The notes under the pieces are model-generated. The model saw nothing but the letters and a program-made list of their open reading frames with translations, did no database searches and was not told the origin of the DNA. A stretch of DNA of 64,000 nt, taken from Acrocarpospora catenulata. Its GTDB lineage: Bacteria; Actinomycetota; Actinomycetes; Streptosporangiales; Streptosporangiaceae. Made by a program: the position numbers and the translations under genes. This document shows, piece after piece, positions 1-64,000 of the stretch (positions within the stretch are counted from its first letter, which is position 1; each line of letters begins with the position of its first letter). The stretch covers positions 62,001-126,000 of the forward strand of contig NZ_JAHCST010000003.1 of NCBI RefSeq assembly GCF_018476525.1, in the 5' to 3' direction.

Positions 1-531
1 TTCGGCGACCGCCCCGACCTGGGCGAGGTGCCCTACGACATCGGGATGGAAGCGGACTGGGACCCGGCCCAGTCCTACAACGACATCACCGTGACCCAGC
101 AGTACTACGGCACCTCGACCCGGGTCACCGACGCGGCGTCGATCCAAAGGCGGGGATGGCGGGACACCGAGCGGCAGAGCCTGCTCGCCGACGCCGAGGC
201 CGCGGCCGACCAGGCGCGCTACCTGCTCGACAAGTACAAGACTCCAAGCCGGCGCATCCAGACGATCATTCTCGATCCGGCGGGCAACCCGGGCATCTGG
301 CCGGCGGCGCTGGGGGTCGAGCAGGGCGATGTGGTCCGGGTCAACCGGCGACCGATCGGCGCCCCGCCGATCTCCGGCATCTACGAGGTGATCGCCAAGG
401 CGCACAGCGTCGACTTCGGGGAGGGGAAGTGGAAGGTAATCCTCTCCCTCGGGCCCGGCGACCCGGACGTCCTCATGGTGGATGACCCGGTGTTCGGCCT
501 GCTCAACGGCTCCAACGTGATCGGGTGGTGA
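1..531 (+). CDS. Phage tail protein, C-terminal part (cut by window edge)
   Basis: The reading frame is open from the first base and ends at TGA 529-531, so only the last ~176 residues are visible. The visible part has the character of the C-terminus of a tail/baseplate protein: a β-rich region with an 'LGVEQGDVVRVNRRP' stretch typical of phage proteins that read like a receptor or hub domain. It sits 4 bp upstream of two further tail-type genes and a lysis cassette, which is the main reason for the structural call. No catalytic motif is seen. The family cannot be named from this fragment; the alternative is a siphovirus minor tail protein of the Dit/Tal type. Confidence 0.6.
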   Translation, partial: FGDRPDLGEVPYDIGMEADWDPAQSYNDITVTQQYYGTSTRVTDAASIQRRGWRDTERQSLLADAEAAADQARYLLDKYKTPSRRIQTIILDPAGNPGIWPAALGVEQGDVVRVNRRPIGAPPISGIYEVIAKAHSVDFGEGKWKVILSLGPGDPDVLMVDDPVFGLLNGSNVIGW

Positions 532-535
532 GCTG

Positions 536-1627
536 ATGCCGTACCCAGTGCCCAACCCCCGCACGTGGGGGGCGGAGTTCGTCACCCCGCCCAAGCTTCG
601 CGACCTCGGCGACTCGATCGCCTTCTTGCGACAGAAGCCGTTGTTCCAGGGCTACCAGGCGACCGCGCAGGCCGTCCCCGATCAGACGTACGTGCCCGTG
701 AACATGGACGTGGAGACGCTCGACAACTGGGCCGTCCACTCGACGAAGGACAACCCGAGCCGGTACCCGGTGCCGGTGGACGGCTGGTACCTGGTCATGG
801 GCCACCTGTTCGTCGACTACACGGCCGGATCGTCGGGCTTCAGCCACTCGATCAGCTTCCGCGCCACACAGAACGGCTCCGCCACCGACTACCGCGGCGA
901 GACCCGGCCCGGCGGATCCACCCACCAGCCGGGCGTGTACGGCGCCGAACTGCTCCAGCTGAGCAAGTCCACCTCGGACTACGTGGAGATGCTCGCCTGG
1001 CAGAACACCGGGACCACGCGCAACCTGGTCGCCGACGTGAGCAGCTCGAACATCAAGTCCAGCGTGATGAGCGTGGCGTGGGTGGCGTCGCTGACCGGAA
1101 CGACCGGCCTCGCGGTACCCTCCCCCGCGGCGTGGACGTCGCCGCTCACGTCCGCCCAACTCAACGCCTACCGCGACCACGTGCGGTTCCTGACGTATCC
1201 GCCGATCGCCCGGCTGGCGCTCAACTCCGGCCAGGGCATCCCCACCCAGGCGTGGCCCAACGGCACCCCCATCCAGTTCGACGCCGCCACCGTGGACAAC
1301 TACGCAGGCTGGAACGCAGGAGTGAACCCGACCCGCTACAGCTTCGCCAGGAGCGGCGTCTACTACCTGTACGGCATGTACTCCTGCGCGAGCAACGCGA
1401 CGGGTACCAGGGGGGTCGGCCTGCGCATCAACGGCGGCACCACGGTGTGGGGCTGCCACGACATGCCGTGCACGGCCACCGCGCCCGCGCACCGCGTCGC
1501 CGCCTCCCGCACGGTCCGCGTCACCGCGGGCGACTACGTGGAACTGATGGCCTTCCAGTCCTCCGGGGCGACCCGGAACACACAGGGCCCGCACGCCGTG
1601 CTGATCGTGGTCTGGAAGGGCGCCTGA
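536..1627 (+). CDS. Phage tail/receptor-binding protein with two C1q-like β-domains
   Basis: 363 residues. Two homologous halves are visible (about 35-165 and 225-360). Each begins with a 'Q.VP..T...I/VNFD..T.DN...' pattern, has a central G-Y/W-Y-L segment, and ends with a 'DYVELMA(F/W)Q(N/S)(T/S)G.TRN' segment. This is the signature of jelly-roll C1q/TNF-like modules used as host-binding heads of phage fibres. The start ATG lies 5 bp after the previous stop. The stop overlaps the next start (TGATG), indicating one translationally coupled structural operon. The next protein has a related single domain, so the three may form one host-recognition assembly (inference). Confidence 0.65.
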   Translation: MPYPVPNPRTWGAEFVTPPKLRDLGDSIAFLRQKPLFQGYQATAQAVPDQTYVPVNMDVETLDNWAVHSTKDNPSRYPVPVDGWYLVMGHLFVDYTAGSSGFSHSISFRATQNGSATDYRGETRPGGSTHQPGVYGAELLQLSKSTSDYVEMLAWQNTGTTRNLVADVSSSNIKSSVMSVAWVASLTGTTGLAVPSPAAWTSPLTSAQLNAYRDHVRFLTYPPIARLALNSGQGIPTQAWPNGTPIQFDAATVDNYAGWNAGVNPTRYSFARSGVYYLYGMYSCASNATGTRGVGLRINGGTTVWGCHDMPCTATAPAHRVAASRTVRVTAGDYVELMAFQSSGATRNTQGPHAVLIVVWKGA

Positions 1628-2157
1628 TGTCGCTCCAGCCGCCGGAGGTGCCCATCTTCCCGGCCCGCTACGGGCCGGCCGCTGCCGACTTCAACGCTTG
1701 GCTGAAGGACCCGGCCACATTCCTGGCCGCACCACCGTGGTGCTCGGTCCGCCGCACCACAGCCCAAGCCATCCCGTCCGGCACCTGGACAACCATTCAG
1801 TTCAACCAGGTGGACGCCGACGGGTACAGCGGCTGGGACGCCGTCAACTTCCGGTACGCCGCGCAGGCGCCCGGCTGGTACCTGGTCACCCTCAAGGTCG
1901 CCGCCAACGTCGCCGCGGGCGGAACGACGCACGCGCTACTGCCGGGCATCGTCACCACGGGAATCCTGTATCAGGGCAACGAGTCCTGGCAGGTCACCAC
2001 CGACACCGCCGGGATGGTCACCACCCAGCAGTTCGTGTACCTCGCCCCCGGCATCGACTGGGTGGCGGGCCAGATCCACATCGCATCGGCGGCGCTATCC
2101 ACGCCGACCGCGACCGGGCAGCAGCCGCAGATGGACATCGTCTGGTGGAGCGTGTAA
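1627..2157 (+). CDS. Phage tail-associated protein with one C1q-like domain
   Basis: 176 residues, start ATG overlapping the preceding TGA. From residue ~42 it carries the same β-module as the upstream protein: 'TTAQAIPSGTWTTIQFN' followed by 'GYSGWDAVNFRYAAQAPGWYLV'. It looks like a one-domain paralogue of the two-domain protein before it. The N-terminus (~35 residues) is different and could be an attachment segment. Role in host binding is inferred from fold and position. Confidence 0.55.
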   Translation: MSLQPPEVPIFPARYGPAAADFNAWLKDPATFLAAPPWCSVRRTTAQAIPSGTWTTIQFNQVDADGYSGWDAVNFRYAAQAPGWYLVTLKVAANVAAGGTTHALLPGIVTTGILYQGNESWQVTTDTAGMVTTQQFVYLAPGIDWVAGQIHIASAALSTPTATGQQPQMDIVWWSV

Positions 2158-2160
2158 CCC

Positions 2161-2847
2161 ATGGCCCAGCCTGCGTTCGAAGCGGCCGGCACCTACCTCA
2201 CCGGCTCCGGTACGTCGGCGGCGGTCGCGGTCCCGTCGGGGGTGGCAAACGGAAAGATCGTCATCGTAACGATCTTCATCAACTCCGGCACGGCCGCCAT
2301 CACCCCGGCCGCCGGTTTCGCCCCGGCCGAGGGCTCACCGAGTGCGATCACCGCCGGTGGCGGCAACCACGCCCTGCACGTCTTCTGGAAGAGAGCCACC
2401 GCGGCCGACGCCGGCACCTACACCTTCTCGTGGACCGGCTCGATCGTCCGCGAGGCAATCGCCACCCTCTACAACAACTGCGTGGCCAGCGGGAACCCGT
2501 TCGACTCTCCGACCAGCACCGCGCAGGACACCGGTAGCGGCAGCGTCACCCCGGCCGTCAACGTCACCACCGCTGGCCCAGACAGACGGCTCATCTGGGC
2601 GGCCACGAACTGGGCGGGCGGCACCTGGACGGCGCCGACCAGCTTCACCCGAAGGGCGCAAGGCGGCAACGGCAACTTCACCACCTGCGACGCGCCCTTC
2701 CCCACCCAGGGAGCCTCGGGGAACGTCACCGGCTCCGCGACGGGCTCCGACAAACGGTGCGCGTGGCTGGGCGCCCTCATCGGTACCACCTCGGGCGCGC
2801 CGGACCGGCCGCCACCACAGATGTCCCAGTACGGCTCGTACTTCTAG
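2161..2847 (+). CDS. Phage structural protein, Ser/Thr/Gly-rich β-protein
   Basis: 228 residues, rich in Thr, Ala, Gly and Ser, with alternating hydrophobic β-strands and no membrane segment or catalytic motif. It starts 4 bp after the previous stop. The composition and the Ig-like pattern ('TYTFSWTGSIV', 'NVTTAGPDRRLIWAATNW') suggest a virion surface or tail decoration protein. No family is recognised; the call rests on position in the tail operon. Confidence 0.5.
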   Translation: MAQPAFEAAGTYLTGSGTSAAVAVPSGVANGKIVIVTIFINSGTAAITPAAGFAPAEGSPSAITAGGGNHALHVFWKRATAADAGTYTFSWTGSIVREAIATLYNNCVASGNPFDSPTSTAQDTGSGSVTPAVNVTTAGPDRRLIWAATNWAGGTWTAPTSFTRRAQGGNGNFTTCDAPFPTQGASGNVTGSATGSDKRCAWLGALIGTTSGAPDRPPPQMSQYGSYF

Positions 2848-2854
2848 GAGAGAC

Positions 2855-3355
2855 ATGGCTCGCTACTTGACCACCGTGGTCAGCACGGCGGCGATCGTCG
2901 CCACCGCACCTTCGGGCGGCTCGGCGAACGCGCTGTTCGCCAACCTCAACGCGTCGGCCACCTCCGGCCACAAGCTGCGCCGGGTCACGCTGGGCGTGGT
3001 CGCGGGCGCGTCCGTGCCCACCAGCCAGCAGCTCCTGGTCGCCGTGGTCCGCACCACGGCGCGGGGCACCGCCACCGCGACGGTCACCCCGAAGGCCATG
3101 GACCCGAACGGGCCGCCGTCCTCGATCACCGGCCTGGACACCGCCTGGAGCGCAGTCCCGACCGCCACCTGGACGGCCAGCAACTGGCTCTACCAGATCC
3201 CCTTCAACTCGCAGAGCGGCGTGGACCTGCCGTTCGAGCTGCTGGAGGAGTTGATCTGCCCTACCGGCGTCGCCAACGGGCTGGCCTTCATCAACACCAC
3301 CAACGCGCTCCCGGCCGGCCACTCCTACAGCCTGACCGTGGAACACGAGGAGTAG
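2855..3355 (+). CDS. Phage tail-region protein, unknown family
   Basis: 166 residues. The start ATG at 2855 is chosen because a GGAGAGAC ribosome site precedes it, 7 bp after the upstream stop. An Ala-rich N-terminus ('TTVVSTAAIVATAPSGGSANALF') is followed by a β-rich body containing 'HKLRRVTLGVVAGASVPTSQ' and ending 'GHSYSLTVEHEE'. The pattern resembles actinophage minor structural proteins, but no family can be named. Confidence 0.5.
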   Translation: MARYLTTVVSTAAIVATAPSGGSANALFANLNASATSGHKLRRVTLGVVAGASVPTSQQLLVAVVRTTARGTATATVTPKAMDPNGPPSSITGLDTAWSAVPTATWTASNWLYQIPFNSQSGVDLPFELLEELICPTGVANGLAFINTTNALPAGHSYSLTVEHEE

Positions 3356-3379
3356 GAACCGGCGGGCTGAGGGAGCGGC

Positions 3380-4321
3380 ATGTCGAGGCGCTGGCGCTGG
3401 CCGCGCTCGCGGCGCGGCGTCTTCCTGGTGGTGCCACCCGCCGCCCAGGACGCGCCGCCGCCCGAGCTGCCGCCGCGCCTGCTGGAACTGAGCGGGCCAA
3501 GGCCTCGCTGGGGCCGGGCCCGCAGGAGCGTCTTCCTGGCCGTCCCGCCGCTGGCTCCGGCGCCGGTCCCGTACGTCCGCAGGCGCGCGTCCTCCTGGCC
3601 GGTGTCCCGGGCCGGGGTGTTCCTGGCCGTGCCGCCCGCTCCACCCACCGAGCCGCCACCGTGGATCCCCGGCATCGTGCGCACCCGGGTACGGGTGAGC
3701 TGGAGGACTCGCCGCGCCTGGTGGACGCCCGTTCCGGAGACTGCCGCACCGCCCACACCACCAGCCTGGGTGCCCTCGTTCACCAGCTCGCCGCGGCCGA
3801 CCACCCCACCGCCGCGGCGCGGCCGGTGGCTCACCTGCCCGCCACCTCAAGAGCGGCCGCCCGCGCCCACCGCCCGCGCTCGTCGGCAGTGGCCAGCCTC
3901 CCGCCGCGGCGGAATCACGGACCCGCCCTGGCCGCTTCCTCCGGTGGCTCCTGCCCGGCCTCCGGACAGGATTGGACGCCGCCGGACGCTCTCGTACGTG
4001 CCGCGCCGGGGACGGTGGAGCGCGCCGCCCTGGCCCCAGGTAGTCCCGCCCGCGCCGCCGGTATGGGTGCCGCCGCACATGGTTGGCCGCCGTCCGCGCC
4101 CGCCAGCTCGCCGCGGACGCCTCATGCTCTGCCCGCTCGTCGGCCTGGCCCCGCCGTCGGTGATGCTGCGCGCGATCCGCGCCGAGGTGCACGGGCCGGC
4201 GCGTTCCGGCCCGGTCCCGTCCGGGCCCGCCGTACACACGCATTCCGTCGTCGGCCCGGCTGTCCACCGCGAGGTGACCGGGCCCGCTACCAGCCGCAAC
4301 GTCTCGGGAACGGGGGTCTGA
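3380..4321 (+). CDS. Pro/Arg-rich repetitive protein in phage tail operon
   Basis: 313 residues with extreme composition: mostly Pro, Arg, Trp and Val with almost no acidic residues before residue ~260. Imperfect repeats of about 40-50 residues alternate an RRG-(V/S)-FL-x-VPP or RRGRW core with Pro-rich spacers and a '(P)WVP' motif. The last ~50 residues ('VMLRAIRAEVHGPARSG...') are non-repetitive, hinting at an attachment domain. It overlaps the next gene by one base (TGATG), so it is translated as part of the tail operon. Codon position GC bias could create spurious Pro/Arg ORFs, but the repeats, the coupled downstream start and the lack of a competing frame support it as real. Function unknown. 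Confidence 0.55.
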   Translation: MSRRWRWPRSRRGVFLVVPPAAQDAPPPELPPRLLELSGPRPRWGRARRSVFLAVPPLAPAPVPYVRRRASSWPVSRAGVFLAVPPAPPTEPPPWIPGIVRTRVRVSWRTRRAWWTPVPETAAPPTPPAWVPSFTSSPRPTTPPPRRGRWLTCPPPQERPPAPTARARRQWPASRRGGITDPPWPLPPVAPARPPDRIGRRRTLSYVPRRGRWSAPPWPQVVPPAPPVWVPPHMVGRRPRPPARRGRLMLCPLVGLAPPSVMLRAIRAEVHGPARSGPVPSGPAVHTHSVVGPAVHREVTGPATSRNVSGTGV

Positions 4322-4662
4322 TGGCCACGGTGTTGCAGAGGGAGTCCACGGAGTTCATCTACAGCGGGGTGGATGGCGATGTGCCCAGCGTGGGCGCTGA
4401 GATGGCGTTCCTGGCCGCCGCTGTCCGGCCGACGTCGGGGGACTGGGAGCAGGCCGTGCTGGTGCCGGACAACTCCCACCCGCTGTGGGCCGATGCCGTC
4501 GCCTCTGGCCTGCTCGGCGACTACTACGTGGCCATCCTCGTGGGCGCGTACGGCGGGACGGGCGTGGTCCTGGCCCCCGGCGACTACCAGGTGTGGCTCC
4601 GGCTCACGGACACCGTGGAGCAGCCGGTCAGGATCGCGCCGACCGCCCTGGAGATCGCATGA
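4321..4662 (+). CDS. Small phage protein, unknown
   Basis: 113 residues, ATG overlapping the previous stop. Predicted as a compact globular β-protein: 'MAFLAAAVRPTSGDWEQAVLVPD' then 'YYVAILVGAYGGTGVVLAPGDYQVWLRLTDTVEQPVRIAP'. The second half resembles Ig-like phage domains that describe attached value ranges (e.g. BppU-like N-terminal domains), but this is only a pattern resemblance. Overlaps the next start by 4 bp (ATGA). Confidence 0.5.
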   Translation: MATVLQRESTEFIYSGVDGDVPSVGAEMAFLAAAVRPTSGDWEQAVLVPDNSHPLWADAVASGLLGDYYVAILVGAYGGTGVVLAPGDYQVWLRLTDTVEQPVRIAPTALEIA

Positions 4663-4880
4663 TCAAGGTGAGCGTGCCGTACGAGCACGACCCCGCCGAC
4701 CTGTCTCCCATCCACCTCGCGGTCCTCCCGCGCGGTGCCCGACCCGGCGAGGACGACTGGGTGCCCGCCTACCGGGACACGGTGGACGGCCGCCGGGTGG
4801 TCTGGGCACGGTTCGAGGACCCGGCCGGCGTGGTGTGGCTGCGGACACGGGACGGGCAGCGCGAGGTGACCCGGCTGTGA
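4659..4880 (+). CDS. Small phage protein, unknown
   Basis: 73 residues, start ATG inside the ATGA overlap with the preceding gene and end inside a GTGA overlap with the next. The sequence is charged ('YEHDPADLSPIHLAVLPRGARPGEDDW'), with no membrane segment. Its retention between two 4-bp overlaps is the best evidence that it is translated. No family recognised. Confidence 0.5.
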   Translation: MIKVSVPYEHDPADLSPIHLAVLPRGARPGEDDWVPAYRDTVDGRRVVWARFEDPAGVVWLRTRDGQREVTRL

Positions 4881-5317
4881 TCCGCCGCCCTGGCCCTCTC
4901 TCCGAGCACCCCTTCGAGTTGCTGTTCGGCGCGCTGGCCGCGGTTTCCGGCCTGGTGGCCACGCTGGGGATCGTGGCGAGCGCGAGCATCAACGCCGCGC
5001 TCCCGCTGCTGGCAGTCCGGGCTTGGGGCGTGCTGCAACTGGCGGCGGGGGTGCTGATGGTGGTCGGTGTGCTGCTGCCGTACCGGCGTCGGGCCTCGCT
5101 GGTGGTGGCGTGGCGGCTGGAGCGGGCGGGGCTGTGGCCGCTGGCGGCAACGGCGCTCGTGTACGCGGTGGTGGCGGTCAGCCATTCGGGGGTGCGCGCG
5201 TTGCAGGCGGCGGTGGTGTACGTGGCGCTCGCGCTGGCCTGCATCGCGCGGGCGCGGGCGGTCACACGGCTGGAGCAGGCGCTTCTTTCGGTGGAGCCGC
5301 CGGATGTCGACCGTTGA
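4877..5317 (+). CDS. Four-helix membrane protein of the phage late operon
   Basis: 146 residues, GTG start overlapping the previous TGA. Four hydrophobic segments can be read at roughly 15-35, 42-65, 85-105 and 112-130, with Arg-rich connecting loops. Membrane proteins of this size just upstream of the lysin can be holins or accessory lysis proteins in actinophages, but the four-helix form and the lack of a known signature leave the role open. Confidence 0.45.
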   Translation: MIRRPGPLSEHPFELLFGALAAVSGLVATLGIVASASINAALPLLAVRAWGVLQLAAGVLMVVGVLLPYRRRASLVVAWRLERAGLWPLAATALVYAVVAVSHSGVRALQAAVVYVALALACIARARAVTRLEQALLSVEPPDVDR

Positions 5318-5666
5318 CTGGCTCACCCCGGCGGTCATCGCGCTCCTCGCCGGGGGTACGGGCCAGCTGCTGACCACGCTGGTGCGCGCCCGCATCGATC
5401 TGCGCAAGGCCAAGACGGACGACCAGCGGGCGCCGATCGACCTTGACGCCGCGGCGCTCGGCGGGGCCGAACTCGCGGTCGGCTCGGTGGTGACGGCACT
5501 CCGCGAGGCCGAGGCGCGCATCGGCCGACTGGAGCGGGAGGCCACCGAGAAGGACCGGCGGATCGAGCACTTGGAGCAGGACCTGAACCGGGCGCACATC
5601 CGCATCGGCCGGCTTCAGGGCGAACTCGACCGCCTTCGTCCGCCATCGCTCCCCGAGCTTCCGTAG
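5304..5666 (+). CDS. Membrane-anchored coiled-coil protein, candidate lysis accessory
   Basis: 120 residues. An N-terminal hydrophobic segment ('PAVIALLAGGTGQLLTTLV', ~8-27) is followed from residue ~60 by a long heptad-rich coiled coil ('ALREAEARIGRLEREATEKD' onwards). It overlaps the upstream gene by 14 bp. A single membrane anchor plus coiled coil just before the endolysin fits a type-III holin or spanin-like lysis accessory, inferred from layout only. Confidence 0.5.
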   Translation: MSTVDWLTPAVIALLAGGTGQLLTTLVRARIDLRKAKTDDQRAPIDLDAAALGGAELAVGSVVTALREAEARIGRLEREATEKDRRIEHLEQDLNRAHIRIGRLQGELDRLRPPSLPELP

Positions 5667-5770
5667 CAAGACGGACGCCCGGTTGGGCTATTGACGTCCG
5701 GGGTGGTGCGGGCCGACGCGGGACCCGGACTCGGTGTGACCGAGCACATTCACCCTCACCAGGAGGAGCT

Positions 5771-6574
5771 ATGCCCATTGATCTGGTCCCCCGCAGCGCG
5801 TGGCGTGCGCGCTCCCCGAAGGGCTCGTACACGCCGCTGACCTCCACCAAAGGCGTCAAGGTGCACTACACGGGCGGGCGCATCGACCCCCGCATGCTGG
5901 ACGACCACAGCCGATGTGTGGCCGCGGTCCAAGCCATCCAGGCGCACCACATGGATGGCAACGGCTGGATCGACATCGGGTACTCGGCCCTGGCCTGTTG
6001 GCATCGGAAGGTGTTCGTCGGCCGTGGCCCCCGCCGCGTGCCCGCCGCCAACGGTTCCGGGTTGAACTCCGGCCACTACGCGGTGTGCGGCCTGGTCGGC
6101 AACTCCGGGCTGGTCGAGCCGAACGACGCGATGCTGCACGCGATCCTGGACGCGATCGAGTGGCTGCGCGCCGAGGGCGGCGCCGGGCGGGAGATCAAGG
6201 GACACAGGGACGGCTACTCCACGGACTGCCCCGGGGGGCCGTTGTACGCGTGGGTGCAGCGCGGCGCTCCCCGGCCGGGCGGACAGCCCAAGCCCTCCCC
6301 GGCCGGCGATGACAACCCGGTCCCGGAGTTCGCGCGGACGCTGAAGGTCACGAGTCCGATGATGCGCGGCGACGACGTGGCCACCTGGCAGCGCGGCGCG
6401 AAGCGGTTCGTCCCCGCCTTGAAGGTCGACGGCTGGTACGGCGCCGATTCCCGCCGCGCGGCCGAGACCGTACAGCGCACAGTCGGCATGCCCGTCACGG
6501 GTGTGGTCGACGCCGAGACCTGGCTCCTCACGTGGGTGTGGGAGCCGGAACCCAAGAAGGAGAAGTCATCGTGA
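5771..6574 (+). CDS. Endolysin: N-acetylmuramoyl-L-alanine amidase with peptidoglycan-binding domain
   Basis: 267 residues, preceded by a strong AGGAGGAG ribosome site. Residues ~5-165 form an Amidase_2/PGRP domain. Zn ligands are visible as His32 in 'VKVHYTGG', the His in 'KGHRDGYSTDCPG' and its Cys, with the characteristic 'NGWIDIGYSALAC' segment between. Residues ~190-255 are a PG_binding_1 domain ('MMRGDDVATWQRGAKR...VDGWYG...TGVVDAETW'). There is no signal peptide, so export would need a holin, and membrane proteins flank it. It cleaves the amide bond between N-acetylmuramic acid and the stem peptide at the end of the phage lytic cycle. The next gene starts inside its stop (GTGA). Confidence 0.9.
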   Translation: MPIDLVPRSAWRARSPKGSYTPLTSTKGVKVHYTGGRIDPRMLDDHSRCVAAVQAIQAHHMDGNGWIDIGYSALACWHRKVFVGRGPRRVPAANGSGLNSGHYAVCGLVGNSGLVEPNDAMLHAILDAIEWLRAEGGAGREIKGHRDGYSTDCPGGPLYAWVQRGAPRPGGQPKPSPAGDDNPVPEFARTLKVTSPMMRGDDVATWQRGAKRFVPALKVDGWYGADSRRAAETVQRTVGMPVTGVVDAETWLLTWVWEPEPKKEKSS

Positions 6575-7071
6575 GGAAGATCCTCGCTCTCGTTGCCGCC
6601 GCGCTGCTCGCGTTCGGCGTCTTCGGCGGCGCCCTGGCTGCGGCAGCCCCGGCGGAGCCCGCGAAGGCGTACGGCGGCTGCGTGTCGAAGAGCACCGGCT
6701 ACCTGCGGGTGCTGGAGCGGAACAATCTGGCCAAGAGCACGGTGGGGGCGTGCAAGTCCACCGAAAGGAAGATCACCTTCCCGTCTCGGACCGGCCTCAT
6801 CAAGGGCGACAGGGGGGCGTCCGCGTACGAGGTGTGGCGGGACACCAAGCTGGCCGACGGCACCCAGCCGAACAAGGCCAAGACCGAGGCCGACTACCTG
6901 GCGAGTCTGAAGGGCGCGACCGGACCGGCCGGCCCGAAGGGTGACGGCGGTCCCGCTGGCCCGGCCCCGGTGAAGCTTGTCTTGAAGTACGGCGGCAAGA
7001 CGGTGAACTGCACCAAGGACGCAGCTGCCACCGACCTCACGTACGAGTGCGCCGACGCCCCGACGTCATAG
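6571..7071 (+). CDS. Secreted protein with short collagen-like segment
   Basis: 166 residues from the GTG that overlaps the endolysin stop. A clear signal peptide ('RKILALVAAALLAFGVFGG' then an Ala-rich cleavage region, ~1-29) is followed by a domain with Cys residues near 35 and 57. A Gly-X-Y run of five to six triplets then begins 'GATGPAGPKGDGGPAGPAP', and the C-terminal domain holds two Cys, suggesting disulphides. Collagen-like runs are common in phage fibres and bacterial surface proteins; here the protein has its own Sec signal and is coupled to the lysin gene. It may be a lysogenic-conversion surface protein or a structural accessory (inference). Confidence 0.6.
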   Translation: MRKILALVAAALLAFGVFGGALAAAAPAEPAKAYGGCVSKSTGYLRVLERNNLAKSTVGACKSTERKITFPSRTGLIKGDRGASAYEVWRDTKLADGTQPNKAKTEADYLASLKGATGPAGPKGDGGPAGPAPVKLVLKYGGKTVNCTKDAAATDLTYECADAPTS

Positions 7072-7136
7072 TCGACACCTCACCCCTGCTCGTCCCGCCG
7101 ACGTACGGCGGGTTCGTCCCCCAAGGAGGGGCATCC

Positions 7137-7517
7137 ATGAAGATCTTCGGCCGTGAGCCTGCCGCGTGGTTGCACGCGCTGCAGGCCATACTCGCCTTCG
7201 CCACCACGCTCCCGATCGTCCAGGCATGGGGGCTCACCCAGGAGGCCGCGGCGGTCGTGATGACGATCGCGGGCGGTGCCGTCGCCGTCTGGGTTGCCGT
7301 CGCGACCCGGCCGTTCGTGGTCAGCGCGCTCACCGGAGGAGTCCAGACCATCCTCACCGGGCTGATCGTGTTCGGTCTGCCGCTCTCCCAGACGTCCGCC
7401 GGCGCGGCCGTGGCCGCCCTCAACGTGGTCCTCATGCTGCTGCTGCCGCTGGGCATCACCCCGGCCGCCGACCCGGCGCCGGGATTTGTACGGGCAGAAC
7501 GGCGCCTCGTCAGATAG
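7137..7517 (+). CDS. Holin-like membrane protein
   Basis: 126 residues; an AAGGAGGGG ribosome site ends 6 bp before the ATG. Three hydrophobic segments are seen at ~12-32, ~38-60 and ~68-105, with a positively charged C-terminus. Size, topology, position as the last gene after the lysin, and the strong terminator downstream all fit an actinophage holin that forms the membrane lesions releasing the endolysin. The family was not recognised by sequence. Confidence 0.6.
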   Translation: MKIFGREPAAWLHALQAILAFATTLPIVQAWGLTQEAAAVVMTIAGGAVAVWVAVATRPFVVSALTGGVQTILTGLIVFGLPLSQTSAGAAVAALNVVLMLLLPLGITPAADPAPGFVRAERRLVR

Positions 7518-7555
7518 ACCCCCGCTTCGCGGGTGCCTCTCCCCGGTGACTGAAC

Positions 7556-7597
7556 GCCTCGCTCCACCTTCGGGTGGGGCGAGGCATTCTTTCGTTT
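7556..7597 (+). terminator. Rho-independent terminator ending the phage late operon
   Basis: Inverted arms GCCTCGCTCCACC and GGTGGGGCGAGGC with a TTCG tetraloop (7556-7585) are followed by a T-rich tail (7586-7597). It lies 39 bp after the holin-like gene, closing the + strand tail/lysis operon. Confidence 0.85.
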
Positions 7598-7742
7598 TGG
7601 CGGCGATCCGCGAACCCATAGGCCGCTGACCAGGGAGCATATTCGCCGTGATCATTTCCGGAGGCCGATCATGAAATGATCGTTATTTGGCGCTGGAGCC
7701 ATACGAGTGAATGTTGTCGGTAGCCCCCGGAAGAATCGAGGC

Positions 7743-8264
7743 ATGAACGACTTGCTCGACGCGGTGCAGTGGGGCCAGGTACCTGGATACCTAGCCTTCG
7801 TGGCGGTCTGCATCCAGGGCATTCGGAAGTGGTGGAACCGTCGCAGGGTGGTGGCAATCGGTCCACAGGAGGAGACGCGCAAGTCTCTCGTGACGGCCCG
7901 GACGCTGTTCGCGGATCTAGCGGCCAAGCCTAGGCGCACGAACTGGTTCATCGACGAGTGCCGCCGCCGAACTGCTGAAACTCTACGAGACCTAGCAGAT
8001 CAGACCGGTGATCGCCTGTTGCGTGAGCACGTGCGCGCCGCTGCCGATTCCTGGGACGCAGCGTTCGCTGAATCGCCCGGTGAGCGTGAGGTCCCATTCC
8101 GGTTCGTGGGCGTGCCTCGCAGCCGCGAAGACATTGAGGGGGAGGCCGAAGACCTGAGACGACTCGATGCCGTGACGGATCACGCTCAGGTGGGCCTCGA
8201 AGCCGTCAACCACGGAATCGCCCGACTCAACGCGCTCGAACGGAAGGTACGGGGCCGAGGCTAG
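7743..8264 (+). CDS. Membrane-anchored protein of unknown function
   Basis: 173 residues from ATG 7743; an upstream in-frame ATG at 7707 is possible but adds only a short polar leader. A single hydrophobic segment (~12-27, 'VPGYLAFVAVCIQGI') is followed by a basic stretch (WWNRRR) and a soluble α-helical body rich in Arg, Glu and Asp. GC is lower than in the phage operon, suggesting separate origin. No family recognised; it lies in the cargo region between lysis genes and defence genes. Confidence 0.5.
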   Translation: MNDLLDAVQWGQVPGYLAFVAVCIQGIRKWWNRRRVVAIGPQEETRKSLVTARTLFADLAAKPRRTNWFIDECRRRTAETLRDLADQTGDRLLREHVRAAADSWDAAFAESPGEREVPFRFVGVPRSREDIEGEAEDLRRLDAVTDHAQVGLEAVNHGIARLNALERKVRGRG

Positions 8265-8687
8265 CGTGCACCGGAGGTCAACGGCGGTACACCCCCGTGC
8301 GAGGGCATTTCCCCGGAGGGCTGGAACGGCCCGCTCGTCCCGTTTGCAGGTGGGCGGGGCGTTTCGTCGTATCGAGGACATGAAGAGGGTTGCTGGCGAC
8401 CCAATTTCTTGGGGTTTCAGGTCCTCTAGCGCGCTGGTGTGGCAAGCTTTGAGGCGCACGTTGTTGCAAAGCAGAACTGGGGCTCGATCCGCCGAGGCCG
8501 TCGAGTTACCAAGGGGTGTCCCTCCGGATTGGGGTGCCTCCCGGATCTGTTTGGGCAAGTACCACCGCGTGCCACCACAGTAGGGGCTATACACACGCGT
8601 TCTGCGTGGCCTGACGGTTGTCCGGACAACCGTTGTTCGGGTCACTGCGGAGCGCGTTTTTTGTTGATCTAACAGAAGGGAGAAGGC
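8265..8687. other. Non-coding stretch of ~420 bp with an operator-like palindrome
   Basis: No reading frame here has convincing codon structure on either strand. The stretch is less GC-rich than its surroundings. The only clear signal is the 18-bp palindrome near its right end, just upstream of the next small gene. Confidence 0.4.
8615..8632. promoter_or_regulatory. Perfect 18-bp palindrome, candidate operator
   Basis: CGGTTGTCCGGACAACCG is a perfect inverted repeat, and the related half-site GTTGTTCGG follows immediately. It lies 55 bp upstream of the GTG of the 85-residue membrane protein, a normal place for a repressor site. The cognate regulator is not known. Confidence 0.5.
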
Positions 8688-8945
8688 GTGGACCGGGAAG
8701 TCCGGGGCGCCGACGAGGAAGGCGCGGCCGAGGATACGGCGACCGCTGCGGTTCGGGAAGGTGGGCGGACAGTCCGGGAGGCGTTGAGCAGCACTCCCAA
8801 GACCGTCCGCCTAGTCGCGATCGTCGCGGTTGCCACCGCGGCGTTCGCGGGTGGTTCGGCGACGGCGTCTTCGCAGGACGCGTCGCCGGCGTGTCACATA
8901 GATGTGGTGGTTGGGCCCCCGGCTGTAGGGGGTGTCCGCATCTAG
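8688..8945 (+). CDS. Small single-pass membrane or secreted protein
   Basis: 85 residues from GTG 8688, which has a strong GAAGGGAGAAGG ribosome site. An acidic N-terminal third (~1-35) precedes one hydrophobic segment ('LVAIVAVATAAFAGGSATA', ~45-63) and a short Cys-containing tail. The topology would place the tail outside the cell. A terminator follows at 8987. No family recognised. Confidence 0.45.
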   Translation: MDREVRGADEEGAAEDTATAAVREGGRTVREALSSTPKTVRLVAIVAVATAAFAGGSATASSQDASPACHIDVVVGPPAVGGVRI

Positions 8946-8986
8946 ATGTAGCGCCTCCTATCGCATGGTAGGGGCTGCGCCGCAAT

Positions 8987-9018
8987 GAGGCCCTGACTTC
9001 GCGTGAGGTCAGGGCCTC
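8987..9018. terminator. Rho-independent terminator hairpin
   Basis: Perfect 11-bp arms GAGGCCCTGAC / GTCAGGGCCTC with a 10-nt loop. A short T-run (TTTT) lies about 10 bp beyond on the + strand. It follows the small membrane protein gene. Confidence 0.65.
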
Positions 9019-9067
9019 GCGTATGCCTTTTGCCGGTCCATGACCGGTGTGGACGTACTCTGCGCGG

Positions 9068-9277
9068 GTGATTGGGAAGTGGTGCGGACCCTCGGGGATC
9101 GAGGTAGAGGTGATCATCCTGGATCAACGAGCCTGCTTGCGCGTCACCCGCCTCAACCAGCACGGTCGCTACCTGCTGGCCTACTGCGGCACTCCGCAGG
9201 AGGTGGCCAAGCATGTCGACCTGGCCGACCTCGTCCAGGTCATCCCCCTTCCAGCGCGGCCCGGCCAGCCTCGGTGA
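9068..9277 (+). CDS. Small conserved-type actinobacterial protein, unknown
   Basis: About 69 residues from GTG 9068 (an alternative in-frame start at 9047 adds seven residues). The sequence 'GIEVEVIILDQRACLRVTR' followed by 'YCGTPQEVAKHVDLADLVQVIP' has the look of a short, conserved actinobacterial protein family found beside DNA-binding genes. Its 3' end overlaps the convergent minus-strand gene by 38 bp. Role unknown. Confidence 0.5.
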   Translation: MIGKWCGPSGIEVEVIILDQRACLRVTRLNQHGRYLLAYCGTPQEVAKHVDLADLVQVIPLPARPGQPR

Positions 9278-9473
9278 GCACCAGCAGGCAGCCCTGGACC
9301 GGGACCTCCTCCCCGTAGGCGATCCACTGCTGCGCTTCCAGGACAGCGAGGGTGGCCGGCAGGATGCCGGAGCGGCGGGGCGACAGTCGGTTGTGGTAGA
9401 CCTCGCCATCCCGGATGCGTTCGAGGACAGCTCGCTGGGCCGGGGTCGGGCGGCGGCGTTGGGGGCTGGTCAT
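9240..9473 (-). CDS. Small winged-helix-like protein
   Basis: 77 residues starting at the ATG encoding 'MTSPQRRRPTPAQRAVLERI'. The pattern 'LSPRRSGILPATLAVLEAQQWIAYGEEVPVQGCLLVLTEAGRAALEG' looks like a helix-turn-helix and β-wing, as in small MarR/PadR-like fragments. The frame stays open upstream, but that part has no protein-like composition. Converges on the 9068-9277 gene. Confidence 0.45.
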   Translation of the reverse strand: MTSPQRRRPTPAQRAVLERIRDGEVYHNRLSPRRSGILPATLAVLEAQQWIAYGEEVPVQGCLLVLTEAGRAALEGG

Positions 9474-9606
9474 CCAGGTCACCTCTGGCCGGGGGGCGGA
9501 TTTCCTGATTGTGCCAGCCGCAGGACAGCAGGTCATGGACGGGGGTCTGGCCGGACAGATGGCCGAGGAGTACCGTGGCGTGCTGTAGCACCCCTCCCAG
9601 GGCTTA

Positions 9607-9641
9607 GAAGCGCCTCCACCCGTCGCGGGTGGGGGCGCTTC
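9607..9641. terminator. Long GC-rich hairpin, possible bidirectional terminator
   Basis: Arms GAAGCGCCTCCACCC / GGGTGGGGGCGCTTC with a GTCGC loop form a strong stem. There is no T-run on either side, so termination is only possible, not shown. Confidence 0.4.
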
Positions 9642-9792
9642 GCTGTTCCCGGGACCGGTCAGGAGTGGAGGATCTCCCACAAGAACCGGGCGATCTGTAC
9701 GGCGAGCGGGCCGAAGTCCACGATCGCGCGTCTGATTGTGCGTCTGAGGTGGTCCCATCGTGTGGTCATGGGGCCAGCTTCTCGGGCGGCCT

Positions 9793-9852
9793 GGGGTGAC
9801 CTGTGGGGTCGCGAGTGGGGTCACCGTTGGGGCGACCTGTGGGGTGACGTGC
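9793..9852. repeat. Five tandem 12-bp repeats, GGGGTGACCTGT type
   Basis: Units start exactly at 9793, 9805, 9817, 9829 and 9841: GGGGTGACCTGT, GGGGTCGCGAGT, GGGGTCACCGTT, GGGGCGACCTGT, GGGGTGACGTGC. The strict 12-bp phase in a non-coding stretch suggests protein-binding direct repeats (operator, iteron or centromere-like), though no adjacent binder is identified. Confidence 0.6.
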
Positions 9853-9991
9853 TGGCAAGCGTCAGGCGAAGGAGCCCGGCCGAATATCCGACAAATATCG
9901 ACCACACGTTCGGATCGCGCTAGGCTGATCCACGGCCCTGGGCGGTGGGGAAGCCGACCCAGGGCCGTCCTCTCTACGTCGCGGGCGCGCC

Positions 9992-10159
9992 TTAGTCCCA
10001 GATCAGCCTGGCAACTCTGGCCGTCCCCTCGTGGGTCTCCACCTCCTCTGAGGTGACGAGGTACTTCTGCCAGCCCACCTCGGCGCAACCGTCCTGATCG
10101 AGTCGGTACCGACCGACATGACCGTCCGAGTCGCCATATCTACACATGATGAGGATCAT
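9992..10159 (-). CDS. Small protein of 55 residues, unknown
   Basis: An open frame from ATG 10159 (second ATG at 10147) to TAA encodes 55 residues. It begins 'MILIMCRYGDSDGHVGRYRL' and ends 'EGTARVARLIWD'. The amino-acid composition is balanced, with Cys, Trp and Tyr, unlike the shadow frames around it. No family recognised. Confidence 0.4.
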   Translation of the reverse strand: MILIMCRYGDSDGHVGRYRLDQDGCAEVGWQKYLVTSEEVETHEGTARVARLIWD

Positions 10160-10245
10160 GGTGCGTACGGTAGGGCGGATCGCGACTAGTGTCCTCGCTC
10201 GCCGAGCGCGCTCGGAAAGAGCTGGATTGCGATCCGGACAAGATC

Positions 10246-10287
10246 GCCCCCACCTACCCGTAATCCCGGTTATGGGTAGGCGGGGGC
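10246..10287. terminator. Hairpin between convergent/divergent small genes
   Basis: Imperfect 14-bp arms GCCCCCACCTACCC / GGGTAGGCGGGGGC enclose a 14-nt loop, followed on the + strand by TAAAGACG. It sits 45 bp upstream of the PIN-domain gene and could be a terminator or a 5' regulatory stem. Confidence 0.45.
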
Positions 10288-10331
10288 TAAAGACGTGCCG
10301 GGAGCCGTGATCATCTGTAATGATCTAGCGT

Positions 10332-11171
10332 ATGCCCATTCGCCTACTGCCCAGTGCCCTACGCGACCATGTGGTCAGAGAACTCAAAGACGTCCACGCT
10401 GCGCTACATCACATACGGAGCATGGGGAACGAAGGTCAGCGGTGGCACGCGTATCTAGATTGGGTTGCTACGGCCTGCTCCAAGTTGAGGCCCCTGATCG
10501 GTGCGGAAGATCTTGAGTCGCTCATCCTCACCCGACGGCACTGGACTGTCATGGTCCAGCCTTCCCCTGGCATCATCATGACGCTGGAGTTGGACGAAAG
10601 GGAATCGGACCTCCGTACGGCCATCGATGAACTGGAGCAGCAAGCGGCACATTGGGGCGACGGGGACGCGCTGATCGTGACGGACACTGGCGTCTTCCTC
10701 AACGGGCCCGAGCTGCCTGACCTGGACTTGGCCCCCGACATTGATGCTGCGGAGGGCGAGAGGATCCGCCTGATTGTGCCGATGATAGTCATCGACGAGC
10801 TCGACAAGCTGAAGCTCCACAACAACAAGGACGTTCGTAGCCGTGCCCGACGAGCTCTCCGCGATATCAGCCGTCTCGTCGTTGACATCGACCGCCCCAA
10901 CTTGCTTCGGGATGCAGAGCCGCCATCGGTGACCCCTGCCAGGGGGCTACGTCGCGGACGTGTCCGAATCGAGATCATGTTCGATCCTCGTGGTCATATC
11001 CGTTTGCCGATCAACGACGATGAGATCGTTGATCGCGCTCTAACCGTCCAGTCATTGGCGGGACGCGAGGTCTGGCTGGCCGCGTACGACACCAACCAAT
11101 GCCTGCGTGCTCGCGGCGCCGGACTGCTTCCGCTCCAGCTGACCCATAACTCGGCCGATGGGGGGCAGTGA
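10332..11171 (+). CDS. PIN-domain protein, putative RNase
   Basis: 279 residues. The first ~115 residues are an α-helical domain of unknown type. Residues ~115-275 form a PIN domain with its acidic cluster in order: Asp in 'ALIVTDTGVFLN', Glu in 'VIDELDKLK', Asp pair in 'NDDEIVDRAL' and Asp in 'AYDTNQCLRARGAGL'. PIN proteins are Mg2+-dependent ribonucleases, often toxins or RNA-surveillance enzymes. This arrangement resembles stand-alone PIN proteins near PhoH-type genes rather than short VapC toxins, and no VapB-like partner is adjacent. GC is lower than in the phage operon, and the neighbour is DarTG, so a defence role is plausible. Confidence 0.7.
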   Translation: MPIRLLPSALRDHVVRELKDVHAALHHIRSMGNEGQRWHAYLDWVATACSKLRPLIGAEDLESLILTRRHWTVMVQPSPGIIMTLELDERESDLRTAIDELEQQAAHWGDGDALIVTDTGVFLNGPELPDLDLAPDIDAAEGERIRLIVPMIVIDELDKLKLHNNKDVRSRARRALRDISRLVVDIDRPNLLRDAEPPSVTPARGLRRGRVRIEIMFDPRGHIRLPINDDEIVDRALTVQSLAGREVWLAAYDTNQCLRARGAGLLPLQLTHNSADGGQ

Positions 11172-11240
11172 ACCCACGCCCTAGGTAGGCCGACGACGCT
11201 GCTGATTGACGATTGCGGACAATCCGGGAACTGGTCCGTA

Positions 11241-12380
11241 TCAGCCGACGGCTATGAGCTTCTCAACCTCGGGCTGGAATTCGTCGTCCATGGTGACGTC
11301 CAGCCAGCCGCGTAGGCCGAGCAGGACAAGGGCGCGCACGATCGATTCGCGAGTAAGGGGTGGCTGGCGGTTGACCTTCCACTTCGCGACTGCCTGAACA
11401 ACCTCGGTCGCGGTCGGGCGGCGGCCGTGCCGGTGCAGGAGAACGCCAGCGGCGTAGTGCACAGAGGCGGCAATCTCGGCATCTTGTGCAGTCATCCGAG
11501 CCACTAGATCCACCGTGCGTTCGATGGCCGGCCGCCACTGCTCCATCTGGTCGCGGTACGTCTCCACCGCGTCGCGGTAGGTGGGACCCACGCGGACCTC
11601 AAACATACGCCCTTGTTGACGCTCCACCAGGAGACCGTTGTTCTGGAGTCGCGCCACCATCTTCTTGACCTCGGCCGCGTATGGGCCGTAGCTCGCTGCT
11701 TCGTAGGCGAGCCCCGTCGGTACGCCAGCCTGCGTGGCGAAGTAGACGACCTTCATGAAGAAGACGCGTCCCACTGGCCAGTGGTACTCCTGCCGCTGGA
11801 CGCGATCGAGGATGGCCACAACAGAAACCCACTCTGGCGCCACGAACCGTGCGCGTTCATCATCGGGCTGCGGGTCTGCGGCGGCGTCCAGCGTGAGTTG
11901 CTCGGGCTGGACGGCGATGTCATGCGGGGCGTAGAGCTGAACCGGGATCCCCAGGCGGGAGAGGTATCGATAGAGAGTCGGGCCCACGACGTCCCACTCC
12001 AGTTGACCGTTGCCGCAGCCGAGCGGCGGGACTGCTATAGAGGTGATGCCCCACTCCCGGTAGTGGCGTTCGAGATGTTGGAGGCCCGCGACTATGTCCT
12101 CCAACCTGCTCACGGCCCGCCAGTGGTTTTTGGTGGGGAAGTTGACGATCAGGTGGTCGTCGGCCCGGAAGACATAGGGCTCTCCCAGTCGCACCTCGCC
12201 GCGGTCGCACCGCTGGACGTAGTCCTTGAACATCTCCGGGTACCTGCGCTTGAAGGCGAGTGCGATGCCCTTGCCCATGATCCCGACGCAGTTGACGGTG
12301 TTGACCAAGGTCTGGGCATGCGAAGCGAGAAGATCACCCGACGTGACGTTTACCAGGGATGACTCATCCGAAGAAGACAT
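11241..12380 (-). CDS. darG: DarG-type antitoxin: macrodomain DNA ADP-ribosylglycohydrolase
   Basis: 379 residues. Residues ~8-160 form a macrodomain: 'VNVTSGDLLASHAQTLVNTVNCVGIMGKGIAL' and 'IAVPPLGCGNGQLEW', typical of TARG1/DarG enzymes that remove ADP-ribose from thymidine in DNA. The C-terminal ~200 residues ('MKVVYFATQAGVPTG...YGPYAAEVKKMVARLQNNGLL') resemble the Panacea/DUF4065 antitoxin fold and probably bind and block the toxin directly. It overlaps the toxin gene by 17 bp and is downstream of it, the usual DarT-DarG order. DarTG systems act as phage defence through DNA ADP-ribosylation (established knowledge). Complete by length. Confidence 0.88.
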   Translation of the reverse strand: MSSSDESSLVNVTSGDLLASHAQTLVNTVNCVGIMGKGIALAFKRRYPEMFKDYVQRCDRGEVRLGEPYVFRADDHLIVNFPTKNHWRAVSRLEDIVAGLQHLERHYREWGITSIAVPPLGCGNGQLEWDVVGPTLYRYLSRLGIPVQLYAPHDIAVQPEQLTLDAAADPQPDDERARFVAPEWVSVVAILDRVQRQEYHWPVGRVFFMKVVYFATQAGVPTGLAYEAASYGPYAAEVKKMVARLQNNGLLVERQQGRMFEVRVGPTYRDAVETYRDQMEQWRPAIERTVDLVARMTAQDAEIAASVHYAAGVLLHRHGRRPTATEVVQAVAKWKVNRQPPLTRESIVRALVLLGLRGWLDVTMDDEFQPEVEKLIAVG

Positions 12381-12954
12381 GGGGTTTCACCACCACTCCC
12401 AGCCCCGCAGCCAATGATTGGCACACTTGTTCGCTTCGTGCGTTGTAGACGTAGCATCCCATCAGATAGGCGGGAGGAACATAGCCGGGGATGAGAACTT
12501 CTGAGCATCTCTGCCGCTTTCGCTCCGCTTGATCCCATGGGTTATCGTCTGTCCACCATTCAGCGTATACGCGCTGTTCGTCCAGGTGGGTGAGGCCCTG
12601 GGGGGATGCAAAGAACCTGGTGCCCCCTGTCGCGGCGTTACCATCTGTGACTACAGCCCCCGGGATGTCTAAGACTGAGGGGTTCACTCGAACGACAGCC
12701 GTGGCATGCCGGCGGGACCTTCTCACATACATCATCGGGTTCCGCGCATCGAAGTACAGGTTCGCGTAGTCGTGGAGCCACAGGCCGTTAGAGAGGCGCA
12801 CCTTACGGCGCAGATCCTGCACGCTTGTCTCGGCAATTGAGAGGTGCGGCACTGACTCCGCCTGGTTGTGACATAAGATCCCGAGCCTGGCGATGGAGTG
12901 CAGGTTGTCGAAGGGCGTGATGAAGTGCAGTTCGGTAACCAGGCTGCGATCCAT
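12364..12954 (-). CDS. darT: DarT-type toxin: DNA thymidine ADP-ribosyltransferase
   Basis: 196 residues from ATG 12954, which follows a G-rich ribosome site; GTG 12975 would add seven residues. DarT features in order: 'LHFITPFDNLHSIARLGIL' start; 'WLHDYANLYFDARNPMMY' with the NAD-binding Arg; 'GTRFFASPQGL'; and the catalytic Glu in 'CSEVLIPGYVPPAYL'. It uses NAD+ to modify thymidine in single-stranded DNA at specific motifs and is held in check by DarG, encoded immediately downstream with a 17-bp overlap. Both genes are less GC-rich than the tail operon, consistent with separate acquisition. Confidence 0.88.
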   Translation of the reverse strand: MDRSLVTELHFITPFDNLHSIARLGILCHNQAESVPHLSIAETSVQDLRRKVRLSNGLWLHDYANLYFDARNPMMYVRRSRRHATAVVRVNPSVLDIPGAVVTDGNAATGGTRFFASPQGLTHLDEQRVYAEWWTDDNPWDQAERKRQRCSEVLIPGYVPPAYLMGCYVYNARSEQVCQSLAAGLGVVVKPHVFFG

Positions 12955-13050
12955 CGCCACCCCCGCCGCTCCCACCTCGCCGCATGCACGGCACGGATAG
13001 AGATTATGGCGTGCTCGGGCGACCGGGCTGTCATCGTGGCCAACGCTGCT

Positions 13051-13689
13051 TCACTGCGCTCCCGGCAGTTCGGCGGAACCGCTCGGGCCGAGTTCGGGAA
13101 TGTAGCGGTACAGCGTCGCCCGGGACACGCCGAGGAGTTTCGCGATGCTCGCCACGGTCTCCTCGGGCTGGGTCAGCAGCCGGCGGGCGCGAGCCACCAT
13201 TTCCGCGTCCATCGCTGGCGGCCGGCCGAGCCGCTGCCCGCGGGCCCGCGCGGCAGCCAGGCCCTCGTGTGTGCCCTGGACGATGAGTTCGCGGATGAAC
13301 TCTGCCAGCGCGGCGAAGACGTGGAAGACCAGTCGGCCGCCGGGGGTGGTCGTGTCGAGGGCTTCATGGAGGGATCGGAAGCCGACGCCGCGGCGGCGAA
13401 GCTCACCGACGATGTTGATGAGGTCCTGAAGGCTACGGCCGAGTCGGTCGAGCGACAGTACGACGAGTGTGTCTCCGGGGCGGAGGTAGTCGAGGCATGC
13501 GGCGAGTTCTGGCCGGTCGGTGTTCTTCCCGGAGAGCTTGTCCGTGAAGACGCGGATGCATCCGGCGGAAGTAAGTGCGAGGTCTTGCCGGTCGAGGTTC
13601 TGTTCGCGGGTGGAGACCCGCCCGTAGCCGACGAATGTTCCGGTGAGGATCGCTGGCTCGGCGAGTGGGGGGTCCACGGTGGCGGTCAT
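13051..13689 (-). CDS. Serine recombinase, resolvase/invertase type
   Basis: 212 residues. N-terminal resolvase domain with catalytic Ser26 in 'GYGRVSTREQNLDRQ', 'DKLSGKNTDRPEL', 'LSLDRLGRSLQDL' and the long E-helix 'FAALAEFIRELI', followed by 'ARARGQRLGRPP' and a C-terminal helix-turn-helix ('ETVASIAKLLGVSRATLYRYI'). This is the short Tn3-resolvase/Hin-like form, not a large serine integrase. It probably resolves dimers or inverts DNA at sites in the ~100 bp upstream, where repeats are visible. It cannot by itself explain integration of the element. Confidence 0.88.
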   Translation of the reverse strand: MTATVDPPLAEPAILTGTFVGYGRVSTREQNLDRQDLALTSAGCIRVFTDKLSGKNTDRPELAACLDYLRPGDTLVVLSLDRLGRSLQDLINIVGELRRRGVGFRSLHEALDTTTPGGRLVFHVFAALAEFIRELIVQGTHEGLAAARARGQRLGRPPAMDAEMVARARRLLTQPEETVASIAKLLGVSRATLYRYIPELGPSGSAELPGAQ

Positions 13690-13735
13690 GGCGCTCCGGT
13701 GTCGCTGAATCGGTCGTCGGGGACTTCTGAGACGT

Positions 13736-13836
13736 CAAGATTTCTGAACACGTTTCTGAGACACGAATCCGGCCCCGTGCCCCCTCCCCGAGGGCTCGGA
13801 CAGATCTTGTTCAGAAACGGTCGATTCTCGACAAGA
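13736..13836. repeat. Candidate res site upstream of the serine recombinase
   Basis: The upstream region of the resolvase holds repeated TTTCTGA-type half-sites: TTTCTGAACACG and TTTCTGAGACAC in direct orientation (13740-13763), then the inverse GTTCAGAAACGG (~13809) and a TTGTTCAG...TCGACAAGATC pair. Short paired half-sites next to the recombinase gene are the normal layout of a resolution or inversion site. Confidence 0.55.
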
Positions 13837-14421
13837 TCACCTGTGCGGGTTGAGAGCCCGCCACGCCTGCCGCCATGCATCGCTGGGAGGCGGGGCAGGG
13901 GTGTAGCGGCCGGTGTCGGGGTCGAGGTAGCCCCAGCCTCCGCGCACGCCGGGCGCGGTCGCCACCATCAGGGTGAGCGTCTCGGGCTCGTGGAGGTCGG
14001 TCACCTCATGGAACAGGTCCCGGGGCAACTCGTTGGCGTCGCCAGGCCGGTGTGCGGCCTCCACTACCTCCAGGTCGCCGCCGGTCAGGGTGTAGCGGTG
14101 CTCCGTGTAGCCCCCGCTGAGGATGTGCGCGGTGAACGGCCACGGATGGCTATGCGGCCTGGGCGCGCCGCCGCCGCGCAGGTCCGGCTCGTACCAGAGG
14201 TTGACGCGCCTCAATAGGTCGGGATGCTCCTGGAGCGTGAATTCTGCCTTGTAGGGGCGGCAGGTCTCCTCGTCCGGCACGAGCCCCCACCGCGCCGAGT
14301 CCGTCCACTGTTCCCAGGTCAGCGTGACGTCCGGGGCGTGCACGGCGAGCCCGGCCGCGGCCGACTCATACTGGCGGACGGTTACGGTTAGGCCGGGAAG
14401 GAGGATCACGGGGTCGATCAT
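13837..14421 (-). CDS. Cupin-like protein
   Basis: 194 residues from ATG 14421 with a GAAAGGA ribosome site. Around the middle the cupin-type metal/pocket pattern 'PRPHSHPWPFTAHILSGGYTEHRYTL' is followed by 'DLFHEVTDLHEPETLTLMV', giving His residues positioned as in cysteine-dioxygenase-like cupins. Such proteins recur in actinophage and plasmid cargo; the substrate is unknown. It is the first gene of the minus-strand block's 3' end, and its stop abuts the resolvase upstream region. Confidence 0.6.
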   Translation of the reverse strand: MIDPVILLPGLTVTVRQYESAAAGLAVHAPDVTLTWEQWTDSARWGLVPDEETCRPYKAEFTLQEHPDLLRRVNLWYEPDLRGGGAPRPHSHPWPFTAHILSGGYTEHRYTLTGGDLEVVEAAHRPGDANELPRDLFHEVTDLHEPETLTLMVATAPGVRGGWGYLDPDTGRYTPAPPPSDAWRQAWRALNPHR

Positions 14422-14491
14422 CGAAAGATCCTTTCGGAAGGGCTGGGGTGTGTGCCCCAGCCCACGTGAGCGGGCGGGGCGCGGGGGTGGG

Positions 14492-15289
14492 TCAGGCGGA
14501 GAGTTCACGCAGAGCGTCCTCGACGTCGTGGCCAGGCCCGTCCGGGCGCGGCCGTGCGGCCACCATCTCCCGGTAGCCGGGGACACGGGTGCGAAGGAAC
14601 ACGGTCTCCCTGATGCTCGCGGCCAGCTGGCGCAGGTCCGCGTCGTCCAGGTCGGCGAGCACCGCGGCGTAGACGTTGAGGAGCATGTGCTCGCGCTCCT
14701 CGGGGGTGAGCAGGGCGAGGTCGGCGGCGGCCTTGGCGGTGCGGGCCTGCTGCGTCAGGAACTCCCGGACCGCCTCCCAGCCGATGAGGCGATGGATGGC
14801 GAGCTCGTCGGTGGTGGTGCGCCAGCCGGCGAGCTTCAGTTCCCACTGGCCGGCGCTGGCATACCAGGTGGTCCCCACCTCGGTGTGACCGTGGTCGTCC
14901 AGAAGGAAGTCGACATCGATGGCGTCCCGGTGCGTGCGCCAGTCGGCGTACTGCACCTGGACGTGCGGCAGGCTGTGGCCGAAGTCGACCGCAGCCTGTA
15001 CGGGGGGCGGGAGCGTGGACAGCGCCTTGCACTCCCGGCACCGCAGCGAACCGTCCTGCTCGGCGCGGAAGTGCCTGGTCATGCTCTCGCCGGGCTGGTC
15101 GAACTCCTCGCCGCAGCCGCCGCACGCGACGGTCACGCACGGCGTGGCCAGCTGCTCGGCGTGCGGCCTGGCACCCCACTCCGGTGCCGCCCGTTCTGCG
15201 GACGCCTGGTCGGGGAAGTGGGGGTCGTCCGTGACGAGCGACGGGAGGATCCAGCAGGGCGGGTGTGGTGTTTTGGTGGTGGTCATCAC
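14492..15289 (-). CDS. Unknown protein with a four-cysteine zinc knuckle
   Basis: 265 residues from the second of two adjacent ATGs' frame. A Cys4 knuckle is seen at ~55-90 ('VACGGCGEEFDQ' and 'RCRECKALS'). The middle is β-rich and the C-terminal ~110 residues are helical ('LALLTPEEREHMLLNVYAAVLADL'). Likely nucleic-acid or protein binding through zinc, but no family is recognised. Lies in the same minus-strand run as the HU and translocase genes. Confidence 0.55.
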   Translation of the reverse strand: MMTTTKTPHPPCWILPSLVTDDPHFPDQASAERAAPEWGARPHAEQLATPCVTVACGGCGEEFDQPGESMTRHFRAEQDGSLRCRECKALSTLPPPVQAAVDFGHSLPHVQVQYADWRTHRDAIDVDFLLDDHGHTEVGTTWYASAGQWELKLAGWRTTTDELAIHRLIGWEAVREFLTQQARTAKAAADLALLTPEEREHMLLNVYAAVLADLDDADLRQLAASIRETVFLRTRVPGYREMVAARPRPDGPGHDVEDALRELSA

Positions 15290-15338
15290 GATGTCCGTTC
15301 GGGGGAGTGCCCCGCCCGCCGAGCAGGCGGGGGCGGGG

Positions 15339-15494
15339 TTACATCTGGTTCAGGGTGTGCTGCATCAGCGCGAGGCTCTCGTTGATCTGCCCGAGCAGGC
15401 GGTCGGCCTCCGTGACCCGGCTCCGCAGCCGGGCGAGGTAGTCGATATGCGCCTGCTCGTCGACCTCGGGGACGAAGGGCGCCAAGTACGCCAT
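15339..15494 (-). CDS. Small coiled-coil protein, unknown
   Basis: 51 residues from the ATG encoding 'MAYLAPFVPEVDEQAHIDYL', preceded by an AGAAGG ribosome site. The rest is one amphipathic helix ending 'LLGQINESLALMQHTLNQM'. Short helical accessory proteins are frequent in plasmid and phage operons. Function unknown. Confidence 0.5.
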   Translation of the reverse strand: MAYLAPFVPEVDEQAHIDYLARLRSRVTEADRLLGQINESLALMQHTLNQM

Positions 15495-15579
15495 GATGGG
15501 GTCGCCTTCTCTTGAGGGAGTGGGGCCCCGCCCGCAGTCCGGCAAAGATTTCCGGGCGGGGTCACCACGGGTGCAAGGG

Positions 15580-15879
15580 CTAGGCGGCCTTCGGGAGCTT
15601 CCGGCCGCCCTCGTTGACCAGGTCCTTGAAGCCCATGCCCGGCCGGAACTTGGGGACCCAGGACTCGGCGACCTGGACCGGCTCGTCGGTGGACGGGTTC
15701 CGCGCCTCGCGGGCCGGGCGGTGCACCATCTCGAAGCTGCCGAACCCGGTGATCGAAACCTTGTCGCCGTCGGCGACCGCGCCCTGGATGGTCTCGATGA
15801 TGGCGTTGACCGCCTCGGTGGCCGTCTTCTTGTCGCCGACCCGGTCAGCGATCGCGTCCACGAGTTCCTTCTTGTTCAT
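15580..15879 (-). CDS. hup: HU-family nucleoid protein
   Basis: 99 residues from ATG 15879 ('MNKKELVDAIADRVGDKKTA'). The full HU fold is present: helical N-terminus, 'VSITGFGSFEMVHRPAREARNP' at the β-arm with the intercalating Pro region, and 'FRPGMGFKDLVN' at the C-terminus. It lacks the Lys/Ala-rich tail seen in actinobacterial chromosomal HupA/S, so it is a short, element-encoded HU that binds and bends DNA, likely at transfer, replication or recombination sites of the element. Confidence 0.9.
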   Translation of the reverse strand: MNKKELVDAIADRVGDKKTATEAVNAIIETIQGAVADGDKVSITGFGSFEMVHRPAREARNPSTDEPVQVAESWVPKFRPGMGFKDLVNEGGRKLPKAA

Positions 15880-15977
15880 GGTTCTCCTCTGTGGGGTGGG
15901 GAGCAGGCTTGGGCTGACTCCTCCGGACACCCGCCCGGCCCGGGGGAGGGCGACGGGCGAGCATCCGCAACGTCAGC

Positions 15978-16283
15978 TCAGCCGAGCAAGTCGGCGAGGG
16001 CCTTTTCGGTGACCTGCTCGGAGCTGGCCATGAACTGGTAGCCGCTCGCTCCAGGGCGCATCCGGTCGAGCCGGATCCGCGTCCGGCTGCCTCGCATGTC
16101 GCGGACGTTGCCGTAGTACTTGCCGTCCGCCTGGAGGTTCAGCTGGCGCTCGATCTCCAGGGTGTTGGTCAGCGTCTCGACGACGGCGTAGCCGTGATCC
16201 ACCGCGACCACGCGGACAGAGCGGCCGTGGCCGCGCCAGCTCGTGTCGGCCCACACGGAGCCCACCTGCACCGTGATCTCCAT
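15978..16283 (-). CDS. Small β-rich protein, unknown
   Basis: 101 residues. The N-terminal half ('VGSVWADTSWRGHGRSVRVVAVDHGYAVVETLTN') looks like an SH3/KOW-like β-barrel and the second half ('KYYGNVRDMRGSRTRIRLDRM') is basic. Such short proteins occur in actinomycete phages and conjugative elements without assigned function. It lies 46 bp upstream of the 3' end of the FtsK gene, in the same transcript. Confidence 0.5.
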   Translation of the reverse strand: MEITVQVGSVWADTSWRGHGRSVRVVAVDHGYAVVETLTNTLEIERQLNLQADGKYYGNVRDMRGSRTRIRLDRMRPGASGYQFMASSEQVTEKALADLLG

Positions 16284-16329
16284 GGCTTCTCCTCTCCGGA
16301 TCTGTTCGGTGCTGTAGTTGTAGGAGCGG

Positions 16330-18585
16330 CTAATTGCGGAGGTCGGCCAGCAGGCCGGGGAGGTCGTCCGGCTTGACCAGGACCTCGCAGGCTTTCCCGC
16401 CGACGCTTGGGCCGATCACGCCCTTCTGGAACAACCGGTCCATGAGCTGCTTGGCCTCCTTGGGGGGAAGCCGGAGCTTGCGCTGGAGCATCGACATGGA
16501 GCCGAACTGGGTGGTGACGATCAGCTCGGCCGCCTGTACCAGCAGCTCCAGGTCCTCGCCGGTCTCCCCGTCGTTCCCTGTCTCCTGCTCAATTGGCTCG
16601 ATCGTGGGGACGCGAGGCTGGTAGGTGGGGTCGGCTTGCTGCTTGCAGTGGGCGACAATGCGATCGACTTCGGCGTCGGAGACGTAGGCGCCCTGCAGCC
16701 GCGTCGGCGTGCTGGCATCGAGGGGCAGGAACAGGGCGTCTCCCTGCCCGACCAGTTCCTCTGCGCCGGGCTGGTCCAGGATGACCCGCGAGTCGGCCAG
16801 GGAGGAGGCGGCGAAGGCCAGCCGGGACGGGATGTTGGCTTTGATCAGGCCGGTCACCACGTCCACCGACGGCCGCTGGGTGGCGACCACCAGGTGGATG
16901 CCCGCCGCGCGGGCCAGCTGGGTGATCCGGACGATGGAGTCCTCCACGTCCCTGGGAGCGACCATCATCAGGTCGGCCAGCTCGTCCACGATAACCAGCA
17001 GGTATGGGTACGGCTGGTAGACGCGCTCGCTGCCCGGCGGGGGCTGGAGCTTGCCCGCCCGCACGGCCGCGTTGAACTCGTCCACGTGCCGGAAGCCGGC
17101 GGCGGCCAGGTCGTCGTAGCGGCGGTCCATCTCCCCCACCACCCACTCCAGGGCCTCGGCGGCCTTCTTGGGGTTGGTGATGATCGGGGTGATCAGGTGG
17201 GGGATGCCCTCGTAGGGGGTCAACTCCACCCGCTTGGGGTCAATGAGGACGAACCTCACCTCGTCCGGTGTGGCGCGGGCAAGGATGCTGCACACCAGGC
17301 TGTTGATGCACACCGACTTGCCGGCCCCGGTCGCGCCGGCCACCAGCGTGTGCGGCATCTTCGCCAGGTTGGCGATCACGGGGCGGCCTTCGATGTCCAG
17401 ACCGAGGCCGACGACGAGCGGGTGCTGCTCGGCTTGGGCGGCGGGGGAGCGGAGCACATCGCCTAGGGCCACGGTGTCCCGGTCGGTGTTCGGGATCTCC
17501 AGGCCGACGGCGGCGTAGCCGGGTGCCGGCGCCAGGAGCCGCACCAGTTTGGTCCTGGCGGCAAGACGGAAATCGTCACGCCGCGCGGTGATCTTTGAGA
17601 CGGGGACGCCCTTGCCGGGGGTGACCAGATATCGGGTCACCTGGGGGCCGCGGATGAAGTCGGTCACCGCCGCGTTGATCCCGAAGGATTCCAGGACGCC
17701 GTTCAGGGCGGCCACCATGGCGTCGGTCGCCGCGGTCCGGCCGCGCGGCGGTGCCCCTTCCTTGAGGGCGTCGGTGCCGGGCGCGGTGTAGTCGTCGAGC
17801 GCCGGTTCGGGCTGCGGCTGGCGGCGCCTCCCCTGCTCGCGGGGGCGGGCAGGCTCCGGCTCCGGCTGCGGGGGCGGGGCGGGTTCGGCCGGTAGGGGTT
17901 CCTCGTCTGCGTCGGCCTCCTCCTGCTGGTCGGGCTGGTGCTGGTCGTCATCGCCTCTCCGGTACCGCGCGGGCGTCGGCCCGGTCGGAGTGGCCGGCTT
18001 GGTGCGGCGGAAGGCGAGGACCAGCCCACCCGCGCCGAGCGCGACCAGCAGGAGCGCCCAGAGCCAGGACGGCAGCAGCAGCGCCGGAACGGTAATGACC
18101 AGCCCGGCCATACCGCCCGACGCGGCGAGGGCGTCCCATTGGCCGAACACGGGCAGCCCGGCGGCGAGGTGGGTCAGCCCGGTGATGGCGGCCGTAGCCA
18201 TCGCGAGCCCGGCACCGCGGCGGATCGTCTCCATCTCGGCGTCCGGCCTGCGCAGGATGCGGGCGCCCAGCCATACCAGGTAGGCGAGCAGCAGCCAGCC
18301 CGTCCAGGCGCCGAACAGCACCCGCACGGGGAACACCTGGTAGCCGTAAGGGATGGCCGCCACGATGGCGCCCGCCACCAGGCCAGCCCCCACCTCGTCA
18401 CGCCGCTGGGTGGCGAGGACCTTCTCGGGTCCGCCGGTGGTCGAGCGGATGACGGCACCCACCCCGCGCGCCACCTTGCCCAGGGCGCGGCCGAGGTCGC
18501 CGTTTCCCCGCCGCGCAGCGGGTCGGCTGACGGTCCGGGATGCCGTCCGGGTGGCCGGCCGCCGTGTGGTGCGTCTCTTGGCCAC
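16330..18585 (-). CDS. FtsK/SpoIIIE-type DNA translocase with winged-helix γ domain
   Basis: 751 residues from GTG 18585, chosen because GGAAGGG lies 8 bp before it; GTG 18594, overlapping the previous stop, is the alternative. Domains: basic leader (~1-50), three or more membrane segments (~64-195), acidic/Pro-rich linker (~195-285), FtsK core with Walker A '[10 protein letters not shown]' near residue 420 and Walker B '[13 protein letters not shown]', and a C-terminal γ-type winged helix ('[20 protein letters not shown]'). The ring motor pumps double-stranded DNA. The γ domain in FtsK/TraB proteins recognises short octamer sequences; a cluster of octamers lies 640 bp upstream. Probably a conjugation/segregation motor of the element, since chromosomal FtsK is usually longer and lies in a different context. 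Confidence 0.88.
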
Positions 18586-18590
18586 TGGGC

Positions 18591-19217
18591 TCACCCTTCC
18601 CGCACGAACTTGACGACGATGAGGGCGATAATGCCGACCACGATCGCGGTGGCCGCGGCGAAGCGGACCAGCCACGACGGGCCGAGCAGGACGAGCGCGA
18701 GCAGGAGTATGAAGCCAGCAGGGAGCACCATCTGCCGGGAGAGCACGGCGTCGAGCAGGCCCCGTCCGCCCACGGTGAGCAAGCCGCGCCCGGTTGCCGC
18801 CCAGTCCTGCCCTGCCGGGGTGGGGGCCTCGGACGGCTGGCCACCAGGCTCGGCGGACGGCAGCGCGGTGTCCGCGGCGTCTCGCTCGGCCTCGGCCAGG
18901 GTGAGCAGGATGGAGGCGGCTTCGGCGCCGAACTGGGGGGCGGCCCACGAGGCGTGGATGTGCTCCAAGTGCTCGGCACGGGTGGCGCGGTCGGTGACGT
19001 ACGCGAGCGGGTGCAGGGCCTCCACCGTGTCCCACGTCGGGTCCGAGGGCTCGTAGTCGGGGTGGGAGAGCAGGAGTTCGCCGTCGGCGACGATCCTGAC
19101 GAGGCGGGCGCGGGCGTGCCTCCCGGCGGCCTCTTCGGCGTCGGCGAGGTCGGCGAGGAGCTTTGCTCGGTGGAGGGGCTCGGTCGTGGCGCCGAGGTCG
19201 GCGATGGCGGTGGTCAT
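18591..19217 (-). CDS. Membrane protein coupled to the FtsK-type translocase
   Basis: 208 residues from ATG 19217 (GGAGACGAC ribosome site). The N-terminal ~110 residues form a soluble helical domain ('[21 protein letters not shown]...'). Two hydrophobic segments near the C-terminus (~160-180 and ~184-203, '[18 protein letters not shown]') anchor it. It ends 6 bp before the translocase start. Similar two-segment proteins accompany TraB/FtsK in Spd clusters; a role in pore assembly or spread is inferred. Confidence 0.55.
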
Positions 19218-19227
19218 GTCGTCTCCG

Positions 19228-19467
19228 ATGTGCGGCCCCATGTGCGGGCGCGGATGGTGAGTGTGCGGTCACGTTCTGTTCGTGTGCGGCGCGTGTGCGC
19301 ATGTGCGGTGATCTTGTGCGGGTATGTGCGGTCACGCTCTGTAGATGTGCGGCGTGCGCGTTGATCTTGCGCGGGCGATGTGCGTAAGGTGTGCGGGGCA
19401 CGTGCGCCCCTTACGCACATCGCGAAATCCCCTATAGAGAAAGACGGCCCCCCACGCCGATGTGCGG
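19228..19467. repeat. Cluster of ~12 TGTGCG octamers, candidate clt/oriT of the element
   Basis: Copies of (A/G/T)TGTGCGG occur at 19228, 19240, 19261, 19282, 19293, 19301, 19314, 19324, 19345, 19378, 19389 and 19460, nearly all on one strand and many about 10-21 bp apart. Two longer units share GTGCGGTCACG(T/C)TCTGT (19263 and 19326). The cluster lies in the intergenic gap between the two translocase genes. In Streptomyces plasmids TraB binds 8-bp repeats of the cis-acting locus of transfer (clt), so this is the obvious clt candidate; a promoter operator is the alternative. Confidence 0.7.
19375..19423. repeat. Perfect 15-bp inverted repeat next to the octamer cluster
   Basis: Arms GCGATGTGCGTAAGG (19375-19389) and CCTTACGCACATCGC (19409-19423) are perfectly complementary. 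Inside is a further GGGG...CCCC pairing. Each arm contains the TGTGCG core in opposite orientation. It could be a stem at oriT/clt, a terminator for the upstream translocase gene, or an operator. Confidence 0.65.
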
Positions 19468-21573
19468 CGCACCCGGCGTCCCGTCACCGTCCGTGAAGCG
19501 GGCCCCGGGCGCCCCCGCGCCCGCGCGCTCGAGCGGCGAGCGGACCAGATCCCAACCGCCGTCCTCCCTGGCCTGGATGCAGCCCAGGTCCGCCCATCGG
19601 TCGGTCTGCCGGTACAGGAACCGTCGGGACCGGCCCACCCGGCCCAGCCACTCCGTCAACTGACTGGTCTCCAGACCTCGAGACCCCGACCGGTACAGCC
19701 TGTCGAGCAGTTCGTCCCAGACCCGCTGCGCCTGCTCGGGCGTCAAGTCCGGCCGCTCCTCGTCGTCCTCCTGTCCGCCGTCCTCGACGTCGGTGCCGAT
19801 TTCAAGATCGGGGTCCACGTCGGCCCAGTCGTCGGCGGTGGCGTCCTCGCCGAGGTGCCGCTCGCGGGACTCCTCCATCTGGCGGCGCATCTCGGCGAGA
19901 TCCTGCGCGTTCTCCTCGTCGGCCTGCATTGCGGCCTCCTGTTCCTGGTCGAAGTCGTAAACCCGACGTCCGGGCATGGGCTGCTCGGGGCGCGGCGCGG
20001 GCACGCTGGCCCCCCAGACCCGGCCGGAGTGGCGGGTGCGCCGCGCGTATAGTTCACCGAACAGCTGTTCGGTAACGGTGTCCATGGGGTCGCGGACCTG
20101 CGCTCCGAGACGGACCGCCTCGGTCAGCTGCTCGTCGAGAGGATCGAAGATCCGCGCCATCGTGGACCACATCCGCTTGGGGGTTCCCAGGCCGGCGATG
20201 TAGCAGTAGCCCGGCTTGCTGGCGCCCCAGAGCGGCAGGCCGTCCTTGCCGAGCGCGCGGAGAGCCTCGTCAGGCAGGACGTGGCCCGCGTCGTCGGGCT
20301 CGGTCACTCCGAAGCAGATCCCGGACCCGTGCAGCTTGCGAACGGTTGTGGAGACCTGCCGGTAGATCCAGTCCTGGGTGCTGCTCACGAACATGATCCC
20401 GGCGCTGCCGGCGTCGGCGACCGCGTTCTCGTACTGGGTCTGGAACTTCCTGAACGTCTTGGACTCCTCGATGTGGATCACCAGGAAGTTCAGGCTGGAT
20501 CGCAGGCTCCAGCGGGCCAGCCCTTCGCGGGCCAGGTGAGCGGTTCTCCCCTTGATGACGTGGGCGAGCCGGGCCATGAACAGGCGGCCTTCGTCCTCCT
20601 CGGTGATCACCCACGTGAATCCTTCGACGATCGGCCCGAACGTCTGGAGCTCCTTGGTCAGGTCGATGCCGATGATGTTGAGGCGGCGCTTGGCCATGAG
20701 AGAGGCGAGGAAGACCCGGGCGAAGATGCTCTTGCCCGCGCGGGTGGTGCCGCCGACCTTCGTGTGGGAGACGTCGGCGGCCGACCGGTCGCTTTCGACG
20801 TCGCCGACCAGGCGCACCATGGCCAGGCCGGTCTGGTATTCGCCGACCGGGAATGGGTCGGTCGGCAGGCTGCCCAGCAGGTCACGCACGCCAGGCCACG
20901 GAATCGGCCGGGCCAGGTTGTCGCGGGTGGCGATCTCCATGTAGCCGACGCCATCACGGTTCTGGTCGCGCGCCAGATGGGCGCTTCCCGGTACGGCCCG
21001 AGCGTCCGCCGACAGCATAGGTACCAGGGCCTGCGCGTCGTCGATCGTGCCGCCCGGCAGGGTCCTGACCTTGGCTCGGACCACGCCTCGCTCATCTACC
21101 TCGGCCTTCGAGAACTGCACCCGGGCGGCGGAGATGGCCTCAGCGAGTGGGTTTGGCGCGGTCTCGCTGGTGGCGCCCGCGTACTTCTGGCCCCTCCAAA
21201 TGATCCACAGCGCCCACACCACGAGCGAGCAGCACAGGTAGGGGATCCACATGATCCGCCATCCCAGCACCGTCACCAGGACCAGCATCGCGGTGGCGCA
21301 CCCGCCCGTGACCCCGACAAGGATCTTCAGGTGGGGGCGCGGTCCGGCCGTCGACAGGCCGAACCACGTCAAGGCGGCGCCGATCAGCGCGAACACGAGC
21401 GCCAGCAGCGGCGTCACGACCGGATCGCCGCCGAACCCCCACCTTGCCCCGGCGCACAGCAACGCGAACACAACACACCCGATCAGGGGCGTGACTAGCG
21501 GCAGACCGTGCACCAGCCACCAGCCGCCATCCACCCGCAGGGCGGGCTCCGCAACCTGCACACGCTTAGCCAT
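19432..21573 (-). CDS. Second FtsK/TraB-type plasmid transfer ATPase
   Basis: 713 residues. Membrane segments fill ~20-125. An FtsK-like ATPase core follows, with Walker A 'VGGTTRAGKS' near residue 275 and a Walker B-like 'NFLVIHIEESKTF'. The C-terminal region is acidic (~560-640) and ends in a winged-helix-like stretch ('SRGLETSQLTEWLGRVGRSRRFLYRQTDRWADLG'). It lacks the conventional FtsK γ sequence and is only distantly similar to the translocase at 16330. The arrangement is that of actinomycete TraB/TraSA conjugation motors that move double-stranded DNA. Spd-like genes lie directly upstream in tight overlap. Confidence 0.8.
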   Translation of the reverse strand: MAKRVQVAEPALRVDGGWWLVHGLPLVTPLIGCVVFALLCAGARWGFGGDPVVTPLLALVFALIGAALTWFGLSTAGPRPHLKILVGVTGGCATAMLVLVTVLGWRIMWIPYLCCSLVVWALWIIWRGQKYAGATSETAPNPLAEAISAARVQFSKAEVDERGVVRAKVRTLPGGTIDDAQALVPMLSADARAVPGSAHLARDQNRDGVGYMEIATRDNLARPIPWPGVRDLLGSLPTDPFPVGEYQTGLAMVRLVGDVESDRSAADVSHTKVGGTTRAGKSIFARVFLASLMAKRRLNIIGIDLTKELQTFGPIVEGFTWVITEEDEGRLFMARLAHVIKGRTAHLAREGLARWSLRSSLNFLVIHIEESKTFRKFQTQYENAVADAGSAGIMFVSSTQDWIYRQVSTTVRKLHGSGICFGVTEPDDAGHVLPDEALRALGKDGLPLWGASKPGYCYIAGLGTPKRMWSTMARIFDPLDEQLTEAVRLGAQVRDPMDTVTEQLFGELYARRTRHSGRVWGASVPAPRPEQPMPGRRVYDFDQEQEAAMQADEENAQDLAEMRRQMEESRERHLGEDATADDWADVDPDLEIGTDVEDGGQEDDEERPDLTPEQAQRVWDELLDRLYRSGSRGLETSQLTEWLGRVGRSRRFLYRQTDRWADLGCIQAREDGGWDLVRSPLERAGAGAPGARFTDGDGTPGAPHIGVGGRLSL

Positions 21574-21574
21574 C

Positions 21575-21961
21575 TCACTTCTCCGTCCGATAGCGGCCCT
21601 GACGGCCCGACTTGCCGTTCTGCGCCGGATCGGTCTCCAGCGCGATGTACTCCTGGTGGACCATCGACATCCGCACCGCCGTCTTGGCCGCCTCCAGCAC
21701 GGCCTCGGCCGACCGCTTGCCGTGCCCCGACAGGCGGAAGCTGAGGAACATGCGGTCCCACCAGCCCACCCGGCCGCCCTTCGGGTCCCGCTCGCGCAGC
21801 CATCGGCCGGCCTCCGCCGCGTCCTCGGCGATCAGCAGAGACAGGTCGCACATGATCGTGCGCACCGCCTCCAGGTAGCGGCGGTACTCCTCGTGGGAGC
21901 GGCCCAGATCCGCCTGCTCGAAGACCGCAGCCGCCTGCGCGAGCTTCCCTGACCTGCTCAT
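21575..21961 (-). CDS. Spd-region soluble protein, paralogue of its neighbour
   Basis: 128 residues, start ATG 21961 overlapping the previous gene by 4 bp; stop lies 2 bp from the TraB-type gene start. The stretch 'AAVFEQADLGRSHEEYRRYLEAVRTIM' matches 'VATFEQAEPIRSHDAFRDYLDLAESMF' in the upstream neighbour, so the two are tandem paralogues. A basic Gly/Arg loop and a helical C-terminus follow. Small paired proteins like this are typical of the transfer/spread region; exact function unknown. Confidence 0.55.
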   Translation of the reverse strand: MSRSGKLAQAAAVFEQADLGRSHEEYRRYLEAVRTIMCDLSLLIAEDAAEAGRWLRERDPKGGRVGWWDRMFLSFRLSGHGKRSAEAVLEAAKTAVRMSMVHQEYIALETDPAQNGKSGRQGRYRTEK

Positions 21962-22335
21962 TTGGGGCCCCTCGCCTTCTTCTCCTTGGCCTCGAATTCG
22001 GCGTGTACGGCGCGCATGGCCCGCAGCGCGTTGATGGCCAAGTGGAGCTGGTCGGACAGGTGGCGGCCGTGGCCGCGGGTACGCCGGGCCAGCCGTGTGC
22101 GCTCGATCCACGGCACCCGCTTGCCCTTCTTGGGCTTGCGCCTGGAGAGCCATGTGGCGGCGATCTCGGCGTCCTGGTGGCCCATCATCGCCGCGGTGGT
22201 GAACATGGATTCGGCGAGGTCAAGGTAGTCCCGGAACGCGTCGTGACTGCGGATCGGCTCGGCCTGCTCGAATGTCGCAACCTTCGCGGCGAACGTGCCG
22301 ACGGCCTGGCCTTGTCCCTGGTTCTGGTCCGCCAT
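21958..22335 (-). CDS. Spd-region soluble protein, paralogue of its neighbour
   Basis: 125 residues from ATG 22335 (in TGATG with the upstream stop). Shares the FEQA(D/E)..RSH motif and overall helical plan with the 21575-21961 protein, then a basic segment ('WLSRRKPKKGKRVPWIERTRLARR') and a helical tail. Four-base overlap downstream. Together with its paralogue it is likely a partner of the TraB-type motor. Confidence 0.55.
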   Translation of the reverse strand: MADQNQGQGQAVGTFAAKVATFEQAEPIRSHDAFRDYLDLAESMFTTAAMMGHQDAEIAATWLSRRKPKKGKRVPWIERTRLARRTRGHGRHLSDQLHLAINALRAMRAVHAEFEAKEKKARGPK

Positions 22336-22577
22336 CACAGGTCTCCGATCACGTCGCGGAGCAGCCGCAGAGCGGTGCCCTTGGTGGAGGTGTGGACGAT
22401 CAGCCCGGTGGGGGTGCGCCGCGACATCGTCGAGTCGGCCGCGGCCCGACGCCAGGCTGTGCGCACCGAGGCGACCCGGCCCCGGACCGTGGCGTTCTCG
22501 TCGGTGCAGAAGGCGACGACCAGCGTCACGGTGACCAGGGCGGCCACCGTGACGTAGTCGAGGATGATCTGCCTCAT
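22335..22577 (-). CDS. Small single-pass membrane protein, Spd-like
   Basis: 80 residues from ATG 22577. One membrane segment near the N-terminus ('LDYVTVAALVTVTLVVAFC', ~6-25) is followed by a short basic soluble tail. It is locked into the operon by TGATG overlaps on both sides. Small membrane proteins of this form are common Spd (spread) proteins in actinomycete conjugative plasmids; identity inferred from context. Confidence 0.55.
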   Translation of the reverse strand: MRQIILDYVTVAALVTVTLVVAFCTDENATVRGRVASVRTAWRRAAADSTMSRRTPTGLIVHTSTKGTALRLLRDVIGDL

Positions 22578-22810
22578 CACGCCCCCGGGCTGGTCAAGGC
22601 GGGGACGGCGGGGTGGGCCAGCAGCACGACCGGCCGGGCGTCGGCGGGCGGGAGCTGGCCGTGGCGGTCCAGCACGTGCCGCACGTAGACGAGCGGGTCG
22701 GTGTGGCCGAGCGCCTGGCCGGCTACCGCGGCGCGGGCGGCGGCCAGGAGTTCGGCGTAGTCGGCGGCGGTCTGCGCGGCGAGGTCGGAGCGGGAGAGGG
22801 TTGCAGTCAT
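22577..22810 (-). CDS. Small helical protein of the transfer operon
   Basis: 77 residues from ATG 22810. Mostly α-helical and Ala-rich ('AQTAADYAELLAAARAAVAG') with a Pro-rich C-terminus; no membrane segment. Its start overlaps the upstream DUF2637 gene's stop region and its stop overlaps the next start (TGATG). Function unknown. Confidence 0.5.
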   Translation of the reverse strand: MTATLSRSDLAAQTAADYAELLAAARAAVAGQALGHTDPLVYVRHVLDRHGQLPPADARPVVLLAHPAVPALTSPGA

Positions 22811-23808
22811 GCCGCACCCCCGTACAGCTCGTCGCGAACCTGTCGGGCGGTGGAGGTGGCGCACTTGAGAGCGGCGCGGATCTTGTCCACTCCGGCGCCC
22901 TCCGGGAGCACTCCGGCGGCGATCAGAGCCCGCACGCGGGTCGCCTTCTGGGCGATGTCGTCGGGGTCAGTCGCCCCCGACTCGACCCCCGACTCGAAGT
23001 CGGCGTTTCCCCTGTACGATCCGCCAGTCGCCCCCCGACTCGCCCCCCGACTCCAGCGGCCCCCGAGGGCGGGTGCCGGAAGGTCGGAAAGGATCTTCCA
23101 GAGGGTGGGCAGGACCCAGACGGAGATCACGGCGGCGACCGGTCCCAACGAGTGGACGATCAAGTCGAGGAGGCTGAAGCCGTCCAGCTTGAACGCCGGC
23201 CAACAGTTGAGCACCAGCGTGAGCGACAGCAGCACCAGCTCCACCCGGAACAGGCGCTTGCCTTCGGGGCTCTTGCGGTCCACCACCTTGTCGCGCATCG
23301 CGGAGTACGCCTGCACCCCGACGGCGGCCAGCAGGGGCAGCGACAGGACGGCCTCGACGCCGAACGCCGCCCACCATCCGAGGTCGCCGTAGTGGAGGTC
23401 GAGCGCCTTCGCCACGCTCGCCTGCACACCGATGCTGCTCACCGCGAGCGCGATCCCGGCCGCGGCCAGGGTCATGCTGGTGGTGATCCGGCGGACCTTG
23501 GCGTCCCGCCAGGCAAGCGCGGCCGGGTCCTGTGCCAGCTGGTGCAGACGCGCGGCCTCCCAGGTCTGGCGCCGGCGCTTGCGCACCTTGTCGGTGTCGA
23601 GCTGGAACGGGGTGTCGTCGTCCTGGAGGTCGGCGAGCAGGTGCGCTTCGGCGACCTCCTTCCGCAGGCGCTCGACGCGCTTGGTCTCGCCCCCGTGGAG
23701 GGGCACGACGGGCCGGGGTGCCTGGTCGGCCATGAAGAGGTCGAGTTCGGCCAGGCCGCGGGAGACGTCCTCCGGGCTCGGCTCCGGGGTGGGGGTCGTG
23801 ATGGTCAT
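22807..23808 (-). CDS. DUF2637/SpdB-like membrane protein with C-terminal helix-turn-helix
   Basis: 333 residues from ATG 23808, preceded by a near-perfect AAAGGAGGA ribosome site. A soluble N-terminal region (~1-105) is followed by four membrane segments (~110-225; 'TMTLAAAGIALAVSSIGVQAS', 'WWAAFGVEAVLSLPLLAAVGV', then two more). A low-complexity SRGA-type stretch and a C-terminal helix-turn-helix-like region ('CATSTARQVRDELYG') complete it. DUF2637 proteins are typical of actinomycete conjugative plasmids and integrative elements (SpdB-like), where they support intramycelial spread. Coding repeats of CCCCCGACTCG lie near 22975-23055. Confidence 0.7.
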   Translation of the reverse strand: MTITTPTPEPSPEDVSRGLAELDLFMADQAPRPVVPLHGGETKRVERLRKEVAEAHLLADLQDDDTPFQLDTDKVRKRRRQTWEAARLHQLAQDPAALAWRDAKVRRITTSMTLAAAGIALAVSSIGVQASVAKALDLHYGDLGWWAAFGVEAVLSLPLLAAVGVQAYSAMRDKVVDRKSPEGKRLFRVELVLLSLTLVLNCWPAFKLDGFSLLDLIVHSLGPVAAVISVWVLPTLWKILSDLPAPALGGRWSRGASRGATGGSYRGNADFESGVESGATDPDDIAQKATRVRALIAAGVLPEGAGVDKIRAALKCATSTARQVRDELYGGAA

Positions 23809-24089
23809 CGGTCCTCCTTTCGGAACCTGCGGCGCCACGGCCGGGCCGGGCGGGGGTGGGAGGTTTCGGTGAGGGCGGCGCGGATGGCGGCCAGCTCCTC
23901 GTGAATGGCGAGCAGCGCCAGCACCTGCGCCTGCTGCGCGGTGGCCTCCGCGAACGCGCGGCGCACCTCCGTGTGGGGGTGCCCGTACGGGCGGGAGTCG
24001 GCGAGCTGGTCGCGCGCCTGTGTGAGGTGCGAACGCGCATCCTCGACCAGCGACTGGCCGGGAGGCGGCGGGCCGTAGAGGTCCTTCAT
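23805..24089 (-). CDS. Small helical protein of the transfer operon
   Basis: 94 residues from ATG 24089. An amphipathic helical body ('DARSHLTQARDQLADSRPYG', 'EATAQQAQVLALLAIHEELAAIRAAL') ends in a basic tail (RPWRRRFRKE). Both ends overlap neighbours by one to four bases. Probably an accessory of the Spd/transfer genes; no family recognised. Confidence 0.5.
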   Translation of the reverse strand: MKDLYGPPPPGQSLVEDARSHLTQARDQLADSRPYGHPHTEVRRAFAEATAQQAQVLALLAIHEELAAIRAALTETSHPRPARPWRRRFRKEDR

Positions 24090-24460
24090 CACGCCGCCTT
24101 CCGGGCCTGGCGTACGGCGGCCTGGCGGCGGCCGCGCCGGATGTTCCACCGCTGGCGGGCGGTCTTGCCGCCGCGCACGCCGTGGATCTCGGAACGCTGG
24201 AGGTTGCGCTCCTCGTGCAGCGCGAGCTCCAGGCAGAGCGCCCGGACGGGGCAGCCGTCGCACAGGGTGCGGGCATGCTCCTCGTGGACGGCCCTTTCGA
24301 TCAGGTCCAGCGCGGGGTCGCCGGTCGGGGCCGGCTCGTCCGGGAACCAGGCGTCCGGGTCGGGTGCGTTCCGGCAGGCGCCGCGCGTGATGACGGCGAA
24401 GCGGAGATCCGAAAGGGTGTTCGCTGGCGCTTGGGCGCGCCGAAGCTGTATCAACGTCAT
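24089..24460 (-). CDS. WhiB-like (Wbl) iron-sulfur transcription regulator
   Basis: 123 residues. The four cluster-ligating cysteines are Cys29 ('GACRN'), Cys67, Cys70 ('LCDGCPV') and Cys76 ('LCLELA'), followed by a variant 'HGVRGGKTARQRW' of the G(V/I)WGG turn. The basic C-terminus (~95-123) is the usual DNA-contact tail. Wbl proteins bind a [4Fe-4S] cluster and partner with the housekeeping sigma factor. Element-borne Wbl genes are known in actinophages and plasmids; this one, at the head of the Spd run, likely regulates the element. Confidence 0.85.
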   Translation of the reverse strand: MTLIQLRRAQAPANTLSDLRFAVITRGACRNAPDPDAWFPDEPAPTGDPALDLIERAVHEEHARTLCDGCPVRALCLELALHEERNLQRSEIHGVRGGKTARQRWNIRRGRRQAAVRQARKAA

Positions 24461-24543
24461 GTCCTCGGTCCTGTTCTGCCAGGTCGGGATGTTCGGCCCC
24501 GGGGTGGGCGGTAGGGTCGCCTGCCCCGGGGGTGCTCAGGGGG

Positions 24544-24750
24544 CTAGCTGCTGGCGTCTTCCTGCATGTCCGGGCCCGGGATCGTGCGCCGGGTGCCGTC
24601 GGCGGCCTCCACCACCCACTGGCCGGTGGAGAAGTCGCCGTCGACGATCCGGCCCTTGAAGACGGGGCCGTTGAAGGGGAAGGTCTTCACGTTCTTGCCG
24701 ATCGACTCGGCGGTGCGCCGGGCGAAGTACTCGTCGTCTGCGCGTCCCAT
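24544..24750 (-). CDS. Small β-protein, unknown
   Basis: 68 residues: 'FPFNGPVFKGRIVDGDFSTGQWVVEAADGTRRTIPG' gives a short β-sheet. Lies between the Wbl gene and a zinc-ribbon gene in the same minus-strand run. No family recognised. Confidence 0.45.
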   Translation of the reverse strand: MGRADDEYFARRTAESIGKNVKTFPFNGPVFKGRIVDGDFSTGQWVVEAADGTRRTIPGPDMQEDASS

Positions 24751-24760
24751 TCCCGATCTC

Positions 24761-24958
24761 CTACGTGTTGCGGTTGAAGTAGGGGTCGCCGCTCGGCAGC
24801 GAGAACCAGTTGCCCTCTCGGCGGAGCCGGGCCAGGCGGCGGTTCAGCGTCGTGCACTCGTCGCGGTGGTCGCTGGGCTCGTTGGAGTCCTTGAGGCAGC
24901 TTCCGCAGCGGCAGTGGCGGCTCTGTCCGATCCCGCAGCTGGCGCATATCGAGGCCAT
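24761..24958 (-). CDS. Small zinc-ribbon-like protein
   Basis: 65 residues from ATG 24958 (AGGAGGG ribosome site). The N-terminus 'ICASCGIGQSRHCRCGSCLKD' has five Cys in CxxC/CxCxxC spacing, plus one Cys further on (DECTTL). Likely a zinc-stabilised small protein of element origin. Function unknown. Confidence 0.5.
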   Translation of the reverse strand: MASICASCGIGQSRHCRCGSCLKDSNEPSDHRDECTTLNRRLARLRREGNWFSLPSGDPYFNRNT

Positions 24959-25025
24959 AGGGCCCTCCTCTCGGGTGGTGGGCCCGCCCGCCGTGTGCGG
25001 GGGCAAAGCACGGCGGACGGGCGGT

Positions 25026-25277
25026 CTATCGGCTGCCGGGGTGGCAGTCTGGTGCGGGGTGGCTGGCCAGAGTCCAAGGCATTACGCCCTGGGACCAGCC
25101 CTGCAAGATCACGTCTTTGTCGCAGCGGCACCTCGCTGTGCCGCCTGGTCTCTGACCGGGCTCGGCAGGGACGCAGTGGTCCCAGCCGTTCGGGTGGAGC
25201 CGGCCAATCACCCACACGACCGGCTCGTCCTGTTCCGGCGCCCGGATGGTCACCGGGTGACCGAGCCGCCTGGTCAC
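25026..25277 (-). CDS. Small unknown protein of the transfer element
   Basis: 83 residues from GTG 25277, which overlaps the previous stop (GTGA). It contains 'VTIRAPEQDEPVVWVIGRLH' and Cys residues (DHC, RCRC, DCH). No recognisable family. Position and overlap support translation. Confidence 0.5.
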   Translation of the reverse strand: MTRRLGHPVTIRAPEQDEPVVWVIGRLHPNGWDHCVPAEPGQRPGGTARCRCDKDVILQGWSQGVMPWTLASHPAPDCHPGSR

Positions 25278-25531
25278 GGCAGGGGTTCCTGCCGTTTCGC
25301 GGCCTGCCGCTTCTCGTCCTCCGCCGTCAGCACCTGGTCCATCTGCTGTGCGTTGGCCGAGTCCACGGTGCGGGAGCACTCGGCGTTGTACTCGGCTTTC
25401 GTGAGCTGGTGGTGCCAGGTGGCCCAGTAGCGGCCGGTGCTGGACGTCCAGATCGTCCACCCGGGGTGGGCGGTCCGGAGGTCGGCCAGTGTCAGATCGG
25501 CGGGCGGTTGGTCGGCCCGGCGCTCGGTCAT
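25274..25531 (-). CDS. Small unknown protein, first gene of the minus-strand operon
   Basis: 85 residues from ATG 25531. Sequence 'TLADLRTAHPGWTIWTSSTGRYWATWHHQLTKAEY' is Trp-rich and recalls short plasmid-encoded proteins of actinomycetes. As the first minus-strand gene downstream of the divergent promoter region facing the GntR gene, it would head the ~11 kb operon that includes the Wbl, Spd and TraB genes. Confidence 0.5.
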   Translation of the reverse strand: MTERRADQPPADLTLADLRTAHPGWTIWTSSTGRYWATWHHQLTKAEYNAECSRTVDSANAQQMDQVLTAEDEKRQAAKRQEPLP

Positions 25532-25663
25532 GGGGGTGACGATACGTCGACTTGCCTTAGCTAGTCTAGTGCCTGCTATATATCAGTCAAACAGTTGCTC
25601 TAGATCAGGCAAGCGTGTGTAGTGCAAAGATAGGGCTTGTAATGGCACATCTAGCCTGCGAGC
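25532..25663. promoter_or_regulatory. AT-richer divergent promoter region of transfer operon and GntR gene
   Basis: The 132-bp gap between divergent starts is markedly AT-rich for this window. It holds TATATATCAG near 25577 and repeated CTAG-containing words (CTAGTCTAGT, TCTAGA, CTAGCC). This is the natural target of the adjacent tandem-HTH GntR protein, as in KorSA-type control. Exact promoters are not assigned. Confidence 0.55.
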
Positions 25664-26140
25664 GTGCTACGTCATGGAGGACCGGTGCCTCTGTACCGCC
25701 AGGTTGCCGACGTGATCCGAGCTCGGATCACAAGCGGCGAACTGCCGCCTGGGCATGCGATCCCCAGCGAGCACGAGATCGCCCATGAGTTCGGCGTGTC
25801 GCGAATCACCGCGACCAAGGCGACTCGCGTGCTTCGCGACGAGGACGGGCTAATCCATACGGTCCAAGGGAAGGGCTCGTTTGTCGGCTCGTCCGATGTG
25901 ACTCGGGTGTCGAAGCCGCGACTCTACGAGAAGATCGCGGCAGAGATCGCCGGGGAGATCCAGGCGGGTAGGCCCGCCGTGGATCAGGCGCTTCCCTCTG
26001 AGATGGCGTTGGGCCAGCGGTTCGGGGTGGCGAAGGGCACCATCCGTCAGGCGATGGCCCTACTGCGTGAGCAGGGGTGGGTGTTCACCGTGGCGCACCG
26101 GGGGACCTTCGTCTCAGACCCGGAGAAGTGGCCTAGGTAG
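25664..26140 (+). CDS. GntR-family regulator made of two tandem winged-helix domains
   Basis: 158 residues from GTG 25664. Two complete GntR DNA-binding domains are visible: residues ~8-75 ('PLYRQVADVIRARITSGELPP', 'EHEIAHEFGVSRITATKATRVL') and ~85-152 ('EKIAAEIAGEIQAG', 'LGQRFGVAKGTIRQAMALLREQG'). There is no effector-binding domain. Divergent from the transfer operon, so probably its repressor, the counterpart of KorSA-type regulators of actinomycete integrative elements. Confidence 0.78.
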   Translation: MLRHGGPVPLYRQVADVIRARITSGELPPGHAIPSEHEIAHEFGVSRITATKATRVLRDEDGLIHTVQGKGSFVGSSDVTRVSKPRLYEKIAAEIAGEIQAGRPAVDQALPSEMALGQRFGVAKGTIRQAMALLREQGWVFTVAHRGTFVSDPEKWPR

Positions 26141-26441
26141 ATCTCCGGTCGCCTCCCGGCCCGGCCGCCCTGCAGACCTGGCAGTCAGCGCGGCGGCACG
26201 CCGTTGCGGGCTCCTGGGGCTCGGGAAGGGTAGCCGGGTCGTTTGGGGCGATCCGCAGCGCCACAATCCGCTGGACGGCGTCGAACAGGATCTCCTGCTC
26301 GTCGTCGGTCAACGACGCGGCGATGCCCTTCCCGGTGACCGAGTCGGCCATCTCCAGGCCGTAGAACTCGATCAGTTCGAGGGTGAGGGCGGCACCGGCG
26401 TGCAAGCCGACCTCGTAAATCGGGATCGTGAGATCCTTCAT
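26133..26441 (-). CDS. Small protein of the regulatory module
   Basis: 102 residues from ATG 26441 (AGGAGGAGA ribosome site, 8 bp spacing). Helical, with 'YEVGLHAGAALTLELIEFYGLEM' and a Cys-bearing C-terminus ('ACRRADCQVCRAAG'). Tail-to-tail 8-bp overlap with the tandem-HTH gene. Likely element-specific; function unknown. Confidence 0.5.
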   Translation of the reverse strand: MKDLTIPIYEVGLHAGAALTLELIEFYGLEMADSVTGKGIAASLTDDEQEILFDAVQRIVALRIAPNDPATLPEPQEPATACRRADCQVCRAAGPGGDRRST

Positions 26442-26546
26442 GCTGGGTCTCCTCCTGTTGTGGCAGTAGGGGATCAAGGGCCAGGCCGGTGGTCGCACAC
26501 CGGCCTGGCCCGGCTTGTCTTGCTCTGGAGTTATCAAGGATCAAAT

Positions 26547-26649
26547 CAAAGCATCGTACGATGCTTTGTCGTACGACACTGACGGTAGACGCGGCCTGGT
26601 GGGTCGTCAAGCAACTGTCGTACGTCAGTTGATGAATTGTCGTACGCCA
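26547..26649. promoter_or_regulatory. Array of four CGTACG-centred palindromic operators
   Basis: Four sites lie just before the GntR start: a perfect 22-bp palindrome centred on CGTACG (26547-26568), TGTCGTACGACA (26567-26578), a near-palindrome with arms CAACTG/CAGTTG (26612-26631) and a half-site TTGTCGTACG (26637-26646). Dense cognate palindromes immediately upstream of a GntR gene indicate autoregulation, and the minus-strand gene at 26441 could share it. Confidence 0.75.
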
Positions 26650-26667
26650 CTGGGGTAGTGTGTCGCT

Positions 26668-27447
26668 ATGTCACCAGAGAGAGACACCGGGCCAGCGGGC
26701 CGTATCGCCGACGCCTTGCGAACCGCCATTCGCGATGGCCGGATACCGCCAGGCGGCAAACTCCCACCCGTCCGAGACCTGGCCGACCAGCACGGCGTGA
26801 GCCGAAACACGGCGGCGAAGGCTATCGCCCAACTGCGAAAGGAGGGCCTCATCACGACGAAGTACGGCAGCGGAGCATATGTGCGGGAGCGGCACCCGAT
26901 TCGACCTCTTGGGCCGGACCGTTACGCCCGCAGTCGTTGGCAGTCCACGGTCGTCCAGGCGTACGCCGACGATCGACTGGCGGACATTACCGAACAAGCT
27001 GGCGGGCAGACACAGGAAGTGAACCTCGTCGAAGCTGGCGAGCGTGTCGCTTCGAGGCTCGGGGTTGCCCCTGGCGCGCTGGTGTACGAGCGGGATCGCA
27101 CCATGTCACGCGACGGCGTGTCCACGCACACCATGACCAGCTACTACCGGCGGGAGGATGTCGAGGGGACCCCCTTGGTCGATCCCCGGCCGGGGATCGC
27201 CGGTCAGCGAGGTGGTTTCGCGATCCTGTCGGATCGGGGCCTGGAACCGCACGAGATCACCGAGGATCTGCGTGCGCGGATGCCGACAGTGGATGAGGCG
27301 ACGCTCCTCGAACTGCCGGACGGCGAACCCGTGGTTGAGATTCACCGCGTCACGCGGACCGCTGAGGGGCGGGTGGTCGAGTACGCCGTGGGCGTCCATG
27401 CGGCCAGCCGTTTCCTCTGGTCCTACACCTTCGCAATCCCGGACTAG
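26668..27447 (+). CDS. GntR/HutC-family regulator with UTRA ligand domain
   Basis: 259 residues. GntR winged helix at ~8-80 ('LREAIRDG.IPPGGKLPPVRDLADQHGVSRNTAAKAIAQLRKEG'-like; seen as 'PVRDLADQHGVSRNTAAKAI'), then a UTRA domain (~110-255) with 'APGALVYERDRTMSRDGVSTHTMTSYY' and 'LELPDGEPVVEIHRVTRTAEG'. HutC-type repressors of this kind (KorSA, KorA) control copy number and transfer in Streptomyces integrative plasmids. The CGTACG array upstream is its probable operator; a terminator follows the stop by 16 bp. Confidence 0.85.
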   Translation: MSPERDTGPAGRIADALRTAIRDGRIPPGGKLPPVRDLADQHGVSRNTAAKAIAQLRKEGLITTKYGSGAYVRERHPIRPLGPDRYARSRWQSTVVQAYADDRLADITEQAGGQTQEVNLVEAGERVASRLGVAPGALVYERDRTMSRDGVSTHTMTSYYRREDVEGTPLVDPRPGIAGQRGGFAILSDRGLEPHEITEDLRARMPTVDEATLLELPDGEPVVEIHRVTRTAEGRVVEYAVGVHAASRFLWSYTFAIPD

Positions 27448-27462
27448 CACGATGGTGATCAA

Positions 27463-27505
27463 GGGCTCGCCGGATGGGGGACCAGCCGGCGAGCCCGTCT
27501 TTTTT
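27463..27505 (+). terminator. Rho-independent terminator of the GntR/UTRA gene
   Basis: Perfect 11-bp arms GGGCTCGCCGG / CCGGCGAGCCC (27463-27473, 27486-27496) with a 12-nt loop and a GTCTTTTTT tail. Confidence 0.9.
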
Positions 27506-27610
27506 GGCAGAGGCTCGGAACTGCGGTTCCGGGCGGAATCCGCTCGGAGTCCAGCCGGAAGCGGGAACGGAACCCGAAGACCATTCCGGGTGGAACGGTG
27601 GTACCTCCCC

Positions 27611-27693
27611 CTAGCAACTTGCTAGGCGTTTGCTACGGGGTTGCTATCGAAGCAGCCAAGCAAACCGCCCGGGGTGCTCGCGCCGTTTGCTTG
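27611..27693. repeat. TTGCTA direct repeats and CAAGCAAAC inverted repeat upstream of the initiator gene
   Basis: A perfect palindrome CTAGCAACTTGCTAG (27611-27625) is followed by TTTGCTACGG and GTTGCTATCG. A 9-bp inverted repeat CAAGCAAAC / GTTTGCTTG (27657-27665 and 27685-27693) comes next. A further hairpin (AGCCCGCCCC / GGGGCGGGCT) lies at 27797-27822. The stretch precedes the candidate initiator by 200 bp and could be its operator, a second origin element or an attachment-like site. Confidence 0.6.
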
Positions 27694-27892
27694 CCGGAAC
27701 CCCCGCTCATGCGCCACGCACTCAAGTCCGCGCGCCGCGCAGATAAGTCTGCGCCGATCAACGAAAGCCAGGTCGAATGCCCCCCGACATGGACGAAGCC
27801 CGCCCCCAGCCCGGGGCGGGCTCCAAGGTCCAAGACCTCAACTCCCAGACCACGATACGCCATCGAGGACGCCCCGCAGCTCCACTGCGAGG

Positions 27893-28483
27893 ATGCGAAT
27901 GATCCGCCCTGATGACGACACCGCCCCGTTCGTTTCGCGGTGGAACACGCTGATCCGCGTCCTCCTAGTTGAGTCATCGGTCAAACTCGTGGCCCGTACG
28001 GCGATGGACTATGCCGACTTCAACACCGGTGCGAACTGTCACCCGAGTAATGATCGATTAGCGCGGGACACCGGGTACAGCGAGCGCACCATACGCGACG
28101 CATGGAGCGTGCTTCGCGGGCTCGATCTTGCGGAACGAGTCGCTACGGCCGTAGCCCATGCCCGGCTCGCTGACGAATACCAGCTCGTCATCCCAGGCGA
28201 CTGGCGGGGGCTGCCGACGATCGGCCCGCGCGGTCGCAAGTTCACCTGCCTGGGCTGCGGGAAAGGCTTCAATCCGGCTGCGCATCAGGCGAAACGCAAG
28301 CCAGATGGGCAGGTCCGCTTCGATGTCTCGCGCTTCTGCTTCTGCGCGGCAGCGCGTGGCGAGCACACCAGTCACTGCTTACGGCTCTGGGATCTTCAAC
28401 GGAAGCAGCGCGGCGAGAAGCCGTGGCGGGACACAGCGGATAAATGGGCACTATTCCGGCAGGCTCGGGGCGACGATTGGTGA
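27893..28483 (+). CDS. Candidate replication initiator: winged-helix protein with zinc motif
   Basis: 196 residues from ATG 27893 (a second ATG follows six bases later). Residues ~20-100 form a replisome-organizer-like winged helix ('VKLVARTAMDYADFNTGANCHPSNDRLARDTGYSERTIRDAWSVLR' pattern; key part 'NDRLARDTGYSERTIRDA'). A Cys cluster 'FTCLGCGKGFNPAAH' and 'RFCFCAAARGEHTSHC' follows, likely a zinc site. Such HTH proteins act as initiators of actinomycete plasmids and phages. The iteron array starting 5 bp after its stop strongly supports the role, since Rep genes often carry their binding iterons nearby. Not homologous by eye to RepSA/RepAM. Confidence 0.65.
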   Translation: MRMIRPDDDTAPFVSRWNTLIRVLLVESSVKLVARTAMDYADFNTGANCHPSNDRLARDTGYSERTIRDAWSVLRGLDLAERVATAVAHARLADEYQLVIPGDWRGLPTIGPRGRKFTCLGCGKGFNPAAHQAKRKPDGQVRFDVSRFCFCAAARGEHTSHCLRLWDLQRKQRGEKPWRDTADKWALFRQARGDDW

Positions 28484-28487
28484 CTCG

Positions 28488-28595
28488 GCGAGTACCGGAA
28501 ACCATTTCCGGTACCGGCAGTGGTTTCCGTGAGTACCGGAAACCATTTCCGTAGATACTGGAAACCATTTCCGCGAGTACCGGAAATGGTTTCCA
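28488..28595. repeat. Iteron array, candidate replication origin
   Basis: Five copies of a ~21-bp unit with core ACCGGAAACCATTTCCG lie head-to-tail: 28490-28510 (direct), 28511-28529 (inverted, degenerate), 28531-28551, 28552-28573 (ATACTGGAAACC variant) and 28574-28594 (core inverted to GGAAATGGTTTCC). The spacing of two turns of DNA and the position directly after the initiator-like gene match iteron-type origins. Confidence 0.8.
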
Positions 28596-28733
28596 CCCAA
28601 CGTCCCATAGAACAAACCATCGAACGACCCATGTGAACGGCGGCGCGCTCCGCGCGGCCCACGCTGGCGCGTGGGCGCGAGAGAGGATGATCGAACCCAG
28701 CTGGGAGGCGGGATCTCCCGGCACACTGGGCTC

Positions 28734-29030
28734 ATGACCACGACGCCGCCGCGCACCAGCCTCTCCGAGGATGAGATCACCGCCGCACTCGCCGAGCTGC
28801 CGGAGTGGACCAGGGAGGGCAACGCCATCGTCCGCACCGTGACCCATCCGGACTTCGGGGTAGCGCTCGGATGGGTCGTCCGCGTTGGCCTCATCGCGGA
28901 GAAGGCGGACCACCACCCCGACATCGACGTCCGCTACAACCAGGTGACTCTACGGCTCTGGACCCACACCACCGAGGGAATCACCACGTCGGATATTGAC
29001 CTCGCGAAGCGGATCGACAAGACCGTGTAG
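28734..29030 (+). CDS. Pterin-4a-carbinolamine dehydratase
   Basis: 98 residues from ATG 28734. PCD/DCoH fold motifs are seen: 'ELPEWTREGNAIVRTVTHPDF' and the family signature 'AEKADHHPDIDVRYNQVTLRLWTH' with the catalytic E-K-x-x-H-H-P-D. The enzyme dehydrates 4a-hydroxytetrahydrobiopterin formed by aromatic amino-acid hydroxylases; in bacteria it may have other roles. No hydroxylase gene is in the window. Its presence between an iteron array and toxin-antitoxin genes is unusual and may reflect cargo or a relic of the chromosome. Confidence 0.9.
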   Translation: MTTTPPRTSLSEDEITAALAELPEWTREGNAIVRTVTHPDFGVALGWVVRVGLIAEKADHHPDIDVRYNQVTLRLWTHTTEGITTSDIDLAKRIDKTV

Positions 29031-29043
29031 CCGCTGGGCGGCA

Positions 29044-29301
29044 CTAGAGCCCGAGCCACATCACTTTGAGGATCTCCACATGCCGCCGATCCTCAAGGAT
29101 CATGTACGTGACCATGCCCTGCTTTCGTGGCCCGAATGCCAGGGTCAGAATGTTCGCGTTGGGGTTGTCCTCGTTCAGTGACTTCCCACTCCACGGGGCG
29201 ACGCCGAGCACGGCCAGGACCTCCAGGAAGGGCGCCAATGCGTCGAACGGTAAGACGTCGGCCTGCTCTTGCGCTTCGTCCCCGTACTCGACCGCGTACA
29301 C
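29044..29301 (-). CDS. RelE/ParE-like toxin candidate
   Basis: 85 residues from GTG 29301, directly abutting the upstream partner's stop (TAG then GTG). The fold pattern of a RelE-type mRNA interferase is seen: 'YAVEYGDEAQEQADVLP' helix, then 'ILTLAFGPRKQGMVTYMILEDRRHVEILKVMW', the typical β-strands that end in the RelE core. It is short for the family (85 residues). Pairing with the upstream DUF6247-type gene is the main support. Confidence 0.65.
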   Translation of the reverse strand: MYAVEYGDEAQEQADVLPFDALAPFLEVLAVLGVAPWSGKSLNEDNPNANILTLAFGPRKQGMVTYMILEDRRHVEILKVMWLGL

Positions 29302-29643
29302 CTACGCGCCCCGGGCCAGGCGTGCGCGTATGCGCGCCTCGACATCCTCCCCGGGGACACTCTTCACGGACTCTCCGCGTCGGAGCTTGCCAACTCTCTC
29401 CCACATCCGGTGGCGTCCTCGCGGATCGCGGAGCGAGTCGCAGGCGATCAGCCACCACGTGTGGATGAACTCGTCCAACACGGCCCAGTCGTGCGTGGCC
29501 CGTGCTTTGTCGACGACAACAGGGAGGCTTGCCTCGAACGCTTCGATATCACAGGGGTGCGACAGAACCGCCCTGATCGCCAGCACGTTCTTCTCCGGGC
29601 GGGCGGGCCGGCCAGGTGAGGGTTCGTGCGGCTGGGCTGTCAT
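29302..29643 (-). CDS. DUF6247-type protein, probable antitoxin partner
   Basis: 113 residues from ATG 29643. The sequence 'KNVLAIRAVLSHPCDIEAFEASL' and 'DEFIHTWWLIACDSLRDPRGR' matches the pattern of DUF6247 proteins, which in actinomycetes precede RelE-like toxins. Its stop is fused to the toxin start. A transcription-regulating antitoxin role is inferred from arrangement, since no DNA-binding motif is evident. Confidence 0.6.
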   Translation of the reverse strand: MTAQPHEPSPGRPARPEKNVLAIRAVLSHPCDIEAFEASLPVVVDKARATHDWAVLDEFIHTWWLIACDSLRDPRGRHRMWERVGKLRRGESVKSVPGEDVEARIRARLARGA

Positions 29644-29780
29644 ACGACGACTCTAGCTGTGCGCTAAGTACCTGTACATTCCGCTCGCTCGTATGCGCAG
29701 GCTATGGCCCCCGGGCTGTTCCGACCTCGAGCCCCGGGCGCGGGGAAGCGACCTGGGGCTCTCGCTACGTCATGGCGAAG

Positions 29781-30218
29781 TCAGGCCCCGGTGTCAATCG
29801 CGAGCTGGCCGCTGCGGAGTTCGGCGGCAGAGTAGTCCACCGGGTCGCGGTCGCCGATCTTCAACCCGTAGAAGGGCGAGTCCGCCGGTACGTCCGCGAT
29901 CGAGAAGTGGAACACGCACCGCTGGGTTTCCGGCGGGCTGTCGCCGAGCGTCAGAATGCCCACCCCGAGAGTTCCGATACCGACGGTTTTACCAGTGTTA
30001 TCGGACAACACCAGCCGTAGGCCAGGCTTGATGTCCTCACTCTGACGGCTGGTGTAGCCGCACTCTTCGCCTTCCTTGTTTGACCAGGACGCGCCGAAGG
30101 CGAGGACCGTACCGGACGCGGTGAATGTGGCGGGTGCGCTTGGCGTCGGCGCGGCGGCCTCGGTACTCCCGCACGCGGCGATGGTCAGGGTGAGCAGGGC
30201 GGCGGTCAGGGCTCGCAC
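29781..30218 (-). CDS. Putative secreted lipoprotein
   Basis: 145 residues from GTG 30218, with a GGGAGG ribosome site. Signal peptide with lipobox 'LTLTIAACGST' (Cys ~17), then a Pro/Ala/Thr-rich linker and a β-rich C-terminal domain. Cys residues in 'ECGYTSRQSEDIKPG' and 'QRCVFHFSI' could form a disulphide. Displayed on the cell surface. No family recognised. Confidence 0.6.
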   Translation of the reverse strand: MRALTAALLTLTIAACGSTEAAAPTPSAPATFTASGTVLAFGASWSNKEGEECGYTSRQSEDIKPGLRLVLSDNTGKTVGIGTLGVGILTLGDSPPETQRCVFHFSIADVPADSPFYGLKIGDRDPVDYSAAELRSGQLAIDTGA

Positions 30219-30288
30219 AGGGCCTCCCGGGAGTGAGGGGTACCCACTAGATGCCCGAACGGGCGGCCGGGTTGCCACCAGCCGTCGA

Positions 30289-30597
30289 TCAGGTTGGAGC
30301 CCCAGCGCACACCGGGCACGGGGTGGCCGTCATCCTGCCGTCCGCCACGTGCACCACCCGCCGCGAGCCCAGACAGTACCGGCACGCCAGCGTCGCAGCG
30401 ACCGACGGGTCCGACCAGACCTTGTGCTCCCACACGGCCGGGAGCGGCGGCGGCTCGCACTCCTGGCCGCGCTCGGCCGGCTCATTGTCCTCGCCGACCC
30501 AACCCCGACCGCCACAGAACCGGCACGCCAGATGCAGGGACCCCAGCCTCACGCCGCGGGTCCCTCCACATTCCGGACACGTGATCCGGTCGCTCAC
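30289..30597 (-). CDS. DnaJ-type zinc-finger-like protein
   Basis: 102 residues from GTG 30597, overlapping the upstream stop by one base (TAGTG). Four CxxC units are in CxxCxG(G/S) contexts: 'CPECGGTRG', 'CRFCGGRGW', 'CRYCLGSRR' and 'CPVCAG'. This is the DnaJ zinc-finger repeat, split by an acidic linker. Probably a small zinc-dependent chaperone-like or structural protein of the cargo region. Confidence 0.55.
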   Translation of the reverse strand: MSDRITCPECGGTRGVRLGSLHLACRFCGGRGWVGEDNEPAERGQECEPPPLPAVWEHKVWSDPSVAATLACRYCLGSRRVVHVADGRMTATPCPVCAGAPT

Positions 30598-30764
30598 TAC
30601 CGTCGTCCCGTCCCGTTACACGCGCTGCACGGCACCCAGACCGCCTGTGCTGGCCCGGACCCGTTCTGATTGACCCATTCTCCACACGCACCCAGGCAAA
30701 CATCGCAGATCGGAGGCGGCGGGGGAGTCTCCTCATCGGCCACGATGTGGACGGTACGCCGCAT
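30597..30764 (-). CDS. Small zinc-ribbon protein
   Basis: 55 residues from ATG 30764. A Pro-rich head is followed by 'CDVCLGACGEW' and 'CSACNGTG', again DnaJ-like CxxC repeats. Co-translated with the 30289-30597 gene. Confidence 0.5.
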   Translation of the reverse strand: MRRTVHIVADEETPPPPPICDVCLGACGEWVNQNGSGPAQAVWVPCSACNGTGRR

Positions 30765-30832
30765 AATCGCGATCAGCGAGCGGTTCCCGCAGCGTCGCCG
30801 GTTCGGGGACGACCAGAATCCTGCCTTCTGGG

Positions 30833-31468
30833 TCAGATGTCCGCCACTTCCACCGTCCACGCGCACAGCGTGCCGTTCACCTGCAGGTGGAAGGTTCCCG
30901 CCCGATACTGCGGGGTGCGCTTATCGGCCTTGGTGCCGATTTCGTTCGCCACCAGATCGACGATCTGCGTTCCATCCATGACGGTGATCGACATGGCGCC
31001 CTGGCCCGCCACGTTGTTTGTGCAGTCGAAGGTGTAGTGGACCTCCCACGAGTCGTCCACCGTGAACCGCTGCGTGTTCTTCTTGCCGTCCCCGCTGTCG
31101 GTCAGCAGCACCCCGCGCGGCTGGGCCGGCTGGGATGAGGCGGCGGCAGCCGGCGGCGGCTCCGTGCTGGGTGCGGTCCCCGTTGAGGGCTGCTCCGCGG
31201 GGGGCTGTTCGGCCGGGGGTTGCTCCGCGATGGCGGTCCCGCCCGTGGCCTCCTGGACGATACTCGACCGGGAGTCCGGCTCCGTTGCGACGGTCGTGGC
31301 CGTGTCGTTCACCGCCAGCAGGACCGCGCAACTGCCGAGGATGGTCAACGCGACCGCCCCGACCACGACCAGGATCAGCGCGGTGTTGCTGTGGCGCGGC
31401 GGCGGGGGAGGGGGCGGGTAGTACCCGGGCTGCTGGCCGTACGGGGGCTGACCGTATTGCTGGGACAT
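30833..31468 (-). CDS. Membrane-anchored protein with Pro-rich tail and extracellular domain
   Basis: 211 residues. An N-terminal Pro/Gly/Tyr-rich cytoplasmic segment ('QPPYGQQPGYYPPPPPPP') precedes one membrane helix ('ALILVVVGAVALTILGSCAVL', ~30-52). A disordered EQPPA-repeat linker (~70-115) and a C-terminal β-domain with two Cys (~125-205) follow. This layout is common for actinobacterial surface proteins. It is the last intact gene before the tadA remnant on the right and may belong to the element. Confidence 0.6.
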   Translation of the reverse strand: MSQQYGQPPYGQQPGYYPPPPPPPRHSNTALILVVVGAVALTILGSCAVLLAVNDTATTVATEPDSRSSIVQEATGGTAIAEQPPAEQPPAEQPSTGTAPSTEPPPAAAASSQPAQPRGVLLTDSGDGKKNTQRFTVDDSWEVHYTFDCTNNVAGQGAMSITVMDGTQIVDLVANEIGTKADKRTPQYRAGTFHLQVNGTLCAWTVEVADI

Positions 31469-31603
31469 GGGGGGCTCCAGGGACAGGCTGGCGTTGACCC
31501 TTCGTGGACGGATGGTCTATCAACGTGGTTGACGTCGTCGCCTCTCTCGCCCAAATTTTCATCGCGCTGTTATCGGCCAAGTGTTGGTGTTTATTCGAGA
31601 TTC

Positions 31604-31948
31604 GGCGACCTCCTCAGCGCTTTGAACACCGGCCACGAAGGCGGTTGCGGCACCCTCCACGCCAACACCGCCGCCGATGTCCCACCCCGCCTGGAAGCCC
31701 TCGCCTGCGCCGCCGGCCTCACCCGCGAGGCCGTCCACAGCCAACTCGCCGCCGCCCTCGACGCCGTCATCCACCTGACCCGCCACCCCCAGTCAGGCCA
31801 ACGCCAGGTCTCCGAAATCTGCCTCCTCCAACGTTCCCCCTCCGGCTTCGTCACCGCCCTCCCCGCCCTGACCTCGACCCCCACCGGCACCCTCCAAGCG
31901 GGCCCAGCCCTCCCTTTCCTCAAGTCCCGCTGCCCCACCCTTCTCTGA
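31604..31948 (+). pseudogene. tadA: Truncated tadA/cpaF: C-terminal fragment of a type IV pilus ATPase
   Basis: About 115 codons matching the C-terminus of TadA/CpaF ATPases: 'DLLSALNTGHEGGCGTLHAN' (the motif near the end of the ATPase core) and 'LEALACAAGLTREAVHSQLAAALDAVIHLTR'. The Walker A/B region and everything N-terminal is absent; homology starts at about 31604, and upstream sequence has no related frame. TadB and TadC genes follow in the normal order. The truncation point probably marks the right end of the inserted accessory DNA; the 5' part of tadA should lie at its left end. Confidence 0.75.
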
Positions 31949-32074
31949 TCACCATGACCGTGAAACTCAAGGCCCAGCGGCAGGGAGGACATCCCTTGAA
32001 GGAGGTCGCAGGCACCTTCGTGGTCTGGTCGCAAATGCCCAGTGGAGTTCAGTCGCGAGAAGGGGGAGAGTTAG

Positions 32075-32797
32075 GTGGGTGCCTTCGGTTGGGGCCTGGT
32101 CGCGACTCTGACGGGCGGTATCGCAGGCTGGCTATGGTTCGGCCCAACGCGAGCATCTGCACGACTGACCGCGATCGCCAGCAGCCCAACCCGCCCATGG
32201 CCTTCGCTCCTGTACGGCTTCCGCCGCACCCGCCCGGCCAAACAGGCAGCCGCATGGCGCACGTCATCGATCGAACTATGCCAAGCCATCGCGGCCGAAC
32301 TGGCCACAGGCCGAACCGCCGGCGACGCCCTGAGCCGCGCGATCACCTCGACCGACTTCCCCGACCCCACCAGAATGACGCCAGTCCTGGCAGCCGCCCG
32401 CGACGGCGGCGACATCGCGACAGCCCTACGCCAGGCAGCCCCTCCCACCGGCGGCGAAGGGCTCCTCCGCCTCTCCTCCTGCTGGCACGTCAGCACCACC
32501 ATAGGCGGCGGCCTCACCACCCTCATCGAACGAGTAGCCACCTCCCTCCGAGACCTGGAAGCCCACCGCCAGGACATCTCCGCCCAACTAGCAGGCCCCC
32601 GAGCCACCGCCCGCCTCCTCGCCGCCCTCCCCGCCCTAGGCCTCCTCCTGGCAGCCGCCCTGGGCATGCAGCCCCTCCCCTTCCTCTTCACCACCCCCGC
32701 CGGCCTCGCCTGCCTCATCCTCGGCCTCACCCTCAACGCCCTCGGCCTCCGATGGACCAACCACCTCGTCACCAAAGCCGAACAGACCTGCCTCTAA
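32075..32797 (+). CDS. tadB: TadB-type pilus assembly membrane protein
   Basis: 240 residues from GTG 32075 with a GGGGGAGAG ribosome site. An N-terminal membrane segment is followed by a T2SS_F domain ('WRTSSIELCQAIAAELATGR', 'PVLAAARDGGDIATALRQAA', 'LSSCWHVSTTIGGGLTTLIE'). Two C-terminal membrane segments (~190-235) follow, with 'GPRATARLLAALPALGLLL' between. It is the inner-membrane platform protein of Tad/Flp pili. It lies downstream of the tadA fragment as in Mycobacterium (Rv3659c-Rv3658c). Confidence 0.85.
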   Translation: MGAFGWGLVATLTGGIAGWLWFGPTRASARLTAIASSPTRPWPSLLYGFRRTRPAKQAAAWRTSSIELCQAIAAELATGRTAGDALSRAITSTDFPDPTRMTPVLAAARDGGDIATALRQAAPPTGGEGLLRLSSCWHVSTTIGGGLTTLIERVATSLRDLEAHRQDISAQLAGPRATARLLAALPALGLLLAAALGMQPLPFLFTTPAGLACLILGLTLNALGLRWTNHLVTKAEQTCL

Positions 32798-32840
32798 CCC
32801 CGCCCATCACCTCCTCTCAATCGCGTAGGAGGACCAACCC

Positions 32841-33851
32841 GTGAGCTGCCCACGCGCCCGCCGCTTGAGCCGGCTTGAGCGGAGTCGCCATGTTTCGCCC
32901 GTGCCGGATTCGATGACGGTCGCCTTCTCGCACACGGGTGAGAGTGCCTCCGTGGTGGGTCGTGAGGCGGTGAGAAGGCTGGGTGCTCGAAGAAGGGCGC
33001 TCGTCCCATGTTCATCTTCGGAGGCTGTGGTGTTTGTTCTCTTGAGTGCGGTGTTGGCCGCGCTGGCCGTCTGGGCCTGGCCTGTCCGCCGGAGGCCCGA
33101 GGATCGGCTTTCGCGAGTGCGTGAAACGCCGGGGGAAGGAACCGCGCGCAGGAGCGTGGGCACCCGCGGAGGTGGCGCATCGATGACCGGTGACGTCGTG
33201 GGTGATGTGGACGCAGTAGGGGTGGATGGGCGTGGGTCTGCGGAAGTTCGCGCATACGGGGCTGTGGCGATTGTCGCCGGGCCTGCTGGCGTGCTGACCT
33301 TTCTCACAGTGGGCGGGTTGTTTGGGGTGGTTGCTGGTGTCTTGGTGGCTTCAGGATTGATTGTCGTAATTCGACGGAGAGAATCGCCGGACGCTCGTCG
33401 CCGAAGGGAGCAACTCACGGCGGATCTGCCGTTCCTCGCGGATCTGGTGGTGGCGTGCCTGCGAGCGGGCCAGCCCTTGAGCGGGGCCGTCGACACGGCC
33501 TCCAGGGCCGTTGGAGGCCCCCTGGGCGCCCGTCTCTCATGGATAGCGGCTCAGATGCGCCTCGGCGCCGACCCGGCATCCGCATGGTTGCTGCTCGCTG
33601 ACGAGAAGCCACTGGCGACGTTCGCCCGAACCATGTCCAGAGCCATGGAAAGCGGCGCTCCGGTCGCGGACGTACTCACCCGCCTTGCGGAGGACGCCCG
33701 CCACGCCCACCGCGCGACCTCATCCGCCACCGCCCGAAAAGCAGGAGTCCACGCCGTCGCACCACTCGGCCTGTGCTTCCTGCCCGCCTTCGTCTTCCTC
33801 GGCATCATCCCCGTAGTGGCAGGTCTGGCCACCCAGGTCCTCATGCCTTGA
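32841..33851 (+). CDS. tadC: TadC-type pilus assembly membrane protein
   Basis: 336 residues from GTG 32841, which has a near-perfect AGGAGG ribosome site; GTG 33030 also has GGAGG upstream and would give a 273-residue protein starting at the first membrane helix. A membrane segment near 'VVFVLLSAVLAALAVWAWP', a second pair around residues ~140-175 and a T2SS_F domain ('LPFLADLVVACLRAGQPLSGAVDTA', 'RTMSRAMESGAPVADVL') end in a C-terminal membrane helix. Second platform protein of the Tad system. Confidence 0.8.
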   Translation: MSCPRARRLSRLERSRHVSPVPDSMTVAFSHTGESASVVGREAVRRLGARRRALVPCSSSEAVVFVLLSAVLAALAVWAWPVRRRPEDRLSRVRETPGEGTARRSVGTRGGGASMTGDVVGDVDAVGVDGRGSAEVRAYGAVAIVAGPAGVLTFLTVGGLFGVVAGVLVASGLIVVIRRRESPDARRRREQLTADLPFLADLVVACLRAGQPLSGAVDTASRAVGGPLGARLSWIAAQMRLGADPASAWLLLADEKPLATFARTMSRAMESGAPVADVLTRLAEDARHAHRATSSATARKAGVHAVAPLGLCFLPAFVFLGIIPVVAGLATQVLMP

Positions 33852-34041
33852 ACGCGAGTGTCAACGAACATGCCGTTGTCGAGATGGACGGCCAGTAACC
33901 GTCCTGGCTGACGGCCATCAGAAATCGCGCAGAGCCGAGCCCAAGAGAGTGCTTACTGCGATCCTGGCAGTGACCTGTACCCATCCGGCACTGAACTCCA
34001 CTCGCCTAACGCCAACCCCGCCAATACACAGGCGCCGCACC

Positions 34042-34153
34042 TGTGGATGAAGTTATCCACAACTGTGGACAACGCCCCCCTGTCTTGTGACTGAAGGCCG
34101 TATCGGCTGGTCAAAGTCCCGGGAAGTTATCCACAGCCTTTCGGATATCCACA
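34042..34153. promoter_or_regulatory. Cluster of DnaA-box-like sequences
   Basis: Within ~110 bp there are TTATCCACA at 34053 and 34127, TTGTCCACA (complement strand) at 34064, and one-mismatch copies TCATCCACA (complement, 34042) and ATATCCACA (34145). The cluster lies in a ~400-bp gene-free gap (33852-34247) between tadC and the DUF4244 gene. The stretch has no other gene. No dnaA or dnaN is adjacent, so this is not the normal oriC context. Confidence 0.65.
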
Positions 34154-34247
34154 GAATCGCATTCGGCCCCAGCGAGAAACGGCAAGTACATGCACTCTGA
34201 ACGTGGCTGCGGACGGAGGGCCCGTCCCAGGCTCGTAGGAGGCCCAA

Positions 34248-35114
34248 ATGCGCGTGCGGACCACCGAGCACCCCCAGAACACCCACCCGCTCCATCCAAT
34301 CCCACCCGCCATCTCACCTCGCCGACACTCCACCCCCACCCCATCGGATCAGCGGGTTGCCCTGCCCTTCAGCATCGTCGGTTCGACTGGCACGCCCAGG
34401 CTGGTAGTGCGGGAGACCGGCGATTCGCAGCCATTGGATCGATCCCGGCTTGCCGGAACGGCCCCATCGATGCACCAGCCGGTAGCGACGCGTGACCGGA
34501 GCTTGCCAGCGGGCGGTACGACCCCTCGCGGTATGCGCCCGGCGGGTGGTACGCCACCTCGCGGTATGGGCTCGGCGGGTAGTACGGCACCTACTGGTAC
34601 GGGCTCGGCGGGTGGCACGGCCCCTCGCGGTATGCGCTCGGTGGGCGCTATCTGCTCCGTCCATGCCGTGGCATCGCGAAGTGCGGTTGTCCCCGCGCCG
34701 CGTCCCGCGGTCGAGTCCACGCATGAGTTCGGGGCGGGGAACGTTCGGGCGGCTGTCTCGTCGCCCCCGGCCGAGGCTGATCAGAATCAGGGGACTGTCA
34801 TTCACGTGGATCGTTGGCCAGGTCGCCAGGGCCAGCTGGTCCTGGTGGAGGGAGGTGGTGAAGCGGCGAAGGTGCTGCTTCCCAAGACTCGGCGACAGCG
34901 GCTCAGCCTGGTGAACCGCGCCCGGAACCTGGGTGTCCAGTGGACGCTCGCCGCCCGCACGCGAAGCGACGCCGGCATGTCCACCGCCGAATACGCCGTC
35001 GGAACGATCGCGGCCTGTGGCTTCGCAGCCCTGCTCTTCAAGGTGGTGACCTCAGGCGAAGTCCAGCAGATGCTCTCCGCCCTGGTCCAGAAGGCCCTCA
35101 ACCTGGCTGGTTAG
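34248..35114 (+). CDS. DUF4244 (Flp-pilin-like) protein with long repetitive N-terminal extension
   Basis: 288 residues. ATG 34248 is supported by AGGAGG five bases upstream. The last ~55 residues ('DAGMSTAEYAVGTIAACGFAALLFKVVTSG...') are DUF4244, a small Flp-pilin-like module (Rv3656c type). Family members are usually short, so the ~230-residue Pro/Ser/Gly-rich extension is odd. It contains four 33-bp tandem repeats ('PAGGT.PRGM' units) and several alternative internal starts; a shorter product from GTG 34911 is possible. A prepilin-type protein of the Tad system. Confidence 0.6.
   Translation: MRVRTTEHPQNTHPLHPIPPAISPRRHSTPTPSDQRVALPFSIVGSTGTPRLVVRETGDSQPLDRSRLAGTAPSMHQPVATRDRSLPAGGTTPRGMRPAGGTPPRGMGSAGSTAPTGTGSAGGTAPRGMRSVGAICSVHAVASRSAVVPAPRPAVESTHEFGAGNVRAAVSSPPAEADQNQGTVIHVDRWPGRQGQLVLVEGGGEAAKVLLPKTRRQRLSLVNRARNLGVQWTLAARTRSDAGMSTAEYAVGTIAACGFAALLFKVVTSGEVQQMLSALVQKALNLAG
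34509..34640 (+). repeat. Four 33-bp tandem repeats inside the DUF4244 gene
   Basis: Units of exactly 33 bp starting GCGGG(C/T)GGTACG and ending CTCG/CCG (34509, 34542, 34575, 34608), encoding PAGGT.PRGM-type units in frame. A partial fifth follows. Copy number could vary between strains. Confidence 0.8.
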
Positions 35115-35189
35115 TCCCCGAATCAACCGAATCTCGACAGGGCAACCCCCATGAAACGCGCCCTCCGACGCTTGCACCTCCTCGGCCAT

Positions 35190-35324
35190 GCCTGTAGCTC
35201 GCGCCTGCTCGGGCATGCTTGTGGCTCGCGCCTGCTCGGGCATGTCTGTGGCTCGCGCCTGCTCGGGCATGCTTGTGGCTCGCACCTGCTCGGCCACGCC
35301 TGCGGCTCGCACCTACTCGACCAT
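35190..35324 (+). repeat. Five 27-bp tandem repeats
   Basis: Units of exactly 27 bp (35190, 35217, 35244, 35271, 35298), each with CTCGC(G/A)CCTGCTCGG(G/C)CA(T/C) at the core. An open frame through them encodes nonamer LLGHACGSR repeats. They lie between the DUF4244 and TadE genes and are probably untranslated or form a repetitive leader of the TadE frame. Confidence 0.8.
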
Positions 35325-35520
35325 GGCCGTCGCTCGACGGGTGACGCGCTCAACCTGCAGGCCAGCCAGTTCATCCCCCAGAGTCCCAATCCATGCCGTC
35401 AAAACCCACAGCTCGATCTTGAGGTATGTGAGCCGACTCGGCCGATCCCCGGGTCGAACCCCCGAATCCGTGATTCTCACGAAATCCCTGAGCCGGTGCA
35501 TCCGGTAGACCACGTCGCTC

Positions 35521-35760
35521 CGAGCCGGGGCCGCGGTCGGGTGCGCGGTCGGGTGCGCGGTCGGGATCGCAGTCGGAGTCGCAGTCGGCTTCGGGTTCGG
35601 GGTCACGCATGGGTTCGGGGTCGCGCATGGGGGCGCGGTTGGGTTCGGCGTCCCGGTCAGGTTTGGGTTCGGGGTCGTGGATGGGGTGGCGGTCGGGTTT
35701 GGGGGTGGAGTTGGGTTGGGAGTTGGGCTCGGGGACGGGGCTTTCGCTGGGTTCGGCGTG
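35521..35760 (+). repeat. Degenerate GGTCGGGTGCGC-type simple repeat upstream of tadE
   Basis: About 240 bp of 6- to 12-bp repeats (GGTCGGGTGCGC, GGTTCGGGGTCG, GGGTTTGGG). It gives Arg/Gly/Trp-rich peptide in one frame and is likely non-coding leader between the minisatellite and tadE. Confidence 0.6.
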
Positions 35761-35771
35761 TTCGTCGGGGC

Positions 35772-36122
35772 ATGGGGGATGCGGGGTCGGTGACTGCCGA
35801 GATGGCGGTTGCCTTGCCAACGCTGGTGGTTGTTCTCGGGGCGGCGTTGTGGGCCATTGCGGTGGTTTGTGCGCAGCTTGAATGTGTGGACGCGGCTCGG
35901 GCCGGTGCTCGGGCCGCGGCCCGCGGGGAATCCGTCGAAGCTGTTCGCGAGGCGGCAATTCGCTCGGCTCCCGATGGAGCGAGAGTTACAGTCGCCATCG
36001 GTGAAAATCTTGTCCGAGTAACAATAACCGCAGATATAGGCCCCCGAGTGGGTCATATCGTCTCCCCGATAACCGTTGTCGCTTCCGCGTCATCAATATC
36101 GGAGCCAGGGCTGTCGCTCTAA
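35772..36122 (+). CDS. TadE-like pseudopilin
   Basis: 116 residues from ATG 35772; the frame is open to 35151, but the upstream part is only repeats. 'GSVTAEMAVALPTLVVVLGAALWAIAVVCAQLECVDAARAGARAAARG' is a TadE domain (E-containing start of the hydrophobic helix plus the conserved D-A-ARAGAR segment). Minor pilin of Tad pili, as Rv3655c. No strong ribosome site is seen before 35772; the start is uncertain. Confidence 0.75.
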   Translation: MGDAGSVTAEMAVALPTLVVVLGAALWAIAVVCAQLECVDAARAGARAAARGESVEAVREAAIRSAPDGARVTVAIGENLVRVTITADIGPRVGHIVSPITVVASASSISEPGLSL

Positions 36123-36343
36123 GCGCACCCACAAAGAATGTAGAAGGTCACCGCTTCTCCCCATTTACGCCAGGGGTGACGACTTCCCGCCGTGCGGGCT
36201 CTCAGGGCGGCGGTGAGCACGACGACGCCGATCGCGTAGATGGCTCACAAAGAATCAGTGTTGAAAAGAGGAGTAAGGACGCATAGAGGAAAGTGGGCGC
36301 GGAGGAAAGCGGCACGGAGGAAAGTGCATCGAAGAAAGGGTGG

Positions 36344-36715
36344 ATGGAGGAAAGGGTGGATGCTCGGGAGCGGGGGAGCGGGACGGTTTGGGTGGTTGCT
36401 GTTATGGGGGTTGTTTGGGTTGTGGTGGTGATTATGGTTTGGGTTGGGGTTGTTCGGGTGGGGCGGCATCGGGCGCAGGTTGCGGCTGATCTTGGTGCGC
36501 TGGCGGGTGCGAAGCAGGCATTTGTTTCGGAGGATGTTGCTTGTGGTGAGGCAAGGCGTGTGGTTGAGGCCAACACCGCTCAGTTAACGTCCTGTGTGGT
36601 TTCGGGCGGCGTAGTTGATGTTTCCGTTGCGGTTGCGATGACGCTCCCAGGATTGGGTGCGCGCATCGCCACCGCTTGGGCAAAAGCTGGGCCTGCCGAA
36701 GTTGGTCTCCCCTGA
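36344..36715 (+). CDS. Rv3654c-like TadE-family protein
   Basis: 123 residues from ATG 36344; GTG 36293 in frame would add 17 residues rich in AGGAAAG-type repeats. 'RERGSGTVWVVAVMGVVWVVVVIMVWVGVVRVGRHRAQVAADLGALAGA' is the pattern of the Rv3654c family: a short leader, one hydrophobic segment and the A-D-L-GALA motif. Closes the tad cluster as in Mycobacterium. The 36270-36370 region has imperfect 17-bp repeats. Confidence 0.75.
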   Translation: MEERVDARERGSGTVWVVAVMGVVWVVVVIMVWVGVVRVGRHRAQVAADLGALAGAKQAFVSEDVACGEARRVVEANTAQLTSCVVSGGVVDVSVAVAMTLPGLGARIATAWAKAGPAEVGLP

Positions 36716-36862
36716 AGCATTTACATGCGAATCGGCTAGGGCTGGCTGGACACGCTGCACGGCCTGGTCAACTTCCCGTCGCGGCGGCCACTTTTTGCGT
36801 GGCCTTCACCCGTTCGGCGGAGCGGTGGCTGGCATGACCCTCAAACAAGATTTATCGCTCTC

Positions 36863-36952
36863 GGGGTGGGACATACTGTGAATGATGACGTCCCACTCCG
36901 ACGGCCGGGTTACCTCGCGGCGTTCTCTATCGCCTCGGTTTCCGCGATAGAG
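36863..36952. terminator. Two hairpins between convergent tad and helicase genes
   Basis: Stem GGGGTGGGAC / GTCCCACTCC (36863-36899) and stem CTCTATCGC / GCGATAGAG (36925-36952) lie in the 370-bp gene-free gap between the convergent gene ends (36716-37083). The rest of the gap shows no gene. Confidence 0.5.
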
Positions 36953-37083
36953 GAACTATTTCGATCAGGCGGATAAACTGGGACCGTAGGGGGCGCTCCA
37001 CCCACCCGCAGATCCAGCGTGTCCTCCGCTGTTCCCGCCGGTCCCTGGCGGCCACTGGGACAAATTGGATGATGAAGGTAGGA

Positions 37084-39894
37084 CTAGGTCTCGCTGTTCT
37101 CAGGTTCGGGTTGTAGGAGGATGTTGAGTAAGTGAATGGCGCCCTGTTTGTCTAGGGGCTCGTTGCCGTTGCCGCATTTTGGAGACTGGATGCAGGACGG
37201 GCAGCCGTGGTCGCACTCGCAGGCGGCAATGGCGTCTCGGGTCGCGGTCAGCCATTCCACGGCATTCGCATAACCGCGTTCCGCGAATCCGGCGCCGCCG
37301 GCGTGGCCGTCGTAGACGAACACGGTCAGCAGCCCGGTGTCGGGATGGAGTTCGGTTGAGACGCCGCCGATATCCCATCGATCACAAGTCGCGAACAGGG
37401 GCAGAAGCCCAATCGCCGCATGCTCTGCCGCATGTGCGGCCCCACCAAGATCGATGTCCCGCTTCTTCGCAGCCCGGCGCCCCGGAGTCCGCCCCCGAGC
37501 CATCCCACCATCTGAACTAAGCAGTTCCTGAGGCACCTCAGCAGGACCAAGAACACCCTCAAGCGGAGCGGAAACAACCCCAAGCGAAACGGAAACAGCA
37601 TCACGGGAAGCGAAAAGGGCCCTGTCTTGAGTGGCATCCCCTTGAAGGGGGTCGCCTTGAAAGGGGTCGCTTTGGACGGGGTTGCCTTGGACGGGGTTGC
37701 CTTGGACGGGGTTGCCTTGGACGGGGGCGCCCTGAAAGGCGTTGGCTTGCGTGGGGCCATCTTGGATGGCGTTGGCTTGCGTGGGGCCATCTTGAACGGC
37801 ATCGGCTTGCGAGGGGCCGCTCTGAACGAGGTCGGTTTGGTTAGGGCTCAGTTGGTTGGTGGCGGACTTGTCGGTCTGGGGGAGGGCCGTGTTGGGGAGG
37901 GTCCACCAGGCTGAGCGGGTTTGGAGGGTTCGGGGTGGGAGGGTTAGGGGGGTGTCGCCGAGGAGTTCGCCGGATTGGGTGTGGCGTTTGGAGTAGGAGA
38001 TGACCTGGCGGGTTACCTCGACGGTGCCGAAGTGGAGTTCGCCGGGGCCCAGCGGGCGGGAGCGGAGGGATTCGATGATGCGGATCTCGGTGATGTCGCG
38101 GGCGAAGGTCGAGTAGTCCGGCTGGGCGGAGGTGACCAGAGCGACGCCGGCGTCGAGGTCGAGTTCCTCGACGAGGAAGGTGTCGCCGCGATGGAGGTGC
38201 ACGGCCCCGGGATGCACGGTGCTGTGCGCGGACGCCTCGTCCACGGTCCCGAGCAGCCGCCCGGTCTCCACCTCCACGATCTGGATGGGCGCCCCACCGG
38301 ACCCCCGGATGTCAGCGAGATCAACCGCCCACTCCCGGCTGGTCCAGAACCACCCGGTGGTCCGCCGCCGCAACAACCCCTTCCCCACCAGCTCATCCAA
38401 AACCCCAGCCGCAGCAGGACCAAAAATAGAAAGGTCCTCATCCGTGAGCGGTATTTCGGACGCCGCCGCACAGAGATGCGGCCCCAGGACGTACGGATTG
38501 TCCGGATCCAGCACCGTCGCCTCAACCGGATGTCCGAAAAGCGCCTCCGGATGGTGCACCAGATAGGTGTCCAGCGGATCGTCCCGCGCGATCAGCACCG
38601 CCAGCGCGTCCTGCCCGTCGCGCCCCGCCCGCCCGGCCTGCTGCCACAGCGAGGCCCGCGTCCCCGGCCACCCCGCGATCAGCACCGCGTCCAGTCCGGA
38701 CACGTCCACCCCGAGCTCCAGCGCGTTCGTGGTCGCCAGCCCGAGCAGTTCCCCCGACCGCAGCGCCTTCTCCAGCCCCCGCCGATCCTCCGCCAGGTAC
38801 CCGGCCCGGTAGGCCGCCACCTTCTCGGCCAGTCGCAACTCGGGCAGCACCGGCGTCGCCGCCCCGGCCCGGGACGGCCGGGCGTGCACCCCCAGCGACA
38901 GCTCGGTGTCGTGCAGCTGCCCCCGGGCCGTCAGCGCCACCGTCTCGGCCGCCCGCCGCGACCGTACGAACGCCAGCGTGCGCACCCCGTCCAGGACGAG
39001 ATCGGCGAGCAGGTCGGCCGCCTCGGCGGTGGCGGTGCGCCGGACCGGAGCCCCTCCCTCGCCGCGTAGATCGGTCAGAGGCGGCTCCCAGAGCGCGATG
39101 GTGGTCGCACCCCTGGGCGAGGCATCACGTGTCACCTCGGCCATCTCAAGCCCCGTCAGGCGCATCCCCGTCGTCCCCGGCTCACTCGCGGTGGCCGAGG
39201 CGAGGAAGAAGACCGGGCGGGAGCCGTACTTGGCGGCGACGCGGCGCAGGCGGCGGAGGATCTGGGCGACGTGCGAGCCGAACACGCCGCGGTAGCCGTG
39301 GCACTCGTCGACCACGACCAGCCGGAGGCGGCGCCAGAAGGAGTTCCAGGCGGCGTGCCGCGGCAACATCGACCGATGGAGCATGTCCGGATTTGTCAGG
39401 ACGTAGTTGGCGTGGCGGCGGGCCCAGGCGCGGTCCTCCGCGGGGGTGTCGCCGTCGAAGGCGGCGGGGCGTACGCCGTCCAGGCCGAGGGAACGGACGG
39501 TGCGGAGTTGGTCGGCGGCGAGGGCCTTGGTCGGAGTGAGGTACAGGACGGTTGAGCCCTGGAGGAGGGAAGTGACCGCCGGGACCAGATAGGCCAGAGA
39601 TTTTCCGGATGCGGTGCCGGTGGAGATGATCACGTTTTGGCCACGGTGGGCGTGCTCGGCGGCGGCCAGCTGGTGCGGCCACAGGCCGGACACCCCCAGT
39701 CCCTCCAGCCGCTCACGCACCGTCGGGGGGACCCAATCCGGCCACTGGGCTTGACCTGCCTGACGTGCTGGAACATGCTCCACGTGAGTGACTCTCCCGT
39801 GCCGTGCCGGGGTCATCAGCAAACGATCGAGGAGTGGTCCGTTCCGGCCAGGCACACCCCTGCTGAGGTGCGCGGGTGACGAGGACCGATTCAT
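37084..39894 (-). CDS. DEAD/DEAH-box helicase with DUF1998 cysteine cluster (MrfA/Rv3649 type)
   Basis: 936 residues from ATG 39894. Helicase motifs in order: Walker A 'IISTGTASGKSLAYL', DEVH-type 'VVVDECHGYRGVFGSH', 'FLASATASEP', and motif VI 'WQQAGRAGRDGQ'. The C-terminal DUF1998 region holds four cysteines 'CECDHGCPSCIQSPKCGN', as in B. subtilis MrfA, which repairs mitomycin damage. Between the helicase body and DUF1998 (~700-790) is an unusual low-complexity insertion of five-residue QGNPV/QANA-type units. A tad cluster upstream matches the Mycobacterium Rv3649 neighbourhood. Confidence 0.9.
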   Translation of the reverse strand: MNRSSSPAHLSRGVPGRNGPLLDRLLMTPARHGRVTHVEHVPARQAGQAQWPDWVPPTVRERLEGLGVSGLWPHQLAAAEHAHRGQNVIISTGTASGKSLAYLVPAVTSLLQGSTVLYLTPTKALAADQLRTVRSLGLDGVRPAAFDGDTPAEDRAWARRHANYVLTNPDMLHRSMLPRHAAWNSFWRRLRLVVVDECHGYRGVFGSHVAQILRRLRRVAAKYGSRPVFFLASATASEPGTTGMRLTGLEMAEVTRDASPRGATTIALWEPPLTDLRGEGGAPVRRTATAEAADLLADLVLDGVRTLAFVRSRRAAETVALTARGQLHDTELSLGVHARPSRAGAATPVLPELRLAEKVAAYRAGYLAEDRRGLEKALRSGELLGLATTNALELGVDVSGLDAVLIAGWPGTRASLWQQAGRAGRDGQDALAVLIARDDPLDTYLVHHPEALFGHPVEATVLDPDNPYVLGPHLCAAASEIPLTDEDLSIFGPAAAGVLDELVGKGLLRRRTTGWFWTSREWAVDLADIRGSGGAPIQIVEVETGRLLGTVDEASAHSTVHPGAVHLHRGDTFLVEELDLDAGVALVTSAQPDYSTFARDITEIRIIESLRSRPLGPGELHFGTVEVTRQVISYSKRHTQSGELLGDTPLTLPPRTLQTRSAWWTLPNTALPQTDKSATNQLSPNQTDLVQSGPSQADAVQDGPTQANAIQDGPTQANAFQGAPVQGNPVQGNPVQGNPVQSDPFQGDPLQGDATQDRALFASRDAVSVSLGVVSAPLEGVLGPAEVPQELLSSDGGMARGRTPGRRAAKKRDIDLGGAAHAAEHAAIGLLPLFATCDRWDIGGVSTELHPDTGLLTVFVYDGHAGGAGFAERGYANAVEWLTATRDAIAACECDHGCPSCIQSPKCGNGNEPLDKQGAIHLLNILLQPEPENSET
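37636..37835 (-). repeat. 15-bp tandem repeats inside the helicase gene
   Basis: About 13 copies of a 15-bp unit related to GTTGCCTTGGACGGG (+ strand), three of them identical in a row. They encode five-residue units Q(G/A)N(P/A)V in the helicase and, on the opposite strand, a 95-codon open frame (37627-37914) of GVALD/GAIL-type pentapeptides. Confidence 0.75.
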
Positions 39895-40052
39895 TGGTTT
39901 CCACCATGGCATCTGCGGGGAGAGTCGCCCGGAGTCGGGATTTCGTATAGACACTGAGGCGTGGCGTGGTTGAATGCCGCGCGTCAGGATCGTGTTTTCC
40001 TAAGGATGCACGATCTGCATCGGACCTACGCAGGCAAGGCGCTGGAGGATCT

Positions 40053-40403
40053 GTGGATCTGAAGTTGGACCACCGTACCGAGGACCGTCTCACCATCGTC
40101 GAGGTCGAGGGTGAGATCGACGTCTACACCGCGCCCAGATTGCGTGAGCTGCTCATCGACCTGGTCAACAAGGGCAACTTCCATCTGCTCGTGAACATGG
40201 AGAAGGTGGACTTCCTCGACTCGACCGGCCTGGGTGTGCTGGTTGGGGGGCTCAAGCGGGTGCGTGCCCACGACGGCTCCCTGGAACTCGTCTGCACCCA
40301 GGAGCGCATTCTGAAGATCTTCCGGATCACCGGGCTCACCAAGGTCTTCGGGATCTACGCCTCGGTGGACGAGGCCAAGGAAGCCCACGGCCGAGACAAG
40401 TAG
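40053..40403 (+). CDS. bldG: BldG-type anti-sigma factor antagonist (STAS)
   Basis: 116 residues from GTG 40053, with GGAGG 6 bp upstream. '[19 protein letters not shown]' and the phosphorylation site '[16 protein letters not shown]' (the Ser of DST) define a SpoIIAA-like anti-anti-sigma factor; '[20 protein letters not shown]' matches BldG. In Streptomyces BldG controls development and antibiotic production. It is followed after 2 bp by an ATPase-type anti-sigma gene, which is the conserved arrangement. Confidence 0.92.
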
Positions 40404-40405
40404 TC

Positions 40406-40852
40406 ATGGCCACCGTCGAGCTGACGTTCAGCGCGCTACCGGCGCACGTGCGCACGGCGCGGTTGGTCGCCACGGCCATCGCCCGGCGCACCGGGGTGGC
40501 GGAAGCGCTGCTGGACGAGGTGCGGCTCGCCGTCGGAGAGGCGTGCTCCCGGGCAGTTGAGGCGCATCGCGTCCACTGCCCGGGGGAACCCATCCGCATC
40601 GAGCTCCGCGACGATTCTGGGCGGTTCGAGGTGACGGTCACCGACCTCGCCCCGAACGACGATCTCAAGCCGGCACTCAACGGGTTCCGCCCGCCGGAGG
40701 CCATGTTCGGGATCGTGCCGGAGTTGCCCGGTCTGGGCATCGCGGTGATCACCGGGCTGGCCGACGACGTCGAGGTCTCGCCCGGCCCCACCGGTGTCCG
40801 CATCCGGATGAGCTGGCCCGCGGCCACCGCCAACGGGGTCCCGGCCCACTGA
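40406..40852 (+). CDS. HATPase_c anti-sigma regulatory protein (BldG partner type)
   Basis: 148 residues, 2 bp after bldG. 'LLDEVRLAVGEACSRAVEAH' is the N-box-like start, 'VTVTDLAPNDDLKP' and 'PGLGIAVITGLADDVEV' the G-rich parts, giving a SpoIIAB/RsbW-like kinase-fold. It is predicted to bind and phosphorylate BldG or hold a sigma factor. The G1 box is degenerate, so kinase activity is uncertain. Corresponds to the ORF next to bldG in Streptomyces. Confidence 0.8.
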   Translation: MATVELTFSALPAHVRTARLVATAIARRTGVAEALLDEVRLAVGEACSRAVEAHRVHCPGEPIRIELRDDSGRFEVTVTDLAPNDDLKPALNGFRPPEAMFGIVPELPGLGIAVITGLADDVEVSPGPTGVRIRMSWPAATANGVPAH

Positions 40853-41345
40853 TTCGGTACGGCTCATGCCGCGGTCGGGCGCATCCCGGTACGTCACGCT
40901 GGGTAACATCATGCCGACATTCGGCTAGGAAACCCGGCAGTCACCAAGATGTCAGACGCCCGTAGGTAAATATTTTAAGTAGGCCCGCATCCCGGCCCCG
41001 CCGACCTTTCCCCCCTGATACGATCATGCCGGAACCCCAGGTTACGCCCTGTCCGTAACCTTTTCGACATCGTACTGACGGCGGTCAAATACCCTGTTTG
41101 GGAACTGCCGCATCCGGTCCTTACTGGACGCGGCCCCAATTGGCGGGGCCCCAGGGCTTCATATCCGTCCACAGGCTGCGTAGACTCCCCGCACCGGCCA
41201 AGGTATTGCGGATATGCAACCGGAAGCGGCACTGCCAACCACCCGGAAGTGCGCCGCTGACGCCCCAATCGCGATAGGGCCCCGTAACACTGTTGAGGCT
41301 GCGCCTCCCGGGCAGGACCTACCCGTCTGGCCGAGGAGGACGGAA
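40853..41345. other. ~490-bp intergenic stretch upstream of the H+-pyrophosphatase
   Basis: Contains an AT-rich patch (TAGGTAAATATTTTAAG, 40965-40980) that could hold a promoter, and a stem GGCCCC-aattggc-GGGGCC (41132-41150). No gene is supported; the long open frame entering from 41214 is upstream of the ribosome site that decides the start of the next gene. Confidence 0.45.
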
Positions 41346-43673
41346 TTGTCTGCCTATCAAGCCGCTGTCAATGACGCAGCGGTATCCCTGAGCGGCTCCC
41401 ACCTCACGATCGTTGTCGTGGTGGCCGCCGTGGCCATGATCGCGCTAGCCGTCGCAGGCGGCCTCGTGCGCGAGGTGCTGGCCGCGCCCCAGGGCACGGA
41501 GCGTATGCAGAACATCGCGAGAGCCGTACAACAAGGAGCTGCCGCCTACCTGACGCGGCAGTTCCGGACGCTTGCCATCTTTGTGGTGCTGATCCCCTTC
41601 CTGCTGCTCCTGTTGCCGGCCGAATCGACCGGTGTCGCGATCGGGCGCAGCGTGTTCTTCGTGGTCGGGGCCCTGTTCTCCGCGCTGACCGGGTTCATCG
41701 GGATGTGGCTGGCGGTGCGGGGGAACGTCCGCGTCGCCGCCGCCGCCCGGGACGCCGGTGAGAAGACCGCGATGCGGATCGCGTTCCGTACCGGCGGCGT
41801 GGCCGGTATGTTCACCGTCGGGCTCGGCCTGCTGGGCGCGGCGATCGTGGTGTTCGCCTACAAGGGTGACGCGCCGAGCGTGCTGGAGGGCTTCGGCTTC
41901 GGCGCCGCCCTGCTGGCCATGTTCATGCGGGTCGGCGGCGGCATCTTCACCAAGGCCGCCGACGTGGGCGCCGACCTGGTCGGCAAGGTCGAGCAGGGCA
42001 TCCCGGAGGACGACCCGCGCAACGCGGCCACCATCGCCGACAACGTGGGCGACAACGTCGGCGACTGCGCCGGCATGGCGGCCGACCTGTTCGAGTCGTA
42101 CGCGGTGATGCTCGTCGCCAGCCTCATCCTGGGCAAGGCGGCCTTCGGCACCGAGGGCCTGGTGTTCCCGCTGATCGTTCCGATGATCGGTGTGATCACC
42201 GCGATCATCGGCATCTTCGTCACCTCGCCGCGCTCCGGCGACCGGAACGCGATGGCGGCGATCAACCGCGGCTTCTTCATCTCGGCCGCGATCTCGGCCG
42301 TCCTGGTGGCCGTCGCCGCGTTCGCCTACCTCCCGGCCTCCTTCGCCGAGCTGTCCTCGGCGGCTCCGGCCATCCAGCAGCTCGACGCCAACCCGCGGAT
42401 CATCGCGATCGGCGCGGTGCTGGTCGGCCTGGTGCTGGCCAGCGCCATCCAGATCCTCACCGGCTACTTCACCGAGACCAACCGGCGTCCGGTGAAGGAC
42501 ATCGGCGAGTCCTCCCGGACCGGTCCGGCGACCGTCATCCTGGCGGGCATCTCGGTCGGCCTGGAGTCGGCCGTCTACTCGGCGCTGCTCATCGGGGCCG
42601 CCGTGTACGGCGCCTTCCTGCTCGGCTTCGGCAACGTCACCGTGGCGCTGTTCGCGGTGGCCCTGGCCGGCACCGGCCTGCTCACCACGGTCGGCGTGAT
42701 CGTGTCCATGGACACCTTCGGCCCGGTCTCCGACAACGCGCAGGGCATCGCCGAGATGTCCGGCGACGTGGAGGGCGAGGGCGCCCGGGTGCTCACCTCG
42801 CTGGACGCGGTGGGCAACACCACCAAGGCGATCACCAAGGGCATCGCCATCGCGACCGCCGTGCTGGCCGCGACCGCGCTGTTCGGCTCGTTCCGCACCG
42901 CGGTCGAGGGCGAGCTGGCAAAGGCGAGCGCCGGGGTCAAGGACGCGCTGGGCGGCTTCGCCACCTTCAGCCTCAGCGTGGACTCGCCGAACACGCTGGT
43001 CGGCCTGATAATCGGCGCCTCGGTGGTGTTCCTGTTCGCCGGTCTGGCGATCATGGCCGTGGGCCGGGCCGCCATGCGCGTGGTCTTCGAGGTGCGCGAC
43101 CAGTTCCGCAGCAAGCCGGGCATCATGGACGGTTCGGAGCTGCCGGACTACGGGCGGGTCGTGGACATCTGCACCAAGGACTCGCTGCGGGAGCTGGCCA
43201 CGCCCGGTCTGCTCGCCGTGCTGACCCCGATCGCGGTCGGGTTCGCCCTCGGGTACGCGCCGCTCGGGGCATACCTGGCGGGCGCGATCGCGGCGGGCAC
43301 CCTGATGGCGGTCTTCCTGTCCAACTCGGGCGGCGCCTGGGACAACGCCAAGAAGCTGGTCGAGGACGGGCACCACGGCGGCAAGGGCTCCGAGGCGCAC
43401 GCGGCGACCGTCATCGGCGACACCGTGGGCGACCCGTTCAAGGACACCGCGGGCCCGGCCATCAACCCGCTGATCAAGGTGATGAACCTGGTCGCGCTGC
43501 TGATCGCGCCGGCCGTCGTGGTGTACGCGGACAACGTGGCGCTCCGGGTCGGGGTGACCGTGGTCGCGGTGGCCGTCGTGATCGGGGCCATCCTGGTCTC
43601 CAAGCGGCGCTCCAGCGGGGACATGGCTTCCCCCGACAACAGCAAGGAAGAGCTCGAGCCGGTCGCCAGCTGA
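41346..43673 (+). CDS. hppA: K+-independent proton-translocating pyrophosphatase
   Basis: 775 residues from TTG 41346, chosen for the GAGGAGGACGGAA ribosome site ending 7 bp before it. About 16 membrane segments. PPi/Mg-binding motifs: 'KAADVGADLVGKVE', 'DNVGDNVGD' and 'GDTVGDPFKDTAGPAINPLI'. The Lys in 'GNTTKAITKGIAI' marks the K+-independent class (K+-dependent forms have Ala there). It couples PPi hydrolysis to proton pumping across the membrane. Downstream of bldG; strong terminator after the stop. Confidence 0.93.
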   Translation: MSAYQAAVNDAAVSLSGSHLTIVVVVAAVAMIALAVAGGLVREVLAAPQGTERMQNIARAVQQGAAAYLTRQFRTLAIFVVLIPFLLLLLPAESTGVAIGRSVFFVVGALFSALTGFIGMWLAVRGNVRVAAAARDAGEKTAMRIAFRTGGVAGMFTVGLGLLGAAIVVFAYKGDAPSVLEGFGFGAALLAMFMRVGGGIFTKAADVGADLVGKVEQGIPEDDPRNAATIADNVGDNVGDCAGMAADLFESYAVMLVASLILGKAAFGTEGLVFPLIVPMIGVITAIIGIFVTSPRSGDRNAMAAINRGFFISAAISAVLVAVAAFAYLPASFAELSSAAPAIQQLDANPRIIAIGAVLVGLVLASAIQILTGYFTETNRRPVKDIGESSRTGPATVILAGISVGLESAVYSALLIGAAVYGAFLLGFGNVTVALFAVALAGTGLLTTVGVIVSMDTFGPVSDNAQGIAEMSGDVEGEGARVLTSLDAVGNTTKAITKGIAIATAVLAATALFGSFRTAVEGELAKASAGVKDALGGFATFSLSVDSPNTLVGLIIGASVVFLFAGLAIMAVGRAAMRVVFEVRDQFRSKPGIMDGSELPDYGRVVDICTKDSLRELATPGLLAVLTPIAVGFALGYAPLGAYLAGAIAAGTLMAVFLSNSGGAWDNAKKLVEDGHHGGKGSEAHAATVIGDTVGDPFKDTAGPAINPLIKVMNLVALLIAPAVVVYADNVALRVGVTVVAVAVVIGAILVSKRRSSGDMASPDNSKEELEPVAS

Positions 43674-43694
43674 TCTTCTGATCCGCTGACCGCA

Positions 43695-43738
43695 CTGAGG
43701 GTCCCCCGCGACAGTGGGGGGCCCTCAGCTGTTCATAG
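43695..43738 (+). terminator. Rho-independent terminator after hppA
   Basis: Stem CTGAGGGTCCCCC / GGGGGGCCCTCAG with a short loop, followed by CTGTTC. It lies 22 bp after the hppA stop. The T-tail is weak. Confidence 0.65.
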
Positions 43739-43749
43739 ACTCTGGTTCC

Positions 43750-43851
43750 ATGGACAAGTCCTCCGGCGGCCGGAGCCTGATGCTGATCCTCCTTGCCATG
43801 GTGGCCGTGCTCGCGGCGATCGTGAGCCTGGCGCTCTGGGCGGCGCCGTGA
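43750..43851 (+). CDS. 33-residue membrane microprotein
   Basis: ATG 43750 to TGA 43851 encodes 33 residues: a short polar head (MDKSSGGRS) and one membrane helix (LMLILLAMVAVLAAIVSLALW). Its TGA overlaps the GTG start of sixA (GTGA), so it is probably translated and coupled to it. Function unknown. Confidence 0.6.
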   Translation: MDKSSGGRSLMLILLAMVAVLAAIVSLALWAAP

Positions 43852-44303
43852 AGACCCTCATCGTGGTACGGCATGCGAAGGCCGAGCACACGGCCGGAGT
43901 GCTCGACTTCGACCGGTCGCTCACCAATCGGGGGCAACGGAACGCGCGTGAGGCGGGCGAACTGCTCGCGCCGTTCGATCCCGATCTGATCCTGGCCTCC
44001 TCCTCGCGACGGACCAGGGAGACCGCCGAACTGCTCGGGCTGGCGGCGCCGCTGGAACTCGACCGGGACATCTACGAGGCGTACGCCGACGAGCTGCTCG
44101 GGCTGATCCGGCAGGTCGCGCCCGAGGTGGGGACGTTGGTGCTGGTGGGACACAATCCGAGCGTGCACGAGCTGGTGCTGGGGTTGACGGGCGCGCAGGT
44201 GGACACCTTCCCGCCCGGGGCGTACGCGGTGATCGGGGTGCCCGGGAGCTGGGCCGACCTCGACCCCGGGACGGGCACCCTGGTGGCCACGCATCGGCCG
44301 TAG
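43848..44303 (+). CDS. sixA: SixA-like phosphohistidine phosphatase
   Basis: 151 residues from GTG 43848. Histidine phosphatase superfamily: 'IVVRHAKAEHTAG' with catalytic His, 'SSSRRTRETAELL' and 'TLVLVGHNPSVHELVL' with the second catalytic His. The short form matches SixA. It removes phosphate from phosphohistidines, in bacteria linked to PTS-related NPr or response pathways. Overlaps the microprotein; followed by FUSC. Confidence 0.85.
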   Translation: MKTLIVVRHAKAEHTAGVLDFDRSLTNRGQRNAREAGELLAPFDPDLILASSSRRTRETAELLGLAAPLELDRDIYEAYADELLGLIRQVAPEVGTLVLVGHNPSVHELVLGLTGAQVDTFPPGAYAVIGVPGSWADLDPGTGTLVATHRP

Positions 44304-44307
44304 CGCC

Positions 44308-46365
44308 ATGGCCGGGGTCGGCGACCGTCGGCTGGCGATGGGGTACGGGCTCGTCGCGGCGCTGGGGGTGACGATTCCGCTGGTCGCCGGGGTTGGTTTC
44401 GGGCATCCCGTACTGGGGGGAATTGTCGCGCTTGGCGCCTGGCTTGTGGCGGTCCGGGCAAATATCGACCCGCCGGGGGTGCGGGTCGAGTACATGCTGG
44501 TCGGGGTTCTGTCGTTGGCGTTCGGTACGGTCCTCGGCATGCTGGTGGTCGAGCGGGAGTGGGTGCTGGTCCTGGTCGCGCCCGTGGTGGCGGCGGGGAG
44601 CATTCTGGTGCCGCTGGTGGGGCCCACCGCCGCGCTGGCGTTGCTGATCACGGCCGCCAATCCGCTGCCGGTCGATCTGTGGGGGCATCTGGGGCTCACG
44701 TTGATCGGGGGCCTGGTGGCGGCGGTGCTGGTGACGCTGTCCTGGCCGTGGCGGCGGAGCCGGCCGCTGGGGACGATCCTGTCCGAGGCGGCGGAGGAGG
44801 TCGCCCTGCTCCTCTCGGCGACCACCTCGGCGGACTGGGAGGCGCAGCGGGTCCACGCGGCCTCGGCCGTCTACCTGGCGCGTACGGCGTGCGCCCGGCG
44901 GCGGTGGCGGGGGCGGTCCCGGGAGTCCGAACAGGTCGCCACGGCGCTTCGGAAGATCTTCTATGAGGCTGTGACCTTGCGTGACCTGTTCCAGGCGACC
45001 GAGGGGAAGGTCACGTCGGAGCGGGTGGGGCTGGGGGAGCTCGCCGGATCGCTGGCCGCCGCTGTTCGGTCGGTGTTCGGCACGGTGGAGGATCTGCCGC
45101 AGGACTGGGGGATCGGGGCGTTCACCGCCCGGATCGAGGAGTTGCGGGGGGAGCGGCTCGCGGATGAGCGTGACCTGTTGCTGGTGGTGTTGCTGCGGCA
45201 GATCGGGCATACGGCGGAACGGATCCGGGAGGACGTCGAGGAGGCGCGGCCGGCGGCTCGGGCGGTGCGGCTGGGAGGGCTGTCCCTTCCCCGGCTGGAT
45301 GGGAGTGGGTGGCGGTCGCGGCTGACCCTGGACGATCCCGGGTTCCGGCATTCGCTGCGGTTGGCCCTGGGGACGGCGGTGGCCTGCCTGGGCATCGTGG
45401 TGTTCCAGCCGTTGCACGCGCAGTGGCTGGCGGTGACCGTGTTGCTGACCATTCAGCCGACCTATGGGGAGACGTTCGCCAAGGTGTGGGCGCGGGTCGG
45501 GGGGAGTGTGGCCGGGGCGCTCGTCGCCGCGCTGGTGTTGCTGGTCGCGCCCGGGTACTGGGTGCTCGCGGCGATCATCGCGGTGTGTGCGGCGCTGGGG
45601 TTCGGGTTGGTGGTGGTGCATTACGCGTACTGGGCGACGTTCATGACGTTGTGCGTGCTGTTGCTGATCGATTTTCAGACGCCGTTGTCGCCGGGGATCG
45701 CGGCTCTGCGGGTGGGGTTGACGGTTGCCGGAGGGGTGATCGCGCTTGTTTGCACGCGGTTGTTGTGGCCTCGTGGGGAGGCGGTGCGGTTGCGGGAGCG
45801 GGTGGCGCGGTTGTTGGAGTCGCATGCCGCGGCGGCTCGGACCGTGGCTGGGGTGAGCCGGGGGGAGCGTAGCGAGGAGAAGGCTACTGACCGCATCAGT
45901 CAGGCCGCCCGCGACGCGGACGCTGTCTCGGTGGCCCTCGCGTACATTCCCCACGAACCCGGGGCTCTGTTGCCCGAACACCTCGAAGGCGTGCTGGACA
46001 CGGCCACCCGGGTCCGCGACGACCTGATCACCCTCACCACGGTCCTCCGCGAGCACTCCGGCGACGTCGGCCCCGCCCCCAAAGTCCTCGACGCGGTCGC
46101 CGACCGCCTGTCCGCCGGCGCCGAAGCCATCAGAACCGGCGAGCCCTACCAATCCGGCGGCGACGTCGACACCCGCCTCGCCGACCTCACCCGCTACCTC
46201 GGCAAACTAGCCACCACCCGCCTAACCGAAATCACCACCACCCCCACCCAAACCCAAACCAAAACCCGCAAAGCCCTCCTCCACGCCACCGCCACCAACC
46301 ACGCCCTCCGCCAACTCAACACCGCCTCCTCCCACCTCGTCCAACAAGCCACCACCGCCCCCTGA
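44308..46365 (+). CDS. FUSC-family membrane transporter-like protein
   Basis: 685 residues. Two blocks of membrane segments (~1-160 and ~350-480) flank a central soluble helical domain, and a long cytoplasmic C-terminus follows. The second membrane block has the FUSC signature style: 'VVFQPLHAQWLAVTVLLTIQPTYGETFAKVWARVGGSVAGA'. Related proteins (AaeB/YccS) export aromatic acids or organise the envelope. It starts 5 bp after sixA. The last ~120 residues are Thr/Ala-rich. Confidence 0.78.
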   Translation: MAGVGDRRLAMGYGLVAALGVTIPLVAGVGFGHPVLGGIVALGAWLVAVRANIDPPGVRVEYMLVGVLSLAFGTVLGMLVVEREWVLVLVAPVVAAGSILVPLVGPTAALALLITAANPLPVDLWGHLGLTLIGGLVAAVLVTLSWPWRRSRPLGTILSEAAEEVALLLSATTSADWEAQRVHAASAVYLARTACARRRWRGRSRESEQVATALRKIFYEAVTLRDLFQATEGKVTSERVGLGELAGSLAAAVRSVFGTVEDLPQDWGIGAFTARIEELRGERLADERDLLLVVLLRQIGHTAERIREDVEEARPAARAVRLGGLSLPRLDGSGWRSRLTLDDPGFRHSLRLALGTAVACLGIVVFQPLHAQWLAVTVLLTIQPTYGETFAKVWARVGGSVAGALVAALVLLVAPGYWVLAAIIAVCAALGFGLVVVHYAYWATFMTLCVLLLIDFQTPLSPGIAALRVGLTVAGGVIALVCTRLLWPRGEAVRLRERVARLLESHAAAARTVAGVSRGERSEEKATDRISQAARDADAVSVALAYIPHEPGALLPEHLEGVLDTATRVRDDLITLTTVLREHSGDVGPAPKVLDAVADRLSAGAEAIRTGEPYQSGGDVDTRLADLTRYLGKLATTRLTEITTTPTQTQTKTRKALLHATATNHALRQLNTASSHLVQQATTAP

Positions 46366-46655
46366 CGTCCCTCACCGACCGTGGTTCTCCCACCCGCCCA
46401 CCCTTCTGGCCCTGACCCTGCCCAGCTTCCGCCGGGACGGATGGTTACCGTGGAACTCCCACCCACCCTGGGTGACCTTCGGTCGGACCCGGCTCCGCTG
46501 GGCGGGGCGTTGCGGGCTCCGTGCCCTGGCCACATGCGGCGCAAGCCCCAGCCTGGTCAGCGTAGAAGTGATCTCCGACGCCCTGGCCGCAGCACGGCGT
46601 TCGAATCGGCCAACGAGGCCGGTGGAGCCGGATCTGCGACCGAAGGCCGAAAGGT

Positions 46656-47262
46656 GGGTGGGAGTCCCGGCAACCAATGTTCGGGGCGTTTGGGGCGGTA
46701 GCTGACGCGGCTCCACTCCACCTCGGCGGAGTCTGGGCCCACCGGGCGCGTGGGCTTCCAGCTCGTGGCCGGGATCCCCGGCTTGGCCGCCGCTCTGCGT
46801 GACCGGGCCGCCCCTCACGGCGGAGCCGTCCGACCGGAGGTCAGTGATGGGCTGGGTGGGTGGGGCCTCACGGTAATGGAGGGGGCGGGTGGGTGAGTTA
46901 ACGAGGGCAACCGGAATCGTGCGTATCAACGCGGCAGCCGACCATACGGTGGGGCTGGGTCTGGCCGGAGGTCGAGTGAGTTGAGCGGGTGGGAGTCCCG
47001 GCAACCAATGTTCGGGGCCGTTGGGGCGGTAGCTGACGCGGCTCCACACCACCTCGGCGGAGTCTGGGCCCACCGGGGGCGCGGGCTTCCAGCTCGTGGC
47101 CGAGATTCCCGGTCTGCCCGCCGCCCTGCGGGACCGGGCCGCCCCTCACGGCGGTGCCGGGTCCGACCGGAGGTCAGTGATGGGCTGGGTGGGGCCTCAC
47201 GGTGATGGAGGGGGCGGGAGAACGGCGGCAACCGGAATCCCGCGTGTCAACGTGGCGGCTGG
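46656..47262. repeat. Direct repeat of ~280 bp in two copies, 331 bp apart
   Basis: Copy 1 (46656-46940) and copy 2 (46987-47262) share GGGTGGGAGTCCCGG, CAACCAATGTTCGGGG, GGTAGCTGACGCGGCTCC, GGCGGAGTCTGGGCCCACC and GACCGGAGGTCAGTGATGGG in the same order, with a few substitutions and small indels. Confidence 0.85.
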
Positions 47263-47370
47263 TCACCCGGCAGGCGTGTCAACGTGGCGGCTGGTCACCC
47301 GGCAGGCGTGTCAACGCGGCCGCTGGCCACCCAGCGGGCGTGTCAACGTGACGGCTGGCCACCCGGCGGG
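47243..47370. repeat. Four exact-period 32-bp tandem repeats
   Basis: Units begin CGTGTCAACG at 47243, 47275, 47307 and 47339. Each ends CACCC(G/A)GC(A/G)GG. There are no unique spacers, so this is a minisatellite, not a CRISPR array. Confidence 0.9.
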
Positions 47371-47542
47371 TCGGGTCTGGACGGAGGTCAAAGTGGGTTG
47401 GGTGGGGGGCTGGGACGGCCACGGTAAGCAACCACTCCGGTGGGAGTAGGGACCGGACCCGGAAGGTCGATCAGGGTGGGTGGGAGGCGGCAGGCATGGG
47501 GAACCCCGGCTGGGGAGGGGCGCAGCCGGGGTTTGGGAGGGG

Positions 47543-48760
47543 TCAGGTTTCGGTTAGGCCGTCTTCGGCGTCGGCGGCTTCTACCTCTTCGCGGGAGATG
47601 CCGAGGAGGTAGAGGATGGAGTCGAGGTAGGGGACGGTGACGGCGGTGTCGGCCGCTTGGGCTACCACGGGTTTGGCGTTGAAGGCGATGCCGAGTCCGG
47701 CCGTGGCGAGCATGTCGAGGTCGTTGGCCCCGTCGCCGATGGCCACCGTCTGGCTGAGCGGGATGCCGGCCTGGAGGGCGAAGCGTTCCAGGGCGCGAGC
47801 CTTGCCGGGACGGTCGACGATCTCCCCGGTGACCCGCCCGGTGAGACGCCCGTCAACGACTTCGAGCGTGTTGGCGGCGGAGTAGTCGATGCCGAGATCG
47901 GTCACCAGCGCATCGGTGATCTGCGTGAACCCGCCACTGACGATCGCGAACCGGTAGTCCAGCCGCTTCAGGGTCCGTACCAGAGTCCGCGCCCCAGGCG
48001 TGAGCACAACCTCCTTGACGACCTTCTCGAAAACCTCCTCCGGCAGCCCTTCGAGCAACGCCACCCGCCGCACCAGCGACTCGGCGAAGTCGAGCTCCCC
48101 CCGCATGGCGGCCTCGGTAACCCGAGCCACCTCCTCCAGGTTCCCGGCATGCCGGGCCAGCAGCTCGATCACCTCCCCCTGGATGAGAGTGGAGTCCACG
48201 TCCATCACGATGAGCCGCTTGGCGCGCCGGTGGATGCCCCACCGCTGCACGGCCACATCCACCTGCTGCTGGTACGCCTCGGCCGCCAGTTCAGCCCGGA
48301 GCGAGGCGGGGTTGGCCCCGGAGACGGCCATCTCGATGCAGGTCACCGGATAGCTGGACAGCCGTTCGATGCGGTCGATGTTGGCCCCGCTGGCCGCCAC
48401 CCGCCCGGCGATCCCGGCCATCGCGGAGGGCAGCAGCGGCGACCCGATCACGGTCACCTGGAGCCGCCCGCGGCGGCGCTTCTCCTTGGACGCGGTGCCG
48501 GTGGTCAGCTCCAGGTCCATGTCGAGGTCGGCGGCCACCTGCTCGATCGCCGTCCACAGCCCGCCGATGGTCCCGCCGGTGCGGGTGGACGGGCCGCCGG
48601 CGTAGGCGACCAGGACGCCGAGGGTGAGCCGCCCGCGGATGACGACCTGTTCCACGTCGGCGACGGTGACCGGGAATCCCGCGAGTACGGTGAAGAGTCT
48701 TGAGGTTACCCCCGGCCGATCGGGGCCGGTAAGGGTGATGAGAAGGGTGCGCTGGTTCAT
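47543..48760 (-). CDS. serB: Phosphoserine phosphatase with N-terminal ACT domain
   Basis: 405 residues from ATG 48760. Residues ~1-170 hold tandem ACT-like regulatory domains ('LLITLTGPDRPGVTSRLFTVL'). The HAD phosphatase core follows: 'LIVMDVDSTLIQGEVIELLA' (nucleophile Asp), 'FAIVSGGFTQITDAL' and 'VAIGDGANDLDMLATAGLGIAF'. It catalyses the last step of serine biosynthesis. Length and ACT architecture match mycobacterial SerB2. Divergent from the GNAT gene. Confidence 0.95.
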   Translation of the reverse strand: MNQRTLLITLTGPDRPGVTSRLFTVLAGFPVTVADVEQVVIRGRLTLGVLVAYAGGPSTRTGGTIGGLWTAIEQVAADLDMDLELTTGTASKEKRRRGRLQVTVIGSPLLPSAMAGIAGRVAASGANIDRIERLSSYPVTCIEMAVSGANPASLRAELAAEAYQQQVDVAVQRWGIHRRAKRLIVMDVDSTLIQGEVIELLARHAGNLEEVARVTEAAMRGELDFAESLVRRVALLEGLPEEVFEKVVKEVVLTPGARTLVRTLKRLDYRFAIVSGGFTQITDALVTDLGIDYSAANTLEVVDGRLTGRVTGEIVDRPGKARALERFALQAGIPLSQTVAIGDGANDLDMLATAGLGIAFNAKPVVAQAADTAVTVPYLDSILYLLGISREEVEAADAEDGLTET

Positions 48761-48906
48761 CCGGATCTCTGAAGTGAGCGGGGAACTTACGACGCCTCCA
48801 CGCTACTGGTCCCTGGTCGACGCCCGCTCACCAGGTTCACCATCCGGACGCATCCGCAACGCCGGTAGGAGATCTGACCGTCATTTCCGCGTGTCGTCAT
48901 GTCCAC

Positions 48907-49620
48907 ATGAAGATGAACCTGTCGGATTCCCGCGGTCGCTACACCGTGGGAATCGCGAACGACGCCGCCGAGGTCAGGGCGGCGCAGCGGTTGCGTCACG
49001 AGGTGTTCGCCGGGGAGATGGGCGCCCGGCTGGACTCGCCGGTCTCCGGCCTGGACGTGGACCGGTTCGACGCCTACTGCGACCACCTGCTGGTGCGCAG
49101 CGGCGAGGAGGTGGTGGGCACCTACCGGATGTTGCCGCCGGGCCGGTCCGACCGCCTCTACTCGGACACCGAGTTCGATCTCGGCAAGCTGGCCTCGATC
49201 CGCAGCGGCCTGGTCGAGGTGGGCCGTACCTGCGTGCACCCGGACCACCGGGGCGGCGCGGTGCTGGCGCTGATGTGGGCGGGCATCGCCCACTACATGG
49301 TGGCGGGCGGTCACCAGTGGCTGGCGGGCTGCTGCTCGGTGCCGCTGGAGGACGGCGGCGCGGCGGCGGCCGGGGTGGTGGAGCGCGTGGGGCTCGGCCC
49401 GGACGAGTACCGCGTGGTCCCGCACAACCCCTGGCCGGGCGCGACCCCGCCGGAGCGGTTCGTGATGCCGTCGCTGCTCCGCGGCTACCTGCGGCTGGGC
49501 GGCTGGGTGTGCGGCGCCCCCGCGTACGACCCGGGCTTCGGCACCGCCGACTTCTTCGTGCTGCTCTCGCTGGCCAACGTGGACACCCGTTACCTGCGCC
49601 ACTTCCTCGGAGAGTCGTGA
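48907..49620 (+). CDS. OlsB-like N-acyltransferase (ornithine lipid type)
   Basis: 237 residues. GNAT fold of the hemolysin-like/OlsB kind: 'RLRHEVFAGEMGAR', 'DRFDAYCDHLLVR', 'VGTYRMLPPG', 'EVGRTCVHPDHRGGAVLALMWAGIAHYM'. The stop overlaps the next start (TGATG). Such proteins N-acylate ornithine (or a similar amine) to give lyso-lipid, the first step before an OlsA-type O-acyltransferase, which is the next gene. Substrate inferred. Confidence 0.78.
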   Translation: MKMNLSDSRGRYTVGIANDAAEVRAAQRLRHEVFAGEMGARLDSPVSGLDVDRFDAYCDHLLVRSGEEVVGTYRMLPPGRSDRLYSDTEFDLGKLASIRSGLVEVGRTCVHPDHRGGAVLALMWAGIAHYMVAGGHQWLAGCCSVPLEDGGAAAAGVVERVGLGPDEYRVVPHNPWPGATPPERFVMPSLLRGYLRLGGWVCGAPAYDPGFGTADFFVLLSLANVDTRYLRHFLGES

Positions 49621-50519
49621 TGACCGTCACAGCGATACCGCCCGCGGTCACCCCCTGGCAGCCGCTGGCTCCCTGCGAACCGGAGACCTGTGTCTCCCCT
49701 GCGCTGACGGAGGCCTCCCGCGCCCGCCGCGTGGCCAGGGCCGTGGGCGCCGTCACGGTGCTGCTGGGCGGCGTGCCGGTGGCGATGGCCGCCCGCTGGA
49801 TGAGCATGCCCCGGCGGGGCCGGATCACCCGCGGCTGGGCCCGGCTGCTGCTGCGCGCCCTGGGCGTGAAACTGGAGCAGACCCGTGGGTTCGCCTATGT
49901 GGCCGGCGTGCCTCTGCTCAGCGCGGTCCCGGACACCTCGGGCACGCTGCTGGTGGCCAACCACGTCTCCTGGATGGATCCGCTGGTGATGGCGGCCACC
50001 ATGCCCTGCCGTCCGCTGGCCAAGAGCGAGGTCGGCGAGTGGCCGGTGATCCGCACCCTGGCCAGGGGCGCCGGCGCGCTGTTCATCCACCGCGACCAGT
50101 TGCTCACGCTGCCGCTGGCCGTGGCGGGCGTGGCGGGCGCGCTGCGGGACGGCGACACCGTGGTCGCCTTCCCCGAGGGCACCACCTGGTGCGGCACCGA
50201 CATGGGCCCGTTCCGCCCGGCCGTCTTCCAGGCCGCCCTGGACGCGGGCGCCGCGGTCCGCCCGGCGACCATCCGCTACCACGAGGGACCGGCCTGCTCG
50301 GCCCGTACCTCCTACGTCGGCGGCGACAGCCTGGTCGGCTCGATCGCGCGGACGATCGGCACCAAGGACCTGACCGTGACGGTCACCCTCTTCCCCCCGG
50401 TACGGCTGACGCCCGCCGGCCGCCCGCACGAGGCCAGGAAGGCCCTGGCGGGAGTGGCCGAAGCCCAGGTTCGCACCGGCCTCAATCCCACCCCGCACCA
50501 TCACCAAATGATCGCCTAG
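49620..50519 (+). CDS. PlsC/OlsA-like lysophospholipid acyltransferase
   Basis: 299 residues, start overlapping the previous stop. One membrane segment (~38-60) then the acyltransferase block I 'LVANHVSWMDPLVMA' (HX4D), block II around 'FIHRDQLLTLPLAV' and block III 'VVAFPEGTTWCGTDMGPF'. It would add the second acyl chain, completing an ornithine-type lipid with the N-acyltransferase. Alternatively 1-acyl-glycerol-3-phosphate acylation. Confidence 0.82.
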   Translation: MTVTAIPPAVTPWQPLAPCEPETCVSPALTEASRARRVARAVGAVTVLLGGVPVAMAARWMSMPRRGRITRGWARLLLRALGVKLEQTRGFAYVAGVPLLSAVPDTSGTLLVANHVSWMDPLVMAATMPCRPLAKSEVGEWPVIRTLARGAGALFIHRDQLLTLPLAVAGVAGALRDGDTVVAFPEGTTWCGTDMGPFRPAVFQAALDAGAAVRPATIRYHEGPACSARTSYVGGDSLVGSIARTIGTKDLTVTVTLFPPVRLTPAGRPHEARKALAGVAEAQVRTGLNPTPHHHQMIA

Positions 50520-50529
50520 CCTTGGCGGC

Positions 50530-51431
<902 letters not shown>

Positions 51432-51435
<4 letters not shown>

Positions 51436-52475
51436 CCCCCCTCAGGTCGCTCTCCCGGGCCATGCTGTACGGCTTCCTCCGTGACCGCATGGCCCTGTTC
51501 TTCGCCATCCTCTTCCCGTTGATGTTCCTGGTGCTGTTCGGCACGATCCTGGCCAACCCGGGCACCTCCAAGTCGGAGATCATCCAGGTCGGGGCGGTGC
51601 CGCTGCTCGACAACGCGCCCGCCGCCCGCGAGGTCCTGGAGATCAGCAAGGCTGACGACCTGGCCGCGGCCCAAGAGAAGGTGCGCCGGGGCGACGCCAC
51701 CGCCGCCGTCCGCCAGCAGGGCGACAAACTGGAGCTCTACTACAGCGCCGCCGACCAGGTCAGGGCCGGGACCGTACAGGGGGTCTTCGGGCAGCTGGTC
51801 GGCCAGGCCAACATGGCCGGGGTGCCGCAGCGGTTCACCCTCGCCACCGAGCAGGTCGAGGACAAATCGCTCAATACCATCCAGTACATCACGCCGGGCC
51901 TGCTGGCCTGGGCCATCTCCATGGGCGCCGCGTTCGGGGCGGCGGCCACGCTGGTGACCTGGCGGGAGAAGAAGATCCTGCGGCGGCTCCGGCTGGCCCC
52001 CGTGCGCACCGGCACGATCGTGAGCGCCCGGGTCGGGGTGAGCCTGGCCATCTCGCTGCTCCAGACGGCGATCTTCCTGGGCGTGGCCAGCCTGCCGGTG
52101 TTCGGCCTCCAGCTGTCGGCCTACTGGTGGATGGCGGTGCCGCTGGTCATCGCGGGCACGCTGGTCTTCATGGCGATCGGCATGGTGGCCGGCGGCCTGG
52201 CCAAGTCGGCGGAGGGGGCGACCAGCGTCGCCAACCTGATCGTGCTGCCGATGGCCTTCCTGTCCGGGGCGTTCTTCCCGCTGGACGCCGCGCCGGGCTG
52301 GCTCCAGACGCTCTCCAACATCTTCCCGATGAAGCATATGACCCAGGGCATGCTGGATGTCCTGGTACGCGGCCAGGGCCCGGCGAGCGTGCTGCCCGAG
52401 CTGGGCATCATCCTGGGCTTCGCGCTGGTCATCGGGGTGGCGGCGGTACTGATCTTCCGCTGGGACGACGTCTGA
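51432..52475 (+). CDS. ABC-2 type permease
   Basis: 347 residues from GTG 51432. One N-terminal membrane helix (~20-42), a long extracytoplasmic region (~45-175), then five membrane segments in the C-terminal half ('YITPGLLAWAISMGAAFGAAATLV', 'ISLLQTAIFLGVASLPVFG', 'VPLVIAGTLVFMAIGMVAGGLA', 'LPMAFLSGAFFPLDAAP' ABC2 signature, and the C-terminus). It forms the exporter with the upstream ATPase. Confidence 0.88.
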
Positions 52476-52492
52476 CGCGGTGATCGCACGCC

Positions 52493-53029
52493 TTACTTCA
52501 CCACGACGGTCTTGACCTTCTTGGTGTAGATCCAGCCCTTGATGCCGAGCTCCTTGAGGGCCCTGCGGTCCAGGTCCTCCGCGCCGCTCGGCACGTCGTA
52601 GGCGATGGCGCCGACCTGGCCGACCTGGGTGCCGCGGGCGTTCTTCTTGAGGCGGAACTTGATCGACAGGACGTCGGAGTCGCCCACCTCAAGGACGTAC
52701 GGGGCCCAGCACCAGAACTCGCGCCCGGCCCACTCGCACTCGGTGCCCTTCGCGCCGCTCCAGTAGATCTTCTTCTTGGTGTCCACGGCCTTGGGCAGGA
52801 TGCCGCCGATCCAGTAGTAGTCGGCGTCGTGCGGGCCGGTGTTGGTGGCCTTGAAGGAGTAGCTGACGAAGCCGCCGGCCTTGGCCTTCTTGGTGTACTT
52901 GACGTTGCTGATCTTGAAGATCGAGAACGGCTCGTCGACCTTCGCGGCGGCCGGTGCCGTCGCGAAGAGCGTGGCACCCACCACGGGGGCCAGCGCGAAA
53001 CTCGCGATCTTGACGATCGTGTTACGCAT
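52493..53029 (-). CDS. Secreted β-rich protein, unknown
   Basis: 178 residues from ATG 53029, with an AGGAGA ribosome site. Signal peptide ('IVKIASFALAPVVGATLFATAPAAA', ~1-28) followed by an Ig-like/DUF11-type β-domain: 'ISNVKYTKKAKAGGFVSYSFKATNTGPHDADYYWIGGILPK', then 'WSGAKGTECEWAGREFWCWAPYVLEVGDSDVLSI' with two Cys likely forming a disulphide. Secreted or wall-associated; function not assigned. Ends 17 bp from the ABC permease end (convergent). Confidence 0.65.
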   Translation of the reverse strand: MRNTIVKIASFALAPVVGATLFATAPAAAKVDEPFSIFKISNVKYTKKAKAGGFVSYSFKATNTGPHDADYYWIGGILPKAVDTKKKIYWSGAKGTECEWAGREFWCWAPYVLEVGDSDVLSIKFRLKKNARGTQVGQVGAIAYDVPSGAEDLDRRALKELGIKGWIYTKKVKTVVVK

Positions 53030-53424
53030 GCGGATGTCTCCTGTGAGGACGAAGGGGAGCATGCGGAAAGCAGCCCCCGATTGAATCGCAAAGATTTTTA
53101 CCAGTTCTTGGGGCAAAACGTAAACATCTTTTGCTTTCGATTCGGCATCCTGCCGCATGCCACTTGGAGCGGCCTTGTGTCCCACTGGTGTGGCCGAATG
53201 GTAATCAGGTAATTGCTCTATGTGACATCGAGAGGTGGAGTGCGTCCTCAATATTGCGGAGGGTGGGCAAGCGACTGCGTTCAGTGTTTCTGGCGTATGT
53301 CGGGGCGTGAATTATTGAGTGTCCCGAGTTGATAACAATTGCCCAGAAGTTGCCATCAAAAATGCTGTGCAATTACGTCAAGCCGTACCGATACGCAATT
53401 TCTTATCGGAGAGCCGGGCGGATG
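53030..53424. other. ~395-bp AT-richer intergenic stretch
   Basis: Noticeably lower GC than its neighbours, with runs such as AAAGATTTTTACC and TTGATAACAATTGCC. It holds no supported gene; it is the promoter side of the secreted-protein gene and the 3' side of the GntR gene. No riboswitch-like structure recognised. Confidence 0.5.
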
Positions 53425-54171
53425 TCAGCGTTGGTCGAGCATGACGTCGATGCTGTAGTCCTGGGCCCGGTAGGAGTGGTCGCCGTACTCGATGGCGTTG
53501 CCCATCGCGTCGAAAGCGGTGCGGGTCATGGTGAGGACGGGTTCGGCCGGCTTGAGGAGGAGATGGCGGCGTTCCTCGGTGGTCGGGGGGCGGGCGCCGA
53601 TGGTCTGGTGGGCGACGACGGGGCGGGCGCCGCGGTCGCGCAGCACGGCGTACAGGCCCTTGGTTTCGAGGACCGACTGGGGGATTCCGGCGTAGGGGGG
53701 CGGCAGCCAGTTGCGGAGGATGGCCAGGGGGCGGTCGTCGGACAGGCGCAGGCGGACGATGGCGAGCAGTTCGACGTCGGGGGCGAGGTCGAGGGCGGCG
53801 GCCACGCGTTCGTCGCGGACCCGTTCGTGGCGCAGGACCCTGGTGGCGGGGCGGCCGCCGGCGCGTTCCAGGTCGTCGTAGAGGCTGGTGAGCTCGGCGC
53901 GGCGGTGCACCTTGCGGTTGGCGACGGTGGTGCCGAGACCGCGGCGGCGGAGCAGGAGACCTTGGTTTACCAGTTCCTGGATGGCTCTTCGTACCGTGGG
54001 CCGGGAGAGGCTCAGCCGTTCGGCGAGCGCGATCTCGTTCTCGAACGCGTCGCCGGGCTCCAGCTCCCCGCTGGAGATCGCGGTGCCGAGCTGCTCGGCG
54101 AGCTGGTGGTACAGGGGAACGGGGGAAGCTCGGTCGATCGCCACAGCCACTTGTCTTGCCACGAGGTACAT
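53425..54171 (-). CDS. GntR/HutC-family regulator of the inositol cluster
   Basis: 248 residues from ATG 54171 (AGAGGTAAG upstream); ATG 54189 would add six residues. GntR winged helix (~15-85; 'PLYHQLAEQLGTAISSGELEPGD', 'SLSRPTVRRAIQELVNQGLL') followed by a UTRA domain (~110-245; 'DVELLAIVRLRLSDDRPLAILRNWLP', 'PVLTMTRTAFDAMGNAIEYGD'). Divergent from iolG across a 150-bp AT-richer gap, the position of the IolR-type repressor of actinobacterial inositol clusters. Its operator would lie in 54172-54321. Confidence 0.82.
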   Translation of the reverse strand: MYLVARQVAVAIDRASPVPLYHQLAEQLGTAISSGELEPGDAFENEIALAERLSLSRPTVRRAIQELVNQGLLLRRRGLGTTVANRKVHRRAELTSLYDDLERAGGRPATRVLRHERVRDERVAAALDLAPDVELLAIVRLRLSDDRPLAILRNWLPPPYAGIPQSVLETKGLYAVLRDRGARPVVAHQTIGARPPTTEERRHLLLKPAEPVLTMTRTAFDAMGNAIEYGDHSYRAQDYSIDVMLDQR

Positions 54172-54321
54172 CTTACCTCTGTATGACATTAAGCAAATAT
54201 GTCAGGACAAACTCTTGACGCAACATTCGGTTAACAGGCAGGCTCACAGCATCGCGGGCGGCTGACCAGAGCCTTCGGCCGGCCGCGGTGCGGTTCAGCC
54301 ACTGGATAGGACGGGACGCGC

Positions 54322-55326
54322 ATGCGCATCGGACTCGCGGGTGTCGGACGGATCGGCGCCTTCCATGCGAGAACTCTGCAGGCCCTTGACTTCGTCGACG
54401 AGCTCATCGTGACCGACGCCGACCCGGCGGCGGCCAAGGCGGTCGCCGCCGAACTGGACGTGCCGGCCGTCCCTGACGTGGCGAGCCTGCTGGCCTCCGG
54501 CGTCGACGGCTTCGTGATCGCCACGGCCACCCCCGGCCACGCGCCGCTGCTGCGCCTGGGCGTCGCCGCCGGGATCCCGACGTTCTGCGAGAAGCCGGTG
54601 GCGGGCACGCTCGCCGAGACCATCGCGCTGGCCAAGCTCGTGGCGTCGGAGGACGTGCCGGTGCACGTCGGCTTCCAGCGGCGCTTCGACGCCGGCTACC
54701 AGCGGGCGCGGGAGGCCGTCGCCTCCGGGGAGCTGGGCTTCGTGCACACGATCCGCGCCAACACCCACGACCAGGCCCCGCCGCACGCGTCCTACATCCC
54801 GACCTCCGGCGGCATCTTCCGCGACTGCAACGTGCACGACTTCGACATCCTCCGGTTCGTCACCGGGCGCGAGGTCGCCTCCGTCTACGCCACCGGCGGC
54901 AACAAGGGCGCCGCCTTCTTCGCCGAGGCCGGGGACGTCGACACCGGCGGGGCGCTGCTGACCCTGGACGACGGCACGATCGTCCTGGTCTCCTCGACCC
55001 GCTACAACGGCGGCGGCCACGACGTGCGCATGGAGATCCACGGCGAGCGGGGCGCCATCGCCGTCGGGCTGGACCACTCGCTGGCCATGCGCTCCGCCGA
55101 GGAGGGCGTCGACTTCCCGCGCGGCCCGCGGAAGTGGTCGTTCATGGAGCGGTTCCTGCCCGCCTACCAGGCCGAGCTGACCGCGTTCGCGGACGTCGTG
55201 CGCGGCGTGCGGCCCTCGCCCTGCACCGTCCAGGACGCGCTGGAGGCCTTCCGCGTCGCCGAGGCGTGCGAGCGGTCCCGGGCCGAGGGCAGGCCCGTCG
55301 CGCTCTCCGAGATCGAGGGGATCTGA
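54322..55326 (+). CDS. iolG: Inositol 2-dehydrogenase-type oxidoreductase
   Basis: 334 residues. Gfo/Idh/MocA fold: Rossmann motif 'IGLAGVGRIGAFHARTL', 'PTFCEKPVAGTLAE' (catalytic Lys of EKP) and the 'GGIFRDCNVHDFDILRFVTG' segment with the D-x3-H pair. Oxidises myo-inositol to 2-keto-myo-inositol with NAD+. First gene of the iol operon, divergent from the GntR gene. Confidence 0.9.
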   Translation: MRIGLAGVGRIGAFHARTLQALDFVDELIVTDADPAAAKAVAAELDVPAVPDVASLLASGVDGFVIATATPGHAPLLRLGVAAGIPTFCEKPVAGTLAETIALAKLVASEDVPVHVGFQRRFDAGYQRAREAVASGELGFVHTIRANTHDQAPPHASYIPTSGGIFRDCNVHDFDILRFVTGREVASVYATGGNKGAAFFAEAGDVDTGGALLTLDDGTIVLVSSTRYNGGGHDVRMEIHGERGAIAVGLDHSLAMRSAEEGVDFPRGPRKWSFMERFLPAYQAELTAFADVVRGVRPSPCTVQDALEAFRVAEACERSRAEGRPVALSEIEGI

Positions 55327-55329
55327 ACC

Positions 55330-56220
55330 ATGACCACCACCACCCACGTGGCCGACCGTGTCGCGGGCGCCCCGATCTCCTGGGGCGTCTGCGAGGTCCC
55401 GGGATGGGGGCACCAGCTCCAGCCCGACGCCGTGCTGCGCCAGATGCGCGAGCTCGGGCTGTGCGCCACCGAGTTCGGCCCCGAGGGGTTCCTGCCTGAC
55501 GACCCTGCGGCCAAGGCCGCCACCCTGGCCTCGTACGGCCTGCGGGCGGTCGGCCAGTTCGTCCCCGTCGTCCTGCACGATCCCGGCCACGACCCCCTGC
55601 CCGAGGTCGAGCACGCGATGACCGGCCTGGTCGCGGCCGGCGCCTCGACGGTCGTCATCGCCGCCGCGACCGGGCGGGACGGCTACGACGACCGCCCGGT
55701 CCTGGACGAGCACGGCTGGGCAGCCCTGCTGGGCAACCTCGACCGGATCACCGACGCCGCGTCCGCCCGCGGCCTGGTGGCCACGCTCCACCCGCACGTC
55801 GGCACCATGGTGGAGAGCGGCGAGGAGACCGAACGCGTCCTGGACGGCAGCCGCGTCGGCCTCTGCCTGGACACCGGCCACCTGCTCATCGGCGGCGGCG
55901 ACCCCGTCGCCATCGCCCGGCGCCACCCCGGCCGGATCGCGCACACCCATCTGAAGGACGTACGCCTGGACTGGGCCCGGCGCGTCCAGTCCGGCGCGGC
56001 GAGCTACACCGAGGCCGTGGCGGGCGGCATGTACGTGCCGCTCGGCGCGGGCGACGTCGACATCGCGGCCATCGTCGCCGCGCTGGAGGGGCACGGGTAC
56101 CAGGGCTGGTACGTCCTGGAGCAGGACACCATTCTGGCCGGACCCCCGTCCGGCGACGGCCCGGCGGCCGACGTACGGGCGAGCCTGGACCACCTGCTGG
56201 CCGTTGGGGCAGGCACATGA
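55330..56220 (+). CDS. iolE: Inosose dehydratase/isomerase-like TIM-barrel protein (IolE-like)
   Basis: 296 residues, 3 bp after iolG. 'APISWGVCEVPGWG' start and the metal-binding His/Glu/Asp set of xylose-isomerase-like barrels: 'LHPHVGTMVESGEET', 'LCLDTGHLLIGGGDP', 'IAHTHLKDV', 'GWYVLEQD'. Actinobacterial iol clusters carry such a protein as inosose dehydratase (IolE) or isomerase (IolI); the alternative is IolH-type. Stop overlaps the next start. Confidence 0.78.
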   Translation: MTTTTHVADRVAGAPISWGVCEVPGWGHQLQPDAVLRQMRELGLCATEFGPEGFLPDDPAAKAATLASYGLRAVGQFVPVVLHDPGHDPLPEVEHAMTGLVAAGASTVVIAAATGRDGYDDRPVLDEHGWAALLGNLDRITDAASARGLVATLHPHVGTMVESGEETERVLDGSRVGLCLDTGHLLIGGGDPVAIARRHPGRIAHTHLKDVRLDWARRVQSGAASYTEAVAGGMYVPLGAGDVDIAAIVAALEGHGYQGWYVLEQDTILAGPPSGDGPAADVRASLDHLLAVGAGT

Positions 56221-57173
56221 CCCCGTACGACCTGGTGGCCATCGGCCGGTGCGGGGTGGACATCTACCCGCTCGACCACGGCGTCGGCCTGGAGGACGTC
56301 GAGCGTTTCGGCAAGTTCCTCGGCGGCAGCGCCACCAACGTCACGGTGGCCGCGGCCAGGCACGGCCGCCGGGCGGCGATCATCACCAGGACCGGCCGGG
56401 ACCCGTTCGGCCGGTTCATCCACCGGGCGCTGCGCGGCTTCGGCGTCGACGACACCTTCGTCACCGAGGTGGACGGCCCGCCGACCCCGGTGACCTTCTG
56501 CGAGATCTTCCCGCCGGACCGCTTCCCGCTGTACTTCTACCGCTACCCGACCGCCCCCGACCTGATGATCGAGGCCGACGAGATCCCGCTGGAGGCCGTC
56601 CGCACGGCCGGGGTGCTGTGGGCCACCGTCACCGGGCTCTCCCAGGAACCGTCGCGGTCGGCGCACTTCGCCGCCTGGCAGGCGCGCGGCCGCCGTCGGC
56701 ACACCGTGCTCGACCTGGACTACCGGCCCATGTTCTGGCCGGACCCCGGCGAGGCCGCCGCCCAGGTGGGCAAGGCGCTCGACCACGTCACGGTGGCGGT
56801 CGGCAACCGCGAGGAGTGCGCGGTGGCCGTGGGGGAGAGCGAGCCGACGCGGGCGGCCGACGCCCTGCTGGAGCGCGGTGTGGAACTGGCGATCGTCAAG
56901 CGGGGACCCGAGGGCGTGCTCGCCGCGACCGCCGACGAGCGGGTCGAGGTGCCGCCCTTCCCCGTGGACGTGGTCAACGGGCTCGGCGCGGGCGACGCCT
57001 TCGGCGGCGCCCTGGTGCACGGCCTGCTGGCCGGCTGGGATCTGCGCCGCGTGGTGCGGTTCGCCAACGTGGCCGGGGCGATCGTCGCCTCCCGGCTGGA
57101 GTGCGCCGACGCGATGCCGGCCGAGGCCGAGGTCACGGCCGTCATGAACGGCCGGCTGGAGGGGGAACGATGA
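56217..57173 (+). CDS. iolC: 5-dehydro-2-deoxygluconokinase (PfkB family)
   Basis: 318 residues from ATG 56217 (ATGA overlap). PfkB signatures 'GRCGVDIYPLDHG', 'GKFLGGSATNVTVAAARHG' and 'VVNGLGAGDAFGGALVHGL' (catalytic Asp). Phosphorylates 2-deoxy-5-keto-gluconate in inositol catabolism. Overlaps the aldolase gene by 4 bp. Confidence 0.9.
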   Translation: MTPYDLVAIGRCGVDIYPLDHGVGLEDVERFGKFLGGSATNVTVAAARHGRRAAIITRTGRDPFGRFIHRALRGFGVDDTFVTEVDGPPTPVTFCEIFPPDRFPLYFYRYPTAPDLMIEADEIPLEAVRTAGVLWATVTGLSQEPSRSAHFAAWQARGRRRHTVLDLDYRPMFWPDPGEAAAQVGKALDHVTVAVGNREECAVAVGESEPTRAADALLERGVELAIVKRGPEGVLAATADERVEVPPFPVDVVNGLGAGDAFGGALVHGLLAGWDLRRVVRFANVAGAIVASRLECADAMPAEAEVTAVMNGRLEGER

Positions 57174-58066
57174 CCACGACCTGGCGCCCGGACACCGGGC
57201 GGCTGACCGAGATCCGGGCGCGGGAGCCGTGGCGGATCGCCGGCGGGTGGGCCGCGCGGCGGCGGCGCGAGCTGCTTGGCCAGGACGGCCGGCTGCTCAT
57301 CGTGGCCGCGGACCATCCCGCCCGCGGCGCGCTCGGCGTCCGCGACGACCACCGGGCCATGGCCTCCCGCAGCAACCTGCTGGAACGCCTGGCGGTGGCG
57401 CTGTCCCGGCCGGGTGTGGACGGCGTGCTCGGCACCCCCGACATCCTGGACGACCTGCTGCTCATGGGCGCGCTGGAGGACAAGGTCGTCGTCGGGTCGA
57501 TGAACCGGGGCGGCCTGCAGGGCGCGGTCTTCGAGCTGGACGACCGGTTCACCGCGTACACGGCCGACGAGATCGCCGCCCGGGGCCTGGACGGCGGGAA
57601 GATGCTGACCAGGATCTGCCTGGACGATCCGGGCACCGCGGCCACCATGGAGGCCAGCGCCCGCGCGGTAACCGCGCTGGCGGGCCACGGCCTGATGGCC
57701 ATGGTGGAACCCTTCCTGTCCGTCCGCGAGGAGGGCAGGGTACGGAACCTGCTGGACCCCGACTCGACCATCACCTCGATCCACATCGCCGCCGGGCTCG
57801 GGGCCACCAGCCGGCACACCTGGTTGAAGCTGCCGGTCGTCGAGGACCTGGCGCGGGTCATGGACGCCACCACGATGCCCACCCTGCTACTGGGCGGCGA
57901 CCCCAGCGGGCACCCCGACGAGACGTACGCCGCCTGGGGAGAGGCCCTCCGCCTGCCAGCCGTACGCGGCCTGGTCGTCGGCCGGGCGCTGCTCTTCCCA
58001 CCGGACGGCGACGTGGCCGCGGCCGTGGACATCGCCTCCGGCCTGGTGCACGGGGGTGGCTCGTGA
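57170..58066 (+). CDS. Cgl0159-type (β/α)8-barrel aldolase
   Basis: 298 residues from ATG 57170 in the ATGA junction. 'LIVAADHPARGALGVRDDHRAMASRSNLL' and 'LMGALEDKVVVGSMNRGGLQG', plus 'HTWLKLPVV' with a Lys suited for Schiff-base formation and 'TLLLGGDPS'. Resembles the family of the Corynebacterium iol cluster. Presumably cleaves 2-deoxy-5-keto-gluconate-6-phosphate, filling the IolJ role here. The reaction is inferred. Confidence 0.72.
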   Translation: MTTTWRPDTGRLTEIRAREPWRIAGGWAARRRRELLGQDGRLLIVAADHPARGALGVRDDHRAMASRSNLLERLAVALSRPGVDGVLGTPDILDDLLLMGALEDKVVVGSMNRGGLQGAVFELDDRFTAYTADEIAARGLDGGKMLTRICLDDPGTAATMEASARAVTALAGHGLMAMVEPFLSVREEGRVRNLLDPDSTITSIHIAAGLGATSRHTWLKLPVVEDLARVMDATTMPTLLLGGDPSGHPDETYAAWGEALRLPAVRGLVVGRALLFPPDGDVAAAVDIASGLVHGGGS

Positions 58067-58949
58067 ACCGCTGGGTCCGCCCGTACGGCACCGCCGCCGA
58101 CGGCCCGTTCGAGGTGTCCATCACCGGCGCGATCGAGGGATGGCGGCACACCAGCCTGCGCGTGGCCACCCTGGCGGCGGGGGAGGAACTGCGCCTGCCG
58201 ACCGGCGACACCGAGATCATCGTGGTTCCCCTGTACGGCGGCGCCGAGGTCACGGCCGCCGGACACCGGGCCCGCCTGGCCGGGAGGGACAGCGTCTTCG
58301 CCGGCCCGACCGACATCGCGTACGTCCCGCCGGGCACCGACCTGACGGTCAGGGCGACGGCGCCGGCCAGGATCGCGCTGTGCGGCGCGCGGGCGGCCAA
58401 GCGCCGGACACCCCCGCAGTTCAGCCACCTGAAGGCGGCCGACGTCCCGGTGGAGCTGCGCGGCGCCGGTCAGGCCTCCCGCGAGGTGCGCAACTTCGGG
58501 ATCCCCGGCGTGCTGGACGCCGACTCGATCATCGCCTGCGAGGTCGTCACCCCGGCGGGCAACTGGAGCTCCTACCCGCCGCACAAGCACGACGAGGAAC
58601 GCGACGGGGTGGAGACCGAGCTGGAGGAGATCTACTACTTCGAGGTCGGGCCCGAGCCGGGGGCTCCCGACGGTGCCGATCCGGTCGGCTACCACCGGGT
58701 CTACGGCACGGCCGAGCGGCCCATCGACGTCCTGGCCGAGGTCCGCTCCGGCGACGTGGTTTTGGTGCCGCACGGCTGGCACGGCCCTGCCATGGCCCCG
58801 CCCGGCTACGACCTCTACTACCTGAACGTGATGGCCGGCCCCGGCGCGACCCGGGCCTGGCTGATATGCGACGACCCCGCCCACGCGTGGGTGCGCCGGT
58901 CGTGGGCCGGGCAGGACGTCGATCCCAGACTCCCGATCGGAGGATCACG

Positions 58950-58953
<4 letters not shown>
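58063..58953 (+). CDS. iolB: 5-deoxy-glucuronate isomerase
   Basis: 296 residues from GTG 58063 (GTGA). Bicupin of KduI/IolB type: 'FAGPTDIAYVPPGTDLTV' and the metal motif 'WSSYPPHKHDEERDG' with 'ELEEIYYFEV', then 'VLVPHGWHGPAMAPPGYDLYYLNVMAG'. Converts 5-deoxy-glucuronate to 2-deoxy-5-keto-gluconate. The next ATG lies within its stop. Confidence 0.93.
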
Positions 58954-60889
<1,936 letters not shown>

Positions 60890-60893
<4 letters not shown>

Positions 60894-61120
60894 GCAGACC
60901 CGCCATGATCGGCAGCGCCCCGGACAGCTGGGAGGTCTGGTTCCCCGACGACCCCCTCCAGGTGCCCTGGGAGCGGTTCCTCGACGAGGTCGCCGCCGCC
61001 GGCTACACCCGCATCGAACTGGGACCGTACGGCTACCTGCCCACCGATCCCGCCCGGCTCCGCGACGAGCTCGCCACGCGGACGCTGACCTACCTGCTGT
61101 CCTGCGGCCCGCTGCGCTGA
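60890..61120 (+). pseudogene. Truncated TIM-barrel sugar-phosphate isomerase remnant
   Basis: 76 codons from GTG 60890, overlapping the iolD stop. 'IGSAPDSWEVWFPDDPLQVPWERFL' and 'IELGPYGYLPTDPARLRDELA' match the first ~60 residues of the xylose-isomerase-like proteins of iol clusters (normally ~290 residues). The frame then ends in an unrelated tail and a stop. The remaining ~220 codons are not found in the 110 bp before the next gene, so this is a remnant, probably a deleted IolI/IolH-type gene. Confidence 0.75.
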
Positions 61121-61233
61121 ATCCCCGGTAATCCCCATCCCACACGTCGGCCACGACCCCGAGGCGAAATATCACGACACCACCCCCCATGTCCGTCCCC
61201 GGCCAGGTGGCGGATAACGAAAGGCAGAATGCA

Positions 61234-62220
61234 GTGGCCCGTACAACCCGTATCGCAGTTCTGGTGACCGGCACCGTGGCCGCGCTGACCCTGGCGGCCT
61301 GCAGCTCCGGTGGAGGCCGGCAGACGACTCAGGAGAGCGCCGCCGCCGGGACCGCCACCACCCCGACGATGACGATCGCCTTCATCACCCACGCGGCCCC
61401 CGGCGACACCTTCTGGGACCTGGTCCGCAAGGGCGCGGAGGCCGCCGCCCTGAAGGACAACGTCGACCTGCAGTACCAGGCGGACCCGGACGGCGCCAAC
61501 CAGGCCAACCTGGTCCAGTCGGCGATCGACAAGAAGGTCGACGGCATCGCGGTCACGCTGGCCAAGCCCGACGCCATGCGGGCCAATGTGACCAAGGCCG
61601 GCCAGAGCGGTATCCCGGTCGTCGCGCTCAACGGCGGCATCGACGCCTGGAAGAGCATGGGCGTCCTCGGCTACTTCGGCCAGGACGAGAAGATCGCCGG
61701 AGCGGCGGCCGGTGAGCGGCTGACCGCGGACGGCGCCAAGAAGGCGCTCTGCGTCATCCAGGAGCAGGGCCACGTGGGCCTGGAGGCGCGCTGCGACGGC
61801 GCGAAGTCGACCTTCGCGGAGACCGAGAAGATCTACGTCACCGGCACCGACATGCCGAGCGTCCAGGCGGCCATCACCGCCAAGCTCCAGCAGGACCCGG
61901 CCATCGACCGGGTGCTGACCCTCGGCGCGCCGTTCGCGCTGACCGCCGTCAAGTCGGTCAAGGACGCCAGCAGCGCGGCCAAGGTGGTCACCTTCGACAC
62001 CAACAAGGAACTCGTCACCGCCATCAAGAACGGCGAGATCGAGTGGGCCGTCGACCAGCAGCCCTACCTGCAGGGTTACCTCGCGGTGGACAGCCTCTGG
62101 CTCTACAAGGTCAACGGCAACACCATCGGCGGCGGCCAGGCGACCCTGACCGGTCCCGCGTTCATCGACAAGTCCAACGTCGCCGCGGTCGAGAAGTTCG
62201 CCGGCAACGGCACGAGGTGA
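61234..62220 (+). CDS. Sugar ABC transporter substrate-binding lipoprotein
   Basis: 328 residues from GTG 61234 (AAAGG upstream); GTG/ATG starts further up add an atypical leader. Signal with lipobox 'AALTLAACSSGGG' (Cys ~25). Periplasmic-binding-protein type 1 fold like RbsB/IbpA: 'TIAFITHAAPGDTFWDLVRKG', 'KKVDGIAVTLAKPDAMRA', 'DRVLTLGAPFALTAVK'. Captures the sugar (likely inositol) for the permease downstream. Confidence 0.88.
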   Translation: MARTTRIAVLVTGTVAALTLAACSSGGGRQTTQESAAAGTATTPTMTIAFITHAAPGDTFWDLVRKGAEAAALKDNVDLQYQADPDGANQANLVQSAIDKKVDGIAVTLAKPDAMRANVTKAGQSGIPVVALNGGIDAWKSMGVLGYFGQDEKIAGAAAGERLTADGAKKALCVIQEQGHVGLEARCDGAKSTFAETEKIYVTGTDMPSVQAAITAKLQQDPAIDRVLTLGAPFALTAVKSVKDASSAAKVVTFDTNKELVTAIKNGEIEWAVDQQPYLQGYLAVDSLWLYKVNGNTIGGGQATLTGPAFIDKSNVAAVEKFAGNGTR

Positions 62221-62226
62221 GGTGAC

Positions 62227-63282
62227 ATGACTGCTGCGGCAACAGAGCCGGGCAGGACGGAGGCGGCCCGGGACGACCGGGTCGCCCGCCGTTCCCTGGC
62301 GGCGCGGCTGCTGAGCCGGCCGGAGGTGGGGTCCCTCGTCGGCGCGGTCGTGATCTTCCTGCTCTTCATGGCGGTGGCGGTGCCCTTCCGCAACGTCGCC
62401 AACGTCGGCACCATCCTGTACGGCGCCTCGGCGATCGGCATCATGGCCGTCCCGGTGGCGCTGCTCATGATCGGTGGCGAGTTCGACCTGTCCGCCGGTG
62501 TCGCGGTGACCACCTCCGGCCTGGCGGCCTCCCTCATCGCCTGGAACTTCGGCCTGAACGTCTGGGTGGGCGTGGCCCTGGCGCTCGTGCTGTCCCTGGC
62601 GATCGGCGCCTTCAACGGATGGCTGTTGCTGCGAACCGGCCTGCCCAGCTTCCTGGTCACCCTGGGCACCTTCTTCGTCCTGCAGGGCATCAACCTGGGC
62701 GTCACCCGCCTGCTCACCGGCAACGTCGCCACCGCCGACATCAGCGACATGGACGGCTTCGCCGCCGCGCAGCGGATCTTCGGCTCCGAGGTCGTCCTCG
62801 GGCCGGTCACCCTCAAGGTCACGGTGCTCTACTGGGTGGTGCTGACCGCTCTGGCCGCCCACGTGCTGCTGCGGACCAGGACCGGCAACTGGATCTTCGC
62901 GGTCGGTGGCGACGCGGCCGCCGCGCGGGCGGTCGGCGTCCCGGTCCGGGGCACCAAGATCGGCCTGTTCATGGCCGTCGGCTTCTGCTGCTGGCTGTCC
63001 GGCATGCACCTGCTGTTCCAGTTCAACACCGTGCAGTCCGGCGAGGGCATCGGCAAGGAGTTCATCTTCATCATCGCCGCGGTGATCGGCGGCTGCCTGC
63101 TCACCGGCGGCTACGGCTCGGTGGTCGGCGCCTCGGTGGGCGCGCTGATCTTCGGGATGACCCAGCTCGGCATCAACTACGCCGGGTGGAACCCCGACTG
63201 GTTCAAGACGTTCCTCGGCGTCATGCTGCTGCTGGCGACGCTGGTGAACGTGTACGTCAAACGGAAGGCGGACCTGCGATGA
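62227..63282 (+). CDS. Sugar ABC transporter permease
   Basis: 351 residues, 6 bp after the binding protein. About 8-10 membrane segments of the RbsC/YjfF type ('VGSLVGAVVIFLLFMAVAVPF', 'MIGGEFDLSAGVAVTTSGLAASLIAW', 'VNVGVTRLL..'-like region, 'VIGGCLLTGGYGSVVGASVGAL'). Forms the channel of the importer. Overlaps the ATPase start (ATGA). Confidence 0.9.
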   Translation: MTAAATEPGRTEAARDDRVARRSLAARLLSRPEVGSLVGAVVIFLLFMAVAVPFRNVANVGTILYGASAIGIMAVPVALLMIGGEFDLSAGVAVTTSGLAASLIAWNFGLNVWVGVALALVLSLAIGAFNGWLLLRTGLPSFLVTLGTFFVLQGINLGVTRLLTGNVATADISDMDGFAAAQRIFGSEVVLGPVTLKVTVLYWVVLTALAAHVLLRTRTGNWIFAVGGDAAAARAVGVPVRGTKIGLFMAVGFCCWLSGMHLLFQFNTVQSGEGIGKEFIFIIAAVIGGCLLTGGYGSVVGASVGALIFGMTQLGINYAGWNPDWFKTFLGVMLLLATLVNVYVKRKADLR

Positions 63283-64000
63283 GCGTCCCCGTGCTCGAAC
63301 TCGACGAGGTGGGCAAGAGCTACGGCAACGTGCACGCGCTGCGCGGGGTGAGCCTGCGCGTGCGGCAGGGCGAGGTCACCTGCGTGCTCGGCGACAACGG
63401 CGCGGGCAAGTCCACCCTGATCAAGATCATCGCCGGACTGCACGACTACACCGACGGCGCGATGCGGCTGGACGGCGCCGACTGCCGGTTCGGCTCCCCC
63501 CGGGCCGCCCAGTCCAGCGGGATCGCCACCGTCTACCAGGACCTCGCGCTGGCCCCCCTGATGTCGGTGTGGCGGAACTTCTTCCTCGCCAACGAGCTGC
63601 GCAAGGGACCGCTGCGCATGCTCGACATCGCCAGGATGAAGCGGATCTGCCACGAGGAGCTGGCCAAGATGGGGGTGGTCATCCCCGACCTGGACCGCCC
63701 GGTGGGCAGCCTGTCCGGCGGCCAGCGGCAGTGCATCGCCATCGCCCGCGCCATCTACTTCGGGGCCCGGGTGATCATCCTCGACGAGCCGACGGCCGCG
63801 CTCGGCGTCAAGCAGTCCGGCGTGGTCCTCAAGTACGTCGTCAAGGCCCGCGACGCCGGCCTCGGCGTCATCTTCATCACCCACAACCCGCACCACGCGT
63901 ACCTGGTCGGCAACCACTTCGTCATCCTCAAGCTGGGCCGGGTCGTCCTCGACGCCAACCGCGCCGAGCTGACGCTGGACCGGCTGACCGCCGAGATGGC
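63279..64000 (+). CDS. Sugar ABC transporter ATPase, cut by the right window edge
   Basis: 240 residues visible from ATG 63279; no stop before the window end. Walker A 'LGDNGAGKSTLIKIIAGL', Q-loop 'ATVYQDLALAPLM', signature 'VGSLSGGQRQCIAIARAI', Walker B 'VIILDEPTAALGV', H-loop 'VIFITHNPHHAYLV'. Single-domain form (not the tandem RbsA form, as far as visible). Energises the importer encoded just before it. Confidence 0.9.
   Translation, partial: MSVPVLELDEVGKSYGNVHALRGVSLRVRQGEVTCVLGDNGAGKSTLIKIIAGLHDYTDGAMRLDGADCRFGSPRAAQSSGIATVYQDLALAPLMSVWRNFFLANELRKGPLRMLDIARMKRICHEELAKMGVVIPDLDRPVGSLSGGQRQCIAIARAIYFGARVIILDEPTAALGVKQSGVVLKYVVKARDAGLGVIFITHNPHHAYLVGNHFVILKLGRVVLDANRAELTLDRLTAEM

Follow-up and report, generated by a model that had tools for sequence, protein, structure and literature searches.

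Repeat array between two translocase genes

Between the genes of two putative DNA translocases, the 64-kb stretch of DNA analyzed here (the window) carries a dense array of short direct repeats, which raises the question of whether this array is a transfer site of the clt type and, if so, which of the two translocases reads it. The features of the locus are listed in Table 1. The + strand of positions 19229–19466 contained exactly 12 copies of TGTGCG, of which 10 were TGTGCGG. The "about twelve octamers" of the first-pass annotation therefore hold for the TGTGCG core and not for the exact TGTGCGG, all 10 copies of which had A, G, or T as the preceding base, in agreement with the annotation. 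Along the traB strand, the repeat reads CCGCACA. The placement of the array in the gap between the translocase genes was likewise correct for most of its length, but the repeat at 19461 falls within the 3' end of the gene for a 713-aa traB homologue, and the first two, at 19229 and 19241, overlap the start of a 216-aa ORF, unless the true start of this ORF is the ATG listed in Table 1. This ORF separates the array from the FtsK gene.

Table 1. Coordinates of the features discussed (window numbering)
Feature	Position	Strand	Basis or remark
Candidate clt array	19229..19467	+	Repeat counts; same repeat at other traB loci
TGTGCGG x10	Starts 19229, 19241, 19262, 19283, 19302, 19315, 19325, 19346, 19390, 19461	+	
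Array variants	TGTGCGC 19294; TGCGCGG 19368; TGTGCGT 19379	+	
TraB homologue, 713 aa	19432..21573	-	NCBIfam NF041214; 54% identity to pSROS01
Winged-helix region of TraB homologue	19528..19752	-	Model fold order; PDB matches
Putative recognition helix SRRFLYRQTDRWA	19591-19629	-	Within TraB winged helix
Perfect 15-bp inverted repeat	19375..19423	.	Arms 19375-19389 and 19409-19423
14-bp CTTTCTCTATAGGG box	19430..19443	-	Identical in pSROS01 and G218, corresponding place
FtsK-like translocase (alpha, motor, gamma)	16330..18594	-	Domain matches
FtsK gamma recognition helix, 12 residues	16438-16473	-	Diverged
216-aa ORF, C-terminus hydrophobic (by eye)	18591..19241	-	Alternative start ATG 19217
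GntR/UTRA regulator	26668..27447	+	68% identical to pSROS01 GntR

In the whole window, TGTGCG was observed 50 times against 54 expected, so the signal of the array lies in clustering and not in abundance. Genome-wide (10.29 Mb), TGTGCGG occurred 718 and 723 times on the two strands, and the reversed control 736 and 706 times. From the genome-wide rate, approximately 0.016 copies were expected in the array and 10 were found (Poisson p ~3.5e-25 for 10 copies on one strand of 233 bp, with the site taken as chosen beforehand). Because TGTGCGG does not exceed its reversed control in the genome, 10 copies within 233 bp on one strand are far above chance, and the observation of the first-pass annotation was confirmed. 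The array had the highest 7-mer cluster density per 300 bp within the window. Only 13 pairs of TGTGCGG spaced 2–22 bases apart were found in the genome; seven of these lay in the array, and the other six were isolated single pairs. The 12 array sites were phased at 10.5 bp (R 0.82, p ~3e-4, uncorrected, with nine periods tried), and by this phasing they prefer one face of the helix.

TraB homologue and its C-terminal domain

The gene bordering the array encodes a protein with an N-terminus that appeared hydrophobic by eye, an FtsK/SpoIIIE motor, and a winged-helix-like C-terminus. The NF041214 model (plasmid_TraB) matched residues 24–678 with 230 bits (E 6e-68), under its curated cut-off of 800 bits. 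Matches above 800 bits were rare (1 of 200 genomes of the family and 3 of 394 of the class), so this cut-off marks a narrow group, and we filed the protein as a TraB homologue and not as the NF041214 equivalog. Its homology to NF041214 indicates a septal translocase with an FtsK/SpoIIIE motor, as in a TraB/clt module, and the cluster of short direct repeats adjoining traB is a further feature of such a module. PF01580 matched weakly, at 19.5 bits (cut-off 24; E 7e-4).

A structural model of the 109 C-terminal residues showed the order helix–helix–helix–strand–strand, with a mean pLDDT of 64.6 and block means of 66–82 over residues 21–90. The top ten PDB matches of this model had probabilities of 0.93–0.99 and a best E of 0.02, with no match at E ≤0.001; judging by their titles, all ten appear to be winged-helix proteins. 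The PDB search with the TraB homologue returned nothing at E 0.01. Both the fold order and the alignment with other TraBs point to a winged helix at the C-terminus, the model itself being of moderate confidence.

CCGCACA repeats at other traB loci

To place the array among related loci, we compared 89 traB loci. Directly 3' of traB and in the traB sense, CCGCACA was present in 10 copies in the window, nine in pJV1, and six each in pSN22 and pSSPS4.7a. The first of the pJV1 copies begins at 11107, after the end of traB at 11101. The window array thus has the CCGCACA core in the traB sense that characterizes a pJV1-type clt. Published work on this clt includes that of Servin-Gonzalez in 1996 and Franco in 2003; according to its title, the latter reports that clt function in pJV1 requires direct repeats. 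At least four exact copies on either strand were found in 6 of the 89 loci, namely the window, pJV1, pSN22, pSSPS4.7a, the Streptosporangium roseum plasmid pSROS01 (NC_013596; eight copies), and a further genome, G218 (four copies). Eight loci had one to three copies and 75 had none. The copies of pSROS01 were counted by hand because the scripted count, taken after the first TraB ORF of this plasmid, was 0. The TraBs of pSROS01 and G218 were 51–54% identical to that of the window, with the array at the same site, and in G218 the TraB, array, and FtsK follow the window order.

We also searched for 7-mer arrays of any sequence after traB (200 shuffles, uncorrected p; 88 loci, one of the 89 being dropped for N). 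Such an array was found at p ≤0.01 in 55 of the 88 loci, mostly with other 7-mers; other downstream repeats included TGACACC, TGGCACC, TTGCACC, and GAACACC, and TGTGACG-like repeats in G132 and G180. The test was negative in 33 loci, including pWTY27 (p 0.045) and G218 (p 0.050), and for pSROS01 the wrong stretch was scanned. Because it missed G218 and also pWTY27, for which a clt is experimentally known (PMC3583192), the test is not a clean detector of clt sites. By eye, the winged helices looked alike within each octamer class across the 89 loci, which offers material for a recognition code, and the 55 of 88 loci are a first data set for studying how DNA is chosen by TraB winged helices, and hence which elements and chromosomes are able to mobilize each other. 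As a separate observation, a CCCTA/TATAGG-like AT-rich box was present within 300 bp after traB in 29 of 89 loci and in 62 of 460 background windows; we do not claim enrichment because the background was unmatched for intergenic DNA.

The TraBs were then ranked by similarity to the window TraB. For the winged helix, pSSPS4.7a, pSN22, and pJV1 ranked 3, 4, and 11 of 88 (scores of 76, 71, and 63), and for the motor they ranked 41, 43, and 46 of 88; the window TraB is thus nearer to the pJV1-type TraBs in the winged helix than in the motor. Loci without such an array had winged-helix scores of 71 (L185), 70 (L137), and 70 (L186, with two copies), and L142, with three CCGCACA, ranked 34. The three plasmids amount to approximately one independent case because they are close kin. 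The ranking agrees with TraB as the reader of the array in a way that is suggestive only, with a narrow score margin.

Phased short direct repeats are also typical of replication iterons and partition centromeres, and pSROS01 carries a ParA gene. The neighbors of the window array, however, are traB and the 216-aa ORF/ftsK, the array of pSROS01 lies approximately 10 kb from parA (12839), and pJV1 has its annotated replication gene at 3188–5143 and its repeats instead after traB. We regard iterons or a centromere as highly improbable.

Inverted repeat and conserved box

The 15-bp inverted repeat noted in the first-pass annotation proved to be perfect, with the TGTGCG core in both arms and one TGTGCGT in each; the tool output gave 20-nt arms at 90%. 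Its - strand TGTGCGT was the sole opposed octamer-like site in 19200–19480 (one mismatch or fewer). The core of the inverted repeat, TGTGCGTAAG...CTTACGCACA, is common to the window and G218, and at this position in pSROS01 TGTGCGG and CCGCACA face each other instead. The inverted repeat contributes a single octamer in the opposed direction and may assist in nucleating loading or setting its direction.

The same structure could act as the transcription terminator of the traB operon, with the repeats being incidental. The RNA hairpin on the traB strand had a folding energy of -31.5 kcal/mol (z -3.2) and begins nine bases beyond the traB stop, as would suit a terminator. Against this, a simple scan showed no T-tract terminator-like site, pSROS01 has opposed octamers in place of the stem, and termination would leave the array unexplained, making this reading very unlikely. 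No known RNA was found at the gathering score in 16000–24500.

The 14-bp CTTTCTCTATAGGG box overlaps the final traB codons in the window. Among 341 family genomes, it occurred in two (G000 and G218), both at the array site, and it was absent from pJV1 and from the stretches of pSN22 (7.8 kb) and pSSPS4.7a (5.9 kb) searched. A search of viral contigs gave 91 stretches, which we took as background. A 64-base probe around the pSROS01 box matched pSROS01 itself and, weakly (E 0.4), two other plasmid records.

FtsK-like protein as an alternative reader

The first-pass annotation had named the gamma domain of the FtsK-like protein as the natural reader of the repeats. The protein matched the gamma family PF09397 (E 7e-13). 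The gamma helix RVGFAKAGRLMD has been linked to KOPS reading. This common helix was found in 76 of the 83 FtsKs examined, including those of pSROS01 and G218; in four others a single residue differed, in two no helix was found, and among the 81 with a helix the window FtsK, which lacks the common one, was the sole strong departure. We searched for FtsK near traB in 36 stretches (5–28 kb each, many extending only a few kilobases beyond traB) and found it, besides the window, in pSROS01, G218, and G132; six further stretches gave the G132 match again and nothing else. A tblastn search with the window FtsK gave no match in the whole of pJV1, in 7.8 kb of pSN22, or in 5.9 kb of pSSPS4.7a.

A gamma domain that has drifted to fit TGTGCGG could read the array, alone or with TraB; such a role would fit the departure of the window helix and the location of ftsK, which in the window, pSROS01, and G218 lies downstream of the array. 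However, pSROS01 and G218 combine the array with the common RVGFAKAGRLMD helix, and pJV1 and the pSN22 stretch have the array with no FtsK match, so that the gamma domain did not hold up as the natural reader and its involvement seems improbable. Because the array coexists with an ordinary gamma helix, and in pJV1 occurs with no FtsK match, the TraB homologue appears to be the likelier reader.

What appears to be new, judging from sequence comparison, is a Streptosporangiaceae version of the site with the 14-bp CTTTCTCTATAGGG box, opposed octamers, and a linked FtsK. These features might belong to a two-motor conjugation module in Streptosporangiaceae, in which TraB would transfer the DNA, the co-encoded FtsK would orient or resolve it, both would load at one clt of opposed octamers around the fixed CTTTCTCTATAGGG box, and the window FtsK would have shed the usual gamma specificity; we consider this a speculative and rather unlikely extension.

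Neighboring genes and mobility of the element

The 216-aa ORF had no Pfam or NCBIfam match, and tblastn found no counterpart in pSROS01 or G218; a search of 150 family genomes gave, apart from the ORF itself, three weak matches (best E 1e-4), of which one was in the genome of the window. A check for spd genes yielded this membrane-like ORF and ORFs upstream, all with no family match. The GntR gene forms the right-hand end of the segment matching pSROS01.

Given its position in the leader of the 216-aa ORF and FtsK, the array may have a regulatory role. It might be a cluster of operators at which a regulator, for instance the GntR protein, or TraB controls the 216-aa ORF and ftsK; the GntR gene, at 68% identity, accompanies the module in pSROS01. 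Near the window GntR gene, however, there were just single TGTGCG at 26494 and 26880; the pSROS01 GntR gene has three spread over approximately 420 bp in or beside it, and that of G218 has one, 0.7 kb off. A simple scan for promoters of the sigma-70 type showed none in 19150–19550, the repeats at this place differ between traB loci, and at least ten sites are many for an operator. An operator cluster is thus an improbable account of the array. Promoter and terminator readings were rejected, as simple scans gave no site for either.

With 50 Pfam queries covering mostly 0–46 kb, the only recombinase found was a serine resolvase-like protein of 212 aa (13051–13689), and no replication gene was named. 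The element may therefore be stationary today. Comparison within the genus showed shared DNA up to approximately 10.3 kb and again from approximately 28.7 kb, which was patchy and consisted partly of repeated genes, and it did not fix the ends of the element. The region of the resolvase match also encodes an HU-like protein (15580–15930) and, at 11241–12975, a match to a DarT ADP-ribosyltransferase beside a macro-domain protein, presumably a DarT/DarG-like toxin–antitoxin pair.

Comparison with known transfer systems

The analysis shows the array itself, where it lies and how it is oriented with respect to traB, the presence of its repeat at other traB loci, and the winged-helix-like C-terminus of the TraB homologue. 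We consider it highly probable that the array is a candidate clt read by the TraB homologue through its winged helix, after which the motor would transfer the double-stranded DNA of the element. In such a mechanism, the C-terminal winged helix would bind the TGTGCGG/CCGCACA octamers, several TraB subunits or hexamers would be loaded onto the array of phased repeats, and double-stranded DNA would then be pumped into the recipient by the motor. Binding, loading, and transfer are here proposed by analogy with pJV1, pSVH1, and pWTY27 (PMC3583192, PMC9513070, PMC12857230).

Among the closest known systems is pSROS01, with identities of 54% for TraB, 65% for FtsK, and 68% for GntR, and with an unchanged order of array, 14-bp box, and ftsK. 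It differs from the window in having three TGTGCGG facing five CCGCACA (array at about 2530–2760) and the common FtsK gamma helix RVGFAKAGRLMD, in lacking a counterpart of the 216-aa ORF, and in possessing a second, free-standing winged-helix ORF and a second array upstream of traB. The free-standing ORF (166 aa, 2838–3338; L104 10129–10629) duplicates the linker and winged helix found at the end of the TraB ORF before it, as a separate copy of the putative reader domain. Second clusters of six CGCACA sites each lie approximately 1.0–1.5 kb upstream of traB in pSROS01 (L104 6708–6790) and G218 (C168 22787–22879), and the window has none there. In the literature library searched, no paper covered clt and TraB in Streptosporangium, or pSROS01.

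pSN22 and pSSPS4.7a resemble the window in their six exact CCGCACA each downstream of traB and differ from it in showing neither an FtsK match nor the CTTTCTCTATAGGG box in the 7.8 and 5.9 kb searched. The clt of pWTY27 is likewise made of short direct repeats and lies where the translocase gene ends (its 3' end), but its repeat is a different sequence, TGACACC, bound by the TraA of that plasmid, as described in PMC3583192.

pJV1 (NC_001759) shares with the window the exact CCGCACA directly after traB in the same sense, and its TraB is more alike in the winged helix than in the motor. Unlike the window, it has no FtsK match and no CTTTCTCTATAGGG box, its TraB is 27% identical over 112–529, and its clt is described as containing imperfect inverted repeats (PMC3583192). 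The pJV1 clt is given in the same source as nine direct repeats of CCGCACA[C/G][C/G] (PMC3583192). The specificity for TGTGCGG, which the first-pass annotation had supposed might be new, is therefore not new, as TGTGCGG is the reverse complement of this published core, which we checked in the pJV1 sequence. The proposal of a candidate clt, by contrast, was supported, since the array adjoins a traB homologue and the same repeat follows traB in three Streptomyces plasmids, including the published clt of pJV1. The locus is most likely a new member of the known TraB/clt kind, with a tag known from the Streptomyces plasmid pJV1, and the transfer-site repeat of pJV1 is thus present outside Streptomyces, beside a distantly related TraB.
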